From positions 1 through 47,423 of IMG/VR virus record IMGVR_UViG_3300045131_001230: DNA of 47,423 bases, one strand, 5' to 3'. Position numbers and translations under genes: made by a program. Below are positions 1 through 47,423 of the stretch, piece by piece. The stretch is from a virus. Under the pieces are notes generated by a model that saw only the letters and a list, made by a program, of their open reading frames with translations, had not been told where the DNA came from and did no database searches. Within the stretch, counting starts at the first letter, position 1. Every line of letters starts with the position of its first letter.

Positions 1-816
1 AATTATAAGAAGGCACCTTTCATTTATCCTGGAAGTAAGTTTCGTGCCTTGAAACACATTATGCCTCACATTCCCTATCGTAAGAAGTATATCGAAGTCT
101 TCGGTGGTACTGGAGCAGTATTACTCAATCGGGAACGTAGCGAGGTAGAAGTCTTTAATGATCGTAATAGTGGTATTGTAGATTTCTACAAATGCATACG
201 TGACCCTGCTGGAATTGAACAGGTCAAGAAACGACTCGACCTTATGCAACTCAGTCGTCAAGAGTTTATTGAGGCTAGAGATAACTGGGCGAGTTGCTCT
301 GACATTGTAGATCGTGCAACACAATGGTACTATAGTATTGAAGCATCATTTAGTGGTATGGGAAAAGCCTTTGGTCGGGCTATAAATACCCCTAATAAAG
401 ACGTCACTGAGAAGTTCCCTTACTTTGATCATGTTCATAAGCGTCTAAAGAATGTTCTAATAGAGAACATAGATGCCTTTGATTTGATTAAGGACTTTGA
501 CTGTCATGATGCTGTCTTTTATCTCGACCCGCCCTACATGCCTGGAATGTCATTTGAGGATAAATATGAGGAAACTCTAACTCAAAATGATCACGTCAGG
601 TTATGTGAGTTGATAATGAAGTCTAAAGGTTTCTTTGCTTTGTCTGGTTATAATAATGAACTCTATGACTCTTATCATTGGGATAAGATAATAGATTACA
701 AAATCCTTATTACTGCTGATGCACAAGCAAAAACTGAGACCAACAATAAAAAAGGTTTAGAATCTAGTCGTGGTATGAGAAAAGAATTCTTATGGATTAA
801 GGAGGCAGCACTATGA
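1..816 (+). CDS. DNA adenine (N6) methyltransferase, D12 class, 5' partial
   Basis: The frame is open from base 1, so the true start lies outside the window; an internal TTG at 49 is not needed. The protein opens with the SAM-binding motif I region (PFIYPGSK, then EVFGGTGAVLL) and carries the catalytic motif DPPY at about codon 176. This is the Dam/D12 class arrangement, which transfers a methyl group from SAM to adenine N6. It is first in a plus-strand run and overlaps the next gene by 4 bases (ATGA). Likely roles are self-methylation against host restriction or modification timing. The target site cannot be read from the sequence; GATC is only the family's commonest target. Confidence 0.93.
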   Translation, partial: NYKKAPFIYPGSKFRALKHIMPHIPYRKKYIEVFGGTGAVLLNRERSEVEVFNDRNSGIVDFYKCIRDPAGIEQVKKRLDLMQLSRQEFIEARDNWASCSDIVDRATQWYYSIEASFSGMGKAFGRAINTPNKDVTEKFPYFDHVHKRLKNVLIENIDAFDLIKDFDCHDAVFYLDPPYMPGMSFEDKYEETLTQNDHVRLCELIMKSKGFFALSGYNNELYDSYHWDKIIDYKILITADAQAKTETNNKKGLESSRGMRKEFLWIKEAAL

Positions 817-1079
817 AAGAGCCAGAGTATCTCAATGGATTAGACGAAGCGGTCAAGCAGCATCATCCATTACTTCAGAAGAGACTTAAAAAGCAGTCCC
901 TTCTTTTGGGTCGGAAAAAGATTGAAGAAGACAAGTATGAAGCCATCAAAGATAGTGTTACTTTCCTTATTCTTCAACTTCTTCAAGACCATCAGAATGA
1001 ACTCAAATCCATTCGTGATGATATCAGTAGAGGCCGTTTAGATTTAGTAATCATGGGTTTAAACAAGAGGCTCACATGA
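813..1079 (+). CDS. hypothetical small charged helical protein
   Basis: This 88-residue protein starts in an ATGA overlap with the methylase and has GGAGG upstream inside that gene. It is rich in Lys, Glu and Leu and looks fully helical, with no motif I recognise. Its stop overlaps the start of the next gene by 4 bases, so translation is coupled on both sides. Confidence 0.75.
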   Translation: MKEPEYLNGLDEAVKQHHPLLQKRLKKQSLLLGRKKIEEDKYEAIKDSVTFLILQLLQDHQNELKSIRDDISRGRLDLVIMGLNKRLT

Positions 1080-1666
1080 GACATCTAAATAAGGACTTAA
1101 TGTGTGGACTTACTATCCTCACAACTGGGCCTGACCCGAAACAAGATAGTATTGTCTCCTTTTGTATGGCTCCAGTGGATTGGAATATCAATTGTCATCC
1201 AACAATAATGCCTTTCTCTGCTCACATGCAGATGCGTAGGTCAAGTATTGATAAGGATTGGATTGGTAGAGAAGCAAATAAAGTACTTGATTGTCTAAAG
1301 AAAGGACTCGATCCCTACGATGTTGCAGATATGTTGGAACGCTGGAAGGACAAACACCTCCCGCCGCAAAAGAAGATCGTACCGCTTTGCTATGATTGGC
1401 CGTTTATTTATAGTTTTCTGTTTGATTGGCTTGGCGGAGAAACTATGGGCTACCTTTTTCAAACGAAAGTGAGAGATGTTTTAGTCACGGCCAACTATCT
1501 CAACGATAGGGCGGACTACAAAATGCTCGGATTACCTTATCCGAAACCAGAAGATTTCACCTACTTAGCTCAAACATGCGAGGCAGACTATAAGAAAACT
1601 ATGGATATCAAGAAGGAATGTTTAGCAGTTATCAAAATCTACAATCATCAACTCAAGCAGGTCTAA
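1076..1666 (+). CDS. degenerate DnaQ-like (RNase H fold) exonuclease homolog
   Basis: The N-terminal stretch around LTILTTGPDPKQDSIVSF matches the first beta-hairpin of DEDD exonucleases (DxETTGxDPxxDxI), but the two acidic residues are Thr and Leu here. Further on, LCYDWPFIYSFL sits where the HN..FD motif is expected, and ADYKKTMDIKKEC resembles the last helix and keeps only its Asp. The fold assignment is by eye. If correct, the metal-binding residues are mostly gone and the protein probably binds nucleic acid or a partner rather than cutting. The start is an ATGA overlap with the upstream gene. Confidence 0.5.
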   Translation: MRHLNKDLMCGLTILTTGPDPKQDSIVSFCMAPVDWNINCHPTIMPFSAHMQMRRSSIDKDWIGREANKVLDCLKKGLDPYDVADMLERWKDKHLPPQKKIVPLCYDWPFIYSFLFDWLGGETMGYLFQTKVRDVLVTANYLNDRADYKMLGLPYPKPEDFTYLAQTCEADYKKTMDIKKECLAVIKIYNHQLKQV

Positions 1667-1678
1667 AACAGGTGACAT

Positions 1679-2170
1679 ATGAAAAAGTATATTCTAGTTA
1701 GTTTTGTCTTATTAGCCAGTTTATTTTGTTTTGGCGATGACTACGGTAGTTATCGTGCCATTCAAGATAAGATTGCTAGATATCAAAACGTAATCAAGAA
1801 TAATGCTGGCACTGTCGAGCAACGTAATTACTATCGCCGTCAAATTACAGAGTTGAAGAGACGTTTAAAAGATTTTGACGTAATACAAATAGACGTTGAC
1901 CAAGACATGCAAGCAATAGATACTGTTGTTCCTAAGTTGGATTTGAAAGAGCATGAAAGAAAGATGCAGATACTTTATGAAAAGAGTGCTAAGTCTGAAA
2001 AAGCCATAGAGGACTGGAGGGCAAAGGAAATTAAGTCCATCCTTGACGAAGGGAGAAAAAGAAATGAAGCAGTAGATCGTGAAATCCAAGCGGCTAGAAA
2101 GGCCGTCGAGGATGCTAAAGAAGGTTTCAAGAAATTAATTGAAGAAAATGAGAGGAAGTTAAATAAATGA
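1679..2170 (+). CDS. exported coiled-coil protein
   Basis: The first 19-20 residues form a Sec-type signal peptide (KK, then YILVSFVLLASLFCFG, then DD). The Cys has Phe before it, so it is a poor lipobox and a soluble periplasmic or surface protein is more likely than a lipoprotein. The remaining 140 residues are heptad-like and rich in Lys, Glu and Arg, which predicts a long coiled coil. AGGTG lies upstream. A role at the cell envelope (lysis helper, superinfection exclusion) is possible, but nothing in the sequence decides it. Confidence 0.75.
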   Translation: MKKYILVSFVLLASLFCFGDDYGSYRAIQDKIARYQNVIKNNAGTVEQRNYYRRQITELKRRLKDFDVIQIDVDQDMQAIDTVVPKLDLKEHERKMQILYEKSAKSEKAIEDWRAKEIKSILDEGRKRNEAVDREIQAARKAVEDAKEGFKKLIEENERKLNK

Positions 2171-2772
2171 AACTCGTGAAACAATCGGCTACTCTAATCA
2201 ATGGTGTTCAATATGACACTATATTGCATCATATTGAACACTGTGGTAGAGTAGCCTATAAGAGTGAAAACAAGATTACTCCTGAAACAGCAGAACCATT
2301 CATCAAAAACATCATCAAGCGTGGCCATGAAAGCGTGTTAGAACATTTCTCTTTTACTTTCAAGATTGTTACAGACAGAGCTATCGCTAATGAGCTTGTT
2401 CGACATAGGTTGGCTAGCTATACTCAAGAATCTACAAGATATGTTAAGTATAATGAATTAGAGGTAATCGCTCAAGACTTTGATACTAAGGAAGATTTTG
2501 AAATCTGGTACTGTCATTGTTGCGCTTGTGAATATGGTTATAAGCAGATGATCTTACGAGGGGTTAAGCCTCAAATGGCAAGAAGCGTTCTGCCGTTATC
2601 GTTAAAGACTGAATTGTTTATGACCGCCAATATTAGAGAATGGCGACACATCTTTAAGTTACGGATACATCCAGCGGCACATCCATTAATGTCTAGTTTG
2701 ATGCGGATGTGTTGGAAGAAACTTGTAGATAATTACCCAATCTTTTTTGACGACATAGGAGGTTTAGAATGA
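2167..2772 (+). CDS. thyX: flavin-dependent thymidylate synthase ThyX
   Basis: ThyX makes dTMP from dUMP using FAD and methylene-tetrahydrofolate. The signature RHR-x7-S is intact at residues 79-89 (RHRLASYTQES) and is followed by TRY. The preceding SENK and HESVLEH segments also fit the family. At 201 residues it is close to normal length. It overlaps both neighbours by 4 bases and sits with other nucleotide-handling genes, so it probably raises dTMP supply for phage DNA synthesis or for a modified base. Confidence 0.95.
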   Translation: MKLVKQSATLINGVQYDTILHHIEHCGRVAYKSENKITPETAEPFIKNIIKRGHESVLEHFSFTFKIVTDRAIANELVRHRLASYTQESTRYVKYNELEVIAQDFDTKEDFEIWYCHCCACEYGYKQMILRGVKPQMARSVLPLSLKTELFMTANIREWRHIFKLRIHPAAHPLMSSLMRMCWKKLVDNYPIFFDDIGGLE

Positions 2773-3215
2773 CTATTTTCAACTGGCATGACGAGTTAAC
2801 TAACCAATTCGTGAATCAAAATCCTATCGAACTAAAGAAAAGTTTTGACTATGCAGAGTTTTGCTGGCGTATTAGAAATTGTAAAATCGCTGAACTGGAT
2901 GGAACTATTATCTATTTCTGGAATTCCTTTAATTTTACTCTTGATCTTTTTGCAAAATCAAAAGAGTTGATGGTTAAAAAGAATCACGACTATGCTGGAG
3001 TGAAAGATCCATTCAGTAACTTCCGCACCTGTCAGAACATTGGTCTTTGTTCCACCATCGTAGGATTACTTGTTCGTCTTGGAGACAAAGTATCAAGATT
3101 GGAGAATCTTAAAGTTCGAGAAGCTAAAGTTAAGGATGAGTCTGTACAAGATACCTTAATTGATGTTATCAACTACTGTGTACTATTGAGGGCTTATATC
3201 TATGACAACCCCTAA
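2769..3215 (+). CDS. DUF1599-type (nucleotide-modification-associated) protein
   Basis: The central stretch KKNHDYAGVKDPFSNFR, the later RLGDKVSRLENL and the C-terminal DTLIDVINYCVLL match DUF1599 as I know it: an all-alpha MazG/dUTPase-related fold often found in phages beside nucleotide-modifying genes. Asp and Glu residues that could bind magnesium are present (SVQDTLIDVINY). Its substrate is unknown. It is coupled to thyX by a 4-base overlap. Confidence 0.75.
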   Translation: MTIFNWHDELTNQFVNQNPIELKKSFDYAEFCWRIRNCKIAELDGTIIYFWNSFNFTLDLFAKSKELMVKKNHDYAGVKDPFSNFRTCQNIGLCSTIVGLLVRLGDKVSRLENLKVREAKVKDESVQDTLIDVINYCVLLRAYIYDNP

Positions 3216-3507
3216 TAAAAGATGGTTCATTAGCGGCCCAATGTCCGGCATGGCTGAATTCAATCGGCCGGCTTTCTTTAAGATTGAAGAACAATTAAAA
3301 AGAGATGAACCTGATTGCTTTGTCTATAATCCAGCCAGACTTAATTGGGATGAAGGTAGTAATAAAGATTACATGATCTTAGCCTTACCGATGCTTATCA
3401 CTTGTACTGATTTGTTTGTTATGTTAGGGTCAGAAAATAGTTCAGGTTCAACTATTGAACGATTGTTAGCAATTTATTGTCACTTAAACATAACTTGGGA
3501 GGATTAG
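3202..3507 (+). CDS. DUF4406 / nucleoside 2-deoxyribosyltransferase-like protein
   Basis: This 101-residue protein opens with the strand-loop ISGPMSGM..FNRPAFF and continues with VYNPA, both typical of DUF4406 proteins of the nucleoside 2-deoxyribosyltransferase fold. The later SSGSTIERLLA fits the usual Gly-x-x-x-E helix. It may cleave or exchange N-glycosidic bonds of deoxynucleotides. It overlaps the preceding gene by 14 bases. Confidence 0.75.
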   Translation: MTTPNKRWFISGPMSGMAEFNRPAFFKIEEQLKRDEPDCFVYNPARLNWDEGSNKDYMILALPMLITCTDLFVMLGSENSSGSTIERLLAIYCHLNITWED

Positions 3508-3509
3508 TA

Positions 3510-4268
3510 ATGGCTGATCGTTTCACTACAAAGATATTCAAGCATACGCCAATAAAAATTCCCTTTAGCTATGAGTCTAGGGATAAGATTCATATTCAAG
3601 TAGGGATTGGCTCACCAAACGAGAAGTGGCTTGAGGAACGTGGATTTCATCGTTCTGTTAATGGTTTCTGCCCATTAAATATGCGAGAAACAAAGGAATT
3701 TGAAAACAAATTCCTTGGTAAAAAAGCATACGTTGTAGGCAAAGGCCCATCAATGGATTATTTGACGCCTGACCATTTCACTCTTAAAGATAGCCCTATC
3801 CTAGCCGTCAATGAGGCTCATATTGCTATCAAGAGATTGAAATTACCTAATCCACTTTATTTGGTTCAATGTGATGCTCCACCACGCTACTACGTGACGC
3901 ATGAAGATGTAATAATCGTGCCTCACAAGGTAGCTCACCATTATCTTGAATACCCTAATTTATATATTCTTGAAACCGACCGTGGCCCGATGTATCTAAG
4001 TAGTAGTCATGCGATTAAAGTTGGCTTTTACTTTGGCTGTATGGAACAAATCTTAGTTTGTTTTGATGCTATGCTTGGTATTACAGGCTATCCACCATCT
4101 TTATTATCTGACATTTCGGTGAAGAGATTAGCCAATCACGTGATGCAAGCTGATAGAATTAAGTTGTATCTAGGATTGCTCAATATCAAGTATCAGCTTC
4201 TTATCCCAAATAGAGAACGCGTTGGTGAACTAATAGAAGGAAAGCCATATGAGGAGCCTAAAAGATGA
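3510..4268 (+). CDS. MptE/DUF115-like protein (copy 1 of a tandem pair)
   Basis: An ATG at 3510 with GGGAGGA 7 bases upstream is a better start than the one at 3477. The key motif is AYVVGKGPSMDYL, like the GxGPSL loop of MptE-like (DUF115) proteins and related sugar- or pterin-pyrophosphate enzymes. Strands around PILAVNEA and LVCFDAMLG follow. The exact reaction is unknown; candidates are a nucleotide-sugar or pterin-type transferase. The next gene is a diverged copy, overlapping by 4 bases. Confidence 0.6.
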   Translation: MADRFTTKIFKHTPIKIPFSYESRDKIHIQVGIGSPNEKWLEERGFHRSVNGFCPLNMRETKEFENKFLGKKAYVVGKGPSMDYLTPDHFTLKDSPILAVNEAHIAIKRLKLPNPLYLVQCDAPPRYYVTHEDVIIVPHKVAHHYLEYPNLYILETDRGPMYLSSSHAIKVGFYFGCMEQILVCFDAMLGITGYPPSLLSDISVKRLANHVMQADRIKLYLGLLNIKYQLLIPNRERVGELIEGKPYEEPKR

Positions 4269-4852
4269 CATTATTCAAAGCATTTAACAAACACTTGAAG
4301 GGTGAAGCTGACTTTTCTGGGAATATCAAAGGAGTGTGTCCTTTAACGTTAGTGCAAGACACTATCTATAAAAATCGTTTTTGTGACAAACCAGCATATA
4401 TTGTTGGTAGAGGCCCATCACTTCAATACCTAAAACCAGACAATTTCGAGTCATGGTCGGTACCTATTATATGTGTTAATAACACTATCATTACAGTAAG
4501 TAAAATGGGATTACCAAATCCTTTATTCTTTATCGCGGCCGATAGACCGAGTGATTATTACATCGACCAAGCGGAAAACATTGATAGGATTGTTAAAGTC
4601 TTTCCACATGTCGTTGCTCATTTTTACAAGCAATACAAGAATGTCTATGTTATCGAAGCAAAGGTAAGTCAGCATCTTACACTAGGATTTGCTATTCATT
4701 TAGCCTATTATATGGGTTGTGAGCTAATAGACTTTGTTGCTTGTGATGCTTTCTTTGGTATCGGAGAGGAAAAATATATTAGAAACAACATCAATATTAA
4801 AAAAGAAATAAGCTCACCATACACGGTGAGCTTACCGAAAGAAAATAACTAG
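4265..4852 (+). CDS. MptE/DUF115-like protein (copy 2 of a tandem pair)
   Basis: This 195-residue protein is clearly homologous to its upstream neighbour. It shares AYIVGRGPSLQYLKPDNF, the GLPNPLFFI strand, PHVVAHFYKQYKNVYVIEA and YYMGCELIDFVACDA. It lacks the N-terminal extension and the last 40 or so residues of copy 1. The pair points to a tandem duplication and perhaps a heterodimer. The last codons lie inside a perfect 10-bp hairpin. Confidence 0.6.
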   Translation: MTLFKAFNKHLKGEADFSGNIKGVCPLTLVQDTIYKNRFCDKPAYIVGRGPSLQYLKPDNFESWSVPIICVNNTIITVSKMGLPNPLFFIAADRPSDYYIDQAENIDRIVKVFPHVVAHFYKQYKNVYVIEAKVSQHLTLGFAIHLAYYMGCELIDFVACDAFFGIGEEKYIRNNINIKKEISSPYTVSLPKENN

Positions 4853-4876
4853 AAATGAGGCATAATCTCTAGTTAT
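4809..4876. terminator. two hairpins between convergent genes
   Basis: A perfect 10-bp stem (4809-4818 with 4825-4834, 6-base loop) lies inside the end of the plus-strand gene. A second perfect 9-bp stem (4845-4853 with 4868-4876) covers its stop codon. The minus-strand late operon ends at 4889, so the structures probably stop or protect transcripts from both sides. Neither is followed by a long T run. Confidence 0.65.
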
Positions 4877-4888
4877 CTATTCTTTCTC

Positions 4889-5752
4889 CTAACCCATTCT
4901 ATTGTACGCTTCATTAACCCAACGCTTGTTATCGCCAGCTTTGAAAGCCAAGGTTCCGATGTCATCTTTGAAGTCATAGATGTGCATCTTTAGCCTTGGC
5001 TTTATCTTTTTATACATCAGGCTAATCTTGATACTTAACTCCTCACACTTAGCCCGACTAAGAGCAAACAATTCATAAAGATTGTTCACCGGCCCGTAGA
5101 ACCAACGATTATCTGGTGTCCAACTTGCCAATCTGATCACATAAATATCAGCGTCTTCAATACGCTTCTCCTGCAAGAAGTCACAGAGATAAGCTATTGT
5201 GTCGTTACAAGCTACGCCTCCATCATAAATACGGTGGCCACTAATGGGATCTTTATAGTAACTAAAAAGCCCTGGGATATTGGCAGTCATAGCTGCAAGT
5301 TGACTCGCATTGTAATTAACGGGTATTCCTGAGAAGTTCCCTTCGATCCGAATAGATTCGTCAATCTTATTATCAATATCACAAATAGCCACGCCTACCT
5401 TGGTTCTGAGGTTTGGTAGCTTCTCATCATCGATTATTCGTTTAAAAACGTTCTCGATATTGTTTTTGAAAAGCCCACCTCGTGACCAGAAACGCCAATC
5501 AAAAGAACCTACGAGATCACTCCAACTAATGGTGTCAAACTTTTCAATCAAGAGGTCATTAGCTTCTGACCACTTGAGTTTATGTTGTCTCTCACATGCT
5601 AACCCTAAAGCTATTACCCCTCCGATTGATGTTCCCATTACTATTGATGGATCAACACCTTTTTCAAAGAGCCATTTTAATGCTCCCAAAGCGAAGAGTC
5701 CATTTGCACCACCACCCTCGATAATAATGTAGCTCGGACTATTGCTTGCCAT
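4889..5752 (-). CDS. patatin-like phospholipase
   Basis: All patatin marks are present: the oxyanion motif GGGANG at residues 13-18, the nucleophile elbow GTSIG with Ser42, and the catalytic Asp in DGG near residue 177. The family hydrolyses acyl chains of membrane phospholipids. There is no signal peptide, so it acts in the cytoplasm unless released. ATG at 5752 has GGAG 7-8 bases upstream and a 14-base overlap with the preceding gene; a longer form from 5791 is less likely. It is the last gene of the late operon. Lysis, membrane damage or counter-defence are all possible. Confidence 0.88.
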   Translation of the reverse strand: MASNSPSYIIIEGGGANGLFALGALKWLFEKGVDPSIVMGTSIGGVIALGLACERQHKLKWSEANDLLIEKFDTISWSDLVGSFDWRFWSRGGLFKNNIENVFKRIIDDEKLPNLRTKVGVAICDIDNKIDESIRIEGNFSGIPVNYNASQLAAMTANIPGLFSYYKDPISGHRIYDGGVACNDTIAYLCDFLQEKRIEDADIYVIRLASWTPDNRWFYGPVNNLYELFALSRAKCEELSIKISLMYKKIKPRLKMHIYDFKDDIGTLAFKAGDNKRWVNEAYNRMG

Positions 5753-5993
5753 GACACTCTCCACATTCCGTTGAGTTGACTTCCTTCTCAAAGATTAGAC
5801 AATCTAGTCTTAACCTCATCTTCTTGCTCAGATTGCCACAGCATGTCCCTGGAACATGAGTTTCAGTCCGATAATCGCAAGGCTTCATTATCCTCCTCTG
5901 GACATGGATGTCATTCTTATCGACCCTGTACCCGTCTAAGATAGGCGGATTTTTGTCTGTTATGATTGCTAAATCGCCTCTGAACCGAATCAT
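5739..5993 (-). CDS. Cys-rich putative zinc-binding protein (paralog of the next gene)
   Basis: This 84-residue protein has cysteines in the pattern C-x11-CC-x12-C-x11-C-x2-C (KPC, TCCG, LDC, ECGEC). The same spacing, off by one, occurs at the C-terminus of the neighbour at 5990-6382, so the two share a small zinc-ribbon-like module. Its function is unknown. Its start overlaps the upstream stop (ATGA). Confidence 0.7.
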   Translation of the reverse strand: MIRFRGDLAIITDKNPPILDGYRVDKNDIHVQRRIMKPCDYRTETHVPGTCCGNLSKKMRLRLDCLIFEKEVNSTECGECHGKQ

Positions 5994-6382
5994 AATTTAC
6001 ACTTTCCACAGCCGAGAGCTGTTACTGGTTGGTTTTTAACAGGGCAAAAATAAATGTACTTCGTTTTATGCTGACCACCACAACACTTATATTCTATCTT
6101 CTTTTCTTTCCTTTTCAGGCAAGGTTTTATTATTTCGCCAGTGGCAATATCGGCCTCAAATAGGGCTTTCATCAATTCTTTCCAGACTGGGAGGTCTAAT
6201 CTTACTTCCTCAGTTGGTGTTATTCCCGCCCATATAAAAGTTAAAGCATCTTTTGCTTTTTCTACTGACCCTAAGGGATCATTAAAAAGTTCTTTGAGTT
6301 TGATTATGTTTTGTTTTACTAAAGATTTGTCAATCTCTTTAGCGACGATATCATCGGTGTGGTACCAATAGTTGATAGTCAT
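5990..6382 (-). CDS. hypothetical protein with C-terminal Cys-rich module
   Basis: Roughly the first 85 residues are helical and unlike anything I recognise. The C-terminus carries KPC-x11-CCGG, YIYFC and LGCGKC, the same module as the 84-residue neighbour downstream, so it is probably metal-binding. It lies among the last genes of the late operon with ATGA overlaps on both sides, possibly as a minor virion or host-interaction protein. Confidence 0.7.
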   Translation of the reverse strand: MTINYWYHTDDIVAKEIDKSLVKQNIIKLKELFNDPLGSVEKAKDALTFIWAGITPTEEVRLDLPVWKELMKALFEADIATGEIIKPCLKRKEKKIEYKCCGGQHKTKYIYFCPVKNQPVTALGCGKCKL

Positions 6383-6774
6383 ACAAACAAACTCTTTCTG
6401 ACCTGCCTGATTGCATCAGCGAGATCAGGATACATTTTCTTTGCTTCCTCTTCCGCTTCTTCTAGTTCAATTTGTGCCCTAAGAGAGTTTTGTAGATTAC
6501 CATCAATAACCTCTTCCATCTTTTTGATGGCTCGGCCGACGTGCTTACGTACGCAATCAAGACAACTATCCTGATCCAGCATTGTCGGAGGTAACTGGCC
6601 AAATTGAACTCTCACTGGATGAGTTAAGTGTTCTTCTTCCGGAAGAGATACGATTGCAAAATCCCTAATATAGATATTATCTTCAGGCTTGAGTGACTGT
6701 AGGAAAGGAATGATTTTCCCATCCTCCTCGAATTGTTTTGCCCTTGGGTCGTCTACTTTGTTGATCGGTTTCAT
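6379..6774 (-). CDS. hypothetical protein with CxxC-x-KH motif
   Basis: ATG at 6774 is preceded by AAGGAG at good spacing, so the 131-residue form is chosen over a start at 6816. Residues around SCLDCVRKHVGRAIKKMEE combine a CxxC with a basic helix, and a Glu-rich coiled stretch (QIELEEAEEEAKKMY) follows. The function is unknown. Confidence 0.7.
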   Translation of the reverse strand: MKPINKVDDPRAKQFEEDGKIIPFLQSLKPEDNIYIRDFAIVSLPEEEHLTHPVRVQFGQLPPTMLDQDSCLDCVRKHVGRAIKKMEEVIDGNLQNSLRAQIELEEAEEEAKKMYPDLADAIRQVRKSLFV

Positions 6775-6784
6775 TTCATTCTCC

Positions 6785-8122
6785 TTATGTATGAAAGTTA
6801 AAGGTTGGTACTTCAAAATCTAGACTATCTGACCCTAAAATATCTATCAAAACTGACGCCCAATACATGGGGTCAGAGTTAATTTGGGATTGCGTGGCTA
6901 CGCCTTGATTTCCCCTTACTTCTATACTGGTCGATCCTTCTCTACGTTCCCCCGTTTGTGAATACGACTCTCCAGTATCTGGATTATAATAACAATCATA
7001 GCCAAGATCGGTCACGATATCCGTGATCGTTGGAGTTGATATCACACTGAGAGAAGTGAGTGAAACTCTTGAACCCCGTGTTAAATCATAAGACATCTCA
7101 ACCGATCCATACTTAGCCCAATCTCCGGCGACCCCATTAACCGTGGTTCTTTTGAAATTATTAACTATTAGATGGCCAACGCCGCTACCATAAACATCTA
7201 TGTCCTTCTGATTGGTTTGGTCTTGAATGGTGTACACGAGTTTTTCATATCTATAGTCAAAAGTCGAGCACCCCTCGCCGAACCAGCGATTATAGATGTA
7301 TTCATCATGAATTTTTCCCGCGGAGGCTCCTGCCGTCCATGTGGACACGAATCCACTTAAAGCCCCCTCCACGACATTTGTCGTGTCGCTTGTGCATGGA
7401 GGCGGATAATACGGATCATCGTAACACCTAAGAACTCGATCCCACCCATACCATGTGGATATCCATGCTGAATCATCTGTTTGCGTTCTGTAAGTATCCG
7501 TGTCTTTTGTCTTGTATTCCAAAGAGCCCGACCATTCATGGCCAATAGGTAGCAGACATAAGGTCAGGGAGTCCAGTATTTTTCTTCTACTGGCGAGCCA
7601 GCGGGAAAGATAATCATTTCCGTGCACGAATGAATGTGTTCGATCAAGCGTGCAAAGCATATCTCCTGATAAATTAAGTTTGTCAATGCAAAGACTTTCC
7701 CAAGTATAAGGGTCTGGGATAGCCGCAGTCCATGAACCAATATAGGCGTTCACCTTCCAGATCGTCCCCCCCGATTTCACATAGACAGCATTACCCGTCG
7801 CCTTGTCTAAAGCGATTGTTCCATCGTAATCATATTCCCTATAAAGCCACTCTTCCACCAGTTCAAGAAGTGTGGTGGCTGTGGTGGCATAGTAGTGAAC
7901 TACTGCTTCTTTCAACAAGGTGTCAAATGAAGAAATATCAAATGACTGATAGAGATAAGGATTATCGGTAGGCACACGATTTAAAAATGCGGCCCCATGT
8001 CCGTGACCAACATATGCGGCTTTTTCTTTAAGTGCTTCACCTATCGCATCCCAATATCTATTATCTCTGATATCTGGTGCTTCCCAATCCGCACCAACGA
8101 ACCCCCATGATCCCATAGCCAT
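6785..8122 (-). CDS. putative minor virion / tail tip protein
   Basis: This 445-residue protein is rich in Trp, Tyr, Ser and Asp, like many phage surface proteins. The N-terminus (GFVGADWEAPDIRDNRYWDAIGEALKEK, split by a turn) and a central helix are followed by beta-rich sequence. I know no family for it. Its position after the tail hub genes suggests a tail-tip or adsorption role. GAGGT lies about 6 bases before the ATG. Confidence 0.6.
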   Translation of the reverse strand: MAMGSWGFVGADWEAPDIRDNRYWDAIGEALKEKAAYVGHGHGAAFLNRVPTDNPYLYQSFDISSFDTLLKEAVVHYYATTATTLLELVEEWLYREYDYDGTIALDKATGNAVYVKSGGTIWKVNAYIGSWTAAIPDPYTWESLCIDKLNLSGDMLCTLDRTHSFVHGNDYLSRWLASRRKILDSLTLCLLPIGHEWSGSLEYKTKDTDTYRTQTDDSAWISTWYGWDRVLRCYDDPYYPPPCTSDTTNVVEGALSGFVSTWTAGASAGKIHDEYIYNRWFGEGCSTFDYRYEKLVYTIQDQTNQKDIDVYGSGVGHLIVNNFKRTTVNGVAGDWAKYGSVEMSYDLTRGSRVSLTSLSVISTPTITDIVTDLGYDCYYNPDTGESYSQTGERREGSTSIEVRGNQGVATQSQINSDPMYWASVLIDILGSDSLDFEVPTFNFHT

Positions 8123-8131
8123 CAGTCTACC

Positions 8132-8929
8132 TCACAACCATAATGCGACTTGACCAGTCGCGAAATTAACATATTCTGTACCCTCGACATAGCCACTAAC
8201 ATTAATTGAATAAGAAGCTGGGGTTCCAGACCCTTCAATCACATAGGTTCCAATTAAATCAGCGCTTTGCCAGTAAGGTTCTGTTTTCACTCCAGGGGCA
8301 GAGGATAAAATCCAATTAGTATTGTCGTACCATATGGCTTTAGTGCTCGAATAAAAACAAGTCTCATTATTGTAGGTTTGAGCTGTCTCTGTGAAAGTAA
8401 CAGTACCATCTATTAATGTTCGTAGGCCAACATATTTATTATCTGATAAACCTGAACCACTAATAGGTGTATATACGCCTATTTTAGTATTACTTTCCCA
8501 GCCTATTATCTGACCGGCAGTTACCACGATGTCGGCTGGCGGGCTATTCTTTAAAGAGCCACCAGGCACATAGGTTCCTGTTAGATCAGCCGATCCACCT
8601 GAATAAAAAGCATCTACACCCCATCTTGGATCTTCGCCAACGCCGTAGTCAACCTGCCTTTTACCGTAGCCAAGCACATTATTAATGTAACCTGTGCTAC
8701 CACTACCCCACAAGTAACTATAACCAGATATGTTTGGATAAATCGGTCTGGCAGAATAAGCGTAACTGAGAGGATACACTTCTGATCCACCATCTATTTT
8801 AACCGGCTTGCCAAGCAAAGCAGATAAGATGAATTTAGACCCATCGTACCAAACATATAGCCCGTTACTTGCGTCGTACATATAGACAGTCCAGATAGAC
8901 CAAGACGATGGTTTTAAGCGATAAAACAT
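8132..8929 (-). CDS. repeat-containing tail appendage protein
   Basis: This 265-residue, Tyr/Gly/Ser-rich protein has at least two internal repeats. SADLTGTYVPGGS (middle) and SADLIGTYVIEGS (C-terminal) align, each preceded by an IWYD or W-rich strand. Such repeats form small beta domains in fibres or adhesion proteins. It starts in a one-base stop/start overlap with the upstream gene. Receptor binding or tip decoration is inferred. Confidence 0.6.
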   Translation of the reverse strand: MFYRLKPSSWSIWTVYMYDASNGLYVWYDGSKFILSALLGKPVKIDGGSEVYPLSYAYSARPIYPNISGYSYLWGSGSTGYINNVLGYGKRQVDYGVGEDPRWGVDAFYSGGSADLTGTYVPGGSLKNSPPADIVVTAGQIIGWESNTKIGVYTPISGSGLSDNKYVGLRTLIDGTVTFTETAQTYNNETCFYSSTKAIWYDNTNWILSSAPGVKTEPYWQSADLIGTYVIEGSGTPASYSINVSGYVEGTEYVNFATGQVALWL

Positions 8930-9270
8930 TAGCCACCTCCGGTTACGGCTATAGCTGAAAGATTGACAACTACCGGAGTACCATTAGGTAAAGTGTCTGC
9001 CATTGAAAGACCGACGCATTCTAAAGTCACTTCACCCGTAGTAGCATTCCCGAGGCCGTTTTCGTACTTGTCTGCTGTATAAAAAGCACCGGATTTCCCT
9101 GTTATTAAAGCTGGATACGTCCGACTTCCACCTCCTGAGCTGACAGCCGATCCCTTGTCTTTCCAAAAGATTGGATCGCCATCGGCGTCTTTAACCCCAG
9201 TTCCCTTTCCGGCTAACTCTATTTCGACGATATCACCGATTGCGTAATCTGCATATGTTGTAGTAGGCAT
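8929..9270 (-). CDS. small beta-rich virion protein
   Basis: This 113-residue protein is rich in Gly, Thr, Val and Ala and contains short beta strands (GDIVEIELAGKG, GTPVVVNLSAI). No family is recognised. It is sandwiched between the tail hub and the appendage protein with stop/start overlaps on both sides, so it probably belongs to the tail tip. Confidence 0.6.
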   Translation of the reverse strand: MPTTTYADYAIGDIVEIELAGKGTGVKDADGDPIFWKDKGSAVSSGGGSRTYPALITGKSGAFYTADKYENGLGNATTGEVTLECVGLSMADTLPNGTPVVVNLSAIAVTGGG

Positions 9271-11711
9271 TAGTATCCAACGTCCTTCCGTGCTTTAGCT
9301 ACCTTGAGAGTAGTTGTCCCTGGTTTTAGACCAGGAGGCAACTCGTTAACTGACGACATGTTATCCCAGTTCAAAGTCTTAGAATAATCATAAGGGTCAA
9401 CTAATGTTACCGTCAGGTAATCAGTACCGATTGCCGTTACCTTACCTTTGAATACCGCACTATCCCTTGCGGTATCAATATTACTTGTATCTACTGGATT
9501 TAATTTATTGGGATCTTCATCATAGAAGAACTTGGTGGGAAGCAATTGTACAATCGGATTACGAGTCATATCATCGAATACACTATCAAGCTCAATCTCG
9601 TTATCGTAGAAAATAGACCCTGGAGTTGTTCCGACAAGTGTACCCCAATATGACCCTGGGAATAATCCTTTGTCTGTTTCTATTACCAGTCCCACCGACC
9701 AATCAGTAGGATTGTAATCAGAGCTAACCACTATACCATATTCAGCCGCGCAATAATTAAGATGCAGTTCAACCTTATCAAATGGATTGACATTGAGAGC
9801 TGTGAGGAATGTTTTGATTGAAAGCTGTTGCCAAATGTTGATGTAACGAGAGAGGTAAAATTCCATTACTCTGATTACACAATCCTTCTGATTGAAAGCA
9901 AAGAACTCATAACTCTTCTCGTTCTTTTTAAACTTATCTTTCAATGTGCTTACTCTAACAATTCTATGTTCCTCATCATTTGGGTAGTAGGATTCTCTAT
10001 ACGTTCCGATGAAATGGGTAACTACATCTGTCTCGTTAGTCGTAGTAATAGAACAGGACTTGAACTCAGTCTTGTCCATACTGACAGTATAATCAGCCTC
10101 ACCTGTTCCAGTGGGAGCGGTAGTTATATCCTTGAAATACAGGACGCCGTCCATTACGACCAGTCCGAGGCCACCTTGATATGCAAGCTCCTTCATCAGA
10201 TCGAACGATCTACGTTGGCCGAACATGGCAAAACCACACGGTAGTGTAGCTACAGCCGTTTCTGCTATAGCGAGACTTGCTGCATCTACCGTTAGGTCAG
10301 TGCAATAGTTTTCAGCCAACCAAGCAATAACGGTTGCAATGTTGTCACTACCTGACCAAGAGGTAAGGTCGACATACACGTCGTTAGAGTCGAAGCCACC
10401 TTTGGCAGCAAGATTCTTATCGAACGTAATACTGGTCGGGCCGGTTAAAGTCGTAGTATACCAACTGGTCGGAATCTTAGTCAGCTTACCATTTTTAACA
10501 CCGTAGACTGCTATTATTGCTTGGCTAGCTCCTTGGTTGACGTACCAAGTGTTTGCACCACTATAAGCTATCACTTCTGAACCAGTAGGAATATCCCATC
10601 GTGACGGATAATCATAGGTAGGAGCAGGACTCCAAGCAAAATCCATCTTACCTTTAATCTCCAGTATGCTACTATCTTTCTTCCAACCAAGGAGAACAGG
10701 ACGACCAAATCTATCAAGTGGTGGTCTTTCAAGCTGTAGTTTTGTTCCTTCTATTCCGTTAATGCCCATAGCAGAAGTGACAACCTCGGTTGTTTTAATA
10801 CCATCAGCATCATTCTCTGTTGTGGGACTCCATGAGTCGTCCGAGTTGACCCTGTACCAGTATTCGGTTTGATATTGGATTCGAGCCATCTTGCCTCGTA
10901 CATCGTACGCTTCCTCACTCACCCACATAATACTAGGATTGATATATTCCTGAGTGTCTGTATCATCCCGAGCATTAATAGTAAGCCCACCTGTTCTGAA
11001 GGCACAATTGAATCCACCAGTGACCAGCACGAAGTGAGTGTGGTCTAAAGCATCGCTAAACTGACCATCAAATAATGTTCCATCAACCATTAAGATTAAA
11101 CGATCTGAACCGAACACTTCCAAACCGTTCTTGATATAGAGGTCACCGGAAGCATAACTTATCTTACCAGACTGACTATTAATGCAATACTGGCTGATAG
11201 GCTTTAAGAGCTTGCTTATTTTCTTGCAACCACCAGCACTATTAACAGCAGGGATTCCAAGAACATCACCAAAGGCGAAAGGAATAAACTCTTGCTCACA
11301 GTCGTCCACAGGGTCATTATCATTGAGCATAGTATCCTGAGCACCATTCTCGATAGTGAACTGGATTGTACGATCTGATTCTTGCCAAACAATCGGAGTG
11401 GTGACTTTTCCAGAGAACAAAACGTCCTGGGTCGTACTGTCATCAAACTCTTGGATTATCTCTACTGGCAGGTCTAGAAGCGTTCCACTATCCATTAACG
11501 TCTTCATTGCTCCATCGTGGTCAGAAAGCGTCACATCCATACTGACAGCATAATCGAGACCGCCTTGATTGGACTGAGAGAAATTACTAATCGATAAGAA
11601 ACGGGGTTGGTTCCCAATACTGGAGTAATTGGTTGCTCCAAGCGTGATAGATAGGAATGGCTGGACGTCATAGAACTGGGTCAGCTTTGCTAAGTTATTA
11701 AACGGAATCAT
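9270..11711 (-). CDS. tail tip / baseplate hub protein
   Basis: The 813-residue protein follows the tape measure and two small distal-tail genes, the usual place of the central tip or hub (gpJ/Tal-like) protein. The N-terminus has a beta-rich domain with DVTLSDHDGAMKTLM and VLFSGKV, typical of hub proteins. A middle section with FDLMKELAYQGGLGLVVMDGVLYF resembles the hub domain that reads 'element describing a local frame'. It should close the tail tube and hold the receptor-binding parts. The exact family is not certain. Confidence 0.7.
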   Translation of the reverse strand: MIPFNNLAKLTQFYDVQPFLSITLGATNYSSIGNQPRFLSISNFSQSNQGGLDYAVSMDVTLSDHDGAMKTLMDSGTLLDLPVEIIQEFDDSTTQDVLFSGKVTTPIVWQESDRTIQFTIENGAQDTMLNDNDPVDDCEQEFIPFAFGDVLGIPAVNSAGGCKKISKLLKPISQYCINSQSGKISYASGDLYIKNGLEVFGSDRLILMVDGTLFDGQFSDALDHTHFVLVTGGFNCAFRTGGLTINARDDTDTQEYINPSIMWVSEEAYDVRGKMARIQYQTEYWYRVNSDDSWSPTTENDADGIKTTEVVTSAMGINGIEGTKLQLERPPLDRFGRPVLLGWKKDSSILEIKGKMDFAWSPAPTYDYPSRWDIPTGSEVIAYSGANTWYVNQGASQAIIAVYGVKNGKLTKIPTSWYTTTLTGPTSITFDKNLAAKGGFDSNDVYVDLTSWSGSDNIATVIAWLAENYCTDLTVDAASLAIAETAVATLPCGFAMFGQRRSFDLMKELAYQGGLGLVVMDGVLYFKDITTAPTGTGEADYTVSMDKTEFKSCSITTTNETDVVTHFIGTYRESYYPNDEEHRIVRVSTLKDKFKKNEKSYEFFAFNQKDCVIRVMEFYLSRYINIWQQLSIKTFLTALNVNPFDKVELHLNYCAAEYGIVVSSDYNPTDWSVGLVIETDKGLFPGSYWGTLVGTTPGSIFYDNEIELDSVFDDMTRNPIVQLLPTKFFYDEDPNKLNPVDTSNIDTARDSAVFKGKVTAIGTDYLTVTLVDPYDYSKTLNWDNMSSVNELPPGLKPGTTTLKVAKARKDVGY

Positions 11712-12088
11712 GATTGCACCACCTCCAAATTAATTTCAAAACTAACCCAGTCATCTACAGTTGGAACACACTTCTGTCCTGAGATAGCCTTCCCATGGCC
11801 AGCATTATCGAGACTGAACTCGATTGACTGATCTTGCATCCTTACCGAATGACTAACGCCATTGTAGTCGATGTAAGTAAAAGGGTCATCAGTATTCAAG
11901 AATGCTTCCATCAGAATTGCTTGACTATAGGGCATGTTCTTGAAAGCAAGATGAAATACTATTTGCTCACGAAGCCTCATCGAGTAGATGTGGCCAGAGT
12001 AGGCACGTCTGACACTTTGTTTAGTGTCGAGGGTTATAGTGTCCATTAACTCTGGATTCTTAAAATCGTATCCACCAATCTTTATCAT
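11708..12088 (-). CDS. distal tail component
   Basis: This 126-residue protein between tape measure and hub has beta-rich sequence and a motif pair DDPFTYIDYNG and SFEINLEVVQS, typical of small distal-tail proteins that read like tube-domain relatives. It overlaps its neighbours by 4 bases each. The assignment rests on position and general character. Confidence 0.6.
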   Translation of the reverse strand: MIKIGGYDFKNPELMDTITLDTKQSVRRAYSGHIYSMRLREQIVFHLAFKNMPYSQAILMEAFLNTDDPFTYIDYNGVSHSVRMQDQSIEFSLDNAGHGKAISGQKCVPTVDDWVSFEINLEVVQS

Positions 12089-12477
12089 GACAGTATCATC
12101 TCCACTTCAAATGTGAAACCCCAGTTTGTCGTACATTTTTTAGCAGTTTGACCTTCAGTATATGTCCCATCTCTTTTGATTTCGAAAACAAATGGCCCGA
12201 CTATGACTCCATCGTACTCAATATTATCGTGAGTTGTAATGTGACATTGAAGGCCATTAACATCCCTAATGAATACCAAGAACTCGTCATATTGATCCAT
12301 TGTTTCGAAAGAATAAGATAGGCTGATGAATGCTCCAGTCTCTGAATTCTGAGCGAAAGTATTGTACCCGTTGATAGTCTTATTGACAATCAAATGATGG
12401 TCGTGCTTCCGCTTGTCACCAAAGACTGGATTATGAAGGTCAATCGTAGCTGACGTCCCACATGTTATGCTGATCAT
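12085..12477 (-). CDS. distal tail component
   Basis: This 130-residue beta-rich protein comes directly after the tape measure gene (ATGA overlap). Its ending, WGFTFEVEMILS, is similar in style to the neighbour's WVSFEINLEVV, so the two may be paralogous tail-tip rings. The function is inferred from gene order. Confidence 0.6.
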   Translation of the reverse strand: MISITCGTSATIDLHNPVFGDKRKHDHHLIVNKTINGYNTFAQNSETGAFISLSYSFETMDQYDEFLVFIRDVNGLQCHITTHDNIEYDGVIVGPFVFEIKRDGTYTEGQTAKKCTTNWGFTFEVEMILS

Positions 12478-15400
12478 TTGGCCACCATCAGGCTATTACG
12501 CCCTTTCTTACTATCATCAACCATGAATGGTACAATCTCTTTAGCGAGCTGACGACCACTAATGTGTAAGTTCGCTTCAAGATTACCGTTGAGATTGATG
12601 GCAGGATTGTTAGATCCACTTCTTGCTGATTGTTGTTTCAGTCCAGCATAATCAGGTCTTGTAAGCGACAGGTCATTCTTTGTAGCATAGATGTTGTCAT
12701 CCTGACTTGTTCTGATGACCTTACCATTCTTTAAGATTACACCATCGTTAATGCTCTCACCCATCGTAGCTAACAACTGCTTCATACGATAGATGATATC
12801 ACTATCAAGTGTCTTTAATTTTACCGCTTCTTTAATTTCTTCGATTGAAAAATCTTGACCTAAGATATTGAATCTATCTTTTACAGGAGCAGTAGGACGT
12901 AATTCACCTCTTGGGCCTTTAGTGTAGTTTGGCTTTTGAATATTCTTCAGGATGATTTGCTTACCGTCCTTACTATAGCCAACTGTCCCAACTTGTCCAG
13001 CAGCATAGCCTGGTTGCCATTCTGTCATACCTGATGGTAGAGTCGTCTTACTACTATCTATGACTGTTCCCCATTTGTCACCTAGAAGATTAGCTGAATA
13101 TTTAGCCTGCCAAACATTAAACTTTGCATTGTATGCAGCTTTAGCGGCGTTACTAGCCTCAGTTGAAGGATCGAGTCCTCCCCACACTCCAGACGTTATG
13201 CCACGAGCGTTAATAGGTTTTGATCTGACATTCCTAGCTTGGTCAGCTTGATCGATATAGTAATTTGCTACTGTTGAATCAATTTCTCCACCTCTACCAG
13301 ATTGGGCCTGTCTTTGATTCCAGAAATACTTACTAAGAGCAGTATTACTTTTACCCATACGAGCCGAAGGCTTCTCACTTGTGGCATTAGCAATAGCATC
13401 CCACTCTCGCATGTTTTCTCTAGATTTTGTAATCAATTCAGTTTTTTGTTTGACTTTTCCTTTTTCCATTCCAGTAGGAAGTGGAAGCATAGTGTACCCA
13501 GTTGCCTCCACTTTTCCCCCTACATGAAATCCATCTTTAAAGTAGTTCAGACCATTTTTAGAGAGAATGTTTTGTAATGTGCCAACAGGAACAGCATAAT
13601 TTTTCCCACGATTATATGCTTGCTCCCTATTCAATCCAAGCATTCTTAATACAGCTAGAGGAAGTTCTTTTAGATTATAACAGGTTCCATTTGTTTTCAT
13701 AAAAACATCATCAAACTTGCTCTTGCCAGACGGCTTCAGATACTGGCTAATCATCTTACCAAAGGCAGTATAGTTTCTGAAAGCCAGCACATTGTCATCA
13801 TCAGCTATTCTCGTAACCTTACCGTTCTTTGAGATGTAGCCATCATTCATTGACGCGGCTGCAGCTTGAACAACAGGATTATCTAACGGTTTCTCCTGGA
13901 ACTTTCTGTTAAGTTCTTTGATTTCAAGATTTAATGAATCTAAGGATTTTGTTAAATCTTCTCCAGTTTTGTTAGCCTTACGAAACTCAACAGCCGCATC
14001 GACAATTTTAGTAATCTGTTTGTCTGGCCCTCTATCGCCACCCATGGCGGTGGCAAGATTTCTAGCCGCTTCCAATGCAACCGTATTGTTAGGACTCGTC
14101 ATTATCTGACCGAGTACTTTCTTGAATCCTTCTTCATCAATCTGGAATAGTTTAGTGTTCTTAGGAACCTTACTAATGATTCCAGTCTGAGCCAAAGAAT
14201 CAATCATCCTTGGATCGAATTGCTCGTAGTTGTACCCCTTGGCAAATTCATCTCTGATGGTCTTCTCCAAGTAAGACATATACTTTCTATCTTTTTCCTG
14301 AGGCATCAACTTAGTGAACGTCTCAGGTTTGAACTCACCTAACAAACTATCTACGTTTTTAGATGCTTCAATCTTCCTATTCTCAACATCAGGAACACGA
14401 CCAGCTGTATCTTGAAGCTGTCTAGTCATCTCATTATATGCGGTTTGATAAGAAGTCTTAGCACTACTGATTTTGTTATTTTCTTTTTGAAGACCAATGA
14501 TCTCATCATACTTCGTTAGTTGCTTACCGAAGTCATCAGTTAAGGTCTTTGAGAAACTCTCAAACTTAGTGTTCTCGAAGATAGCTTTAGAGAGATTGAC
14601 ATTGTTATCAAATAACTCTTGACCAAACTTCTCTGGGTCGAAACCAGCTTGCACAATCGCTTTTACATCAAACTTGCCAAGTCCAGTCAATTCAGCTTGA
14701 ACATCTTTTTGGATTCGTTCAATCTCTTTTTTGATTTCGAGAGCAGGAGGAGCTTCCTTACTGCCAGTCTTTTTAATAAGAGCGGCATACTCTGCACGCT
14801 TAGCAGTGAGATTATCCATGCTCTTAGTGACTTTATCGATACTGTCTTGTTGCGCATTGGCTTGGTCGACTTGAGTCTGTTTGTATGCCGCTTCAAGAGT
14901 TAGTTGACGTTCTAATAGTCCACGTCTTTCAGCATAGACCTCATTAAGAGTCCAACCGTAAGAGTTCATCTTGTCAGCAAGAGCTAACGCTTCTTGAGTA
15001 TATCTACGTCCACGTTCAACATCACCCTCAGCATATGCTTTATCAGCCGATTGGCTAGTCATACGGCGATACTGTGTAAGCAAAGCATACTGTTTAAAGA
15101 AATCTTGTGTTTCTTTGGGCTGTCTATTGGCAACTAAATTACCGTTCTGCATTTTCTGATATAGTGCAAGTGACTGACGAGCCTTATTCCATTTCTCATC
15201 AACCTTACCGATATTATCAATCATGTCGAGAATTTTAGAGCGTTGTTCTTCACCAGACAGAATCTTAGTTGTCTCAGATTCAGACTTCTTGATATTGTCA
15301 ACGTATTTATCCATTGCTTTTCTAAGCAAGTTGATACGTTGCTCAAGTCCTTTGATTACATAATCTAATGGCTTGATTAAAGCTGCATCAAGTTTAGTTT

Positions 15401-17981
15401 TAATGGCATCAAGACCTGTCAGATTCGCTTTGTCCATATCAGCAAAGGTAGTTAATATGGCTTTCTTTTCCTCTTCAAGATTCTTATTCCGTGCCTGATT
15501 TTCAATGTCAAAAGCTCTCATTCTCTTGATAGAATTATTGATGGCTTCTGTTGAATAAACATTTTCAACTAAGACTAACTCGTTGATTTTGTCAATCTGT
15601 TCTTCTAGCACCTTGCTGACTATTCTAGCCACGACTTCAATAGCAATAAAAGCTGCAACCGTTCTTCCAACAGCAGCAAGTCTTGAACCGGCTATAGCAG
15701 CACGTTCCTGAGCAACAGCGAGATTGTTAGCAACAACTGACAGTTCTGTTTGAGCTATAATTTGACGTTGGATTTGAGCAATCGTTATATTGCCAGCTAA
15801 TTGTTGCTGTTCAATAAGAGCTAAGTCACGCGATAATGCAATCTGACGTGTTTCTAATGCCGCAGTATGTCTGCCAGTTGCATTCGTTAGTAAGTTTGTG
15901 GAGAGTTCCCAACCACTATTGGCTAACTTAATCGAGAGAATCAACTTGGCAATACTATATAAGCCTTCAGCAGCAGTCTTGATGACATTTTCTATTCCGC
16001 CCCAGTTCTTGATAAACTTAATTGAGAACTCTGTTATAGGAGTTCCCAAGTCATTCGTTATCATGTTCTTGAAGCGATTTAGCTCCATCTCTAACATCTT
16101 ACCAGGGCTTTCAAACGATGTTTGAACAGCCTTAAAGTATGTTTCGAGCGGAGTCTCACCATTCTTATTTAATCCGTTGAATTCTTCCCATGTAGTGTTA
16201 AACGCCTTCATGTCATCACGGGTCAAGTTCATGATACCACGGATAGCGCGGATATCATTAAACAGTTTTGAACCGTAGGCCAAACCATGCTCTTTGATTG
16301 TAGCATTTAAGGCTTGTAATGTGCCTGACCATCCTTTAGCGGCAACAACATCTTGTCCAGTTTCGAATCCCCACTCATGATATAGTTTGGTCATCTCCTT
16401 AGTAGGTTTAAGGAGTTTGTTCATGATGTTCAAGATTTCTGTCGAGGCAACGTTAAACTTGATACCAGAGATTGTACCAGTAGCGATTGAAGCATTCAAA
16501 TCTTGATATGATAGTCCAAGTCTTGAAGCCATAGGAGCGATACGACCGTATGTATCAGCCATTTCAGCAGCTTTGACACGACCAAGATCAATCGTCTTAA
16601 AGAGTGAAGCAGATACACTTGTAGCTTCAGTTGCTTTGAGAGAGAAAGCATTGAGAACAGAAGACAGTAAGTCCATCGACTGTTGAGCAGTTGAACCAGT
16701 TGTGGCGGCAAACTGCAAAGACTTAGACATAAAGTTAATGGCTTCAGCACCATCAGCAACCTGATTACTGATAGTCTCATAGACGCCAGCACTGACGTCT
16801 TTCATTGCAATACCGAATTCATCACTTAATTTTCTAATGGAACTTGTCCATGTTCCGAAATTAAGAGACTTGTCACCAATGGTGCGAACCAGTGAGATAG
16901 ATTTCTGAATCTCTATACTAGATAAAACACTCTGTCTTGCCGCATTAATGAATGAATAACTAACACTATTAAGTACGCGTGTGCTTACATAACGTGACCA
17001 GAAGTCCCAAGATAATGCCCAAAATTGAGCAGACTGTTGTTGGCGTCTTGAGAAAGCAAGAGCATGAGTATTCGCTTGAGCAAATGACCGTTGCATCTGG
17101 CTTAGTTGTGCATCATTAAGTCCGAGAGCAATACCAGCTTGTAGATTTCCACCAGCAAGAGACATAGCTTGCGTACGTTGAGTAGCTATACGTTGCCGTT
17201 CGGCCGCTGCTGCTTCTCTAGCGATTTGACCTTGTGCTCTGTTAGCCATCTGAGCAAGACGCATAGCATCATTAGCTGCCTCTCTACGAGCAGCAGTAAT
17301 TAGACGTTGATTTGCCGCTTCATCTAAAGCTGCACGTCTTGAGACTGCGGCTGATTGACGAGCGTTGGCATCTTCCATTCCCCTACGGGCTTCAGCAGTA
17401 GCAATAAAACTTTTAAGAATCTGGACGTTTGTTTTTTGTCCAGCTTCTGCCATCTTATTCTGATTCTTTATGTACTGCTCACGCTGTTGATTGTACAGTC
17501 TTTGTGTTTCTTCAACAGCTCTTATTTCAGCCATAAGTTCTTGACGTTTGGCTTTTTCAGTAGAAGCCGTCATCGCCAACAGATTCTTCAATCTCTGAAC
17601 ATTTGCAGCTTGATCTAACTGGCTCATCCTCTTTTGGTCAGCTTCATGCTGAGCCATTATCCTAGCAAATGCCGCATCATTTTCTTTTTTGATTTGATTA
17701 GGTGAACGTCCGAGATCGAAGATAGTTTTAGATTTAGTTGCATTAGGTACACGGAACATCTGACCATTACTCTTGGTCATTTCCGTGTACATTCTCTTAC
17801 CTGCCGCTGTCACAGCATTCATTTTGTAGACTACGGTGTCCAACTCTGAACTGTACTCAGCAGACATGGACGAGAGGTGTGAAAGAGCATCTCCGTTACG
17901 AGCAAGAACTCTATTCAGGCGATCGATTGCGGCTTCGACGTCATTTGACTCAATTGAGTAATTGATGACATTATCAGACAT
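12474..17981 (-). CDS. tape measure protein (TP901 family)
   Basis: At 1835 residues this is the longest protein. The N-terminal half is Ala/Gln/Arg-rich coiled coil. Residues around 350-600 carry the TP901 core (LLSSVLNAFSLKATEA, DTYGRIAPMASRLGLS, GISG-like turns, then LNATIKEHG). Hydrophobic helices near 740-770 follow. Two copies of an NDG-x-I-x-KNGKV-x-R-x4-DN motif occur near the C-terminus (coding 13775-13858 and 12682-12755). At the usual 0.15 nm per residue the tail would be about 275 nm. It starts with a TAATG overlap. Confidence 0.95.
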   Translation of the reverse strand: MSDNVINYSIESNDVEAAIDRLNRVLARNGDALSHLSSMSAEYSSELDTVVYKMNAVTAAGKRMYTEMTKSNGQMFRVPNATKSKTIFDLGRSPNQIKKENDAAFARIMAQHEADQKRMSQLDQAANVQRLKNLLAMTASTEKAKRQELMAEIRAVEETQRLYNQQREQYIKNQNKMAEAGQKTNVQILKSFIATAEARRGMEDANARQSAAVSRRAALDEAANQRLITAARREAANDAMRLAQMANRAQGQIAREAAAAERQRIATQRTQAMSLAGGNLQAGIALGLNDAQLSQMQRSFAQANTHALAFSRRQQQSAQFWALSWDFWSRYVSTRVLNSVSYSFINAARQSVLSSIEIQKSISLVRTIGDKSLNFGTWTSSIRKLSDEFGIAMKDVSAGVYETISNQVADGAEAINFMSKSLQFAATTGSTAQQSMDLLSSVLNAFSLKATEATSVSASLFKTIDLGRVKAAEMADTYGRIAPMASRLGLSYQDLNASIATGTISGIKFNVASTEILNIMNKLLKPTKEMTKLYHEWGFETGQDVVAAKGWSGTLQALNATIKEHGLAYGSKLFNDIRAIRGIMNLTRDDMKAFNTTWEEFNGLNKNGETPLETYFKAVQTSFESPGKMLEMELNRFKNMITNDLGTPITEFSIKFIKNWGGIENVIKTAAEGLYSIAKLILSIKLANSGWELSTNLLTNATGRHTAALETRQIALSRDLALIEQQQLAGNITIAQIQRQIIAQTELSVVANNLAVAQERAAIAGSRLAAVGRTVAAFIAIEVVARIVSKVLEEQIDKINELVLVENVYSTEAINNSIKRMRAFDIENQARNKNLEEEKKAILTTFADMDKANLTGLDAIKTKLDAALIKPLDYVIKGLEQRINLLRKAMDKYVDNIKKSESETTKILSGEEQRSKILDMIDNIGKVDEKWNKARQSLALYQKMQNGNLVANRQPKETQDFFKQYALLTQYRRMTSQSADKAYAEGDVERGRRYTQEALALADKMNSYGWTLNEVYAERRGLLERQLTLEAAYKQTQVDQANAQQDSIDKVTKSMDNLTAKRAEYAALIKKTGSKEAPPALEIKKEIERIQKDVQAELTGLGKFDVKAIVQAGFDPEKFGQELFDNNVNLSKAIFENTKFESFSKTLTDDFGKQLTKYDEIIGLQKENNKISSAKTSYQTAYNEMTRQLQDTAGRVPDVENRKIEASKNVDSLLGEFKPETFTKLMPQEKDRKYMSYLEKTIRDEFAKGYNYEQFDPRMIDSLAQTGIISKVPKNTKLFQIDEEGFKKVLGQIMTSPNNTVALEAARNLATAMGGDRGPDKQITKIVDAAVEFRKANKTGEDLTKSLDSLNLEIKELNRKFQEKPLDNPVVQAAAASMNDGYISKNGKVTRIADDDNVLAFRNYTAFGKMISQYLKPSGKSKFDDVFMKTNGTCYNLKELPLAVLRMLGLNREQAYNRGKNYAVPVGTLQNILSKNGLNYFKDGFHVGGKVEATGYTMLPLPTGMEKGKVKQKTELITKSRENMREWDAIANATSEKPSARMGKSNTALSKYFWNQRQAQSGRGGEIDSTVANYYIDQADQARNVRSKPINARGITSGVWGGLDPSTEASNAAKAAYNAKFNVWQAKYSANLLGDKWGTVIDSSKTTLPSGMTEWQPGYAAGQVGTVGYSKDGKQIILKNIQKPNYTKGPRGELRPTAPVKDRFNILGQDFSIEEIKEAVKLKTLDSDIIYRMKQLLATMGESINDGVILKNGKVIRTSQDDNIYATKNDLSLTRPDYAGLKQQSARSGSNNPAINLNGNLEANLHISGRQLAKEIVPFMVDDSKKGRNSLMVAK

Positions 17982-18625
17982 TAGAGTGAAACCTTTCTAT
18001 TGGACTGTGTCCCTTGTATGTGTGAGAACCTACCGCCGGAGATACGAACGTATTCCATAAAGTCTGTAAATTTCGGAATCTTTTTAAATGATTGTGCAAT
18101 CGAGTTTTGAAACGATTCTTTGCCGAATTCCAGAGAATGCCAAAGTGCAAAATCATTATACGTAAAATGTCTGACACCACTGTCAAACGTAAATGTGAAC
18201 TTCGAGGTTTTTGTTAGGTCTTTTGTTATCGTGTAACGGGACAAAGCAGCACCACTTTCTTCAACTTTTGGAATCCAACCCCTTGCAGTTCGGTTAGACT
18301 CTTTATCAAATGAATAAACAGGTGTACCTTGTAGATTACGTTGGTCAGGATAGATATAGTACTTCTTGTTATACTCAGTCGGACTAATAGAAACAGAAGT
18401 ACCGAAGAACGATAGGGCTGATTCTGAACCTTGCCAAGATTGAACCTCCGCCATGAGCGATCCTCTAGCCATTCCAGTACGTACAGGCACGTTAGTAGCT
18501 GTAGACTGGATGAATGCACGACCTGCTTTTTGAATGGCTTCAAGTACGAAGTCTTCGTATGCTTGAAGCCATTCTTTTTTCTTTATCTTGATTCCAACTT
18601 TAGCAGTAATCGTAAATCTTGGCAT
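17981..18625 (-). CDS. HK97 gp10-like neck/tail protein
   Basis: This 214-residue protein carries AFIQSTATNVPVRTGMARGSL, the P..TG.LR.S signature of HK97 gp10-type proteins, which sit at the head-tail joint. Its place between the chaperone pair and the tape measure is unusual; gp10 homologs normally precede the tail tube gene. The start ATG shares one base with the stop of the frameshifted gpGT reading frame, so its translation is coupled to frameshifting ribosomes. Confidence 0.7.
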   Translation of the reverse strand: MPRFTITAKVGIKIKKKEWLQAYEDFVLEAIQKAGRAFIQSTATNVPVRTGMARGSLMAEVQSWQGSESALSFFGTSVSISPTEYNKKYYIYPDQRNLQGTPVYSFDKESNRTARGWIPKVEESGAALSRYTITKDLTKTSKFTFTFDSGVRHFTYNDFALWHSLEFGKESFQNSIAQSFKKIPKFTDFMEYVRISGGRFSHIQGTQSNRKVSL

Positions 18626-19292
18626 TAGAGGATTCTCATAGTAGATTTTAAAATCTCGAATTCTTCGTGTTCACGAATTTGATTATACGCGAGTAGCTGA
18701 GCTTGGACTTCAACATTACATTCTTCCCAAGTTCCCTTAATCTTTGGAGGTCTGATGTTAAGTCGTTCACAAGATCGCCACACGCTGTATATGCTCGTTC
18801 TACCACTTGGTATTACAGGGCCACGGGAATTCGAGCTTTTGAAGCTAAAAAACGGTTACGAGCCTCTTCGACTCTTTCATCACTAAGGCAGTTAGCCTCC
18901 ATGACGCCGTCGATTATTCGAGTTATTTCCATGTCACACAGACCACTATCTTTCAATTCCTTGTAGATATTAGTCCAAGTGGTATGGTCATCCTTCTTCA
19001 CCGTCTCAAACTCTAGTCCTTCGGTCGCTTCCAGAGATTTCATAATCATCCAAGCTGATTTCTCAGCTCCGTATTTCTGAATACTCTCTTGGTATTTAGG
19101 CTCAGAGAAATCAGGAGTAGACTCCTCATCACCAGGACGACGAATGCGTGGAGGTTTTGGAATAGGACAAAGAGTATTAAACTCATCATAATCCAAAACA
19201 CCCTGTGCAATAAAAACAACATCCCCGCCTTCTCTCGGAAGGGCTATGAAGACTTTGTTTGGGCCGCTCAACTTTTTACCGTTGATTTTCAT
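18625..19292 (-). CDS. tail assembly chaperone gpGT, made by -1 frameshift
   Basis: After the slippery heptamer at 18852-18846, a -1 shift leads into a 73-codon extension that ends exactly at the next gene's start. It contains RPPKIKGTWEECN, then LLAYNQIREHEEFEILKS, the expected T-domain pattern (aromatic core, then Y.QxRxxEE). The fusion would have 222 residues. In lambda and many siphophages the longer gpGT links tail tube subunits to the tape measure, at a few percent of gpG. The extension is invisible as an ordinary ORF because it has no start of its own. Confidence 0.85.
18813..19292 (-). CDS. tail assembly chaperone gpG
   Basis: ATG at 19292 has AGAGG about 9 bases upstream; the alternative at 19322 has no visible ribosome site. 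The 159-residue acidic protein lies between tail tube and tape measure genes, where gpG-type chaperones always sit, and carries a canonical frameshift site ten codons before its stop. It coats the tape measure during tail assembly and is absent from the finished virion. Confidence 0.85.
   Translation of the reverse strand: MKINGKKLSGPNKVFIALPREGGDVVFIAQGVLDYDEFNTLCPIPKPPRIRRPGDEESTPDFSEPKYQESIQKYGAEKSAWMIMKSLEATEGLEFETVKKDDHTTWTNIYKELKDSGLCDMEITRIIDGVMEANCLSDERVEEARNRFLASKARIPVAL
18846..18852 (-). promoter_or_regulatory. programmed -1 frameshift heptamer T TTT TTA
   Basis: Read on the minus strand, the bases are T TTT TTA in the frame of gpG (codons CGT TTT TTA), an ideal X-XXY-YYZ slippery heptamer. 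The -1 frame stays open for 73 codons with tail-chaperone-like content. Confidence 0.88.
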
Positions 19293-19333
19293 TTTCGTTT
19301 GCCTCTCGATTTGAAAATCCATTTAGAGTAGGT

Positions 19334-19365
19334 GCCCGAACACAGATTTAAATCTGTGTTCGGGC
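19334..19365. terminator. perfect 16-bp palindrome after the tail tube gene
   Basis: The arms 19334-19349 and 19350-19365 are exact inverted copies (GCCCGAACACAGATTT and its complement) with no spacer. It lies between the tail tube gene and gpG on the late transcript. No T run follows, so partial termination or 3'-end protection of the abundant tail tube message is likelier than full termination. Confidence 0.75.
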
Positions 19366-19372
19366 GGTGGGA

Positions 19373-19864
19373 TTAGGTCGCGCTAATCGTCGGTTTCAAG
19401 ACGTTGCACTTTCCGCTAACTGAGATAGACCCAGCTTTGGCATCGCACTGGAGCTGCTCATACCGGAACGATGGGAAGAGGATAACCTCTTGCATCGTGG
19501 TGGTGCCACACACAACGGAGTGGGTAACTTCGATATCAATCGAAGGCGGAGCACAAGGATCAGCATCATCACTGGTCGTCCAATCGCTAGTGCCCGTTCC
19601 ACCGAGGTGGGTCAGAACATCATAGGGACTCTCATAGCCAGTAGTGATACCACTACGAAGCCATTCCCACGTGAACTCGAAGCTCAGGTCAAGAGGCTCC
19701 TGATCGGCATTACGAACCGTATCAAGAATACCACGATCTTTGCTATACTCGCGAGCCATGTGCTCCGTCCACTGAAGATTTCCTTCACCGATTTTGAAAG
19801 TGAGGGATTCTCCCGTACCGCCACCAAGCATAACAAACGTACATTCCTTCAGATCAATCTTCAT
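19373..19864 (-). CDS. major tail tube protein
   Basis: This 163-residue beta-rich protein has the phage tube pattern FKIGEGNLQWTEH, then RNADQEPLDLSFEFTWEWL, with a helix-flanked ending. It stands between the tail terminator and the chaperone pair, the standard place of the tube subunit. A perfect hairpin directly follows, matching the coat gene. Base composition is richer in G+C than the neighbours, as often seen in highly expressed genes. Confidence 0.85.
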   Translation of the reverse strand: MKIDLKECTFVMLGGGTGESLTFKIGEGNLQWTEHMAREYSKDRGILDTVRNADQEPLDLSFEFTWEWLRSGITTGYESPYDVLTHLGGTGTSDWTTSDDADPCAPPSIDIEVTHSVVCGTTTMQEVILFPSFRYEQLQCDAKAGSISVSGKCNVLKPTISAT

Positions 19865-20310
19865 TCTGTGATCTCCATTCTATATTTTCCTTGCACGAAA
19901 CCCTGATACATCTCATTTTCTATCTTACCGAGATAAGACAGCATGAGAGGTTCATCCGATATCAAATACATACACCCGATTTGAGAATCATCATCACCCG
20001 AGTTCTCCCCGTATCGGTAAATAGGGATAGTCGTAAAAGCATTAAATACCTTTCCAAGAACACGATGGAGAGCGTACACGTCCGTAGTCACCTTGTTGGT
20101 GGAGGCTAGTACGTTAACCGGACAGGTCAAAATATGATAACCTTTAGAGGGAGTAACTTTATAAGGGCCATCAATCCGCACTTCCAAATACTGAAGATGC
20201 TTCTCTATGTCCTTACAATCCGTCTCTATATAAGTTTTGCAAATCGTTTGTGTTTCAAAATGATCTGCAATACTTGCGGCTATCCAGCGTGGGAAGTCTG
20301 ACCAGTCCAT
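19861..20310 (-). CDS. tail terminator protein (gpU-like)
   Basis: This 149-residue protein sits directly before the tail tube gene with a 4-base overlap. Its layout (helix, then strands YLEVRIDGPYKVT and YHILTCPVNVLAST, then a helix) fits the alpha/beta tail-terminator fold. It should cap the tail at the head side. The assignment rests mainly on order and size. Confidence 0.65.
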   Translation of the reverse strand: MDWSDFPRWIAASIADHFETQTICKTYIETDCKDIEKHLQYLEVRIDGPYKVTPSKGYHILTCPVNVLASTNKVTTDVYALHRVLGKVFNAFTTIPIYRYGENSGDDDSQIGCMYLISDEPLMLSYLGKIENEMYQGFVQGKYRMEITE

Positions 20311-20316
20311 TTGTTT

Positions 20317-20736
20317 TTATAGCTCCTTGGGAGGTATATGGTTGATCTTAAAGACGTAGGCCGTATCAAAGTCAAAGTTTTCCTCACGTTTAATAGAATA
20401 TTTATCCTCACCGAGTATTACATAGTCAACAGGAGCTATATCCTTTAAGGGGATTGTAAAATCTTTGGAAGCAACTATCAAGAACCGTTCCTTGCTATTA
20501 TAGTCGCCGCCATAGTTAAACGGCACTCCTGTTAACGCTGCAATTCTCCTCATCAATGATGAAGGTAGGACAATCGCTCTACGTATGTTGAGGTACTGAT
20601 ACTCTTCTGAGGCCACTCCGGTCTTTATGTTACGTTCCTTCTGAACGATATGAACATATTGAACCTTGCATCCCCATTCCTTTTTCAAGGAATAAAGAGT
20701 ATTCTTAATCTCTTTCTTCGAATATGCTTCAATCAT
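20317..20736 (-). CDS. head-tail adaptor / head closure protein
   Basis: ATG at 20736 is preferred over TTG at 20745; neither has a strong ribosome site. The 139-residue protein combines an N-terminal helix with beta strands ending in VDYVILGEDKYSIKREE and AYVFKINHI, the pattern of head-closure proteins. It lies between the coat and tail terminator genes. Confidence 0.6.
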   Translation of the reverse strand: MIEAYSKKEIKNTLYSLKKEWGCKVQYVHIVQKERNIKTGVASEEYQYLNIRRAIVLPSSLMRRIAALTGVPFNYGGDYNSKERFLIVASKDFTIPLKDIAPVDYVILGEDKYSIKREENFDFDTAYVFKINHIPPKEL

Positions 20737-20757
20737 TTGTATCAACCATGCTTTAGC

Positions 20758-20792
20758 TAGCCTAACAGTCTTAGAGTAAGACTGTTAGGCTA
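20758..20792. terminator. perfect 16-bp hairpin after the coat gene
   Basis: The arms 20758-20773 and 20777-20792 are exact complements with a 3-base loop. It lies 8 bases beyond the coat protein stop on the late transcript, without a following T run. It probably uncouples the coat message from the rest by partial termination or by stabilising its 3' end. Confidence 0.8.
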
Positions 20793-20799
20793 TGGTTAC

Positions 20800-22197
20800 T
20801 TAGCCGAGCAAGCAGCAACCGAGTGTGGAGTCAAGAATCTTGACGCCATACAGACAGTCGATGGTCACCAGGATACCTTGTGAGGTACCGTTGTAGGTGA
20901 TCGTGACACGCAGGGCAAGCCCGTTGTAGCTCACGACAGCGCTACGAACACCAGTCGAGGACGGCGGCTGAACCAACGGACGGCTCACAAGGGCGATGGC
21001 ACCCTTCATGAACGCCAGATTGTACGATCCAGCAGGCCCGAGATCAATCTCGTCATCATTGCTGATGGCGGCGGCCAGAGGACGATCCAGAAGGATATCA
21101 CAATCCTGGCTCACAACATTTGTCACGTCGATGATCGTGTATATGTTCGCGCCGATTGCAGCAATCTGACCAACTTGCGGGGGCTTGCCAGCGGTGAATC
21201 CGTCCACATGGATTTCCTTCGTGTACCCGATGACATAGTTGGCCGACAGGTCAACATAGCAAGGATCGTAGATGGTTACCGCACCATCATTGACCAGAGC
21301 GTCTTTCAGACCAGTCGCCAAAACGATCGTGCTGGTCGTGTTGCCGGTGTTCTCAGTCGAGCTGACGAGACGATACGGGTACTTGCTCGTCCCGAACGTG
21401 ACATAGCACGTCGGAGCGATAGCAGCCGTAATCGCGTCGATCGCGATGCTCGTGGCACCAACCGCATAGCCAGAACTATTGTTCACGGCGGCGGTACGGG
21501 TGTCAGCGGACGTTGCGATGATGCAGGGCGTGTTCTGATCTGTATAGATGTTGAACCCGAACTTCTGACCAAGCAGAGCTTGTTTCAGAGCTTCGCCGCT
21601 GTCGCCAACGAGACTGGCCTGAGTGAACTCACCGACTCCCAGCATGGTCGCTTCGGAAGCGGTGTCGATCACAAGGCTACGGCCCTGCTGAAGCCAACCA
21701 GCGTCCTGACCAGCCTTACGCGCCGCGATTACATAATCTTTGGCGGTGGAGGTGGTCATGGAGGACAGACGGCCAGCCGAGTACGGCAGGAACTGAGGAG
21801 CAAGACCGATAAGCGTACGGTCGATACCGTTTGCCATCGCACGCATCCCAGGAACCATGAAGTAGTTCACAAGATCCTTGAACGCCCAGCTCATCTCCGC
21901 GTCTTTCAGAACGAAAGACACATGCCCGTGCTGGTTAAGAGCAACGGGGATGTTCGTGGCGGTAGCGGCCTGAACACTCACGTCATCCGAAACGCCTTTG
22001 CGCTTGAACGCGAAAGCGGCCGGTTTGTGAGCATTCACAATGTCACCGTAGCTGGCAACCTGGCTCGAATAGTCACGGAAGACGAGTCCACCCATGACCA
22101 TGTTGTTCTCGAGCTGGAACAACGCCTCATTCGCCCAATGCTCAGGAATCAGGGCGTCAATCGAGTTTTCATACCGAACTTTCCAGAATTTCTTCAT
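20800..22197 (-). CDS. major capsid protein, P22 coat-like
   Basis: The 465-residue protein shows the P22 coat plan: the N-terminal ALFQLENNMVMGGLVFRDY, then YGDIVNAHKPAAF; GQKFGFNIYTDQNTP in the middle; and SYNLAFMKGAIALVSRPL followed by ITYNG and CLYGVKILD at the end. The section around 235-375 would be the inserted I-domain. It forms the icosahedral shell with an HK97 fold. The start has AAGGA upstream. Its first residues (MKKFWKVRY) almost repeat those of the scaffold gene. Confidence 0.9.
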   Translation of the reverse strand: MKKFWKVRYENSIDALIPEHWANEALFQLENNMVMGGLVFRDYSSQVASYGDIVNAHKPAAFAFKRKGVSDDVSVQAATATNIPVALNQHGHVSFVLKDAEMSWAFKDLVNYFMVPGMRAMANGIDRTLIGLAPQFLPYSAGRLSSMTTSTAKDYVIAARKAGQDAGWLQQGRSLVIDTASEATMLGVGEFTQASLVGDSGEALKQALLGQKFGFNIYTDQNTPCIIATSADTRTAAVNNSSGYAVGATSIAIDAITAAIAPTCYVTFGTSKYPYRLVSSTENTGNTTSTIVLATGLKDALVNDGAVTIYDPCYVDLSANYVIGYTKEIHVDGFTAGKPPQVGQIAAIGANIYTIIDVTNVVSQDCDILLDRPLAAAISNDDEIDLGPAGSYNLAFMKGAIALVSRPLVQPPSSTGVRSAVVSYNGLALRVTITYNGTSQGILVTIDCLYGVKILDSTLGCCLLG

Positions 22198-22227
22198 TGT
22201 CTTTTCCTTAATTTGGATTAAGCAATC

Positions 22228-22989
22228 TTACTTTAAGATCGCGGCTCTATGTTCTCTCCAGGACTTCGGGTCAGCAACAACAGTTCCTGGTTTATAACCA
22301 GCACCATTATTCGACCCACCAACCCCGCTATTCACGTTACTCTTAAACAGATTTCCGAATCTGTCAGGGATCTCCTTCATCCTTTTCAGGGTTTCAGAGA
22401 TGGTGAGTTCGAGTGTCACGGGTTTTTGATCTTTATCGACGTCATCAAAAGATATCTTGGTAATAAAGTCAGCAGTAGGCTTCCCTGCCTCATCGAGAAC
22501 AGGAACCAACTTGCTTTTGGTACCGAGCAATTCAACGAGCTGAGCGGGAGAATATGCCTCATTACGAACGGCTTCATCGAGAATCGATCTTGCAATCGTT
22601 TCTTTGGTGTAGCGTGACTTCCATGAGGTTGCTTCGCCTTCCAATGCCTTGAGGTTGTCTTCGTACTGCTTCTTAGCTTTTGCCTGTTCACGAAGGGCCA
22701 ATTCCTCTTTGGTCATTGTCGCTTTTTGCAAGTCTTCGATACGAGCCTCAAGAGCTTCTTTCTCCTGAACAGTCATCGTGGCGGATTCTTGCATCGTCTT
22801 CAGATCGTTGATGAGCTTTTGATTCCGCTCTTCATAGGTACGTTTTTCTTTTGCAAGAATCTTATTCAGATCCTCTTGAGTGAACGTCTTCTGAAGAGGC
22901 GTGTTCTTAGCTGCTTCAGCAGCGGCTGCATCGGCAGCTGCTTTGTCGCTTGCGTCATCGTACCGGACTTTCCAGAAATTCTTTTTCAT
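22228..22989 (-). CDS. capsid scaffold protein
   Basis: The 253-residue protein has an Ala-rich start, FTQEDLNKILAKEKRTYEER, a long charged coiled coil, then a Gly/Asn-rich linker and a basic end (SWREHRAAIL). This is the standard scaffold layout, directly before the coat gene. ATG at 22989 is chosen because it aligns with the coat start; the alternative GTG is at 23007. It guides prohead assembly and then leaves. Confidence 0.85.
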   Translation of the reverse strand: MKKNFWKVRYDDASDKAAADAAAAEAAKNTPLQKTFTQEDLNKILAKEKRTYEERNQKLINDLKTMQESATMTVQEKEALEARIEDLQKATMTKEELALREQAKAKKQYEDNLKALEGEATSWKSRYTKETIARSILDEAVRNEAYSPAQLVELLGTKSKLVPVLDEAGKPTADFITKISFDDVDKDQKPVTLELTISETLKRMKEIPDRFGNLFKSNVNSGVGGSNNGAGYKPGTVVADPKSWREHRAAILK

Positions 22990-23008
22990 TGTCGATTTTC
23001 CAATCACC

Positions 23009-23455
23009 CTACGGTTGATTCCTAACGAGAGTCACAGCTTGGGTATCCCGTAGGTAGGGAACCATCTGTTTCCACGCCGTAGCACTTGGCACCCCAACTG
23101 TCAGATGCTCTGGAATGAATGACTTGTCGTAGTTAGATTTCACACTTGCAAACGCCGACGCTACCTTGTTGAGATTTTCGATTTCGATATCGGGGTCAAT
23201 CTCATCAAGTAGTTTCAATGCTATCTCACAACACGCTTCAACTATCTCATTTGGTACTGTCGTGTCACCTCCTCTTGGGAATTCGTTCTCTTGTGTGTCA
23301 CTTGTTTTTTCTCCTTTGTAATTAAATTGGTCAATAATTTTGGTGGCCATTGTTAATGCGATTGTACGATCTTTCTCATCAGCATCATCCCACGCATCCG
23401 TGTGAAGCCTCAGAGCAAAGTAGTCATCTGCATCATCTAAGTCAGCGTAGTTCAT
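23009..23455 (-). CDS. head-tail connector protein (DnaT/gp6-like)
   Basis: This 148-residue protein has the connector pattern WDDADEKDRTIALTMATKIID, ENEFPRGGD and VPNEIVEACCEIALKLL. Proteins of this kind sit under the portal. ATG at 23455 overlaps the upstream stop (TAATG). Its place before the scaffold rather than after the coat gene is uncommon. Confidence 0.75.
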   Translation of the reverse strand: MNYADLDDADDYFALRLHTDAWDDADEKDRTIALTMATKIIDQFNYKGEKTSDTQENEFPRGGDTTVPNEIVEACCEIALKLLDEIDPDIEIENLNKVASAFASVKSNYDKSFIPEHLTVGVPSATAWKQMVPYLRDTQAVTLVRNQP

Positions 23456-23832
23456 TAGCCACCCCAATTGGTTGCATTTGCCATGACGGTTTCAGCATTC
23501 ATGCCGATGTCCGTCAATAGTTGTCTGACCATTGTATCATCGTAAGCGATCTTATACGCACCGTGCCAGAGAGCTTGCTGCCAGTTAGGTAGTTTAGCAA
23601 GCTCAGTCTCAGCAAGGTCATACTTGCCGGATTGTGCGATCTGGATGATGATGCTGTTCTTCTCCTTGTAGACCGTCTGTGCTGGCGGCTCCGGGTCGGC
23701 TGGGTCGGGCACGTTGCCGGCGGTTAACCACTCTTGGAACTCCTTAGCTGTTTTCGATAATGTACCACGGTATGCGCCGTCAATAAGCACCAGCACGTCA
23801 TTCGGGTTTTCACACTCTTTGTATTTCTTCAT
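23455..23832 (-). CDS. fibre-associated small protein
   Basis: This 125-residue protein follows directly behind a fibre gene. DVLVLIDGAYRGTLSKTAKEFQEWL and then a Pro-rich stretch (PDPADPEPP) look like the N-terminal part of fibre-assembly helpers. The C-terminal half is helical. GGAG lies 6 bases before the ATG. The function as fibre chaperone is a guess from context. Confidence 0.55.
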   Translation of the reverse strand: MKKYKECENPNDVLVLIDGAYRGTLSKTAKEFQEWLTAGNVPDPADPEPPAQTVYKEKNSIIIQIAQSGKYDLAETELAKLPNWQQALWHGAYKIAYDDTMVRQLLTDIGMNAETVMANATNWGG

Positions 23833-23833
23833 T

Positions 23834-25156
23834 TCACAACTCCGATATTATATCTACATAATCTGTTCCAGCGGTGGCTGACGATCCGCGCCATATTCCT
23901 GCCGCTCCAGCAACATCGCTATCTATCGTCAGGCGTACGCGCGCTCCGTTCTTCCCCTTGTAAGTGTCATATATCGCTGACACGGCGCGCGCGCCGCCGC
24001 CAGAAACCTGTGTGACAAAAACGTGTGATCCTCCTAAAACTATGGAGGTGGGTGCGGCGCGTTTTGGTGAGTATGTTAGGTGGCATTGCGCGATAGTTGT
24101 GGTCGCAGAGGTTGCCCCGAACCCAAACGAGCACGACGCCTCGTCCGCGTAAATCCTCTCAAAAAAGCGAGTACTCCTCGCCAACTCCTCCGAGTAAGGT
24201 CGGGGGACGAAGGGCGTCGCCACGCTTCCCGGCTCCATTTTCACGTTTGTTATTCTAAATTTTTGTCCGGCGGCATAGCAGAAGTTGTTTTCCACGCTGC
24301 CGATATAGGCGCCCGCGTTCCATGTGGCAGCCGTTCCTATCTTGGCAGACCCGGCCGCCAAAGAGATCATGAGACTCGCCCCATAGGCGGAACTCGTCCC
24401 GTTGCCGTAGTTTGTCGCATCCTCCAGCGGCACGATCTTCGTCACCCGCGTCCACGTCGACGCGGCGACAGCCTGCGAGAAGGGGAACGATCTTGTGTTT
24501 TTGGCGTTTATGACAGATAGATTCAGATCGATGGGCGTATCACACCACACCCACGCGGAGACAGTGGCGTTCTGGGTGGCGTACGGGAGAATATCCGCGC
24601 TTTCAATCCTCTGCAATAGTATCATCTGGCTGTCGGTTCCGAGAGAGGTTATCGCTTTGGCGTTTGTGATCTGTAGATAATTTGTGGCTTGGACGTATCC
24701 ATCAAGACGTGGAGTGTCGGTCGAGCCGTCCGTCGAAAAGCTATACCACGCCGCCGTGTCGCTCATAGTTGTGGTATTGCCTGAATAGATCTTCCAACCA
24801 TCAGCTATGTGCGAGGCGGAAGCCGTGTATCCGCCGTAGGCTCCACTGTTGCCATATGTATACAGCGAACGATTTGAATCCAGCCCCATGCCCACAAGAC
24901 CGGCGGCGGTCAAGTCGTTGCCGCGCTGGTTGATCGCCATGTTTCCATTGCGGATCATGACACCACCTATAGGGGCCGGAACGTCAGGTATAATACTCCC
25001 ATTCAGCGTCGTACCGATTGGAAAATCTACTATCTTGGTCACATGACTGGTTGCGTCATACATGATGGCCCCACCACCAGCAGTACCAAGACCGACGATG
25101 ACGACTAATGGAAGCCATCCGAATAACCAACTCATCTTTTTAAGTTTAGCAATCAT
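23834..25156 (-). CDS. fibre / carbohydrate-binding virion protein with N-terminal membrane segment
   Basis: The protein (440 residues from ATG at 25156, ATGA overlap, GGGAG upstream) starts with a strong hydrophobic helix, WLFGWLPLVVIVGLG. Then follow GNMAINQRGN, ADGWKIY, SAWVWCDTP, WTRVT and finally ATPFVPRPYSEELARSTRFFE, the layout of phage appendage proteins with a jelly-roll carbohydrate-binding module. The membrane segment is odd for such a protein. The DNA from about 23.9 to 24.5 kb is visibly richer in G+C than its surroundings, suggesting recent acquisition. Confidence 0.75.
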   Translation of the reverse strand: MIAKLKKMSWLFGWLPLVVIVGLGTAGGGAIMYDATSHVTKIVDFPIGTTLNGSIIPDVPAPIGGVMIRNGNMAINQRGNDLTAAGLVGMGLDSNRSLYTYGNSGAYGGYTASASHIADGWKIYSGNTTTMSDTAAWYSFSTDGSTDTPRLDGYVQATNYLQITNAKAITSLGTDSQMILLQRIESADILPYATQNATVSAWVWCDTPIDLNLSVINAKNTRSFPFSQAVAASTWTRVTKIVPLEDATNYGNGTSSAYGASLMISLAAGSAKIGTAATWNAGAYIGSVENNFCYAAGQKFRITNVKMEPGSVATPFVPRPYSEELARSTRFFERIYADEASCSFGFGATSATTTIAQCHLTYSPKRAAPTSIVLGGSHVFVTQVSGGGARAVSAIYDTYKGKNGARVRLTIDSDVAGAAGIWRGSSATAGTDYVDIISEL

Positions 25157-25383
25157 GTTACAAGCTCCCAAAGTAATTCACCATTATCCATATACCATCT
25201 TTTTTTAATCGGATCACCTTCACCATCAACGAGTGTTCGATCTAAGAAGATTATCCCTGTTTCTCCGACTATTGGAATATCGTCGATATTGTATGTTTTG
25301 GTAGTTGGGATATTTTGACTACTCGTCGCATCATAGTCATCATATTTGAGACATCCCATTATCGTGTCAAATTTAATAGGCAT
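25153..25383 (-). CDS. hypothetical small protein
   Basis: This 76-residue protein ends in IKKRWYMDNGELLWELVT, a small beta-type end. No family is recognised. It lies between fibre-related genes and overlaps the next start by 4 bases. Confidence 0.6.
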   Translation of the reverse strand: MPIKFDTIMGCLKYDDYDATSSQNIPTTKTYNIDDIPIVGETGIIFLDRTLVDGEGDPIKKRWYMDNGELLWELVT

Positions 25384-25391
25384 AATTTACC

Positions 25392-25628
25392 TTACGGTTG
25401 GATGTATTGATAAGATAAAGTAGCCCGATTGGCCCAAGTACCAAAGCCTTGTTGGACTTTGACAGTCGTAGCAGATGTTGAGATCCGAACGATGTGTTGA
25501 TTGCCAACAACATCACCTTCCCACGACATGTAAGTGTAATCGGTTGTGATTGCTGTTAAGCAGGCCGAAACATCTGGATACCAGATTTCACGCCCTGCCG
25601 CTGTCTTACCTACATACAAACTCTTCAC
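25392..25628 (-). CDS. hypothetical small protein, possibly virion-associated
   Basis: This 78-residue beta-rich protein (KTAAGREIWYPDVSAC, then IVRISTSATTVKVQQG) has no recognised family. It sits in the fibre/accessory block, and a short fibre-like or binding domain is plausible. Confidence 0.6.
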   Translation of the reverse strand: MKSLYVGKTAAGREIWYPDVSACLTAITTDYTYMSWEGDVVGNQHIVRISTSATTVKVQQGFGTWANRATLSYQYIQP

Positions 25629-25656
25629 TTCTTCACCTCTTTTTTAGGGTTACTTC

Positions 25657-26184
25657 TTACCAAAACTTAAAACTATCGAACATATTCGTGCGGCCAGTGT
25701 CTGTACCAACCGTAACATTCATATTGTACTTGATGAAATCGTTCGGAATATTCGAACCTGAACCTTTCCTACGGTGCTTCATATAAGCAACGCTATTGTT
25801 CCAATATGATGACTCAATCGTAAGACACTCAGAATAATTAGTGAAACTTGTCAGCTTGAGGGTATCTTGTTTGTTTTTAAAGTATTCATCCCAATCCATC
25901 ATTGGGAGAGTATCGACAGCACTGTTACCTCTGAAATACTTGATATTGGGAAGCGGATACCCTCCTGTTTCAGCAGAAGCCATTACTTCCAAAGCAAAGA
26001 AAGCTGCATCCTGTTCGATCGAAACTCCCTTCTTAGCTACTGGCCAGCCACTTGTTTCCGTCTGCTCAACAATGGTTTTAACCACGGCACCATTGACATA
26101 TTCAGTAGTACTCTTGACGTTCTTGAGACTAGAAATACAGCCAGCTATCAAGAAAACACCCAAACAGATTAGATACTTGCGCAT
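25657..26184 (-). CDS. phage-encoded lipoprotein
   Basis: The N-terminus MRKYLICLGVFLIAGC is a textbook lipoprotein signal with lipobox LIAGC, so the mature protein begins at Cys16 and is anchored in a membrane. The other 160 residues have no known domain. AAGGAG precedes the ATG, which lies inside the end of the NrdD-tail gene. Possible jobs are exclusion of other phages or an outer-membrane lysis step; size and composition do not look like a typical spanin. Confidence 0.8.
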   Translation of the reverse strand: MRKYLICLGVFLIAGCISSLKNVKSTTEYVNGAVVKTIVEQTETSGWPVAKKGVSIEQDAAFFALEVMASAETGGYPLPNIKYFRGNSAVDTLPMMDWDEYFKNKQDTLKLTSFTNYSECLTIESSYWNNSVAYMKHRRKGSGSNIPNDFIKYNMNVTVGTDTGRTNMFDSFKFW

Positions 26185-26327
26185 GGTGTCTCCTTCTTTT
26201 TACTGTCTTTATTATATGTCTTGCGATCTTTAAATTCTTCCTTTTTTCCAAGGTTCCATTTAGAAATCGGTTGATGGTACCCAGTCACACGACTATACAC
26301 ATCACATTTCTGTCCACATTTAGCCAT
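26169..26327 (-). CDS. stand-alone NrdD C-terminal glycyl-radical-loop peptide
   Basis: A 52-codon frame reads MAKCGQKCDVYSRVTGYHQP, then SKWNLGKKEEFKDRKTY. This is the very C-terminus of class III (anaerobic) ribonucleotide reductase, including the RVTGY loop that holds the glycyl radical; only part of the preceding zinc motif (two Cys) remains. The ATG is one base after the nuclease stop, and the end overlaps the lipoprotein start by 16 bases. By analogy with YfiD/GrcA for pyruvate formate-lyase, it could repair or replace the radical domain of host NrdD. I recall similar small phage proteins but cannot verify this here. Confidence 0.8.
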   Translation of the reverse strand: MAKCGQKCDVYSRVTGYHQPISKWNLGKKEEFKDRKTYNKDSKKKETPCASI

Positions 26328-26328
26328 T

Positions 26329-26703
26329 TTAGATTGACCAATCTCTTTTAGTACCGCCAGTATAATTGTAGGCTAATCCGAGTTGAATCAGTTGAGTAGA
26401 GATATCTTTGCCTTCGGCATCTTGGATTATTCCAAGTGCTCTATCATACTTGTCTTTCTTCTTCGTACTGACAAACATGTATTCTTGACCTATAGCCAAC
26501 TTACTCTCAACAAATTGTTTTGCTTTAAGCGCTAAGTCTCTTTCTTTCTGTGAAGCACCCTTCATTTCAGGTGTATCGATATTATCCAATCTAATTGTCC
26601 GTTTTCTTTGTTCAAGGCCATCACCAATATCGATGTCGACGACAACGGTATCACCGTCAGTTACTTTAAGAATCGTAGCATAACGTGTGAAAATTTTAGT
26701 CAT
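26329..26703 (-). CDS. staphylococcal-nuclease-like (SNase) endonuclease
   Basis: The 124-residue protein has the SNase core: TDGDT at residues 15-19, RLDNIDTPE with the catalytic Arg and Glu at about 38 and 46, and YDRALG with the second Arg. It is calcium-dependent and cuts DNA or RNA. There is no signal peptide, so it would act inside the cell, perhaps on host DNA. It is coupled to the receiver gene (ATGA) and to the NrdD tail (one base apart). Confidence 0.9.
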   Translation of the reverse strand: MTKIFTRYATILKVTDGDTVVVDIDIGDGLEQRKRTIRLDNIDTPEMKGASQKERDLALKAKQFVESKLAIGQEYMFVSTKKKDKYDRALGIIQDAEGKDISTQLIQLGLAYNYTGGTKRDWSI

Positions 26704-27038
26704 GTATTAAGCATTTCTTCAATCTTTTTAATGAAATCTGAGAGCTTACCTTCGTCCTTATACCAGATTGGACAATCTACTTTCACGTCCCTATCACCAG
26801 TATAAACTATAACTTTGAACTTGCCTCGTTCTATTATTTGTTTGAGGGCATCACTACTGACCGATTTAGGTAACCACCAATCTAAGATTACTAAATCATA
26901 AGCACAGTCACTCATTAGTCTTGCCAGAGCATCCCAACCATCTGTGCTAATATCAATCTGCCAGCCTTTTTGTGCGCAAACCATTGTCAGGGCGACAATA
27001 CTAACTGGAGAGTCTTCAATATATAGAATACGTTTCAT
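26700..27038 (-). CDS. stand-alone CheY-like response regulator receiver
   Basis: The 112-residue protein is a receiver domain with nothing attached. The acidic pair E8-D9, phospho-acceptor D53 (LVILDWWLP), T80 (VYTGD) and K94 (WYKDE) are all in place, so it should be able to take up phosphate. No kinase is encoded nearby. In a phage late operon it could interfere with host two-component or chemotaxis signalling, or time lysis. It overlaps neighbours by 4 bases on both sides. Confidence 0.9.
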   Translation of the reverse strand: MKRILYIEDSPVSIVALTMVCAQKGWQIDISTDGWDALARLMSDCAYDLVILDWWLPKSVSSDALKQIIERGKFKVIVYTGDRDVKVDCPIWYKDEGKLSDFIKKIEEMLNT

Positions 27039-27460
27039 TGTCTATGTCCCTTACAGTGCTTTGCGCACGCTTTCACTATCTCCCCTTCGATTTCTAGACG
27101 AGTAACAAAGATTTCCCGATTCTTTTCTCTGTACTCATTTGCTTTCTCTGTTACCCCACCTATTTTGTCAAGAAGATTGGTTTGGGTTTTGTTCATATCT
27201 TCCTCGATACGATCAAACCGAAACCCACCTTCACGTAACGATTCTTTAATCTCTGCAATATCTTTAGCATGTATTTGTTGTGTTGCCTTAACGTTATTTA
27301 GTTCACCGATAATAGAGTCATGGCTTTCTTTGAGCAGATTCTTAAAATCAGATATGGCCGCTCCCCACATCCATTTAATAAATCCTGAAACAATGCCGCT
27401 CCCAAGTATGGCAGCTCCTGCATACTTAGCACCGGCTATTATTTCAGATTCTGTGATCAT
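27035..27460 (-). CDS. membrane-anchored coiled-coil protein, holin-like
   Basis: This 141-residue protein has one hydrophobic helix (KYAGAAILGSGIVSGFIKWMWG) near the N-terminus followed by a long charged coiled coil and a His/Cys-containing tail. Small membrane proteins of this type in late operons are often holins or XhlA-like lysis proteins. No endolysin is recognised in the window, so the lysis role stays an inference. Confidence 0.6.
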   Translation of the reverse strand: MITESEIIAGAKYAGAAILGSGIVSGFIKWMWGAAISDFKNLLKESHDSIIGELNNVKATQQIHAKDIAEIKESLREGGFRFDRIEEDMNKTQTNLLDKIGGVTEKANEYREKNREIFVTRLEIEGEIVKACAKHCKGHRQ

Positions 27461-27612
27461 TCAGGTTTCTTCTCCTCAACTTTGGGTTCCTCTTTGATGC
27501 TGTTCAAGATCGTTACAATCGCTTGCAGACCTTGAAGCCCCGTCTGTTTCAGCCCGATGTCGCACAGTCCCTTGACCGCATCGGCCCCCTCTTTGTCTGT
27601 CTTGATGATCAT
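27457..27612 (-). CDS. small conserved-looking phage protein
   Basis: A 51-residue frame (MIIKTDKEGADAVKGLCDIG, then QGLQAIVTILNSIK) has GAGG upstream and ATGA overlaps with both neighbours, so it is very probably translated. It is a short helical protein ending in a Lys/Glu-rich tail. Its function is unknown; it lies next to the holin-like gene. Confidence 0.7.
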   Translation of the reverse strand: MIIKTDKEGADAVKGLCDIGLKQTGLQGLQAIVTILNSIKEEPKVEEKKPE

Positions 27613-27905
27613 TGTGTTACCTCTGTTGTATCTTTTATCTCTCCTTGGGCAAACTTCCCTTCACTTACCAAACGCATTGCCAGCTCTCCCCACACAGTCT
27701 CGAAGGATTGGAGGGAGGATAATTCAAGCTCCACCCATGTGCTGTCGGCGTGGGGCTTCCTTGCGGCGAAAGCCTCAGCATCCTTCCACCCCGACATGCG
27801 GAGCCTCGCCTTGCCTGTCATCACGTTGAATGACCCCTCGGTGGCCACCCAGCATGTCACGTCGAAGCCTTGGTTGTTCTGTAGTATCTTCTCAATGTAT
27901 TTCAT
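27609..27905 (-). CDS. hypothetical protein behind the S74 fibre
   Basis: ATG at 27905 (GGAG upstream, ATGA overlap with the fibre stop) gives 98 residues. It reads as a compact alpha/beta protein (VTCWVATEGSFNVMTGKARLRM, broken by turns). It may be a fibre helper; no motif decides. Confidence 0.65.
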   Translation of the reverse strand: MKYIEKILQNNQGFDVTCWVATEGSFNVMTGKARLRMSGWKDAEAFAARKPHADSTWVELELSSLQSFETVWGELAMRLVSEGKFAQGEIKDTTEVTQ

Positions 27906-30808
27906 GCCGCCTTCTCCTCCAATGCTTTGATTCGTTTGTCTTGTTTCTTGACTATCTGAAGCAGGTAACACGCTATCCAATCGTATGATATCGCTTCGGG
28001 GAGTCCATCCAAATACGTCACCAGCTCGTTCAATCCGAGGTCGTGGAACTCCTCGGCTATGAATCCGATGTTCCTATTGCCCGTATTCTTGCAAGTGAAT
28101 GAGACGGGGCGGGCCTTCAGCATAAGATCGGATTTGTCGGCAAGGTCGATGATGTTCTCCTTGTATCGGCGTGATGATGTGTAGCGGAATAACATACCAT
28201 CCGTTGCATTAACGGTCACATTGGCGGCAGAGCTGGTTGCGTTCCAATTAAGTGATCCGATACAGCACCTACCAGTGACATTTGAATTCGTGTTGGTTAT
28301 ATTGACTGCCCCGTCCCCAAAAACTTGGAAATGTGTTATCGTCGCATTGTAATTATAAACACCCAAAGCCTGTTCAGAGGCGTAACCCGTTCCCGCTCTT
28401 ATATGTAGACCGTAGGATTGTCCAGCGGTCGCAGAACCGTAGAGGATTTGAGTCCACTCGTTGGCACTGCCTTGAATGTCCAGCCGAGAGGAAGCGGCAT
28501 CCATGCAGATACCCACCCTACCGCCATTTCCACATAGCTTTATATTTAACGCCGCGTTGGTAGCCATATTATATGCGTCGAGCTTGCATTCTGTTGCGCT
28601 CGTATATAGATACGTCCATCTATCACCACAGGCGGCCGCCACTCCAGCAGAGGTCGCGTTAGAGGCAGCTATCTGACACCAACCTTGCGTGGCGGTTGGG
28701 GCAGGGCCGACTACTAAAGGATGATTGGGTGATGTAGTTCCGATGCCTACGCATCCCGTATGGTCTATTAGCATCTTAATGGTTGGTATTGCGGAATTTA
28801 CGCCACTATCTTTCGTGTAGAATTGTAAATTTCCTAATGAATGTGCCCCATCCACCACATATGCACATCCGCATTTGATATAAGCGGCGGAGAACTCCCC
28901 GCTATTGCCAACATCGATTATATGAAAGTCAATGCCGACTGTATTGAAGTAAGCTCCTACAGTGTTCTTTCCTGTGAGCCTCAAGTAGTCGTCAGAATAA
29001 TCAGTACTGTTGCGAGTCGCTGTTATTTCCATAATACGGTTTGGCGTACAACCGATACCGACGTTGCCGCCTCCTAGGACAGTGATTCGTGGTGTGTCGT
29101 TCGTCACCAGATGGAGGGTGTGGTTTGTGATTGCTCCGAGCCACAGTGCGGGAGTGGCTGTGTGGCTCATCATATATCCACGCAGTCCTGTGGTCGTGTC
29201 TTTCAGATGGAAGGTTGGGTAGCTTGCGCTTTGGCAATCGAGGAGATAGGAGGGTGCACAACCAATACCTACGTTGCCGCCAGTGATACTCAAATCCCCG
29301 CCAGTAGCCCACGTTCTCGTGCCAGCATTGGGCAACTTGGCGTACGGTAGGTTGGTGAAGGCGGGTTCCGAGGGATTGGCGGCACTCGTCCACACAGTCC
29401 CGTTGGACACCATGAGATTACCCGAGGTGCCTGGGGCGATATTGCTCGGGACGGTGATGGCAGCGGAGCCATCGAAGTCCACGCCGTTGATCGCTCGGGG
29501 AGTGGTGAGCTTGGCGGCGGAGCCCGTGGTGTCTTGATTGAGGGTGGGAACGTCTGAGGCCACGATAGCCCGAAACACCGGCACGCCGTCCCCAGCGTTG
29601 GGTGCGGCGAAGAAGCATTTGGCCGTTTGACTACCATTTATGAGAGTATGAGCCGCTTGAGTCAAATGATAATACTCACCTGTTGTTCCACCTTGCAGAT
29701 TAAGCAATCCGTTATGGTCACTGGACTGGGCGGGGTTGTTGACCGCCGTGACAGATGTGTTGATCCGTTGCGGGATACGTGCGAGACGGCACTTGCCCTT
29801 CGTGTTGTAGGCGTTACCCGTCTCCCACGTCAATTGATACACGATCACCATCTCGGCAAAGGGCAGACCCGCCAACGAGAAGTTTCTAATATCCTCGGCA
29901 TACGCGGCGGCGGCGTTGGCGAACTGCGCTCTTCCATGGATGATGATGAAGCGTGGTTGACCCGTGATGTTGGTGAAGGCGAGGTAGGTGTTGTACGCCT
30001 TGCTTTGCGCCCCCTCAGTCATCGTCCCGCTACTGTCGTACTGGATGTAGCCGTTGGCTGTGTATCGGAACGGAACGGCGGAAGTCTCCCACGTCCATGT
30101 GGAAGCTCCCGTGCGGTACACCACCAAGTAGTCCGTTCCCGTCCCGCTCGGGTTGGTCAACTCAGCTAGCGTGTGTCGCATGTCCTCGTCCGCTATCAGA
30201 GCCTCGGATATACTGAAGGTGTTTTGGGCGTCTGTCGGGGAGGCCTGAGCCACGGAGTAGTCCGCCAACACCCCTCCGCTCACCCATTTCGTTCCCGCCG
30301 TCATGTGCTCGTACCAGTGGACACGGCGGTCTATGAGGCAGGTATGCCTCTCGTCTGCGATCATGTAGGAGGGCGTGGTTGTCTTCCCATAGATCACGAT
30401 TGCCACTGGCACCTTAGTATCCAGCAGCGTCCAGCTCACGGCGGAGTACGACAACGTGCCATCTACGGCATCAATATAAAAGAAATAGGTGCCCGATGTA
30501 TCGGTGTCGAGGGCCTTGGTCTTATTACCGGAAATAGTGTGGAGGATGCCCGCCCGCATATACTGCCACGTGGTTCCTGTGATAGTAAGAGTTTGATTAG
30601 TAGGATTGAACGCTATAGAACTTTGGGTAAGATTGACAAATCCACAACGGTCTATCATATTCCATTGTGTTTTATCGAGTTTGAGAAGGTTGGCATCATC
30701 CACATACTTCTTAGGAGCAGCATCACGATCAAGAGTAGGAGCAACATATGCCGCACCTACCTTGAAGGAGTTTTGAAGAGTTCCAGAGAGATCTGAGATT
30801 GTCTTGAT
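27902..30808 (-). CDS. tail fibre with S74 intramolecular chaperone, probable ATC start
   Basis: The C-terminus is a peptidase S74 / endosialidase chaperone: TSSRRYKENI with the Ser/Lys dyad, RPVSF, NIGFIAEEFHDLGL, SYDWIACYLLQIV, then a coiled end. It trims itself off after the fibre trimer folds. The middle is beta-rich with repeated 'NVGIG' turns. In frame, coding reaches up to a TAG; the first 35 codons contain no ATG, GTG or TTG, yet encode KTISDLSGTLQNSFKVG, homologous to the start of the gene upstream (MKIISDLIGTLQSYLRIG). GAGG lies 8 bases before ATC at 30808. GTG at 30703 is the conservative start. From ATC the protein has 968 residues. Confidence 0.85.
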   Translation of the reverse strand: MKTISDLSGTLQNSFKVGAAYVAPTLDRDAAPKKYVDDANLLKLDKTQWNMIDRCGFVNLTQSSIAFNPTNQTLTITGTTWQYMRAGILHTISGNKTKALDTDTSGTYFFYIDAVDGTLSYSAVSWTLLDTKVPVAIVIYGKTTTPSYMIADERHTCLIDRRVHWYEHMTAGTKWVSGGVLADYSVAQASPTDAQNTFSISEALIADEDMRHTLAELTNPSGTGTDYLVVYRTGASTWTWETSAVPFRYTANGYIQYDSSGTMTEGAQSKAYNTYLAFTNITGQPRFIIIHGRAQFANAAAAYAEDIRNFSLAGLPFAEMVIVYQLTWETGNAYNTKGKCRLARIPQRINTSVTAVNNPAQSSDHNGLLNLQGGTTGEYYHLTQAAHTLINGSQTAKCFFAAPNAGDGVPVFRAIVASDVPTLNQDTTGSAAKLTTPRAINGVDFDGSAAITVPSNIAPGTSGNLMVSNGTVWTSAANPSEPAFTNLPYAKLPNAGTRTWATGGDLSITGGNVGIGCAPSYLLDCQSASYPTFHLKDTTTGLRGYMMSHTATPALWLGAITNHTLHLVTNDTPRITVLGGGNVGIGCTPNRIMEITATRNSTDYSDDYLRLTGKNTVGAYFNTVGIDFHIIDVGNSGEFSAAYIKCGCAYVVDGAHSLGNLQFYTKDSGVNSAIPTIKMLIDHTGCVGIGTTSPNHPLVVGPAPTATQGWCQIAASNATSAGVAAACGDRWTYLYTSATECKLDAYNMATNAALNIKLCGNGGRVGICMDAASSRLDIQGSANEWTQILYGSATAGQSYGLHIRAGTGYASEQALGVYNYNATITHFQVFGDGAVNITNTNSNVTGRCCIGSLNWNATSSAANVTVNATDGMLFRYTSSRRYKENIIDLADKSDLMLKARPVSFTCKNTGNRNIGFIAEEFHDLGLNELVTYLDGLPEAISYDWIACYLLQIVKKQDKRIKALEEKAA

Positions 30809-30824
30809 TGTCTAATCCTCTATT

Positions 30825-31463
30825 TTAGGCGGGATTCGCGTAAGAAACGCTAACAAGAGCAGACCCCTCGGAAGAAGAATCAGCACTATAAGTAATAATG
30901 ACTTCATCAGGAGTACCATCTTCCTCATACATCGGAGTCACTTCATACTGCCCAACAGTTTTAAGCAGATTTTCAGTAGCTCCCATGTAACGACTTGTCC
31001 CACCAGCAACACCAACAGATAAAGTAGGAGCAGTTCCGTTAAACGCAGTTTCAACATCGACCACCACCTTCAGGATTCTAGCATTAGCAGGAGGGGTGAA
31101 CATCGCCACTGGACTGCTTGTCCCAAAAGCAATCGTCTCAATTTGTTCTTTTACTGTGTTTTGAGCAGTAGCAACAGTCTGCCAAGAGAGAGTTTTTGAT
31201 CCATCAGAAGATAACACCTGACCACTTGCACCGTCAGCCGCAGGCATAACATAATCAACATCAGCACTCATCCCTTCTGGCACGGAAAAACCGCTACGCT
31301 TTCCATCGGCCGCTATTGCCGCAATAACTGAAGCAGTAAGAGGCACGTTAGCAGAATCAGCAGCGTTACGCATCCGCACAACACCAGTATCATTTTTCAC
31401 CTGGATTGTTCCAATCCTAAGGTAAGACTGGAGTGTTCCGATTAAGTCACTAATGATTTTCAT
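30825..31463 (-). CDS. fibre-like or head-decoration protein
   Basis: The 212-residue protein starts with MKIISDLIGTLQ, shared with the S74 fibre, then a VRMRN/AADSANV strand region, DYVMPAADGASGQVLSSDG (seen in many phage fibres) and a C-terminal beta domain. It probably attaches to the same virion site as the S74 fibre through the common N-terminus. AAGGA lies upstream of the ATG. Confidence 0.65.
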   Translation of the reverse strand: MKIISDLIGTLQSYLRIGTIQVKNDTGVVRMRNAADSANVPLTASVIAAIAADGKRSGFSVPEGMSADVDYVMPAADGASGQVLSSDGSKTLSWQTVATAQNTVKEQIETIAFGTSSPVAMFTPPANARILKVVVDVETAFNGTAPTLSVGVAGGTSRYMGATENLLKTVGQYEVTPMYEEDGTPDEVIITYSADSSSEGSALVSVSYANPA

Positions 31464-31480
31464 TGTTCAGTCCTTTTAGC

Positions 31481-32041
31481 CTATTGGCCCTTTTTAGTTG
31501 TGCTAATTTGAATTTTAACCTGCCCAGCAGTAGGCATAGTGCCAGGATTAATAACAAGTCGAAGCGATAAAGGCCCATCGGTATCAAAGTCTTTTTCAAA
31601 CAAGATATCTGTTGCTGTAAGGTCTGTATCTCCAATTTCAAAGAATTTATCATCATCGCTAACCAATCCAATCTTGAGAGTAGCATCGCTTTTGAATGCT
31701 TCTGTGACTCTCACTCCAATCCTATCTAAAGACTGAGTGCTGGGAACAGTGAAAATAGTAAGTGGAAACACTTCATCATAATCTACTGTTATAGTTCCGC
31801 CATAAGACCCAATGACGAACACAGCTCCAGCTGTCGTTAAAGTCATTGTCTGTGATTCAGAAATTAGAGCTAAAGAGTTATCTCGGCTCTGGAGAAGAAG
31901 ATTAGGTGATCCTGTTTGTAATTTCAAACTATTACTTTTTGATTGTAAAACAAGACTGTTCTGTTGTTTTAACAATAAATCATTCTTCTCACTCTTGAGA
32001 GTGAGCGCAGCTCTACTTGATTGTAAAATCAAAGGATTCAA
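31481..32041 (-). CDS. virion protein with nonapeptide beta repeats
   Basis: Residues 4 to about 70 consist of seven to eight repeats of about nine residues with the core L-x-L-x-S (LILQS, LTLKS, LLLKQ, LVLQS, LKLQT, LLLQS, LALIS, MTLTT). Such periods form beta-solenoids or triple-spiral fibre shafts. The C-terminal 110 residues look like a jelly-roll binding head. It is coupled to the upstream gene by an ATGA overlap. Confidence 0.7.
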   Translation of the reverse strand: MNPLILQSSRAALTLKSEKNDLLLKQQNSLVLQSKSNSLKLQTGSPNLLLQSRDNSLALISESQTMTLTTAGAVFVIGSYGGTITVDYDEVFPLTIFTVPSTQSLDRIGVRVTEAFKSDATLKIGLVSDDDKFFEIGDTDLTATDILFEKDFDTDGPLSLRLVINPGTMPTAGQVKIQISTTKKGQ

Positions 32042-32415
32042 GGCACGTATACATTCTGTTCGAAATAGACTGTTCCACGACCGAATATCATAGGCTCTGT
32101 TCCTGGGCCGGCTCCAGTAATGTCATCATTTGAAAGAGTTACTTGCATCTGGAATGGAGTATCGTCATCTACATCTGTGTCAGATGAAGTGAACTCGATT
32201 ATCGCTTGGCCTAATGTTGGGTTGGTAAAAGTATTAACATCGATCAAGAGTGTCTCTGTTTCGTCTGGATCATTCAATCTCTTCTTAGCAATAAGTGTGA
32301 GTCTTTTATCCGTCAAGTCGATAGGAACTCCTGCTCCAGTTGTAACTGTAACAGGCAAAGCAAGATAGCTACCTCTCGGCAGCTTTAAGATTGTGGAATC
32401 ATCTTTTGTACTCAT
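32038..32415 (-). CDS. BppU-N-like beta domain virion protein
   Basis: The 125-residue protein reads LPRGSYLALPVTVTTGAGVP, then IDLTDKRLTLIAKKR, the pattern of the N-terminal domain of phage upper-baseplate proteins (RGDt..v.v......pi.Lt). It probably links fibres to the virion. Both ends overlap neighbours by 4 bases. Confidence 0.65.
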   Translation of the reverse strand: MSTKDDSTILKLPRGSYLALPVTVTTGAGVPIDLTDKRLTLIAKKRLNDPDETETLLIDVNTFTNPTLGQAIIEFTSSDTDVDDDTPFQMQVTLSNDDITGAGPGTEPMIFGRGTVYFEQNVYVP

Positions 32416-34103
32416 TTCGCTGGGCCTCTCGTAGTTTTGCCAGCATTTTGAACTTTGTTCTGGCTCATTGTCTTTTCATCTTTGGCATTACCGTCCATCA
32501 TCTTTCCCATGCCTCTTGCCTCGCCATTCTCTGCCACTCCACCTTTATTCTGATACTGGCTGATACGCGCAAGTTTGTCAGCATGGTCCTTCTTCGCTGC
32601 TTCAACCTGTCCTTTAGGATATCCACGAACCATTGAGGCAAATTCTATTCCTACCAAGCCATTTTCGGCATCTTTAGCAAGGACTTCAGGTTGAACAATC
32701 GCTACTGGAGATTCCTCAATCTCTTTCTCAATCATTGCCATTGTATCTGGACTAATTTTGTATCCAATAGTTGTCTGAGCGATATCTTTTACCATTTCTT
32801 TCTGGAAAGTAATAGAAGGAATGGCTATCATAACCTTCTCTTTGCGTTCTGCCTCATCAAGGATTTGGGAATCACTCTTGATTGTGTATTTTCTAGGATA
32901 TGTTATCTGATAGTCGGCTTTGTCATTTTCATAAGCTGACCATATCTTGCAGATTTCTCTCTCAGCTGTCTCTAAAACGAAACCGATAGATGAGAGTCCT
33001 GCCTCAAGACCTTCACTATCCATGCCTTTCGACTCTGCTGATTGAACTTTCGGACGTATCGAAGATAGAGAAAGAGCCGTCAGTTGTCTGATATCTTCCT
33101 TCATTCTCTCTTGTTTATCCATGGAGGCCCGTAGTGGCTCAGGAGAAGGATGGATGTAACCAGGTCTTTCGGCTCCGATAGGGTATGTTCTACCTTTTAT
33201 AGTGCCTGTTTCGATAACTTGCTCACCAGCGACAGCTTTTTCACCATCTTCTGATTTCTTCATCTTATTTTGAACAACTGTACGACCATCAATTTGCTCA
33301 GTATACGTGGGAAAATTGCTCTTATAAGCATAAAACATATCGGAAGAAGCTAGATTTAACATCGCAATTTGATAAGAAGCCGTGTCAGAGAGGAGAGAAT
33401 CATTTAGCTCTAATATGGTGAAGGGAATCATCGGGAGATTAAGATGAACAGACTTGATAAGTGTGTTATCAAAGTTATAGATTTTCAAATCTACGCCATT
33501 ATTTCGCAAATTTAACAGCCAATATTGCTTTTCATTGGTAAGTGGAAGACCGGTTTCATCATCTGCATCGTAATTGTTCGTTTCAAGGAGAACGCTCGTA
33601 AGAGTTGTGCCTTTATATGACCAATTAAGAATATCCTCTGCATGATAAGTATAGAGATAAGGGTGATTTATGCCTTTATCTGCAAGAGTTGGGCCAATTT
33701 CTCCAGCATTATCGACAAATACACCCACTTTACCTAAAGCAAGAAGCTCACCTAGTACATTCTGTGATATGAATGAGTTCATTGTCGACCCTCTCAGGTC
33801 AACACCATCATTTTTGCCAAATATAGCATCTGAATATGACGGACTTCCACCTTTTCTAATGATATCGCTTGCCCGTTGGAACACACTATTCATTACTTCT
33901 TTAACTGCTGCTTTAGCAAAAGCAGGAATTGGAGAAATCTTCTTACGCATTGCAAAGGTTTCTGCTGTTTCTTGCTGGCTAAACTGTAAGAGGTATTGAT
34001 CTCTGAAGATATCGCCACCATTATAGCAAAGACGATATGTTTCCCACTTCTGCCAATCATATAAATATGTTGGATGGCGAGTGTTTAGAATGTCGATTGT
34101 CAT
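32412..34103 (-). CDS. portal protein
   Basis: The 563-residue protein directly follows the large terminase (TAATG overlap). Its start, RHPTYLYDWQKWETYRLCYNG, and the RDQYLLQFSQQET segment fit DUF4055-type portals. A long helical C-terminal part with SMVRGYPKGQVEAAKK and a low-complexity tail follows. It forms the dodecameric ring through which DNA is packed. Confidence 0.85.
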   Translation of the reverse strand: MTIDILNTRHPTYLYDWQKWETYRLCYNGGDIFRDQYLLQFSQQETAETFAMRKKISPIPAFAKAAVKEVMNSVFQRASDIIRKGGSPSYSDAIFGKNDGVDLRGSTMNSFISQNVLGELLALGKVGVFVDNAGEIGPTLADKGINHPYLYTYHAEDILNWSYKGTTLTSVLLETNNYDADDETGLPLTNEKQYWLLNLRNNGVDLKIYNFDNTLIKSVHLNLPMIPFTILELNDSLLSDTASYQIAMLNLASSDMFYAYKSNFPTYTEQIDGRTVVQNKMKKSEDGEKAVAGEQVIETGTIKGRTYPIGAERPGYIHPSPEPLRASMDKQERMKEDIRQLTALSLSSIRPKVQSAESKGMDSEGLEAGLSSIGFVLETAEREICKIWSAYENDKADYQITYPRKYTIKSDSQILDEAERKEKVMIAIPSITFQKEMVKDIAQTTIGYKISPDTMAMIEKEIEESPVAIVQPEVLAKDAENGLVGIEFASMVRGYPKGQVEAAKKDHADKLARISQYQNKGGVAENGEARGMGKMMDGNAKDEKTMSQNKVQNAGKTTRGPAK

Positions 34104-35734
34104 TAGATTGTTATATCCTTGTTGACGTTGGTTGTTACAAGAGCTAAAGCGATTTCACTATAGTTTCTACTATGTGCAAAATGGTCGTCGCCTGTGTTAA
34201 TGTAACGACCCGTCGGATTACCATCTGTGTCCATCTCATACTTTTTAACAATGTTCTGAAGATGATTTTTGTATTCTAATGATGTATTAACTGGTATCGA
34301 TATTGCTCTATTTTTGAATCTACCAAGTGATAAATCGAGCCAGCTTGTACGATCTACCGTAACGAAGACGTCATTAAATGATATATTGCGGGTCTTTGAA
34401 CCATCTGAATAAAAACAGCAATTGACCAACCCTGGAAAACGATTAGCGAACTCGAAGGACTTACGTCTTTCTGGGTTCGCATCTATCACACAATGGCTGA
34501 CACCGTACTTATACATTAAAGCATCGAGGTTTTCGAACTCTGGAACCTTACCTTCGTAGATAATCCTCGGACGAGAGGCATCATTTAAGTCTCCAACCGA
34601 GTCGGTTGAATACCAGTCGTCGATTTCGACGTGCAGCCACTTACCCACGTCTACTCCCATCGTAACGATTGGTGACTTGCTCTTGGTTTCGTTCTGGTAA
34701 TTCTTTATACAAGCCTCGATATCCTCTTGGTCAATACGGGCACCTTTGACGATATGTGGCAGTCCGAGCTTACTATTCCAAAACTCTTGCTCCGCTGCAG
34801 GATTCTTTAATCCCTTAAAATATGAGATGGCTATCTCCTTCGGTGAGATAGTCGGGCTGTAGAGTTGGTTTATATAAAATCCTCTGATGGAAGTATTGGA
34901 AGTCTCCGCCACCCATTGCCCCAAAGCCAAGAGGGAAGCTTTTTCGGTAGGTGAAGTGTTGCAATCGACAATGGGGGCGGAGCAAAGGTTACAGATGTAT
35001 CTTGACTTGGAGACGTTCGGGTCAGTCTCATGCTCGCCTTCGATGATGACGTTCTCTGGGTAGCGCAAGCATATTGACTTCCCACATTTCGGACATTTGA
35101 AGTAGAATTGTTCTTGTGTAGAGATTAAGAAATCGGCATTGATGCCATAGTTTTGGATCGTTGGCGTGCTTATCTGCCATGTCTGTTTCTCTATCTGGCC
35201 TGACTGACGCTCGAAGATAAGAGGAATGTTATTCTGAACCATCTCGTCTTTTTCATCAATGGCTACGCGTGATACTGGGATTGATTTCAGCTTACTCTTG
35301 GAGCGTGAGCCTCTTATGAAAAGATTGGCTCCACCGGCACGTTTGTGGCGTGTATTTTTGACGTCCGTGAATAGGGCGGCGAGATGTTTTGAAGTCTCGA
35401 TTGCAGGATCGAATCGTGAGGCTGCGAATATGCCTGCATCGTCGTCGCTCGGGAGGACATATAAGCAACTCTCCTGACTTATGTCAATGTGATAGAATAC
35501 CCAGTTCAGAAGCGTTTCTGTATAACCCATCTGGGCACTCTTCTGACCGATGTTCATATCGGCCTTAGAATCATGCATGGCTTTGAGCCAAGGATGGTGA
35601 CCGAAGGAGAACGGGCCAGGAAACGGCTGACCCATAACGCGATATCTCTCTGCCCACTTTGAACATGAAGCGACAGCTGCCCTGCTAAGGCCAGCTGCCA
35701 TTCGTTGTACAAAGACTGAGGAGAGGTTGACCAT
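34103..35734 (-). CDS. terminase large subunit, lambda GpA type
   Basis: The 543-residue packaging motor has a Walker A variant at about 61-73 (GQKSAQMGYTE, with K65), Walker B RVAIDEKDEM (D160, E161), a CPKC zinc knuckle near 214 with partner cysteines YICNLC, and the nuclease start MGVDVG. This order is typical of GpA (pfam05876). It cuts concatemers and drives DNA into the prohead. Confidence 0.93.
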   Translation of the reverse strand: MVNLSSVFVQRMAAGLSRAAVASCSKWAERYRVMGQPFPGPFSFGHHPWLKAMHDSKADMNIGQKSAQMGYTETLLNWVFYHIDISQESCLYVLPSDDDAGIFAASRFDPAIETSKHLAALFTDVKNTRHKRAGGANLFIRGSRSKSKLKSIPVSRVAIDEKDEMVQNNIPLIFERQSGQIEKQTWQISTPTIQNYGINADFLISTQEQFYFKCPKCGKSICLRYPENVIIEGEHETDPNVSKSRYICNLCSAPIVDCNTSPTEKASLLALGQWVAETSNTSIRGFYINQLYSPTISPKEIAISYFKGLKNPAAEQEFWNSKLGLPHIVKGARIDQEDIEACIKNYQNETKSKSPIVTMGVDVGKWLHVEIDDWYSTDSVGDLNDASRPRIIYEGKVPEFENLDALMYKYGVSHCVIDANPERRKSFEFANRFPGLVNCCFYSDGSKTRNISFNDVFVTVDRTSWLDLSLGRFKNRAISIPVNTSLEYKNHLQNIVKKYEMDTDGNPTGRYINTGDDHFAHSRNYSEIALALVTTNVNKDITI

Positions 35735-36309
35735 CAGGAGGGCTTATCTACCGGCTTGAGATTTGTTGCATTGATTTCTGTCTGCTCCATCACTGTGAGG
35801 AGTTGGACGGCGATTTTGTCCACTAACTCTGGGTCTTCGATTTCCTTGCCGATGATGGCGACCATTTGGTCAACGAGGCTTAGGAGGGTAGATTTGTCAA
35901 TCATCACTCCGAGCTTGGACTCTAGGCCGTGGCAGGAGTTGACGAGCTTGTCAATCTTGACTACTAAGTCGCTTAGGTCACCACTGTTGAGCAGTAGTTC
36001 TGCATCGTTCTGGCAAGCATTCAGCTTTTCTTCCAGTATCATCCTCAGAACGCCGATTTCTTCCCTGAGGCACTTGATGTTTGAAGATTTCGCAATCTCT
36101 CCCACCCTTTGCTGGTACTTCTGAACACGAAAACGATAGATACTCTCACGCTCTTGTTTTTTGACTGTCGAGTAGCCACCGTGAGCGTAGCAATTTTTAC
36201 CGCCTTCTACAGCGACGTTATCGCACTGGCCTGACGGGACGACTGCTTGACACCGTCTCGGGTCATCCGGTCGGGTTATTTTCTCGACGACTTTGTGATC
36301 TAATGCCAT
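35734..36309 (-). CDS. probable terminase small subunit with zinc motif
   Basis: This is the first gene of the late operon, overlapping the large terminase by one base. Residues 18-43 form a Cys/His motif (RCQAVVPSGQCDN, then NCYAHGG). The rest is helical, with a C-terminal coiled coil suited to oligomers. DNA recognition at the packaging site is inferred from position. Confidence 0.75.
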   Translation of the reverse strand: MALDHKVVEKITRPDDPRRCQAVVPSGQCDNVAVEGGKNCYAHGGYSTVKKQERESIYRFRVQKYQQRVGEIAKSSNIKCLREEIGVLRMILEEKLNACQNDAELLLNSGDLSDLVVKIDKLVNSCHGLESKLGVMIDKSTLLSLVDQMVAIIGKEIEDPELVDKIAVQLLTVMEQTEINATNLKPVDKPS

Positions 36310-36362
36310 TTTGTTATGTCCAGTTTGTTGGGCCTTTTTAACACTTCAATTTTTTCTGGAGC

Positions 36363-36384
36363 AGATTTTCTGATCAGCAAATCT
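36363..36384. promoter_or_regulatory. compound dyad operator, downstream of the late promoter
   Basis: Three half-sites overlap in one 22-bp block: AGATT, TGATCA and AATCT. They form two copies of the genome-wide dyad, each with one mismatch (36363-36376 and 36371-36384), sharing the central half-site. The block lies about 20 bases downstream of the proposed late start point. Confidence 0.7.
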
Positions 36385-36408
36385 GTCCAGCGAACTACCC
36401 TTCCCGTC

Positions 36409-36437
36409 ATAATACAGTACTCCGTTTTTTCTGCCAT
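36409..36437 (-). promoter_or_regulatory. candidate late-operon promoter
   Basis: On the minus strand, ATGGCA (36437-36432) and TATTAT (36414-36409) are 17 bases apart, with 4/6 and 5/6 matches to sigma-70 consensus. Transcription would run into the small terminase gene at 36309. Dyad operators lie on both sides. A phage sigma-like protein could alternatively read a different box here. Confidence 0.5.
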
Positions 36438-36448
36438 TCTAAAGGGAC

Positions 36449-36475
36449 AGATCACGTGATCAGATTTTGTGATCC
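36449..36475. promoter_or_regulatory. tandem dyad operator, upstream of the late promoter
   Basis: Two dyads are fused with a 13-bp period and share one base: AGATC-ACGT-GATCA and AGATT-TTGT-GATCC (the second a full match). The same sequence recurs inverted at 38555-38583 with 27 of 29 bases identical. It ends about 12 bases upstream of the -35 box. Confidence 0.75.
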
Positions 36476-36586
36476 GAGTGATGACCTCGGACTTTTTTGG
36501 GTCGATTTTTAGTGCTTATTTGATGTTTGTTACAAATGAGCTTGCGTTTTGGCCGATTGTGCAATTTATTGAAGGACTATTTGCTG

Positions 36587-36673
36587 TTGAAAAAATCCGA
36601 AAAATGTAACTGTCACAAAAGTACTTACGGTCATAAATGTCTTTTGAAAAAATCCGAAAAATGTAACTGTCAC
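36587..36673. repeat. two exact 30-bp direct repeats
   Basis: Positions 36587-36616 and 36644-36673 are identical 30-mers (beginning TTGAAAAAATCCG, ending TGTAACTGTCAC), 57 bases apart. They lie in the non-coding region between the ParB-like gene and the late operon. They could be operators or iterons; no promoter is evident inside them. Confidence 0.75.
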
Positions 36674-36689
36674 CTGCACCTCGGACAGG

Positions 36690-36720
36690 GCAAAATTACG
36701 TAAGTAGGATTACGTAATCT
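36690..36720. repeat. 31-bp TACGTA element, copy A
   Basis: This segment has two TACGTA cores 12 bases apart and matches 45388-45418 at 26 of 31 positions. Both copies stand in non-coding control regions. Confidence 0.6.
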
Positions 36721-36734
36721 AACCCATGGGGCTA

Positions 36735-36797
36735 CTACCTATAAACGAAAATCATGAAGTATGCCAAAGCAATGGGAAGAAGGATAATAATTTCCAT
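36735..36797 (-). CDS. possible 20-residue membrane peptide
   Basis: A short frame reads MEIIILLPIALAYFMIFVYR, a single hydrophobic helix ending in a basic residue, with GAGGT about 9 bases upstream. It is too short to judge by coding statistics. It follows the ParB-like gene in the same direction, behind a hairpin. Confidence 0.4.
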   Translation of the reverse strand: MEIIILLPIALAYFMIFVYR

Positions 36798-36897
36798 TTT
36801 ATTTTACCTCACTGAATAGTAATTTAATAGCATTATCAACCGCATTTCCGTGCCGTAGTTTGAACGTTTGCTCGTCAATATCTCGCTCGTTAGTTGA

Positions 36898-36928
36898 CAA
36901 GCGGCAAGGCTTCAAGCCTTGCCGCTTG
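36898..36928. terminator. perfect 15-bp hairpin after the ParB-like gene
   Basis: The arms 36898-36912 and 36914-36928 are exact complements around a single base (stem of about 13 bp in practice). It begins 14 bases beyond the ParB-like stop. There is no T run, as with the hairpins after the coat and tail tube genes. Confidence 0.75.
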
Positions 36929-36941
36929 CCATGGTTGCTAC

Positions 36942-37805
36942 TTACCCTAACACTTCCTTCATGAAGGCTTCAACGTCATTTGCGACGATAGCAGAGAGAA
37001 GAATACCATAGTGCGTCTTCATTTCCTCACTCGCATCAGACTCTTTGACGCTGACCATGAAGGTACTGATGTAGTTGCCAATACCGTCCACTGATGCGGC
37101 CTCTTGCGCTTTCTTCTCTTGCGCCTTCTCCAGACTGGCATTGTAGACGGTCAAGGCTTCAAGCCTTGCATCTGACCAGCTAAGCCCCCGCATCTGCGCC
37201 TTACGTGCGGCGTCGAAGCCTTCACGCAGGGCAGTAGTGACGCCTTTAACCTTATTGGCATAGTCTTCAACGAATTGTCCGCCGAGCATACAAGCACGGT
37301 AGCAGGACTGGTTTAGTCCCTTATGGAAATTCTTCAGCGTCTTCTTGTTTTCTTTGTCCGTCATGTCGCCGTTTCCTACGGCGCATGGATGATAGTCTTC
37401 GTACACGTTCAACATGTCCTGTAAGAACAGAGTCTCGCCATCCTTGGCGAGATACCGCCCAATTCCGTACCGCACCTTGTCACAGCCGAATTTCAGCACT
37501 TCCACCAGCGACAAGGCGAGCGTATCGCCTTTGTACATCTCTATCGCCTTCTGAATGCTCTGCTCTGACGTAACGTCAGCATCGACGACGATACAGGGGA
37601 AGGTGTTACAGGCTGTGAGGTACGTGTACCTGCGGAAACCATCGAGTATGATGTACTTTCCGTCGAGGCAGAGGTCGGCCACGATAAGAGGCTTGAGGCC
37701 GTCGAGCCACTCAAGGCCAGTAATTTTCCTCGAACCTGCTTGCCTATGGTTGCAAGTTGCAATGACGAGGCTCTCTCTGTCGATAAACTGTATTGTATTT
37801 TCCAT
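36942..37805 (-). CDS. ParB-like (ParB/Srx fold) protein
   Basis: The 287-residue protein has the ParB N-terminal fold: KPLIVADLCLDGKYIILDGFRRYTYL, where LDGFRRY matches the usual IDGhRRy box of the CTP- or ATP-binding pocket. A helical C-terminus with a charged coiled segment (YNASLEKAQEKKAQEAASV) follows. No ParA lies nearby. It may bind DNA as a partition or regulatory protein, or act as a ParB-fold nuclease. It has its own perfect promoter and about 200 bases of leader. It is a candidate, but only a candidate, for the protein that binds the genome-wide dyad. Confidence 0.8.
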   Translation of the reverse strand: MENTIQFIDRESLVIATCNHRQAGSRKITGLEWLDGLKPLIVADLCLDGKYIILDGFRRYTYLTACNTFPCIVVDADVTSEQSIQKAIEMYKGDTLALSLVEVLKFGCDKVRYGIGRYLAKDGETLFLQDMLNVYEDYHPCAVGNGDMTDKENKKTLKNFHKGLNQSCYRACMLGGQFVEDYANKVKGVTTALREGFDAARKAQMRGLSWSDARLEALTVYNASLEKAQEKKAQEAASVDGIGNYISTFMVSVKESDASEEMKTHYGILLSAIVANDVEAFMKEVLG

Positions 37806-38010
37806 TGTCGTAATTCCTTAAAATTGCTTGTTTGTAAATTGCTTACTGCTTGCCGTACTGCGCCTTCACTGTGTAGTTGATGTACTCACAGTACGCAGAT
37901 ATTCAAATTTTCAATGAACACGTTCCGTTTTCTTTTGATAGCTCGTAACGTCAGCTATAGGGTTTTCTGTATCACCTCATGGTTTGTTGTGGGTACTGCG
38001 GCTTGGTGTT

Positions 38011-38039
38011 ATTATAGGATAAGTAGCTTCACTTGTCAA
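38011..38039 (-). promoter_or_regulatory. perfect sigma-70 promoter for the ParB-like gene
   Basis: On the minus strand, TTGACA (38039-38034) and TATAAT (38016-38011) are separated by exactly 17 bases, a full consensus match. The start point near 38004 leaves a leader of about 200 bases before the ParB-like ATG. Confidence 0.88.
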
Positions 38040-38554
38040 TAGTAGTAACTTTCGACATAGTGCGTTTTTACAGCGTAAGCTGTTGATATTCATAGAGATA
38101 AAATCTTTCAATTATTTTCGTATATTCGTTGACGAGTTGAAGAATTGCTCGTTTTCATGTCGTTATAAAATCTGCTTGTGAAATCTATCTTTCAATTTTC
38201 TTTTGCTTTTTGGCTATTGTGGCATGGTAGTTGCTAACAGCATGTACCATGCCAAAGTAGCCACGGGAAAATATTTTTCACTTTTTTCTTTTTCTACTCT
38301 TGACAAATTACGTTTGTTGTATTTATTCAATTTGTTAATTTTGGCAGATTGTAGAAATGGGATTTTGTAACCTGTATTTCTACGTTCCGCTTATGTAATC
38401 TGTTTTACATATATTGTATCTATTATTACTAAACCCGCGCCTACATGTTTGCACATATGCATTACGCGAATATCCGCTTTATATACCCCTAATTATCCGC
38501 CCATATGCCTAACTAAAAAATATGGGTCATTTTACAACTTGAAAAAAACTTGGG

Positions 38555-38583
38555 CCACGAAATCTGATCACGTGATCTGTCCC
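38555..38583. repeat. inverted copy of the late operator element
   Basis: Its reverse complement matches 36444-36472 at 27 of 29 bases and contains the dyad TGATC-ACGT-GATCT. The pair frames a 2.1-kb segment with the ParB-like gene. Confidence 0.75.
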
Positions 38584-38723
38584 ACGAAGTAGGGTTATTT
38601 TCCCTCCTGCCCTTTAGTGGAAAACTTCCATTATTACATAGTGGAAAACATCCATTTTGTAAACATTTCAGGCCGTTTGACGGCATATTACGCCACTCGT
38701 TATTTAAGTGTTAGTTTTCGTCA

Positions 38724-38858
38724 TTTTCGTCAATTTACCTGTTTTGTTCATTTTGTTCATTTTGTTCATTTTCGTCAATTTACCTGTTTTGTTCATTTTG
38801 TTCATTTTGTTCATTTTGTTCATTTTGTTCATTTTGTTCATTTTGTTCATTTTGTTCG
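38724..38858. repeat. iteron-like array, 15 units of 9 bp
   Basis: The array stays in a strict 9-bp phase: one 18-bp unit TTTTCGTCAATTTACCTG, three TTTTGTTCA, the 18-bp unit again, then seven TTTTGTTCA and one TTTTGTTCG. On the minus strand the unit reads TGAACAAAA. Short direct repeats in A+T-rich DNA are typical of replication origins and some partition sites. An open frame across it (Phe-Val-His repeats) is just a by-product of the period. Confidence 0.8.
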
Positions 38859-38908
38859 TTTTGTCAAGAGTGTTCCAAAATGTTACACTGTCTCATTAAT
38901 GATACACT

Positions 38909-38940
38909 TTCTCATTTTTGAGAATTCTCATTTTTGAGAA
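38909..38940. repeat. tandem pair of TTCTCA-TTTT-TGAGAA dyads
   Basis: Two identical 16-bp dyads lie back to back (38909-38924 and 38925-38940). A third copy is at 39303-39318. Each could form a 6-bp hairpin or be a protein site. Confidence 0.65.
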
Positions 38941-39126
38941 ACAACGCTATGGCCTTCTGACCGCTTACCCTAACGCTTACCCTACTCCTATTCTAAAGTG
39001 TCTTTAACAAGCCTCTGCTGACCAGTAAAGGCTATCCTAGAGCGTGAGCTGACCCTCTGACCCTCTGACATACCTATTACTTATCTCTTTTATTATTCTT
39101 CACTACGCTCCATATATAAATACATA

Positions 39127-39150
39127 TACTACTACTACTACTACTACTAC
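39127..39150. repeat. (TAC)8 microsatellite
   Basis: Eight perfect TAC triplets stand in non-coding A+T-rich DNA. Copy number may vary between isolates; no role can be inferred. Confidence 0.7.
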
Positions 39151-39282
39151 TAATATTTTAATAAATTAATAATATTGGTAAGTTGAGGCTAACTGTTTCT
39201 AGGCTCCCCTCTGTGACTCAATTATCCTTTATCGGTAAGCCCTACCCCTAAATGGGTAGGTAGTGACAAAATGTCCCAAAAT

Positions 39283-39318
39283 GTGTCGCTTTTTACGACA
39301 CTTTCTCATTTTTGAGAA
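39283..39318. terminator. double hairpin downstream of nothing coding
   Basis: GTGTCG (39283-39288) pairs with CGACAC (39296-39301), and a third TTCTCA-TTTT-TGAGAA dyad follows at 39303-39318. On the minus strand this lies about 140 bases beyond the ligase stop, so it may end the right-arm transcript. Confidence 0.45.
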
Positions 39319-39426
39319 AGAGATTTAACAAATCGATTTGATAAACAGATTTGACCAATCTACTAAAAGTCAAAACATAGGCTAAAAAGTAACTTTTCGC
39401 TAGGTTGAAAACCCGATCGTACAAAA

Positions 39427-39453
39427 GGATTGTACGATCGGATTGTACGATCT
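39427..39453. promoter_or_regulatory. tandem dyad operator next to the ligase stop
   Basis: Two dyads with GTAC centres are fused with a 13-bp period: GGATT-GTAC-GATCG and GGATT-GTAC-GATCT (the second a full match). A further half-site lies at 39414-39422. The 13-bp fusion matches that of the late operator. Confidence 0.75.
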
Positions 39454-40419
39454 TCAGTCAAGCAGACAGATAAATCTAGCTTCTTTCGGCCTGCCACTAT
39501 CAGTCTTTTCTCGATAACGATAGCGACACAAGTGACCTTCTAGCTTGGATGGTAAAATCTTCCGAAAGTCGTCGTCCATGCCGGTGCCGATATCGAACAA
39601 TAGTCCACTATCACAGTCTCTAACGGTGAGCGCTCCGATAAGCCCGTCGAGCCGCCCCTCACCAAGCGTAGTGTCGACGATCTTAGCCTCGCCGTCGAGC
39701 CAAGCCTTATACTTCAGAACGACCCCACAACGTCGTGGGAGCCAGATCAAGCGATCCGACCGTAGCATGACTCCTTCGCCTCGACGGTCGACAACGTCCC
39801 TATAAATCTCTAGCACGCTCTCAACGGAGAAGCACTTGGTCTGCTCGACCATACGTAAGTCGTCCCCGTTCTGACCGTTGTAAGATATGAACCAGTCGCC
39901 GAAAGAAGCGAACGACCCACCATCCCGTCCCTGCACTTCGTGAAGCCAACGGCATCGATCGTCAAATCCTATCGTACCTATCACTTTGTTACGTACCTTT
40001 ATCGACCGCATGAGCCAAAAGTTTTCCCAAAGTACAGGGCCAGTAGCGTAAAACCGTACTCCAAACGGTAGCGTAGGGCTAGGCCCCCAGTCACGGGCCG
40101 ACACCGTCGCTCTAACCACAGAGCTAACGCTCTGAAACGTACCACGACCGCCCCATAGTTCGCCCTCAGTAGGTCCAACCTTCGACGCGATCATGTGATC
40201 CGTCCACGTCGTCGGCACCCGTATTGGCTTCCCGCCGTTCGTCCACCAGCCTGTAGAGCGTCCTTTGTCCCACGGCATGACCTCACCAATAGTAGACCCG
40301 CCGTCCCAAAACGCTCGGTGACCGTCCATCTTCTCAGATACCCATACGCCACCACCCAGCGGTAACACGTGACCGTCCCACGTATCACTCTTCATTAAAA
40401 ATTCACTATTACTAGCCAT
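39454..40419 (-). CDS. ATP-dependent DNA ligase
   Basis: All nucleotidyltransferase motifs are visible: motif I SEKMDGHRAFWDG with the lysine at residue 30, motif III GELWGGRGTFQ, motif IV GEGVMLR and motif V VLKYKAW. A C-terminal OB-fold part ends in CRYRYREKTDSGRPKEARF. At 321 residues it is a minimal ligase without extra DNA-binding domain. It seals nicks using ATP. AAGGAGG lies 9 bases before the second ATG (40419), which is preferred over 40425. Confidence 0.92.
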   Translation of the reverse strand: MASNSEFLMKSDTWDGHVLPLGGGVWVSEKMDGHRAFWDGGSTIGEVMPWDKGRSTGWWTNGGKPIRVPTTWTDHMIASKVGPTEGELWGGRGTFQSVSSVVRATVSARDWGPSPTLPFGVRFYATGPVLWENFWLMRSIKVRNKVIGTIGFDDRCRWLHEVQGRDGGSFASFGDWFISYNGQNGDDLRMVEQTKCFSVESVLEIYRDVVDRRGEGVMLRSDRLIWLPRRCGVVLKYKAWLDGEAKIVDTTLGEGRLDGLIGALTVRDCDSGLLFDIGTGMDDDFRKILPSKLEGHLCRYRYREKTDSGRPKEARFICLLD

Positions 40420-40436
40420 GTTCATTTACCTCCTTG

Positions 40437-40553
40437 TTAGCGCATAGTACTACCTTTGTACAACCAAACGAAGAATACACCTATCATCACAACTAACCAA
40501 TACGGAGAAATGTTGAGGAGCCATATGCCGTTAGCGTCACTACTAACAGGCAT
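40437..40553 (-). CDS. small single-pass membrane protein
   Basis: A 38-codon frame has one strong membrane helix (YWLVVMIGVFFVWLYKG) and lies between the sigma-like gene and the ligase. An in-frame ATG at 40580 would extend it to 47 residues and overlap the upstream gene. The ribosome site is weak for either start. The function is unknown. Confidence 0.5.
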   Translation of the reverse strand: MPVSSDANGIWLLNISPYWLVVMIGVFFVWLYKGSTMR

Positions 40554-40566
40554 TAACAGTCCCACG

Positions 40567-41187
40567 CTATATATGAGCATACCTCACCCCGTCGGCCCGC
40601 TTGAGCTTCTTTTTCATAGCGTCAACACGGTTCCAAACGGTCATCTCCGTTACACAACCTAGCTGCTCCGATATCTCCCTATTGTTAAAACCTTCAGACT
40701 TCATACCTATAATTCGACTATCGAGAGGGTCAGTAACGACCCGCATCAAGTCCGACCAAACATCTTCAACACCCATGGCCTCCGTTACATGATCTACACC
40801 GCGATCAACTTCGTCCCACGATAGGTCAAGATCTAAGATTCTAAAATCTAGAGCAGGGTCGTACTCGGGATCGGACGGATCGTGCTCTTTGAGATTGTTA
40901 AATCTGCCTTTAGGCTTGTCGATACAAAGACGTAACCGCTTATGTTTGTGACGTACACCCCACATGCATTTCCATAAATACTTCTTTTGGCGGTCGACCG
41001 ACCATGTACTCTTCTTTGGGTCGCCGTTGACGATGTCGATCATTAGTTTGCCGCTCTCAACAACCAGCTCTGCAAGCATGTCGGCCTTAGCTTCGGGGTC
41101 AACTTTCTTGTACTTCTCGACCTTTAGCTCAGCGATAAGGTCAGATACTATAGTGTCCATCCACATAAGATCACCTAATCCTTTCAT
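40567..41187 (-). CDS. sigma-factor-like HTH protein
   Basis: The C-terminus reads DSRIIGMKSEGFNNREISEQ, then LGCVTEMTVWNRVDAMKKKL, a sigma region-4-like helix-turn-helix. The middle part with WKCMWGVRHKHKRLRL and an acidic stretch might correspond to a weak region 2. It may direct transcription of phage genes or act as a plain DNA-binding regulator. Several ATGs are possible at the start (41187, 41166, 41160). It is the best candidate in the window for a late activator. Confidence 0.65.
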   Translation of the reverse strand: MKGLGDLMWMDTIVSDLIAELKVEKYKKVDPEAKADMLAELVVESGKLMIDIVNGDPKKSTWSVDRQKKYLWKCMWGVRHKHKRLRLCIDKPKGRFNNLKEHDPSDPEYDPALDFRILDLDLSWDEVDRGVDHVTEAMGVEDVWSDLMRVVTDPLDSRIIGMKSEGFNNREISEQLGCVTEMTVWNRVDAMKKKLKRADGVRYAHI

Positions 41188-41205
41188 ATGTTACTATTAC
41201 TATTA

Positions 41206-41472
41206 CTAATCAATATAAGTCATCCAGTCTTTAGCCACTCTTACCCACATAATCGGATTGACGATAGCGTATTCGTTCTCTTTGATAATCGCTACCTCGT
41301 TATCGATTACGTAACGTGCGAGCATAGTCACGGCCTCGCATGTCTGAGTACATTCCGACCCATACCTCACGTTTGCCTCCGCTACAAACAAAGCATGAAT
41401 CGGCCCTTGAGTAGCAAAGTCGTGAGCAGTAACCAGCGGTACAGTAGCGTTACCTAATCTGTTCTTAGACAT
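41206..41472 (-). CDS. hypothetical protein
   Basis: This 88-residue protein contains VTAHDFATQGPIHALFVAE and a row of short strands and helices without a known motif. It belongs to the right-arm series of small genes, overlapping its neighbour by 8 bases. Confidence 0.6.
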   Translation of the reverse strand: MSKNRLGNATVPLVTAHDFATQGPIHALFVAEANVRYGSECTQTCEAVTMLARYVIDNEVAIIKENEYAIVNPIMWVRVAKDWMTYID

Positions 41473-41869
41473 TCTCCACCTCCCATATCCCTATCCACTT
41501 GTGATCAATCATATCCATTCTGATGTGATACATTCTACCATCAGCCTTGCGATGTACAAACCCGCAATAATGACCGTCGTCAAATAAGAGGTCGACCGCC
41601 TCATCAGATTCCACGATCTGATTCGTTAGCAACGTATCATCTTTTAACGCCATGAGTTCGTGATACTTCTCGACTACTCCCTTCCCTGTCCACATGGCGA
41701 GCGGAGCATCGACGTAATACACGTAAGTGTTAAAGTCAATAAGAAGAAAGAAAGGGTCAAGCCTAAGCGACGTCCATTGATAACCCTCTTCCTCGCTATT
41801 AACTTTGTACGACACGCTCTTCTTGTTAGCCAAACAGAAGAGCACCTGTTCAACAGTTATAAGCCTCAT
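41465..41869 (-). CDS. hypothetical protein
   Basis: ATG at 41869 (GGAGG upstream, ATGA overlap) gives 134 residues, replacing a longer frame that runs through the previous gene. It begins MRLITVEQVLFCLANKKSV, then aromatic strands (PFFLLIDFNTYVYYVD) and a C-terminal WIGIWEVENV. No family is recognised. Confidence 0.65.
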   Translation of the reverse strand: MRLITVEQVLFCLANKKSVSYKVNSEEEGYQWTSLRLDPFFLLIDFNTYVYYVDAPLAMWTGKGVVEKYHELMALKDDTLLTNQIVESDEAVDLLFDDGHYCGFVHRKADGRMYHIRMDMIDHKWIGIWEVENV

Positions 41870-42090
41870 ACGACCTCCGATATAACAACGCTGTGATTCG
41901 TTGCCCATTGCTGAATGGTCTTCATGTCCCACTCATTATCACTATACAGCTCGATGTTATCCTCGTCAGATTTCACGATCGTCGCCTCACCACACAAGAT
42001 GAAGAAGAAGATTATGAAATCCCGTCTTGTCTGCCTATCAGTCGTTTCCAGCGTCAGATAGTGCATATTCACTACAAGTCTGCCTATCAT
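41866..42090 (-). CDS. hypothetical small protein
   Basis: ATG at 42090 with GGAGG 5 bases upstream, one base after the preceding stop, gives 74 residues. It contains MIGRLVVNMHYLTLETTDRQ, then a hydrophobic FIIFFFILCG strand. The function is unknown. Confidence 0.6.
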   Translation of the reverse strand: MIGRLVVNMHYLTLETTDRQTRRDFIIFFFILCGEATIVKSDEDNIELYSDNEWDMKTIQQWATNHSVVISEVV

Positions 42091-42091
42091 A

Positions 42092-42247
42092 TTAGCCTCC
42101 GAGTTTTTCAACGAATAGGTTAAAGAGATCTTCGAGGTCGATCGCTAAATCGAACTCGCTCCTATCACACGAAACGATGAGTTGCGGTCTATCATGTACA
42201 GTTTTCACTGTATAGACCGCCTCATCAATAACTAAAGGTTTGTCCAT
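42092..42247 (-). CDS. hypothetical 51-residue protein
   Basis: The frame MDKPLVIDEAVYTVKTVHDR, then LIVSCDRSEFDLAIDLEDLF, fills the gap between neighbours exactly and has GGGAG 7 bases before the ATG. Its acidic, balanced composition supports a real protein. No function is known. Confidence 0.65.
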   Translation of the reverse strand: MDKPLVIDEAVYTVKTVHDRPQLIVSCDRSEFDLAIDLEDLFNLFVEKLGG

Positions 42248-42250
42248 AAG

Positions 42251-42475
42251 TTAGCTCCCTTTGTTCGAAGCGAGTAGTATGCCAGCGGCCCGATCACACG
42301 ATCCGACCAGCTCGATGTTAATGTTAGCAACGCTCGTCCATTGCTCGCACATGTACCCACCGAGTTCCTTCTCCGCAATGTCGAAGGCTTGTTCCTCAGT
42401 CCTGGCTACAACGATGCAAGCAATATAAGCATCCCAACCGATTCGATCCGTACGTGTCAGACGATAGATGTTCAT
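42251..42475 (-). CDS. small phage protein, paralog of its neighbour
   Basis: The 74-residue protein starts MNIYRLTRTDRIGWDAYIAC and continues IVVARTEEQAFDIA. It is similar to the next gene upstream (MNNIYRF, GYDVYDGAVVIAKNRAEAW). Such 'M.IYR....YD.Y..VVVA....A' proteins are frequent in phages, as far as I know without a function. GGAG precedes the ATG. Confidence 0.65.
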   Translation of the reverse strand: MNIYRLTRTDRIGWDAYIACIVVARTEEQAFDIAEKELGGYMCEQWTSVANINIELVGSCDRAAGILLASNKGS

Positions 42476-42483
42476 GGTACTCC

Positions 42484-42687
42484 TTAACCCGCATTAAAGG
42501 ACGTTAAGACGATGCATGGTTTCCGTTTAGATTTCCCGATCTGCTTGATATTAGGTGGATATGGGAAAGTAATATCAGCCTTTTCAAGCACACGCCATGC
42601 TTCGGCCCGATTCTTAGCAATGACGACGGCCCCATCATAGACGTCGTACCCACAAAACCCAGTCACAAAACGATAGATATTGTTCAT
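42484..42687 (-). CDS. small phage protein, paralog of its neighbour
   Basis: The 68-residue relative of the gene at 42251-42475 ends in KRKPCIVLTSFNAG, the usual end of this small phage family as I remember it. It overlaps the upstream gene by 4 bases. The function is unknown. Confidence 0.65.
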   Translation of the reverse strand: MNNIYRFVTGFCGYDVYDGAVVIAKNRAEAWRVLEKADITFPYPPNIKQIGKSKRKPCIVLTSFNAG

Positions 42688-43121
42688 ATGGCAACAGCCC
42701 CTTTCTTTAACCTTAACAGTCTCCTTTCGATTTCAATGCACGTCGAATGCTCGAAGATGGCGTACCCATCATTATCAAGCTCCCTCGCTATCTCTGCCTT
42801 ACGAGCAGAAGTAGCAGACGTCCACAACTTGAACACCCGACTGTCTTTCTCGAACGACTTGATAGTCATCTCATCTTCTATGATCTTGACGAGGTCGTTC
42901 TGATAAAGCAAGATCGTGAAATCTCCAACGACAACTTTATCGATAAAGACTAAGTCCTTCGTGTAGGTATCGACAAGTTCAATAATGTCGCCAACCTTTT
43001 CCTTCGGGATAGTTTCCCAAACGTGCAAGATGGCCTCGTTAGCCGTTGTGTGGCAGAACAAGACAGGGTCGTCAGTCAACAGCCCAAACATTTGGTCTTT
43101 ATAATAGATAGCAGATATCAT
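42684..43121 (-). CDS. hypothetical protein
   Basis: The 145-residue protein has a strand-rich first half (LVFIDKVVVGDFTILLYQND) and a helical, charged second half (SATSARKAEIARELDNDGY). No family is recognised. ATGA overlaps on both sides. Confidence 0.6.
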   Translation of the reverse strand: MISAIYYKDQMFGLLTDDPVLFCHTTANEAILHVWETIPKEKVGDIIELVDTYTKDLVFIDKVVVGDFTILLYQNDLVKIIEDEMTIKSFEKDSRVFKLWTSATSARKAEIARELDNDGYAIFEHSTCIEIERRLLRLKKGAVAI

Positions 43122-43354
43122 ATGTCAGCCTCCTTTGTATACGTTACGTCATTTTCATTGCACCATTCTTCGACTTTGAACCAGTCTGTCCACATCTCAG
43201 CTTTCTCTGCCCACCGCTTGAGATGTATGAAACTGTCAGAAGCATCAACGAGCTTGACGGGCTGAAAGATGTAGAACGTAAGGATAAACGATTGCTTGAT
43301 CTGCTCGTCATCACCGTACAGTAGCAGGTCAGTCTTTGTTTCGATGAGTGTCAT
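43118..43354 (-). CDS. hypothetical small protein
   Basis: ATG at 43354 in an ATGA overlap gives 78 residues: MTLIETKTDLLLYGDDEQIK, then FILTFYIFQPVKLVDAS and a Trp-rich end. The function is unknown. Confidence 0.6.
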   Translation of the reverse strand: MTLIETKTDLLLYGDDEQIKQSFILTFYIFQPVKLVDASDSFIHLKRWAEKAEMWTDWFKVEEWCNENDVTYTKEADI

Positions 43355-43557
43355 AGTATGTCCCACTGCACTTTAAAACTGTTTCTATCCCCGCAGCCCG
43401 ATATCATCGTGCCAGTCAGATCGTACAACCTGCAACGGAACATGTTCCTCACTTTCTTACGAAGATTCTCCTCATCGTAGAACAGTCCGACAAGATTCAT
43501 GATGACCTTATCACCATGCTTCGTGTAGGCGGTAAAACTAAAAACGTCCTTGTGCAT
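43351..43557 (-). CDS. hypothetical small protein
   Basis: The 68-residue frame with AAGGAG 5 bases upstream contains FSFTAYTKHGDKVIMNLVG and RKKVRNMFRCRLYDLTGTM. No family is recognised; it is a neighbour of several similar small genes. Confidence 0.6.
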   Translation of the reverse strand: MHKDVFSFTAYTKHGDKVIMNLVGLFYDEENLRKKVRNMFRCRLYDLTGTMISGCGDRNSFKVQWDIL

Positions 43558-43566
43558 AAGTCTCCT

Positions 43567-43812
43567 TTAGCGGTTAGCTAAACGACTCTTGAGTTCCAGC
43601 TTGACAGCCTTCGCCGTCTCGCCCCGCCAGGTGTTCGCGTTCGCCAAGAAGTAGGGAACTAAATCCCTCGCCGTCTCGACCCCGTACACGCTGTCCATCG
43701 ACTGGCAAGTGATGAGAGCGTCGATGTACGGGACAGCCCCGAAGTAGGGCTTCTTCCAGTCAGATTTCACGATCCGAAACAAAGCAGCGATAGAAAGTTT
43801 AGTGAGATCCAT
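43567..43812 (-). CDS. hypothetical helical protein
   Basis: The 81-residue helical protein has TKLSIAALFRIVKSDWKKPY, then APYID-like and MDSVYGVETARDLVPYFLAN segments. It reads like a small all-alpha phage protein; the function is unknown. AGGAG precedes the ATG. Confidence 0.65.
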   Translation of the reverse strand: MDLTKLSIAALFRIVKSDWKKPYFGAVPYIDALITCQSMDSVYGVETARDLVPYFLANANTWRGETAKAVKLELKSRLANR

Positions 43813-43842
43813 TGTATGTCTCCTTAGTTATTAGAGCAGTTA

Positions 43843-44082
43843 TTAGAGCATTTCCTCGATACGATAGTCAATAGTGACAGACTCGTCGTTAACATACACG
43901 CGGCTCTCGCCGACGACTTCATGATGGTCAGCCACGTTGGCTAGCAAAGCGTCAAGGTCGCACTCTTCAAGTTCCCGAAAGAGCCACATGATACCATCGA
44001 GGTCAGTAACGACAGCCATCGTGAACGGCTCGCGAGTACCATTATTATAATAACGAGAGAAGCGGATAGTATACATATTCAT
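43843..44082 (-). CDS. hypothetical small protein
   Basis: The 79-residue alpha/beta protein (MYTIRFSRYYNNGTREPFTM, then AVVTDLDGIMWLFRELEECD) starts in a TAATG overlap; ATG at 44076 is an alternative. No family is recognised. Confidence 0.65.
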   Translation of the reverse strand: MNMYTIRFSRYYNNGTREPFTMAVVTDLDGIMWLFRELEECDLDALLANVADHHEVVGESRVYVNDESVTIDYRIEEML

Positions 44083-44192
44083 TATTTGACCCTCACAGTG
44101 TAATTGTCGGATTTTCGAACGTAGTATTTGACTCCATCGAGAAGGATAAGTTTGCAGTCCTTACCGTCGAACAGGACAATTTCCTTACTCAT
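44082..44192 (-). CDS. hypothetical 36-residue peptide
   Basis: The frame MSKEIVLFDGKDCKLILLDG, then VKYYVRKSDNYTV, has GAGG 6 bases before the ATG and overlaps both neighbours slightly. Without it there would be the only gap in this stretch. It could be a tiny beta protein. Confidence 0.6.
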   Translation of the reverse strand: MSKEIVLFDGKDCKLILLDGVKYYVRKSDNYTVRVK

Positions 44193-44685
44193 GTGCCACC
44201 TCATAGGGGACGATCAGTTGCGGGTTAATTGAGAGTCCGTTTTCTTTAGCCAGCTCTTTAGCCTTCGTTATCGACAACTGAAACTCGATTACCAAATCTT
44301 GTCCTTCGGGAAGAGCCAGGCCATGCAGTGCCCCAGTCTCGACAGTGATAGCGAAAGGCCAGCAGTCGGAGATACCGATAACGCCTTCGCTCTCAATGAA
44401 AAGGATATCGCCATCGCAAGCGTCACCAGTTTGGCAAGCGTCATACGCCTGCTCGGTAGAGTCAAACCGAATAACCTTCGCCACCCTGTCCTTCATGTAG
44501 ACGTTGGTGAGGTCGATCTTCTCGACGTTCTCTTCTTGAATGATGTAGACTATCTCATCTTCGTAGTCCTTCAAGACCCACGAAATGTTCTCCTTGCGGA
44601 GCCTACCCGATACGAGCCTGTCAGTCGTATGCACACTCACGTACATACCCTCGACCAGTTCAAATTGTCTGCTTAACTCATTCAT
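44185..44685 (-). CDS. hypothetical protein
   Basis: ATG at 44685 (AAAGG upstream) gives 166 residues: QFELVEGMYVSVHTTDRLVS, a strand-rich domain, and a helical part with DSTEQAYDACQTGDACDGD. No family is recognised. Confidence 0.6.
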   Translation of the reverse strand: MNELSRQFELVEGMYVSVHTTDRLVSGRLRKENISWVLKDYEDEIVYIIQEENVEKIDLTNVYMKDRVAKVIRFDSTEQAYDACQTGDACDGDILFIESEGVIGISDCWPFAITVETGALHGLALPEGQDLVIEFQLSITKAKELAKENGLSINPQLIVPYEVAHE

Positions 44686-44736
44686 TTGTTTGTGCCTTTC
44701 ACTTGTGCACATGTTAGGTTACACGATCCGTTTTTA

Positions 44737-45108
44737 CTACTCACTCCTTTCTTTTTTATTTTCGATATAAAACCGGCATCCACCCGTGGCCGTGTTGACG
44801 AACTCACACGTACGGCCCATCTTCGCAAGCTCCTTGCTAAACTCGATCATATCGTCGTCGCTATAGTTGATCATCTTACCATACTCGACTGACCCTACGT
44901 CATACCTGCCACATACGAGTGAGCGGGCAAACGCCTGCACTGAGGTCATACCGTCACAAAACTGTGTCTGTGCTAAGATTGCACGATCTAAAAGGTAGTT
45001 CATCTCTTGCAGATCTTCCAGGGTAAGCTGAGCAGCACCCGTCATGTCCAACATGTGGTTCATGGTTCTACGCAGATCGTACAATCTGTCCAAAACTCGC
45101 TCCTTCAT
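44737..45108 (-). CDS. hypothetical protein, first gene behind the strong right-arm promoter
   Basis: The 123-residue helical protein has MKERVLDRLYDLRRTMNHML and TLEDLQEMNYLLDRAI at the start and a C-terminal CEFVNTATGGCRFYIE. GGAGG lies before the ATG. It would be the first gene made from the perfect promoter at 45246-45274, so it may act early. The function is unknown. Confidence 0.65.
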   Translation of the reverse strand: MKERVLDRLYDLRRTMNHMLDMTGAAQLTLEDLQEMNYLLDRAILAQTQFCDGMTSVQAFARSLVCGRYDVGSVEYGKMINYSDDDMIEFSKELAKMGRTCEFVNTATGGCRFYIENKKERSE

Positions 45109-45245
45109 ACTAACCTCCTAGATTATATAACGTATTCCTACAATCCCAAAATCTCTTAACGTCTTAACGTGTTAATCCGCTACTTTTTTCCTCTGTCGTT
45201 TTTCACAACACCTCGCATCATTTAGTATTATATTGTACTATTTAT

Positions 45246-45274
45246 ATTATACACTATAGACTACAGCTTGTCAA
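45246..45274 (-). promoter_or_regulatory. perfect sigma-70 promoter of the right-arm small-gene operon
   Basis: On the minus strand, TTGACA (45274-45269) and TATAAT (45251-45246) are exactly 17 bases apart. It points into the small-gene series starting at 45108. Together with 38011-38039 it is one of two full consensus promoters in the window. Confidence 0.9.
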
Positions 45275-45387
45275 TAGCGAAAAAATATATTTATTTTCGA
45301 TTTATTTTTCATAGATTTATTAAATCTACTATTTCTGGCACGATACTTGCTAAAGGTATTACTACCTACATACGTAAAAGCACTACG

Positions 45388-45418
45388 GCAAAACTACGTA
45401 AGTAATATTACGTAGTAT
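45388..45418. repeat. 31-bp TACGTA element, copy B
   Basis: It matches 36690-36720 at 26 of 31 bases, again with two TACGTA-type cores. It lies upstream of the right-arm promoter; further TACGTA/TACGAT repeats surround it. Confidence 0.6.
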
Positions 45419-45494
45419 TACGGTAGTGCTTTTACGATAGTAGAACTACGATAGTACTTTTACTTACGTAGATTAAGACGTTAAGGCGTTAAGG

Positions 45495-45941
45495 TTATAG
45501 GATGCAGATTTCCCAATCTTTAAGGACGATGGGAGATCTTGAAGGGTGGAGGCGGGAAGGGTCATAGGTTACATAATCGTGCCAGCAGACTGCATGGTGG
45601 TCATTTAAGAAAACCTTAGGCTTACCTAGATTAAAGTTTAAGATGCCTTCCCAATGATAAGGCGTCTTAACTTTCTGTATATCAACCTCGGTATGTCCGA
45701 CAATACTGTCCCTGTTAATCAACCGCATAGGTAGATCTAAAATAAGACTACACCACATGGCTTCGTCGATTGTGTGACCTCGAAAACAAAATGGTTCTGC
45801 TTGGTCTGGCCATATCTTTTCCGTACCATCATGGCCGACAATATCGAATAAGTTCTGTACATCAACCCCGAACATCATACCTAAAGATGTGAAGAAGCAA
45901 GATGCACGGTTGGGCTGCTGTTGGTGTCGCACGATAGTCAT
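45495..45941 (-). CDS. C39/papain-like cysteine peptidase-fold protein
   Basis: The 148-residue protein has QQQPNRASCFFTSLGMMFGV with Cys15 after a Gln, then GHDGTEKIWPDQ, and a C-terminal DHHAVCWHDYVTYDPSR that offers His and Asp. This order (Q..C...H..D) fits the C39/papain-like fold. Whether it cuts peptides or isopeptides is unknown. Confidence 0.55.
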   Translation of the reverse strand: MTIVRHQQQPNRASCFFTSLGMMFGVDVQNLFDIVGHDGTEKIWPDQAEPFCFRGHTIDEAMWCSLILDLPMRLINRDSIVGHTEVDIQKVKTPYHWEGILNFNLGKPKVFLNDHHAVCWHDYVTYDPSRLHPSRSPIVLKDWEICIL

Positions 45942-45944
45942 TAG

Positions 45945-46277
45945 CTAACGCCCTCCTAAGAGTTTTTTCATGTAGTACTGTCTCCAGTTTGCGGTTTGAA
46001 ATAGCTTAGAGTATTCCTGGTCGCTATCTCCGACCAGTATCCATATGCCTACACCAGCAGCCTCCATCTTCGGGAAAGTCTCTAACTGTGCAGGCGTGAA
46101 CGTACTCCGAGTTTCGTCTGGTTGTTTGCATTCTATCCATCTGATGCCATAGCGAATATGAGCAGCAAAGATATCAGGAAAACCAGACTGGTACAAATTA
46201 CCATGGGTAGACTTACAGAACCATTCAAGGTAGCGTAGCTTTCTTATGATGTTGTCTTGTATTATGCTTTCTTTCAT
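45945..46277 (-). CDS. VRR-NUC family nuclease
   Basis: The 110-residue protein has the VRR-NUC core: SIIQDNIIRKLRYL at the start, SGFPDIFAA with the catalytic Asp, RWIECKQ (E-x-K), and RSTFTPAQLETFPKMEAAGV. Relatives cut branched DNA such as Holliday junctions, useful before packaging. The start is an ATGA overlap with the gene before. Confidence 0.88.
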   Translation of the reverse strand: MKESIIQDNIIRKLRYLEWFCKSTHGNLYQSGFPDIFAAHIRYGIRWIECKQPDETRSTFTPAQLETFPKMEAAGVGIWILVGDSDQEYSKLFQTANWRQYYMKKLLGGR

Positions 46278-46444
46278 TCTTTTTCCTCTTTAGATTGCTC
46301 GATCTGATTTGCTGCACATTGCCCTCCACAACAAGTAGGTATAGTTATCAACATAAAGAGTTCATCGAGAGGCATCATAAGGTCAGTATAACCATCCTTA
46401 TGAGCCTTCTCGATCCGTTTAACGCTATCCTCATATGTTCTCAA
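46274..46444 (-). CDS. small Cys-containing protein with TTG start
   Basis: TTG at 46444 forms a TTGA overlap with the preceding stop and has GGAGG 10 bases upstream, which suits better than a start at 46543 deep inside the other gene. The product is 56 residues: RTYEDSVKRIEKAHKDGYTD, then TIPTCCGGQCAAN. The function is unknown. Confidence 0.6.
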   Translation of the reverse strand: MRTYEDSVKRIEKAHKDGYTDLMMPLDELFMLITIPTCCGGQCAANQIEQSKEEKE

Positions 46445-46740
46445 GGCTTTCTTTCCTCCAACCCAATCTTTTGGGATAACCCTACAGGCTTCTTCTTCGG
46501 ACGGTTGACCTTCTTTTTCTGTCCAGCTGCCTTGGTAACACATTTCCAGATTAACAAAACTTTGATAGCCTCATTAACCCGTGAGTCTATACCTAAATAT
46601 TGGGCCTCTCTAAGCAACTGGACAGCCCTATTCGTGTAGTATCCAGGGTTATCGACGTCCTGTAAGAGTTTATAAAGAATGTCCGTTTTGTAATCAAACT
46701 TGACTTCTTTAATTACCTCATTTAATATCCGCTGGTTCAT
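46441..46740 (-). CDS. hypothetical basic protein
   Basis: The 99-residue helical protein ends in a very basic tail (GQKKKVNRPKKKPVGLSQK), suggesting nucleic-acid binding. AAGGA lies 8 bases before the ATG. No family is recognised. Confidence 0.65.
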   Translation of the reverse strand: MNQRILNEVIKEVKFDYKTDILYKLLQDVDNPGYYTNRAVQLLREAQYLGIDSRVNEAIKVLLIWKCVTKAAGQKKKVNRPKKKPVGLSQKIGLEERKP

Positions 46741-46897
46741 ACTTTTGTTCCTTTTGTTCCTTAATCATCCGCTCCATCAGGATTTCACGATCTCTAAAAG
46801 ATAGTTTATCTACCCGTCGGATAGATCCGTTCTGATGTTTCACGTACTTCGGAAGGGAAGGCGTCTTGGATTTGTCGGACTGGCTCTCCTCGTTCAT
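46718..46897 (-). CDS. 59-residue protein overlapping two neighbours
   Basis: The frame MNEESQSDKSKTPSLPKYVK, then GSIRRVDKLSFRDREILMER, has AAGGAG 4-5 bases before its ATG. It overlaps the upstream zinc-protein gene by 92 bases in another frame and the next gene by 23. The sensible helix SFRDREILMERMIKEQKEQ favours a real protein. The function is unknown. Confidence 0.6.
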   Translation of the reverse strand: MNEESQSDKSKTPSLPKYVKHQNGSIRRVDKLSFRDREILMERMIKEQKEQKYEPADIK

Positions 46898-47102
46898 ACT
46901 TCTCCTTTAAATAGTTTTCGGCGTCATTTTTGCAACGTTCATCGGCCTCAAAGATTGTCTCGCTACCCTGCTGAACAACATCAGCTTGAACCTTAATAGC
47001 GAAGCCGCAGCCGTCGCATCGTATCTCTGGCCGAGTCCAAGTAAGGCCGCAACGTACGGCCTTAATGAACTCCATCTTCTTACCACAGAATTGGCATATC
47101 AT
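46806..47102 (-). CDS. zinc-ribbon protein
   Basis: The 98-residue protein begins CQFCGKKMEFIKAVRCGLTW and continues IRCDGCGFAIKV, a two-knuckle zinc ribbon of CxxC pairs. A charged helical tail follows and overlaps the next gene in another frame. It may bind nucleic acid or just be structural. Confidence 0.7.
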   Translation of the reverse strand: MICQFCGKKMEFIKAVRCGLTWTRPEIRCDGCGFAIKVQADVVQQGSETIFEADERCKNDAENYLKEKYERGEPVRQIQDAFPSEVRETSERIYPTGR

Positions 47103-47104
47103 AG

Positions 47105-47410
47105 CTAATCAGTCTGCTTGACTTGATGCTTCTCCATCTTCTTGAATGGTCTCTTCGACCACACAGAGACGATATCGCGTTTCTTCTTACGTAGCAGAAC
47201 AACCTCTCTCAGATCGTCCAATCCCAACGCCTTATGATGTTCCCAAACAGAGGGTTGAGCTATGCCATATATCGTCCAGTATGCAGTAACTGCCTCAACA
47301 AGTGACTCATACCAGTCAGGATAAGTGGTCTTCGCTTCCTTCGGTATACCCAGTGCCGACACTTTGATTTCCACCAGCTTCAAGGTCTCTAAGATCTTTT
47401 GCCTTTTCAC
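47105..47410 (-). CDS. hypothetical protein at the window edge
   Basis: GTG at 47410 has GGAGG 7 bases upstream, so the 101-residue form may be complete, though the frame stays open to the edge and the gene could start outside. It contains YPDWYESLVEAVTAYWTIYG, then a basic end. No family is recognised. Confidence 0.6.
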   Translation of the reverse strand: MKRQKILETLKLVEIKVSALGIPKEAKTTYPDWYESLVEAVTAYWTIYGIAQPSVWEHHKALGLDDLREVVLLRKKKRDIVSVWSKRPFKKMEKHQVKQTD

Positions 47411-47423
47411 TTTCCATCCTCCC

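Follow-up and report, generated by a model that had tools for sequence, protein, structure and literature searches.

The stoperators of cluster A mycobacteriophages are copies of a lineage-specific repressor site, present 24 times in L5 and 34 times in Bxb1; they are 13-bp asymmetric sequences that lie mainly between genes, are oriented with transcription and serve lysogeny (PMC3029335). KorB, encoded by RK2, is a ParB-family CTP clamp that slides along DNA and regulates at a distance via palindromic OB operators (PMC11790492, PMC7022226). Noc is a ParB-family protein that works without ParA and is found at many dispersed palindromes (described in part in PMC7022226). Orphan ParB-family proteins are also common in phages, according to a survey (PMC12704722).

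We analyzed a 47,423-nt stretch of viral DNA (IMG/VR record IMGVR_UViG_3300045131_001230; hereafter, the window) and found that a 12-bp palindrome, GATY-N4-RATC, is dispersed over its whole length (1-47423). There are 91 exact copies (1.9 per kb, ~86-88% of them intragenic), whereas about 4.5-4.6 (+/- 2.2) are expected from a third-order Markov model; the form GATT-N4-AATC alone accounts for 51 copies vs 1.7 expected. Only a spacer of 4 is strongly enriched, and other spacer lengths give 0-13 copies. One-mismatch copies showed no excess (81 vs 77 +/- 12); the dyad is thus matched exactly, with no cloud of near-sites around it. Within-gene synonymous codon shuffling left 11.5 +/- 3.3 coding copies, as against the 76 observed. 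Because the excess survives this shuffling, selection acts on the DNA, and protein-coding constraint is ruled out as the cause of the dyads, as is base composition by the Markov controls. The dyads are indifferent to strand and frame, and the intragenic ones occur in all three frames. As a control, the same scan recovered the inverted repeats already described for phiC31, and it picked up no similar signal in T7 or in Gordonia phage Nyceirae.

This set resembles stoperators in that many copies of one site, 91 in this case, are spread across a phage genome (PMC3029335). Unlike stoperators, however, the dyads are palindromic, mostly intragenic and unoriented, and there are 2-4 times as many of them. 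The phages in question also differ in that neither a tyrosine integrase nor a CI-type repressor was recognised: across 25 records, this window among them, we found no match to the tyrosine integrase family (PF00589) and no HTH_3 match over the cut-off that would indicate a CI-type repressor. The phiC31 repressor repeats are similar in being exact, palindromic and multi-copy, and one scan detects both; they differ in their lower number (14 found, thinned) and longer site, and phiC31 is temperate and has an integrase.

Relatives were retrieved by their large terminase, yielding 28 and then 80 IMG/VR loci. Among named phages, none was close by large terminase and none was related at the DNA level. 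A de novo dyad scan showed that many of the uncultured relatives (terminase 41-57% identical) carry equally dense dyads of lineage-specific sequence and that a minority have none, with G028, G030, G031 and G033 among those lacking a clear dense dyad. The lineage dyads include GATT-N4-AATC, GATT-N5-AATC, GATG-N4-CATC, TGNTA-N4-TANCA (60 in G047), TCTA-N-TAGA (64 in G038), AGTT-N3-AACT (76 in G043) and GATA-N5-TATC (38 in G046). GATY-N5-RATC occurs 80 times in the 64.75 kb of G008 and 62 times in the 38.8 kb of G041, and the dyad of G019 is TTGTAA-N2-TTACAA. The motif state tracks phage phylogeny. In a 94.6-kb relative, G049 (L167-L171), AAGCTT occurs 167 times vs 58 expected, and this is perhaps the spacerless dyad of that lineage. 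A collinear relative lies at ~15-71 kb of a 444-kb Planctomycetota MAG contig, QQVP01000119 (L197-L200); it has two ParB genes without a dispersed dyad and is either a provirus or an assembly chimera. The only other genome match was a Pontiellaceae MAG contig (L051), and these two MAG contigs are the sole pointers to hosts.

We measured site retention between relatives; the window and its nearest relatives shared too little alignable DNA for this comparison. At ~70% DNA identity, 18/31 sites were retained vs 2.2 expected from the identity of the flanks; two further comparisons at ~70% gave 9/11 vs 0.9 and 4/7 vs 0.3, and one at 78% gave 5/8 vs 1.1. These alignments demonstrate that individual dyads are maintained by selection, site by site. 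The gaps between sites have a coefficient of variation of 0.61-0.83 in most genomes and are more even than random at P < 0.05 in 9/11 genomes, the exceptions being G039 and G019. Combined over nine genomes, even spacing reaches P ~2e-9, a simulated P of zero in one of them having been set to 0.0005.

The sites also form hot spots. For every conserved gene family we counted the sites in the stretch upstream of the gene, using for each genome its own motif. The sigma-70-like gene had 15 upstream sites vs 2.9 expected, in 8/8 genomes (P = 4e-7), the small-terminase gene 16 vs 6.0 in an automatic count from -400 to +30 (P = 5e-4), and ParB2 11 vs 3.7 (P = 1.6e-3). None of the remaining conserved families showed standout upstream enrichment (P > 0.03), and the densest multi-site clusters fall at these same three genes. 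Between -300 and +15 of the small-terminase start there are 23 sites vs 6.1 expected across 18 relatives, each scored with the motif of its lineage, and 19 vs 5.4 when this window is left out. The enrichment at gene starts is explained in part by a general intergenic preference, which is two- to seven-fold in some genomes. In the window, the dyad GATCACCTAATC (41169-41180) lies at the start of a minus-strand gene (40567-41187) for a 206-aa HTH protein, which by synteny is the positional counterpart of the sigma-70-like factor of the family. Just a region-4-like helix is recognisable in this protein (hhalign E = 4e-5, probability 70%), and a sequence search with it found no relatives. As far as sequence comparison goes, then, the dyads are demonstrably exact, individually selected, lineage-tracking, more evenly spaced than random and concentrated at three gene starts.

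Four exact copies of GATY-N4-RATC make up two clusters upstream of the small-terminase gene of the window. The original prediction had described them as three overlapping half-sites (36363-36384) downstream and a fused tandem (36449-36475) upstream of a promoter, and both clusters were borne out, with coordinates right to within a base. The downstream cluster, CAGATTTTCTGATCAGCAAATCTG, consists of two palindromes with a common GATC and thus has three half-sites: GATTTTCTGATC (36364-36375) matches GATY-N4-RATC exactly, and GATCAGCAAATC (36372-36383) overlaps it by the GATC. The upstream cluster, ACAGATCACGTGATCAGATTTTGTGATCC, is a tandem of two palindromes with a period of 13, GATCACGTGATC (36450-36461) forming its first half and GATTTTGTGATC (36463-36474) its second. 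The distances between the clusters, centre to centre, are 78, 86, 91 and 99 bp, or 7.4, 8.2, 8.7 and 9.4 helical turns, values that speak neither for looping nor against it. An extra dyad, GATTACGTAATC (36708-36719), also lies upstream of the small-terminase gene. A second copy of the fused-tandem element is found on the minus strand at 38548-38583 (89% identity over 36 bp), where the sole intact dyad is at 38566-38577, and two identical GGATTGTACGATC units stand in tandem at 39428-39452 with a period of 13, the geometry seen at 36450-36474. Given the density of the genome, four sites within these 111 bp have P = 7e-5, and an equally tight cluster anywhere in the genome has P = 0.09; the cluster at the small terminase is significant because its position is conserved in relatives. 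From these sequence patterns, we favour the view that binding sites are spread over the whole genome and lie most densely in these clusters, with a phage-encoded protein as the candidate binder.

Other repeats occur in the same region. A 33-bp direct repeat (36584-36616 and 36641-36673, 97% identical, spacing 57) lies just upstream of the clusters, and TTTTGTTCA units, in ~14 copies, form an array at 38714-38867 inside a 1.65-kb non-coding stretch. Short tandem repeats are also frequent in the corresponding regions of relatives, and most relatives have them upstream of the small terminase. Such arrays may possibly mark a packaging site or a repeat-driven contig break.

The small-terminase gene (35734-36309, minus strand), assigned by position and conservation, is the first of the late run; next to it is the gene for the large subunit (34103-35734, minus strand), which belongs to the gpA type. 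The minus-strand run of structural genes extends from 36309 to 4889, so the ~31-kb late operon that had been proposed fits the ORF map. At the end of this run is a gene for a patatin-like phospholipase (4889-5791, minus strand; PF01734, E = 2e-20). The proposed tie between the dispersed motif and late control also gains comparative support, since sites are enriched at the small terminase in relatives. It was further claimed that the two clusters bracket a late promoter, ATGGCA-N17-TATTAT, and act on it through looping. The clusters do sit around this match (36409-36437, minus strand), and their location at the late operon is conserved. However, the match itself is at chance level: it has 9/12 matching positions, and 2 sigma-70-type matches this good were observed vs 1.2 +/- 1.3 expected. 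In addition, a 45-codon open frame (36300-36437, minus strand) that overlaps the small-terminase start begins at its -35 box, and comparison of the upstream regions of relatives showed no promoter-like sequence in common. A search for relatives of the frame found none, and the frame therefore remains putative. The clusters themselves hold, the promoter that they were said to bracket lacks support, and we regard control by looping around it as highly improbable.

Sites with a GATC half are unevenly distributed, 24/30 sites having one in 36310-47423 (the control/early part) vs 16/61 in 1-36310 (P = 1.4e-6). Mixed sites lean one way on the plus strand (GATT-N4-GATC 23 vs GATC-N4-AATC 10). The window also encodes a D12 (Dam-class) methyltransferase (49-816), so methylation-sensitive sites are conceivable. 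Two adjacent, related plus-strand genes (3477-4268 and 4265-4852) show MptE-like similarity, weak for 3477-4268, and relatives of the pair occur in several dyad-bearing phages. As an account of the dyads, a restriction or methylation recognition site was set aside, as it would leave the enrichment, the even spacing and the promoter hot spots unexplained. An RNA hairpin was rejected: read as mRNA, 23/33 mixed sites would contain a C.A mismatch, and some lineages have spacers of 0-1.

Most relatives longer than 46 kb have two ParB-family genes, 4-11 kb apart and flanking a helicase gene. Both products, ParB1 and ParB2, align with Noc, Spo0J, ParB and KorB structures over the N-domain and HTH, and the ParB domain (NCBIfam) scores over the cut-off in proteins of the relatives. 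A third ParB-like family is present in five records, and the relatives of ParB1 and ParB2 in named phages are too distant to bear on the link between protein and dyad. Judged by how the genes are arranged in G008 and in the Planctomycetota contig, the window is a fragment without the ~14-kb DNA polymerase-ParB1-helicase-ParB2-primase segment. Since this segment lies outside the fragment, we infer this phage's own ParB1 and ParB2 from the gene order of its relatives. The sole ParB-like trace in the fragment is a 287-aa protein (36942-37805, minus strand) with a tentative, weak resemblance to the ParB N-domain (hhalign E = 6e-4, probability 28%); a sequence search with it found no relatives, and its single-sequence structure (mean pLDDT 38.5) was unusable. 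ParA (PF13614) had no match in 25 records including this window, so the system is unlike ParABS partition in having no ParA partner. ParB-family genes without a ParA match, together with dispersed palindromes, recall Noc, and the best alignment of ParB1 is also with Noc (E = 4e-32). However, Noc has a role in cell division and its sites are thinly scattered over a 4-Mb chromosome, whereas there are ~1-2 sites per kb here. The likeness to KorB lies in the structural alignments. RK2 has about a dozen KorB operators in 60 kb; the phages have far more sites per kb, and the context differs.

Based on these observations, we propose that the dyads are operators bound by a dimeric protein that the phage itself encodes. 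This binder, whose nature we infer, is most likely a member of the ParB family similar to KorB or Noc; we give this reading a probability of roughly 45%. A dimeric, sequence-specific phage protein would bind the dyads throughout the genome and act on transcription where the late operon, the sigma-like gene and ParB2 begin; the late operon and the late sigma factor would in this way be held or released together. The intragenic sites would spread the hold of the binder to the whole genome. The likeliest candidate would be one of the two ParB-family proteins, ParB2 (~340 aa) first. A ParB clamp would load at a palindrome, slide in a nucleotide-driven manner and silence or coat DNA over hundreds of bases, and with one site per 500-800 bp, the whole genome would be within reach of such clamps. 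By analogy, we favour a likeness to KorB and Noc in the candidate binder's mode of working and not in membership. Several findings count against a ParB binder. Dense dyads are missing from G028, G030, G031, G033 and the Planctomycetota copy, all of which have both ParB genes, G019 has dyads and no PF02195 match, and the presence of ParB genes does not strictly accompany that of dyads. The strongest upstream enrichment is at the sigma-like gene and not at ParB2. The spacer varies from 0 to 5 among lineages, which is unusual for one protein family. Neither covariation of the recognition helix with the motif class (P = 0.12 for ParB1, P = 0.36 for ParB2 and P = 0.24 for sigma) nor gene trees pick out one of the candidate binders.

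Some of this evidence would suit a different binder. Either the sigma-70-like protein or a small HTH repressor that escaped recognition might bind the dyads and regulate itself and the late operon, with the ParB proteins as bystanders. Sites lie upstream of the sigma-like gene in all eight genomes tested and in this window, the HTH of the sigma-like protein is highly variable between lineages, and G019, for all its missing PF02195 match, has dyads at its sigma gene. However, the sigma-like family can be aligned with standard sigma factors (SigF, FliA, RpoS), which bind asymmetric promoter elements, its recognition helices are completely different within the GATT-N5 class, and all HTH_3 matches that might reveal a small repressor were below the cut-off. 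We therefore consider such a binder unlikely, if worth serious attention. It is also rather unlikely that the sites serve mainly genome organization, in which a Noc/SlmA-like protein would condense, protect, segregate or membrane-tether the replicating DNA and the promoter hot spots would be secondary. The even spacing, the mainly intragenic location, the independence of strand and frame and the closeness of ParB1 to Noc are what would be expected of such a role, but the intergenic excess of two- to seven-fold in some genomes and the concentration at three genes are not. Finally, a host protein, either a global regulator or a nucleoid protein, could use the sites, and the motifs would then differ as the hosts differ; the tracking of phage lineage by the motif could mirror host range. 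This seems very unlikely in view of the very high density, the missing one-mismatch halo and the concentration of sites at phage-specific genes.

The dispersed palindromes point to a system, so far undescribed, that regulates or coats the phage genome along its whole length. We found no described case of such a system in the open-access literature searched, which proves no absence. In its fullest form, our proposal would be that an apparently lytic phage family uses near-regular, lineage-specific palindromes to load ParB clamps that coat or silence the genome and gate late transcription by way of the late sigma gene and the late operon, with site and binder co-evolving; we advance this version tentatively and consider the odds to be against it. 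The known dispersed operators of temperate phages silence the prophage, whereas the set described here is denser, palindromic, evenly spaced and intragenic, and it occurs in phages in which neither a tyrosine integrase nor a CI-type repressor was recognised. This introduces the question of why a lytic programme would need such marking of the genome. The many natural site classes, each with candidate proteins, make a direct comparison of binding possible. If the ParB-family reading is true, it would provide a first function for the orphan ParB-family proteins of phages.
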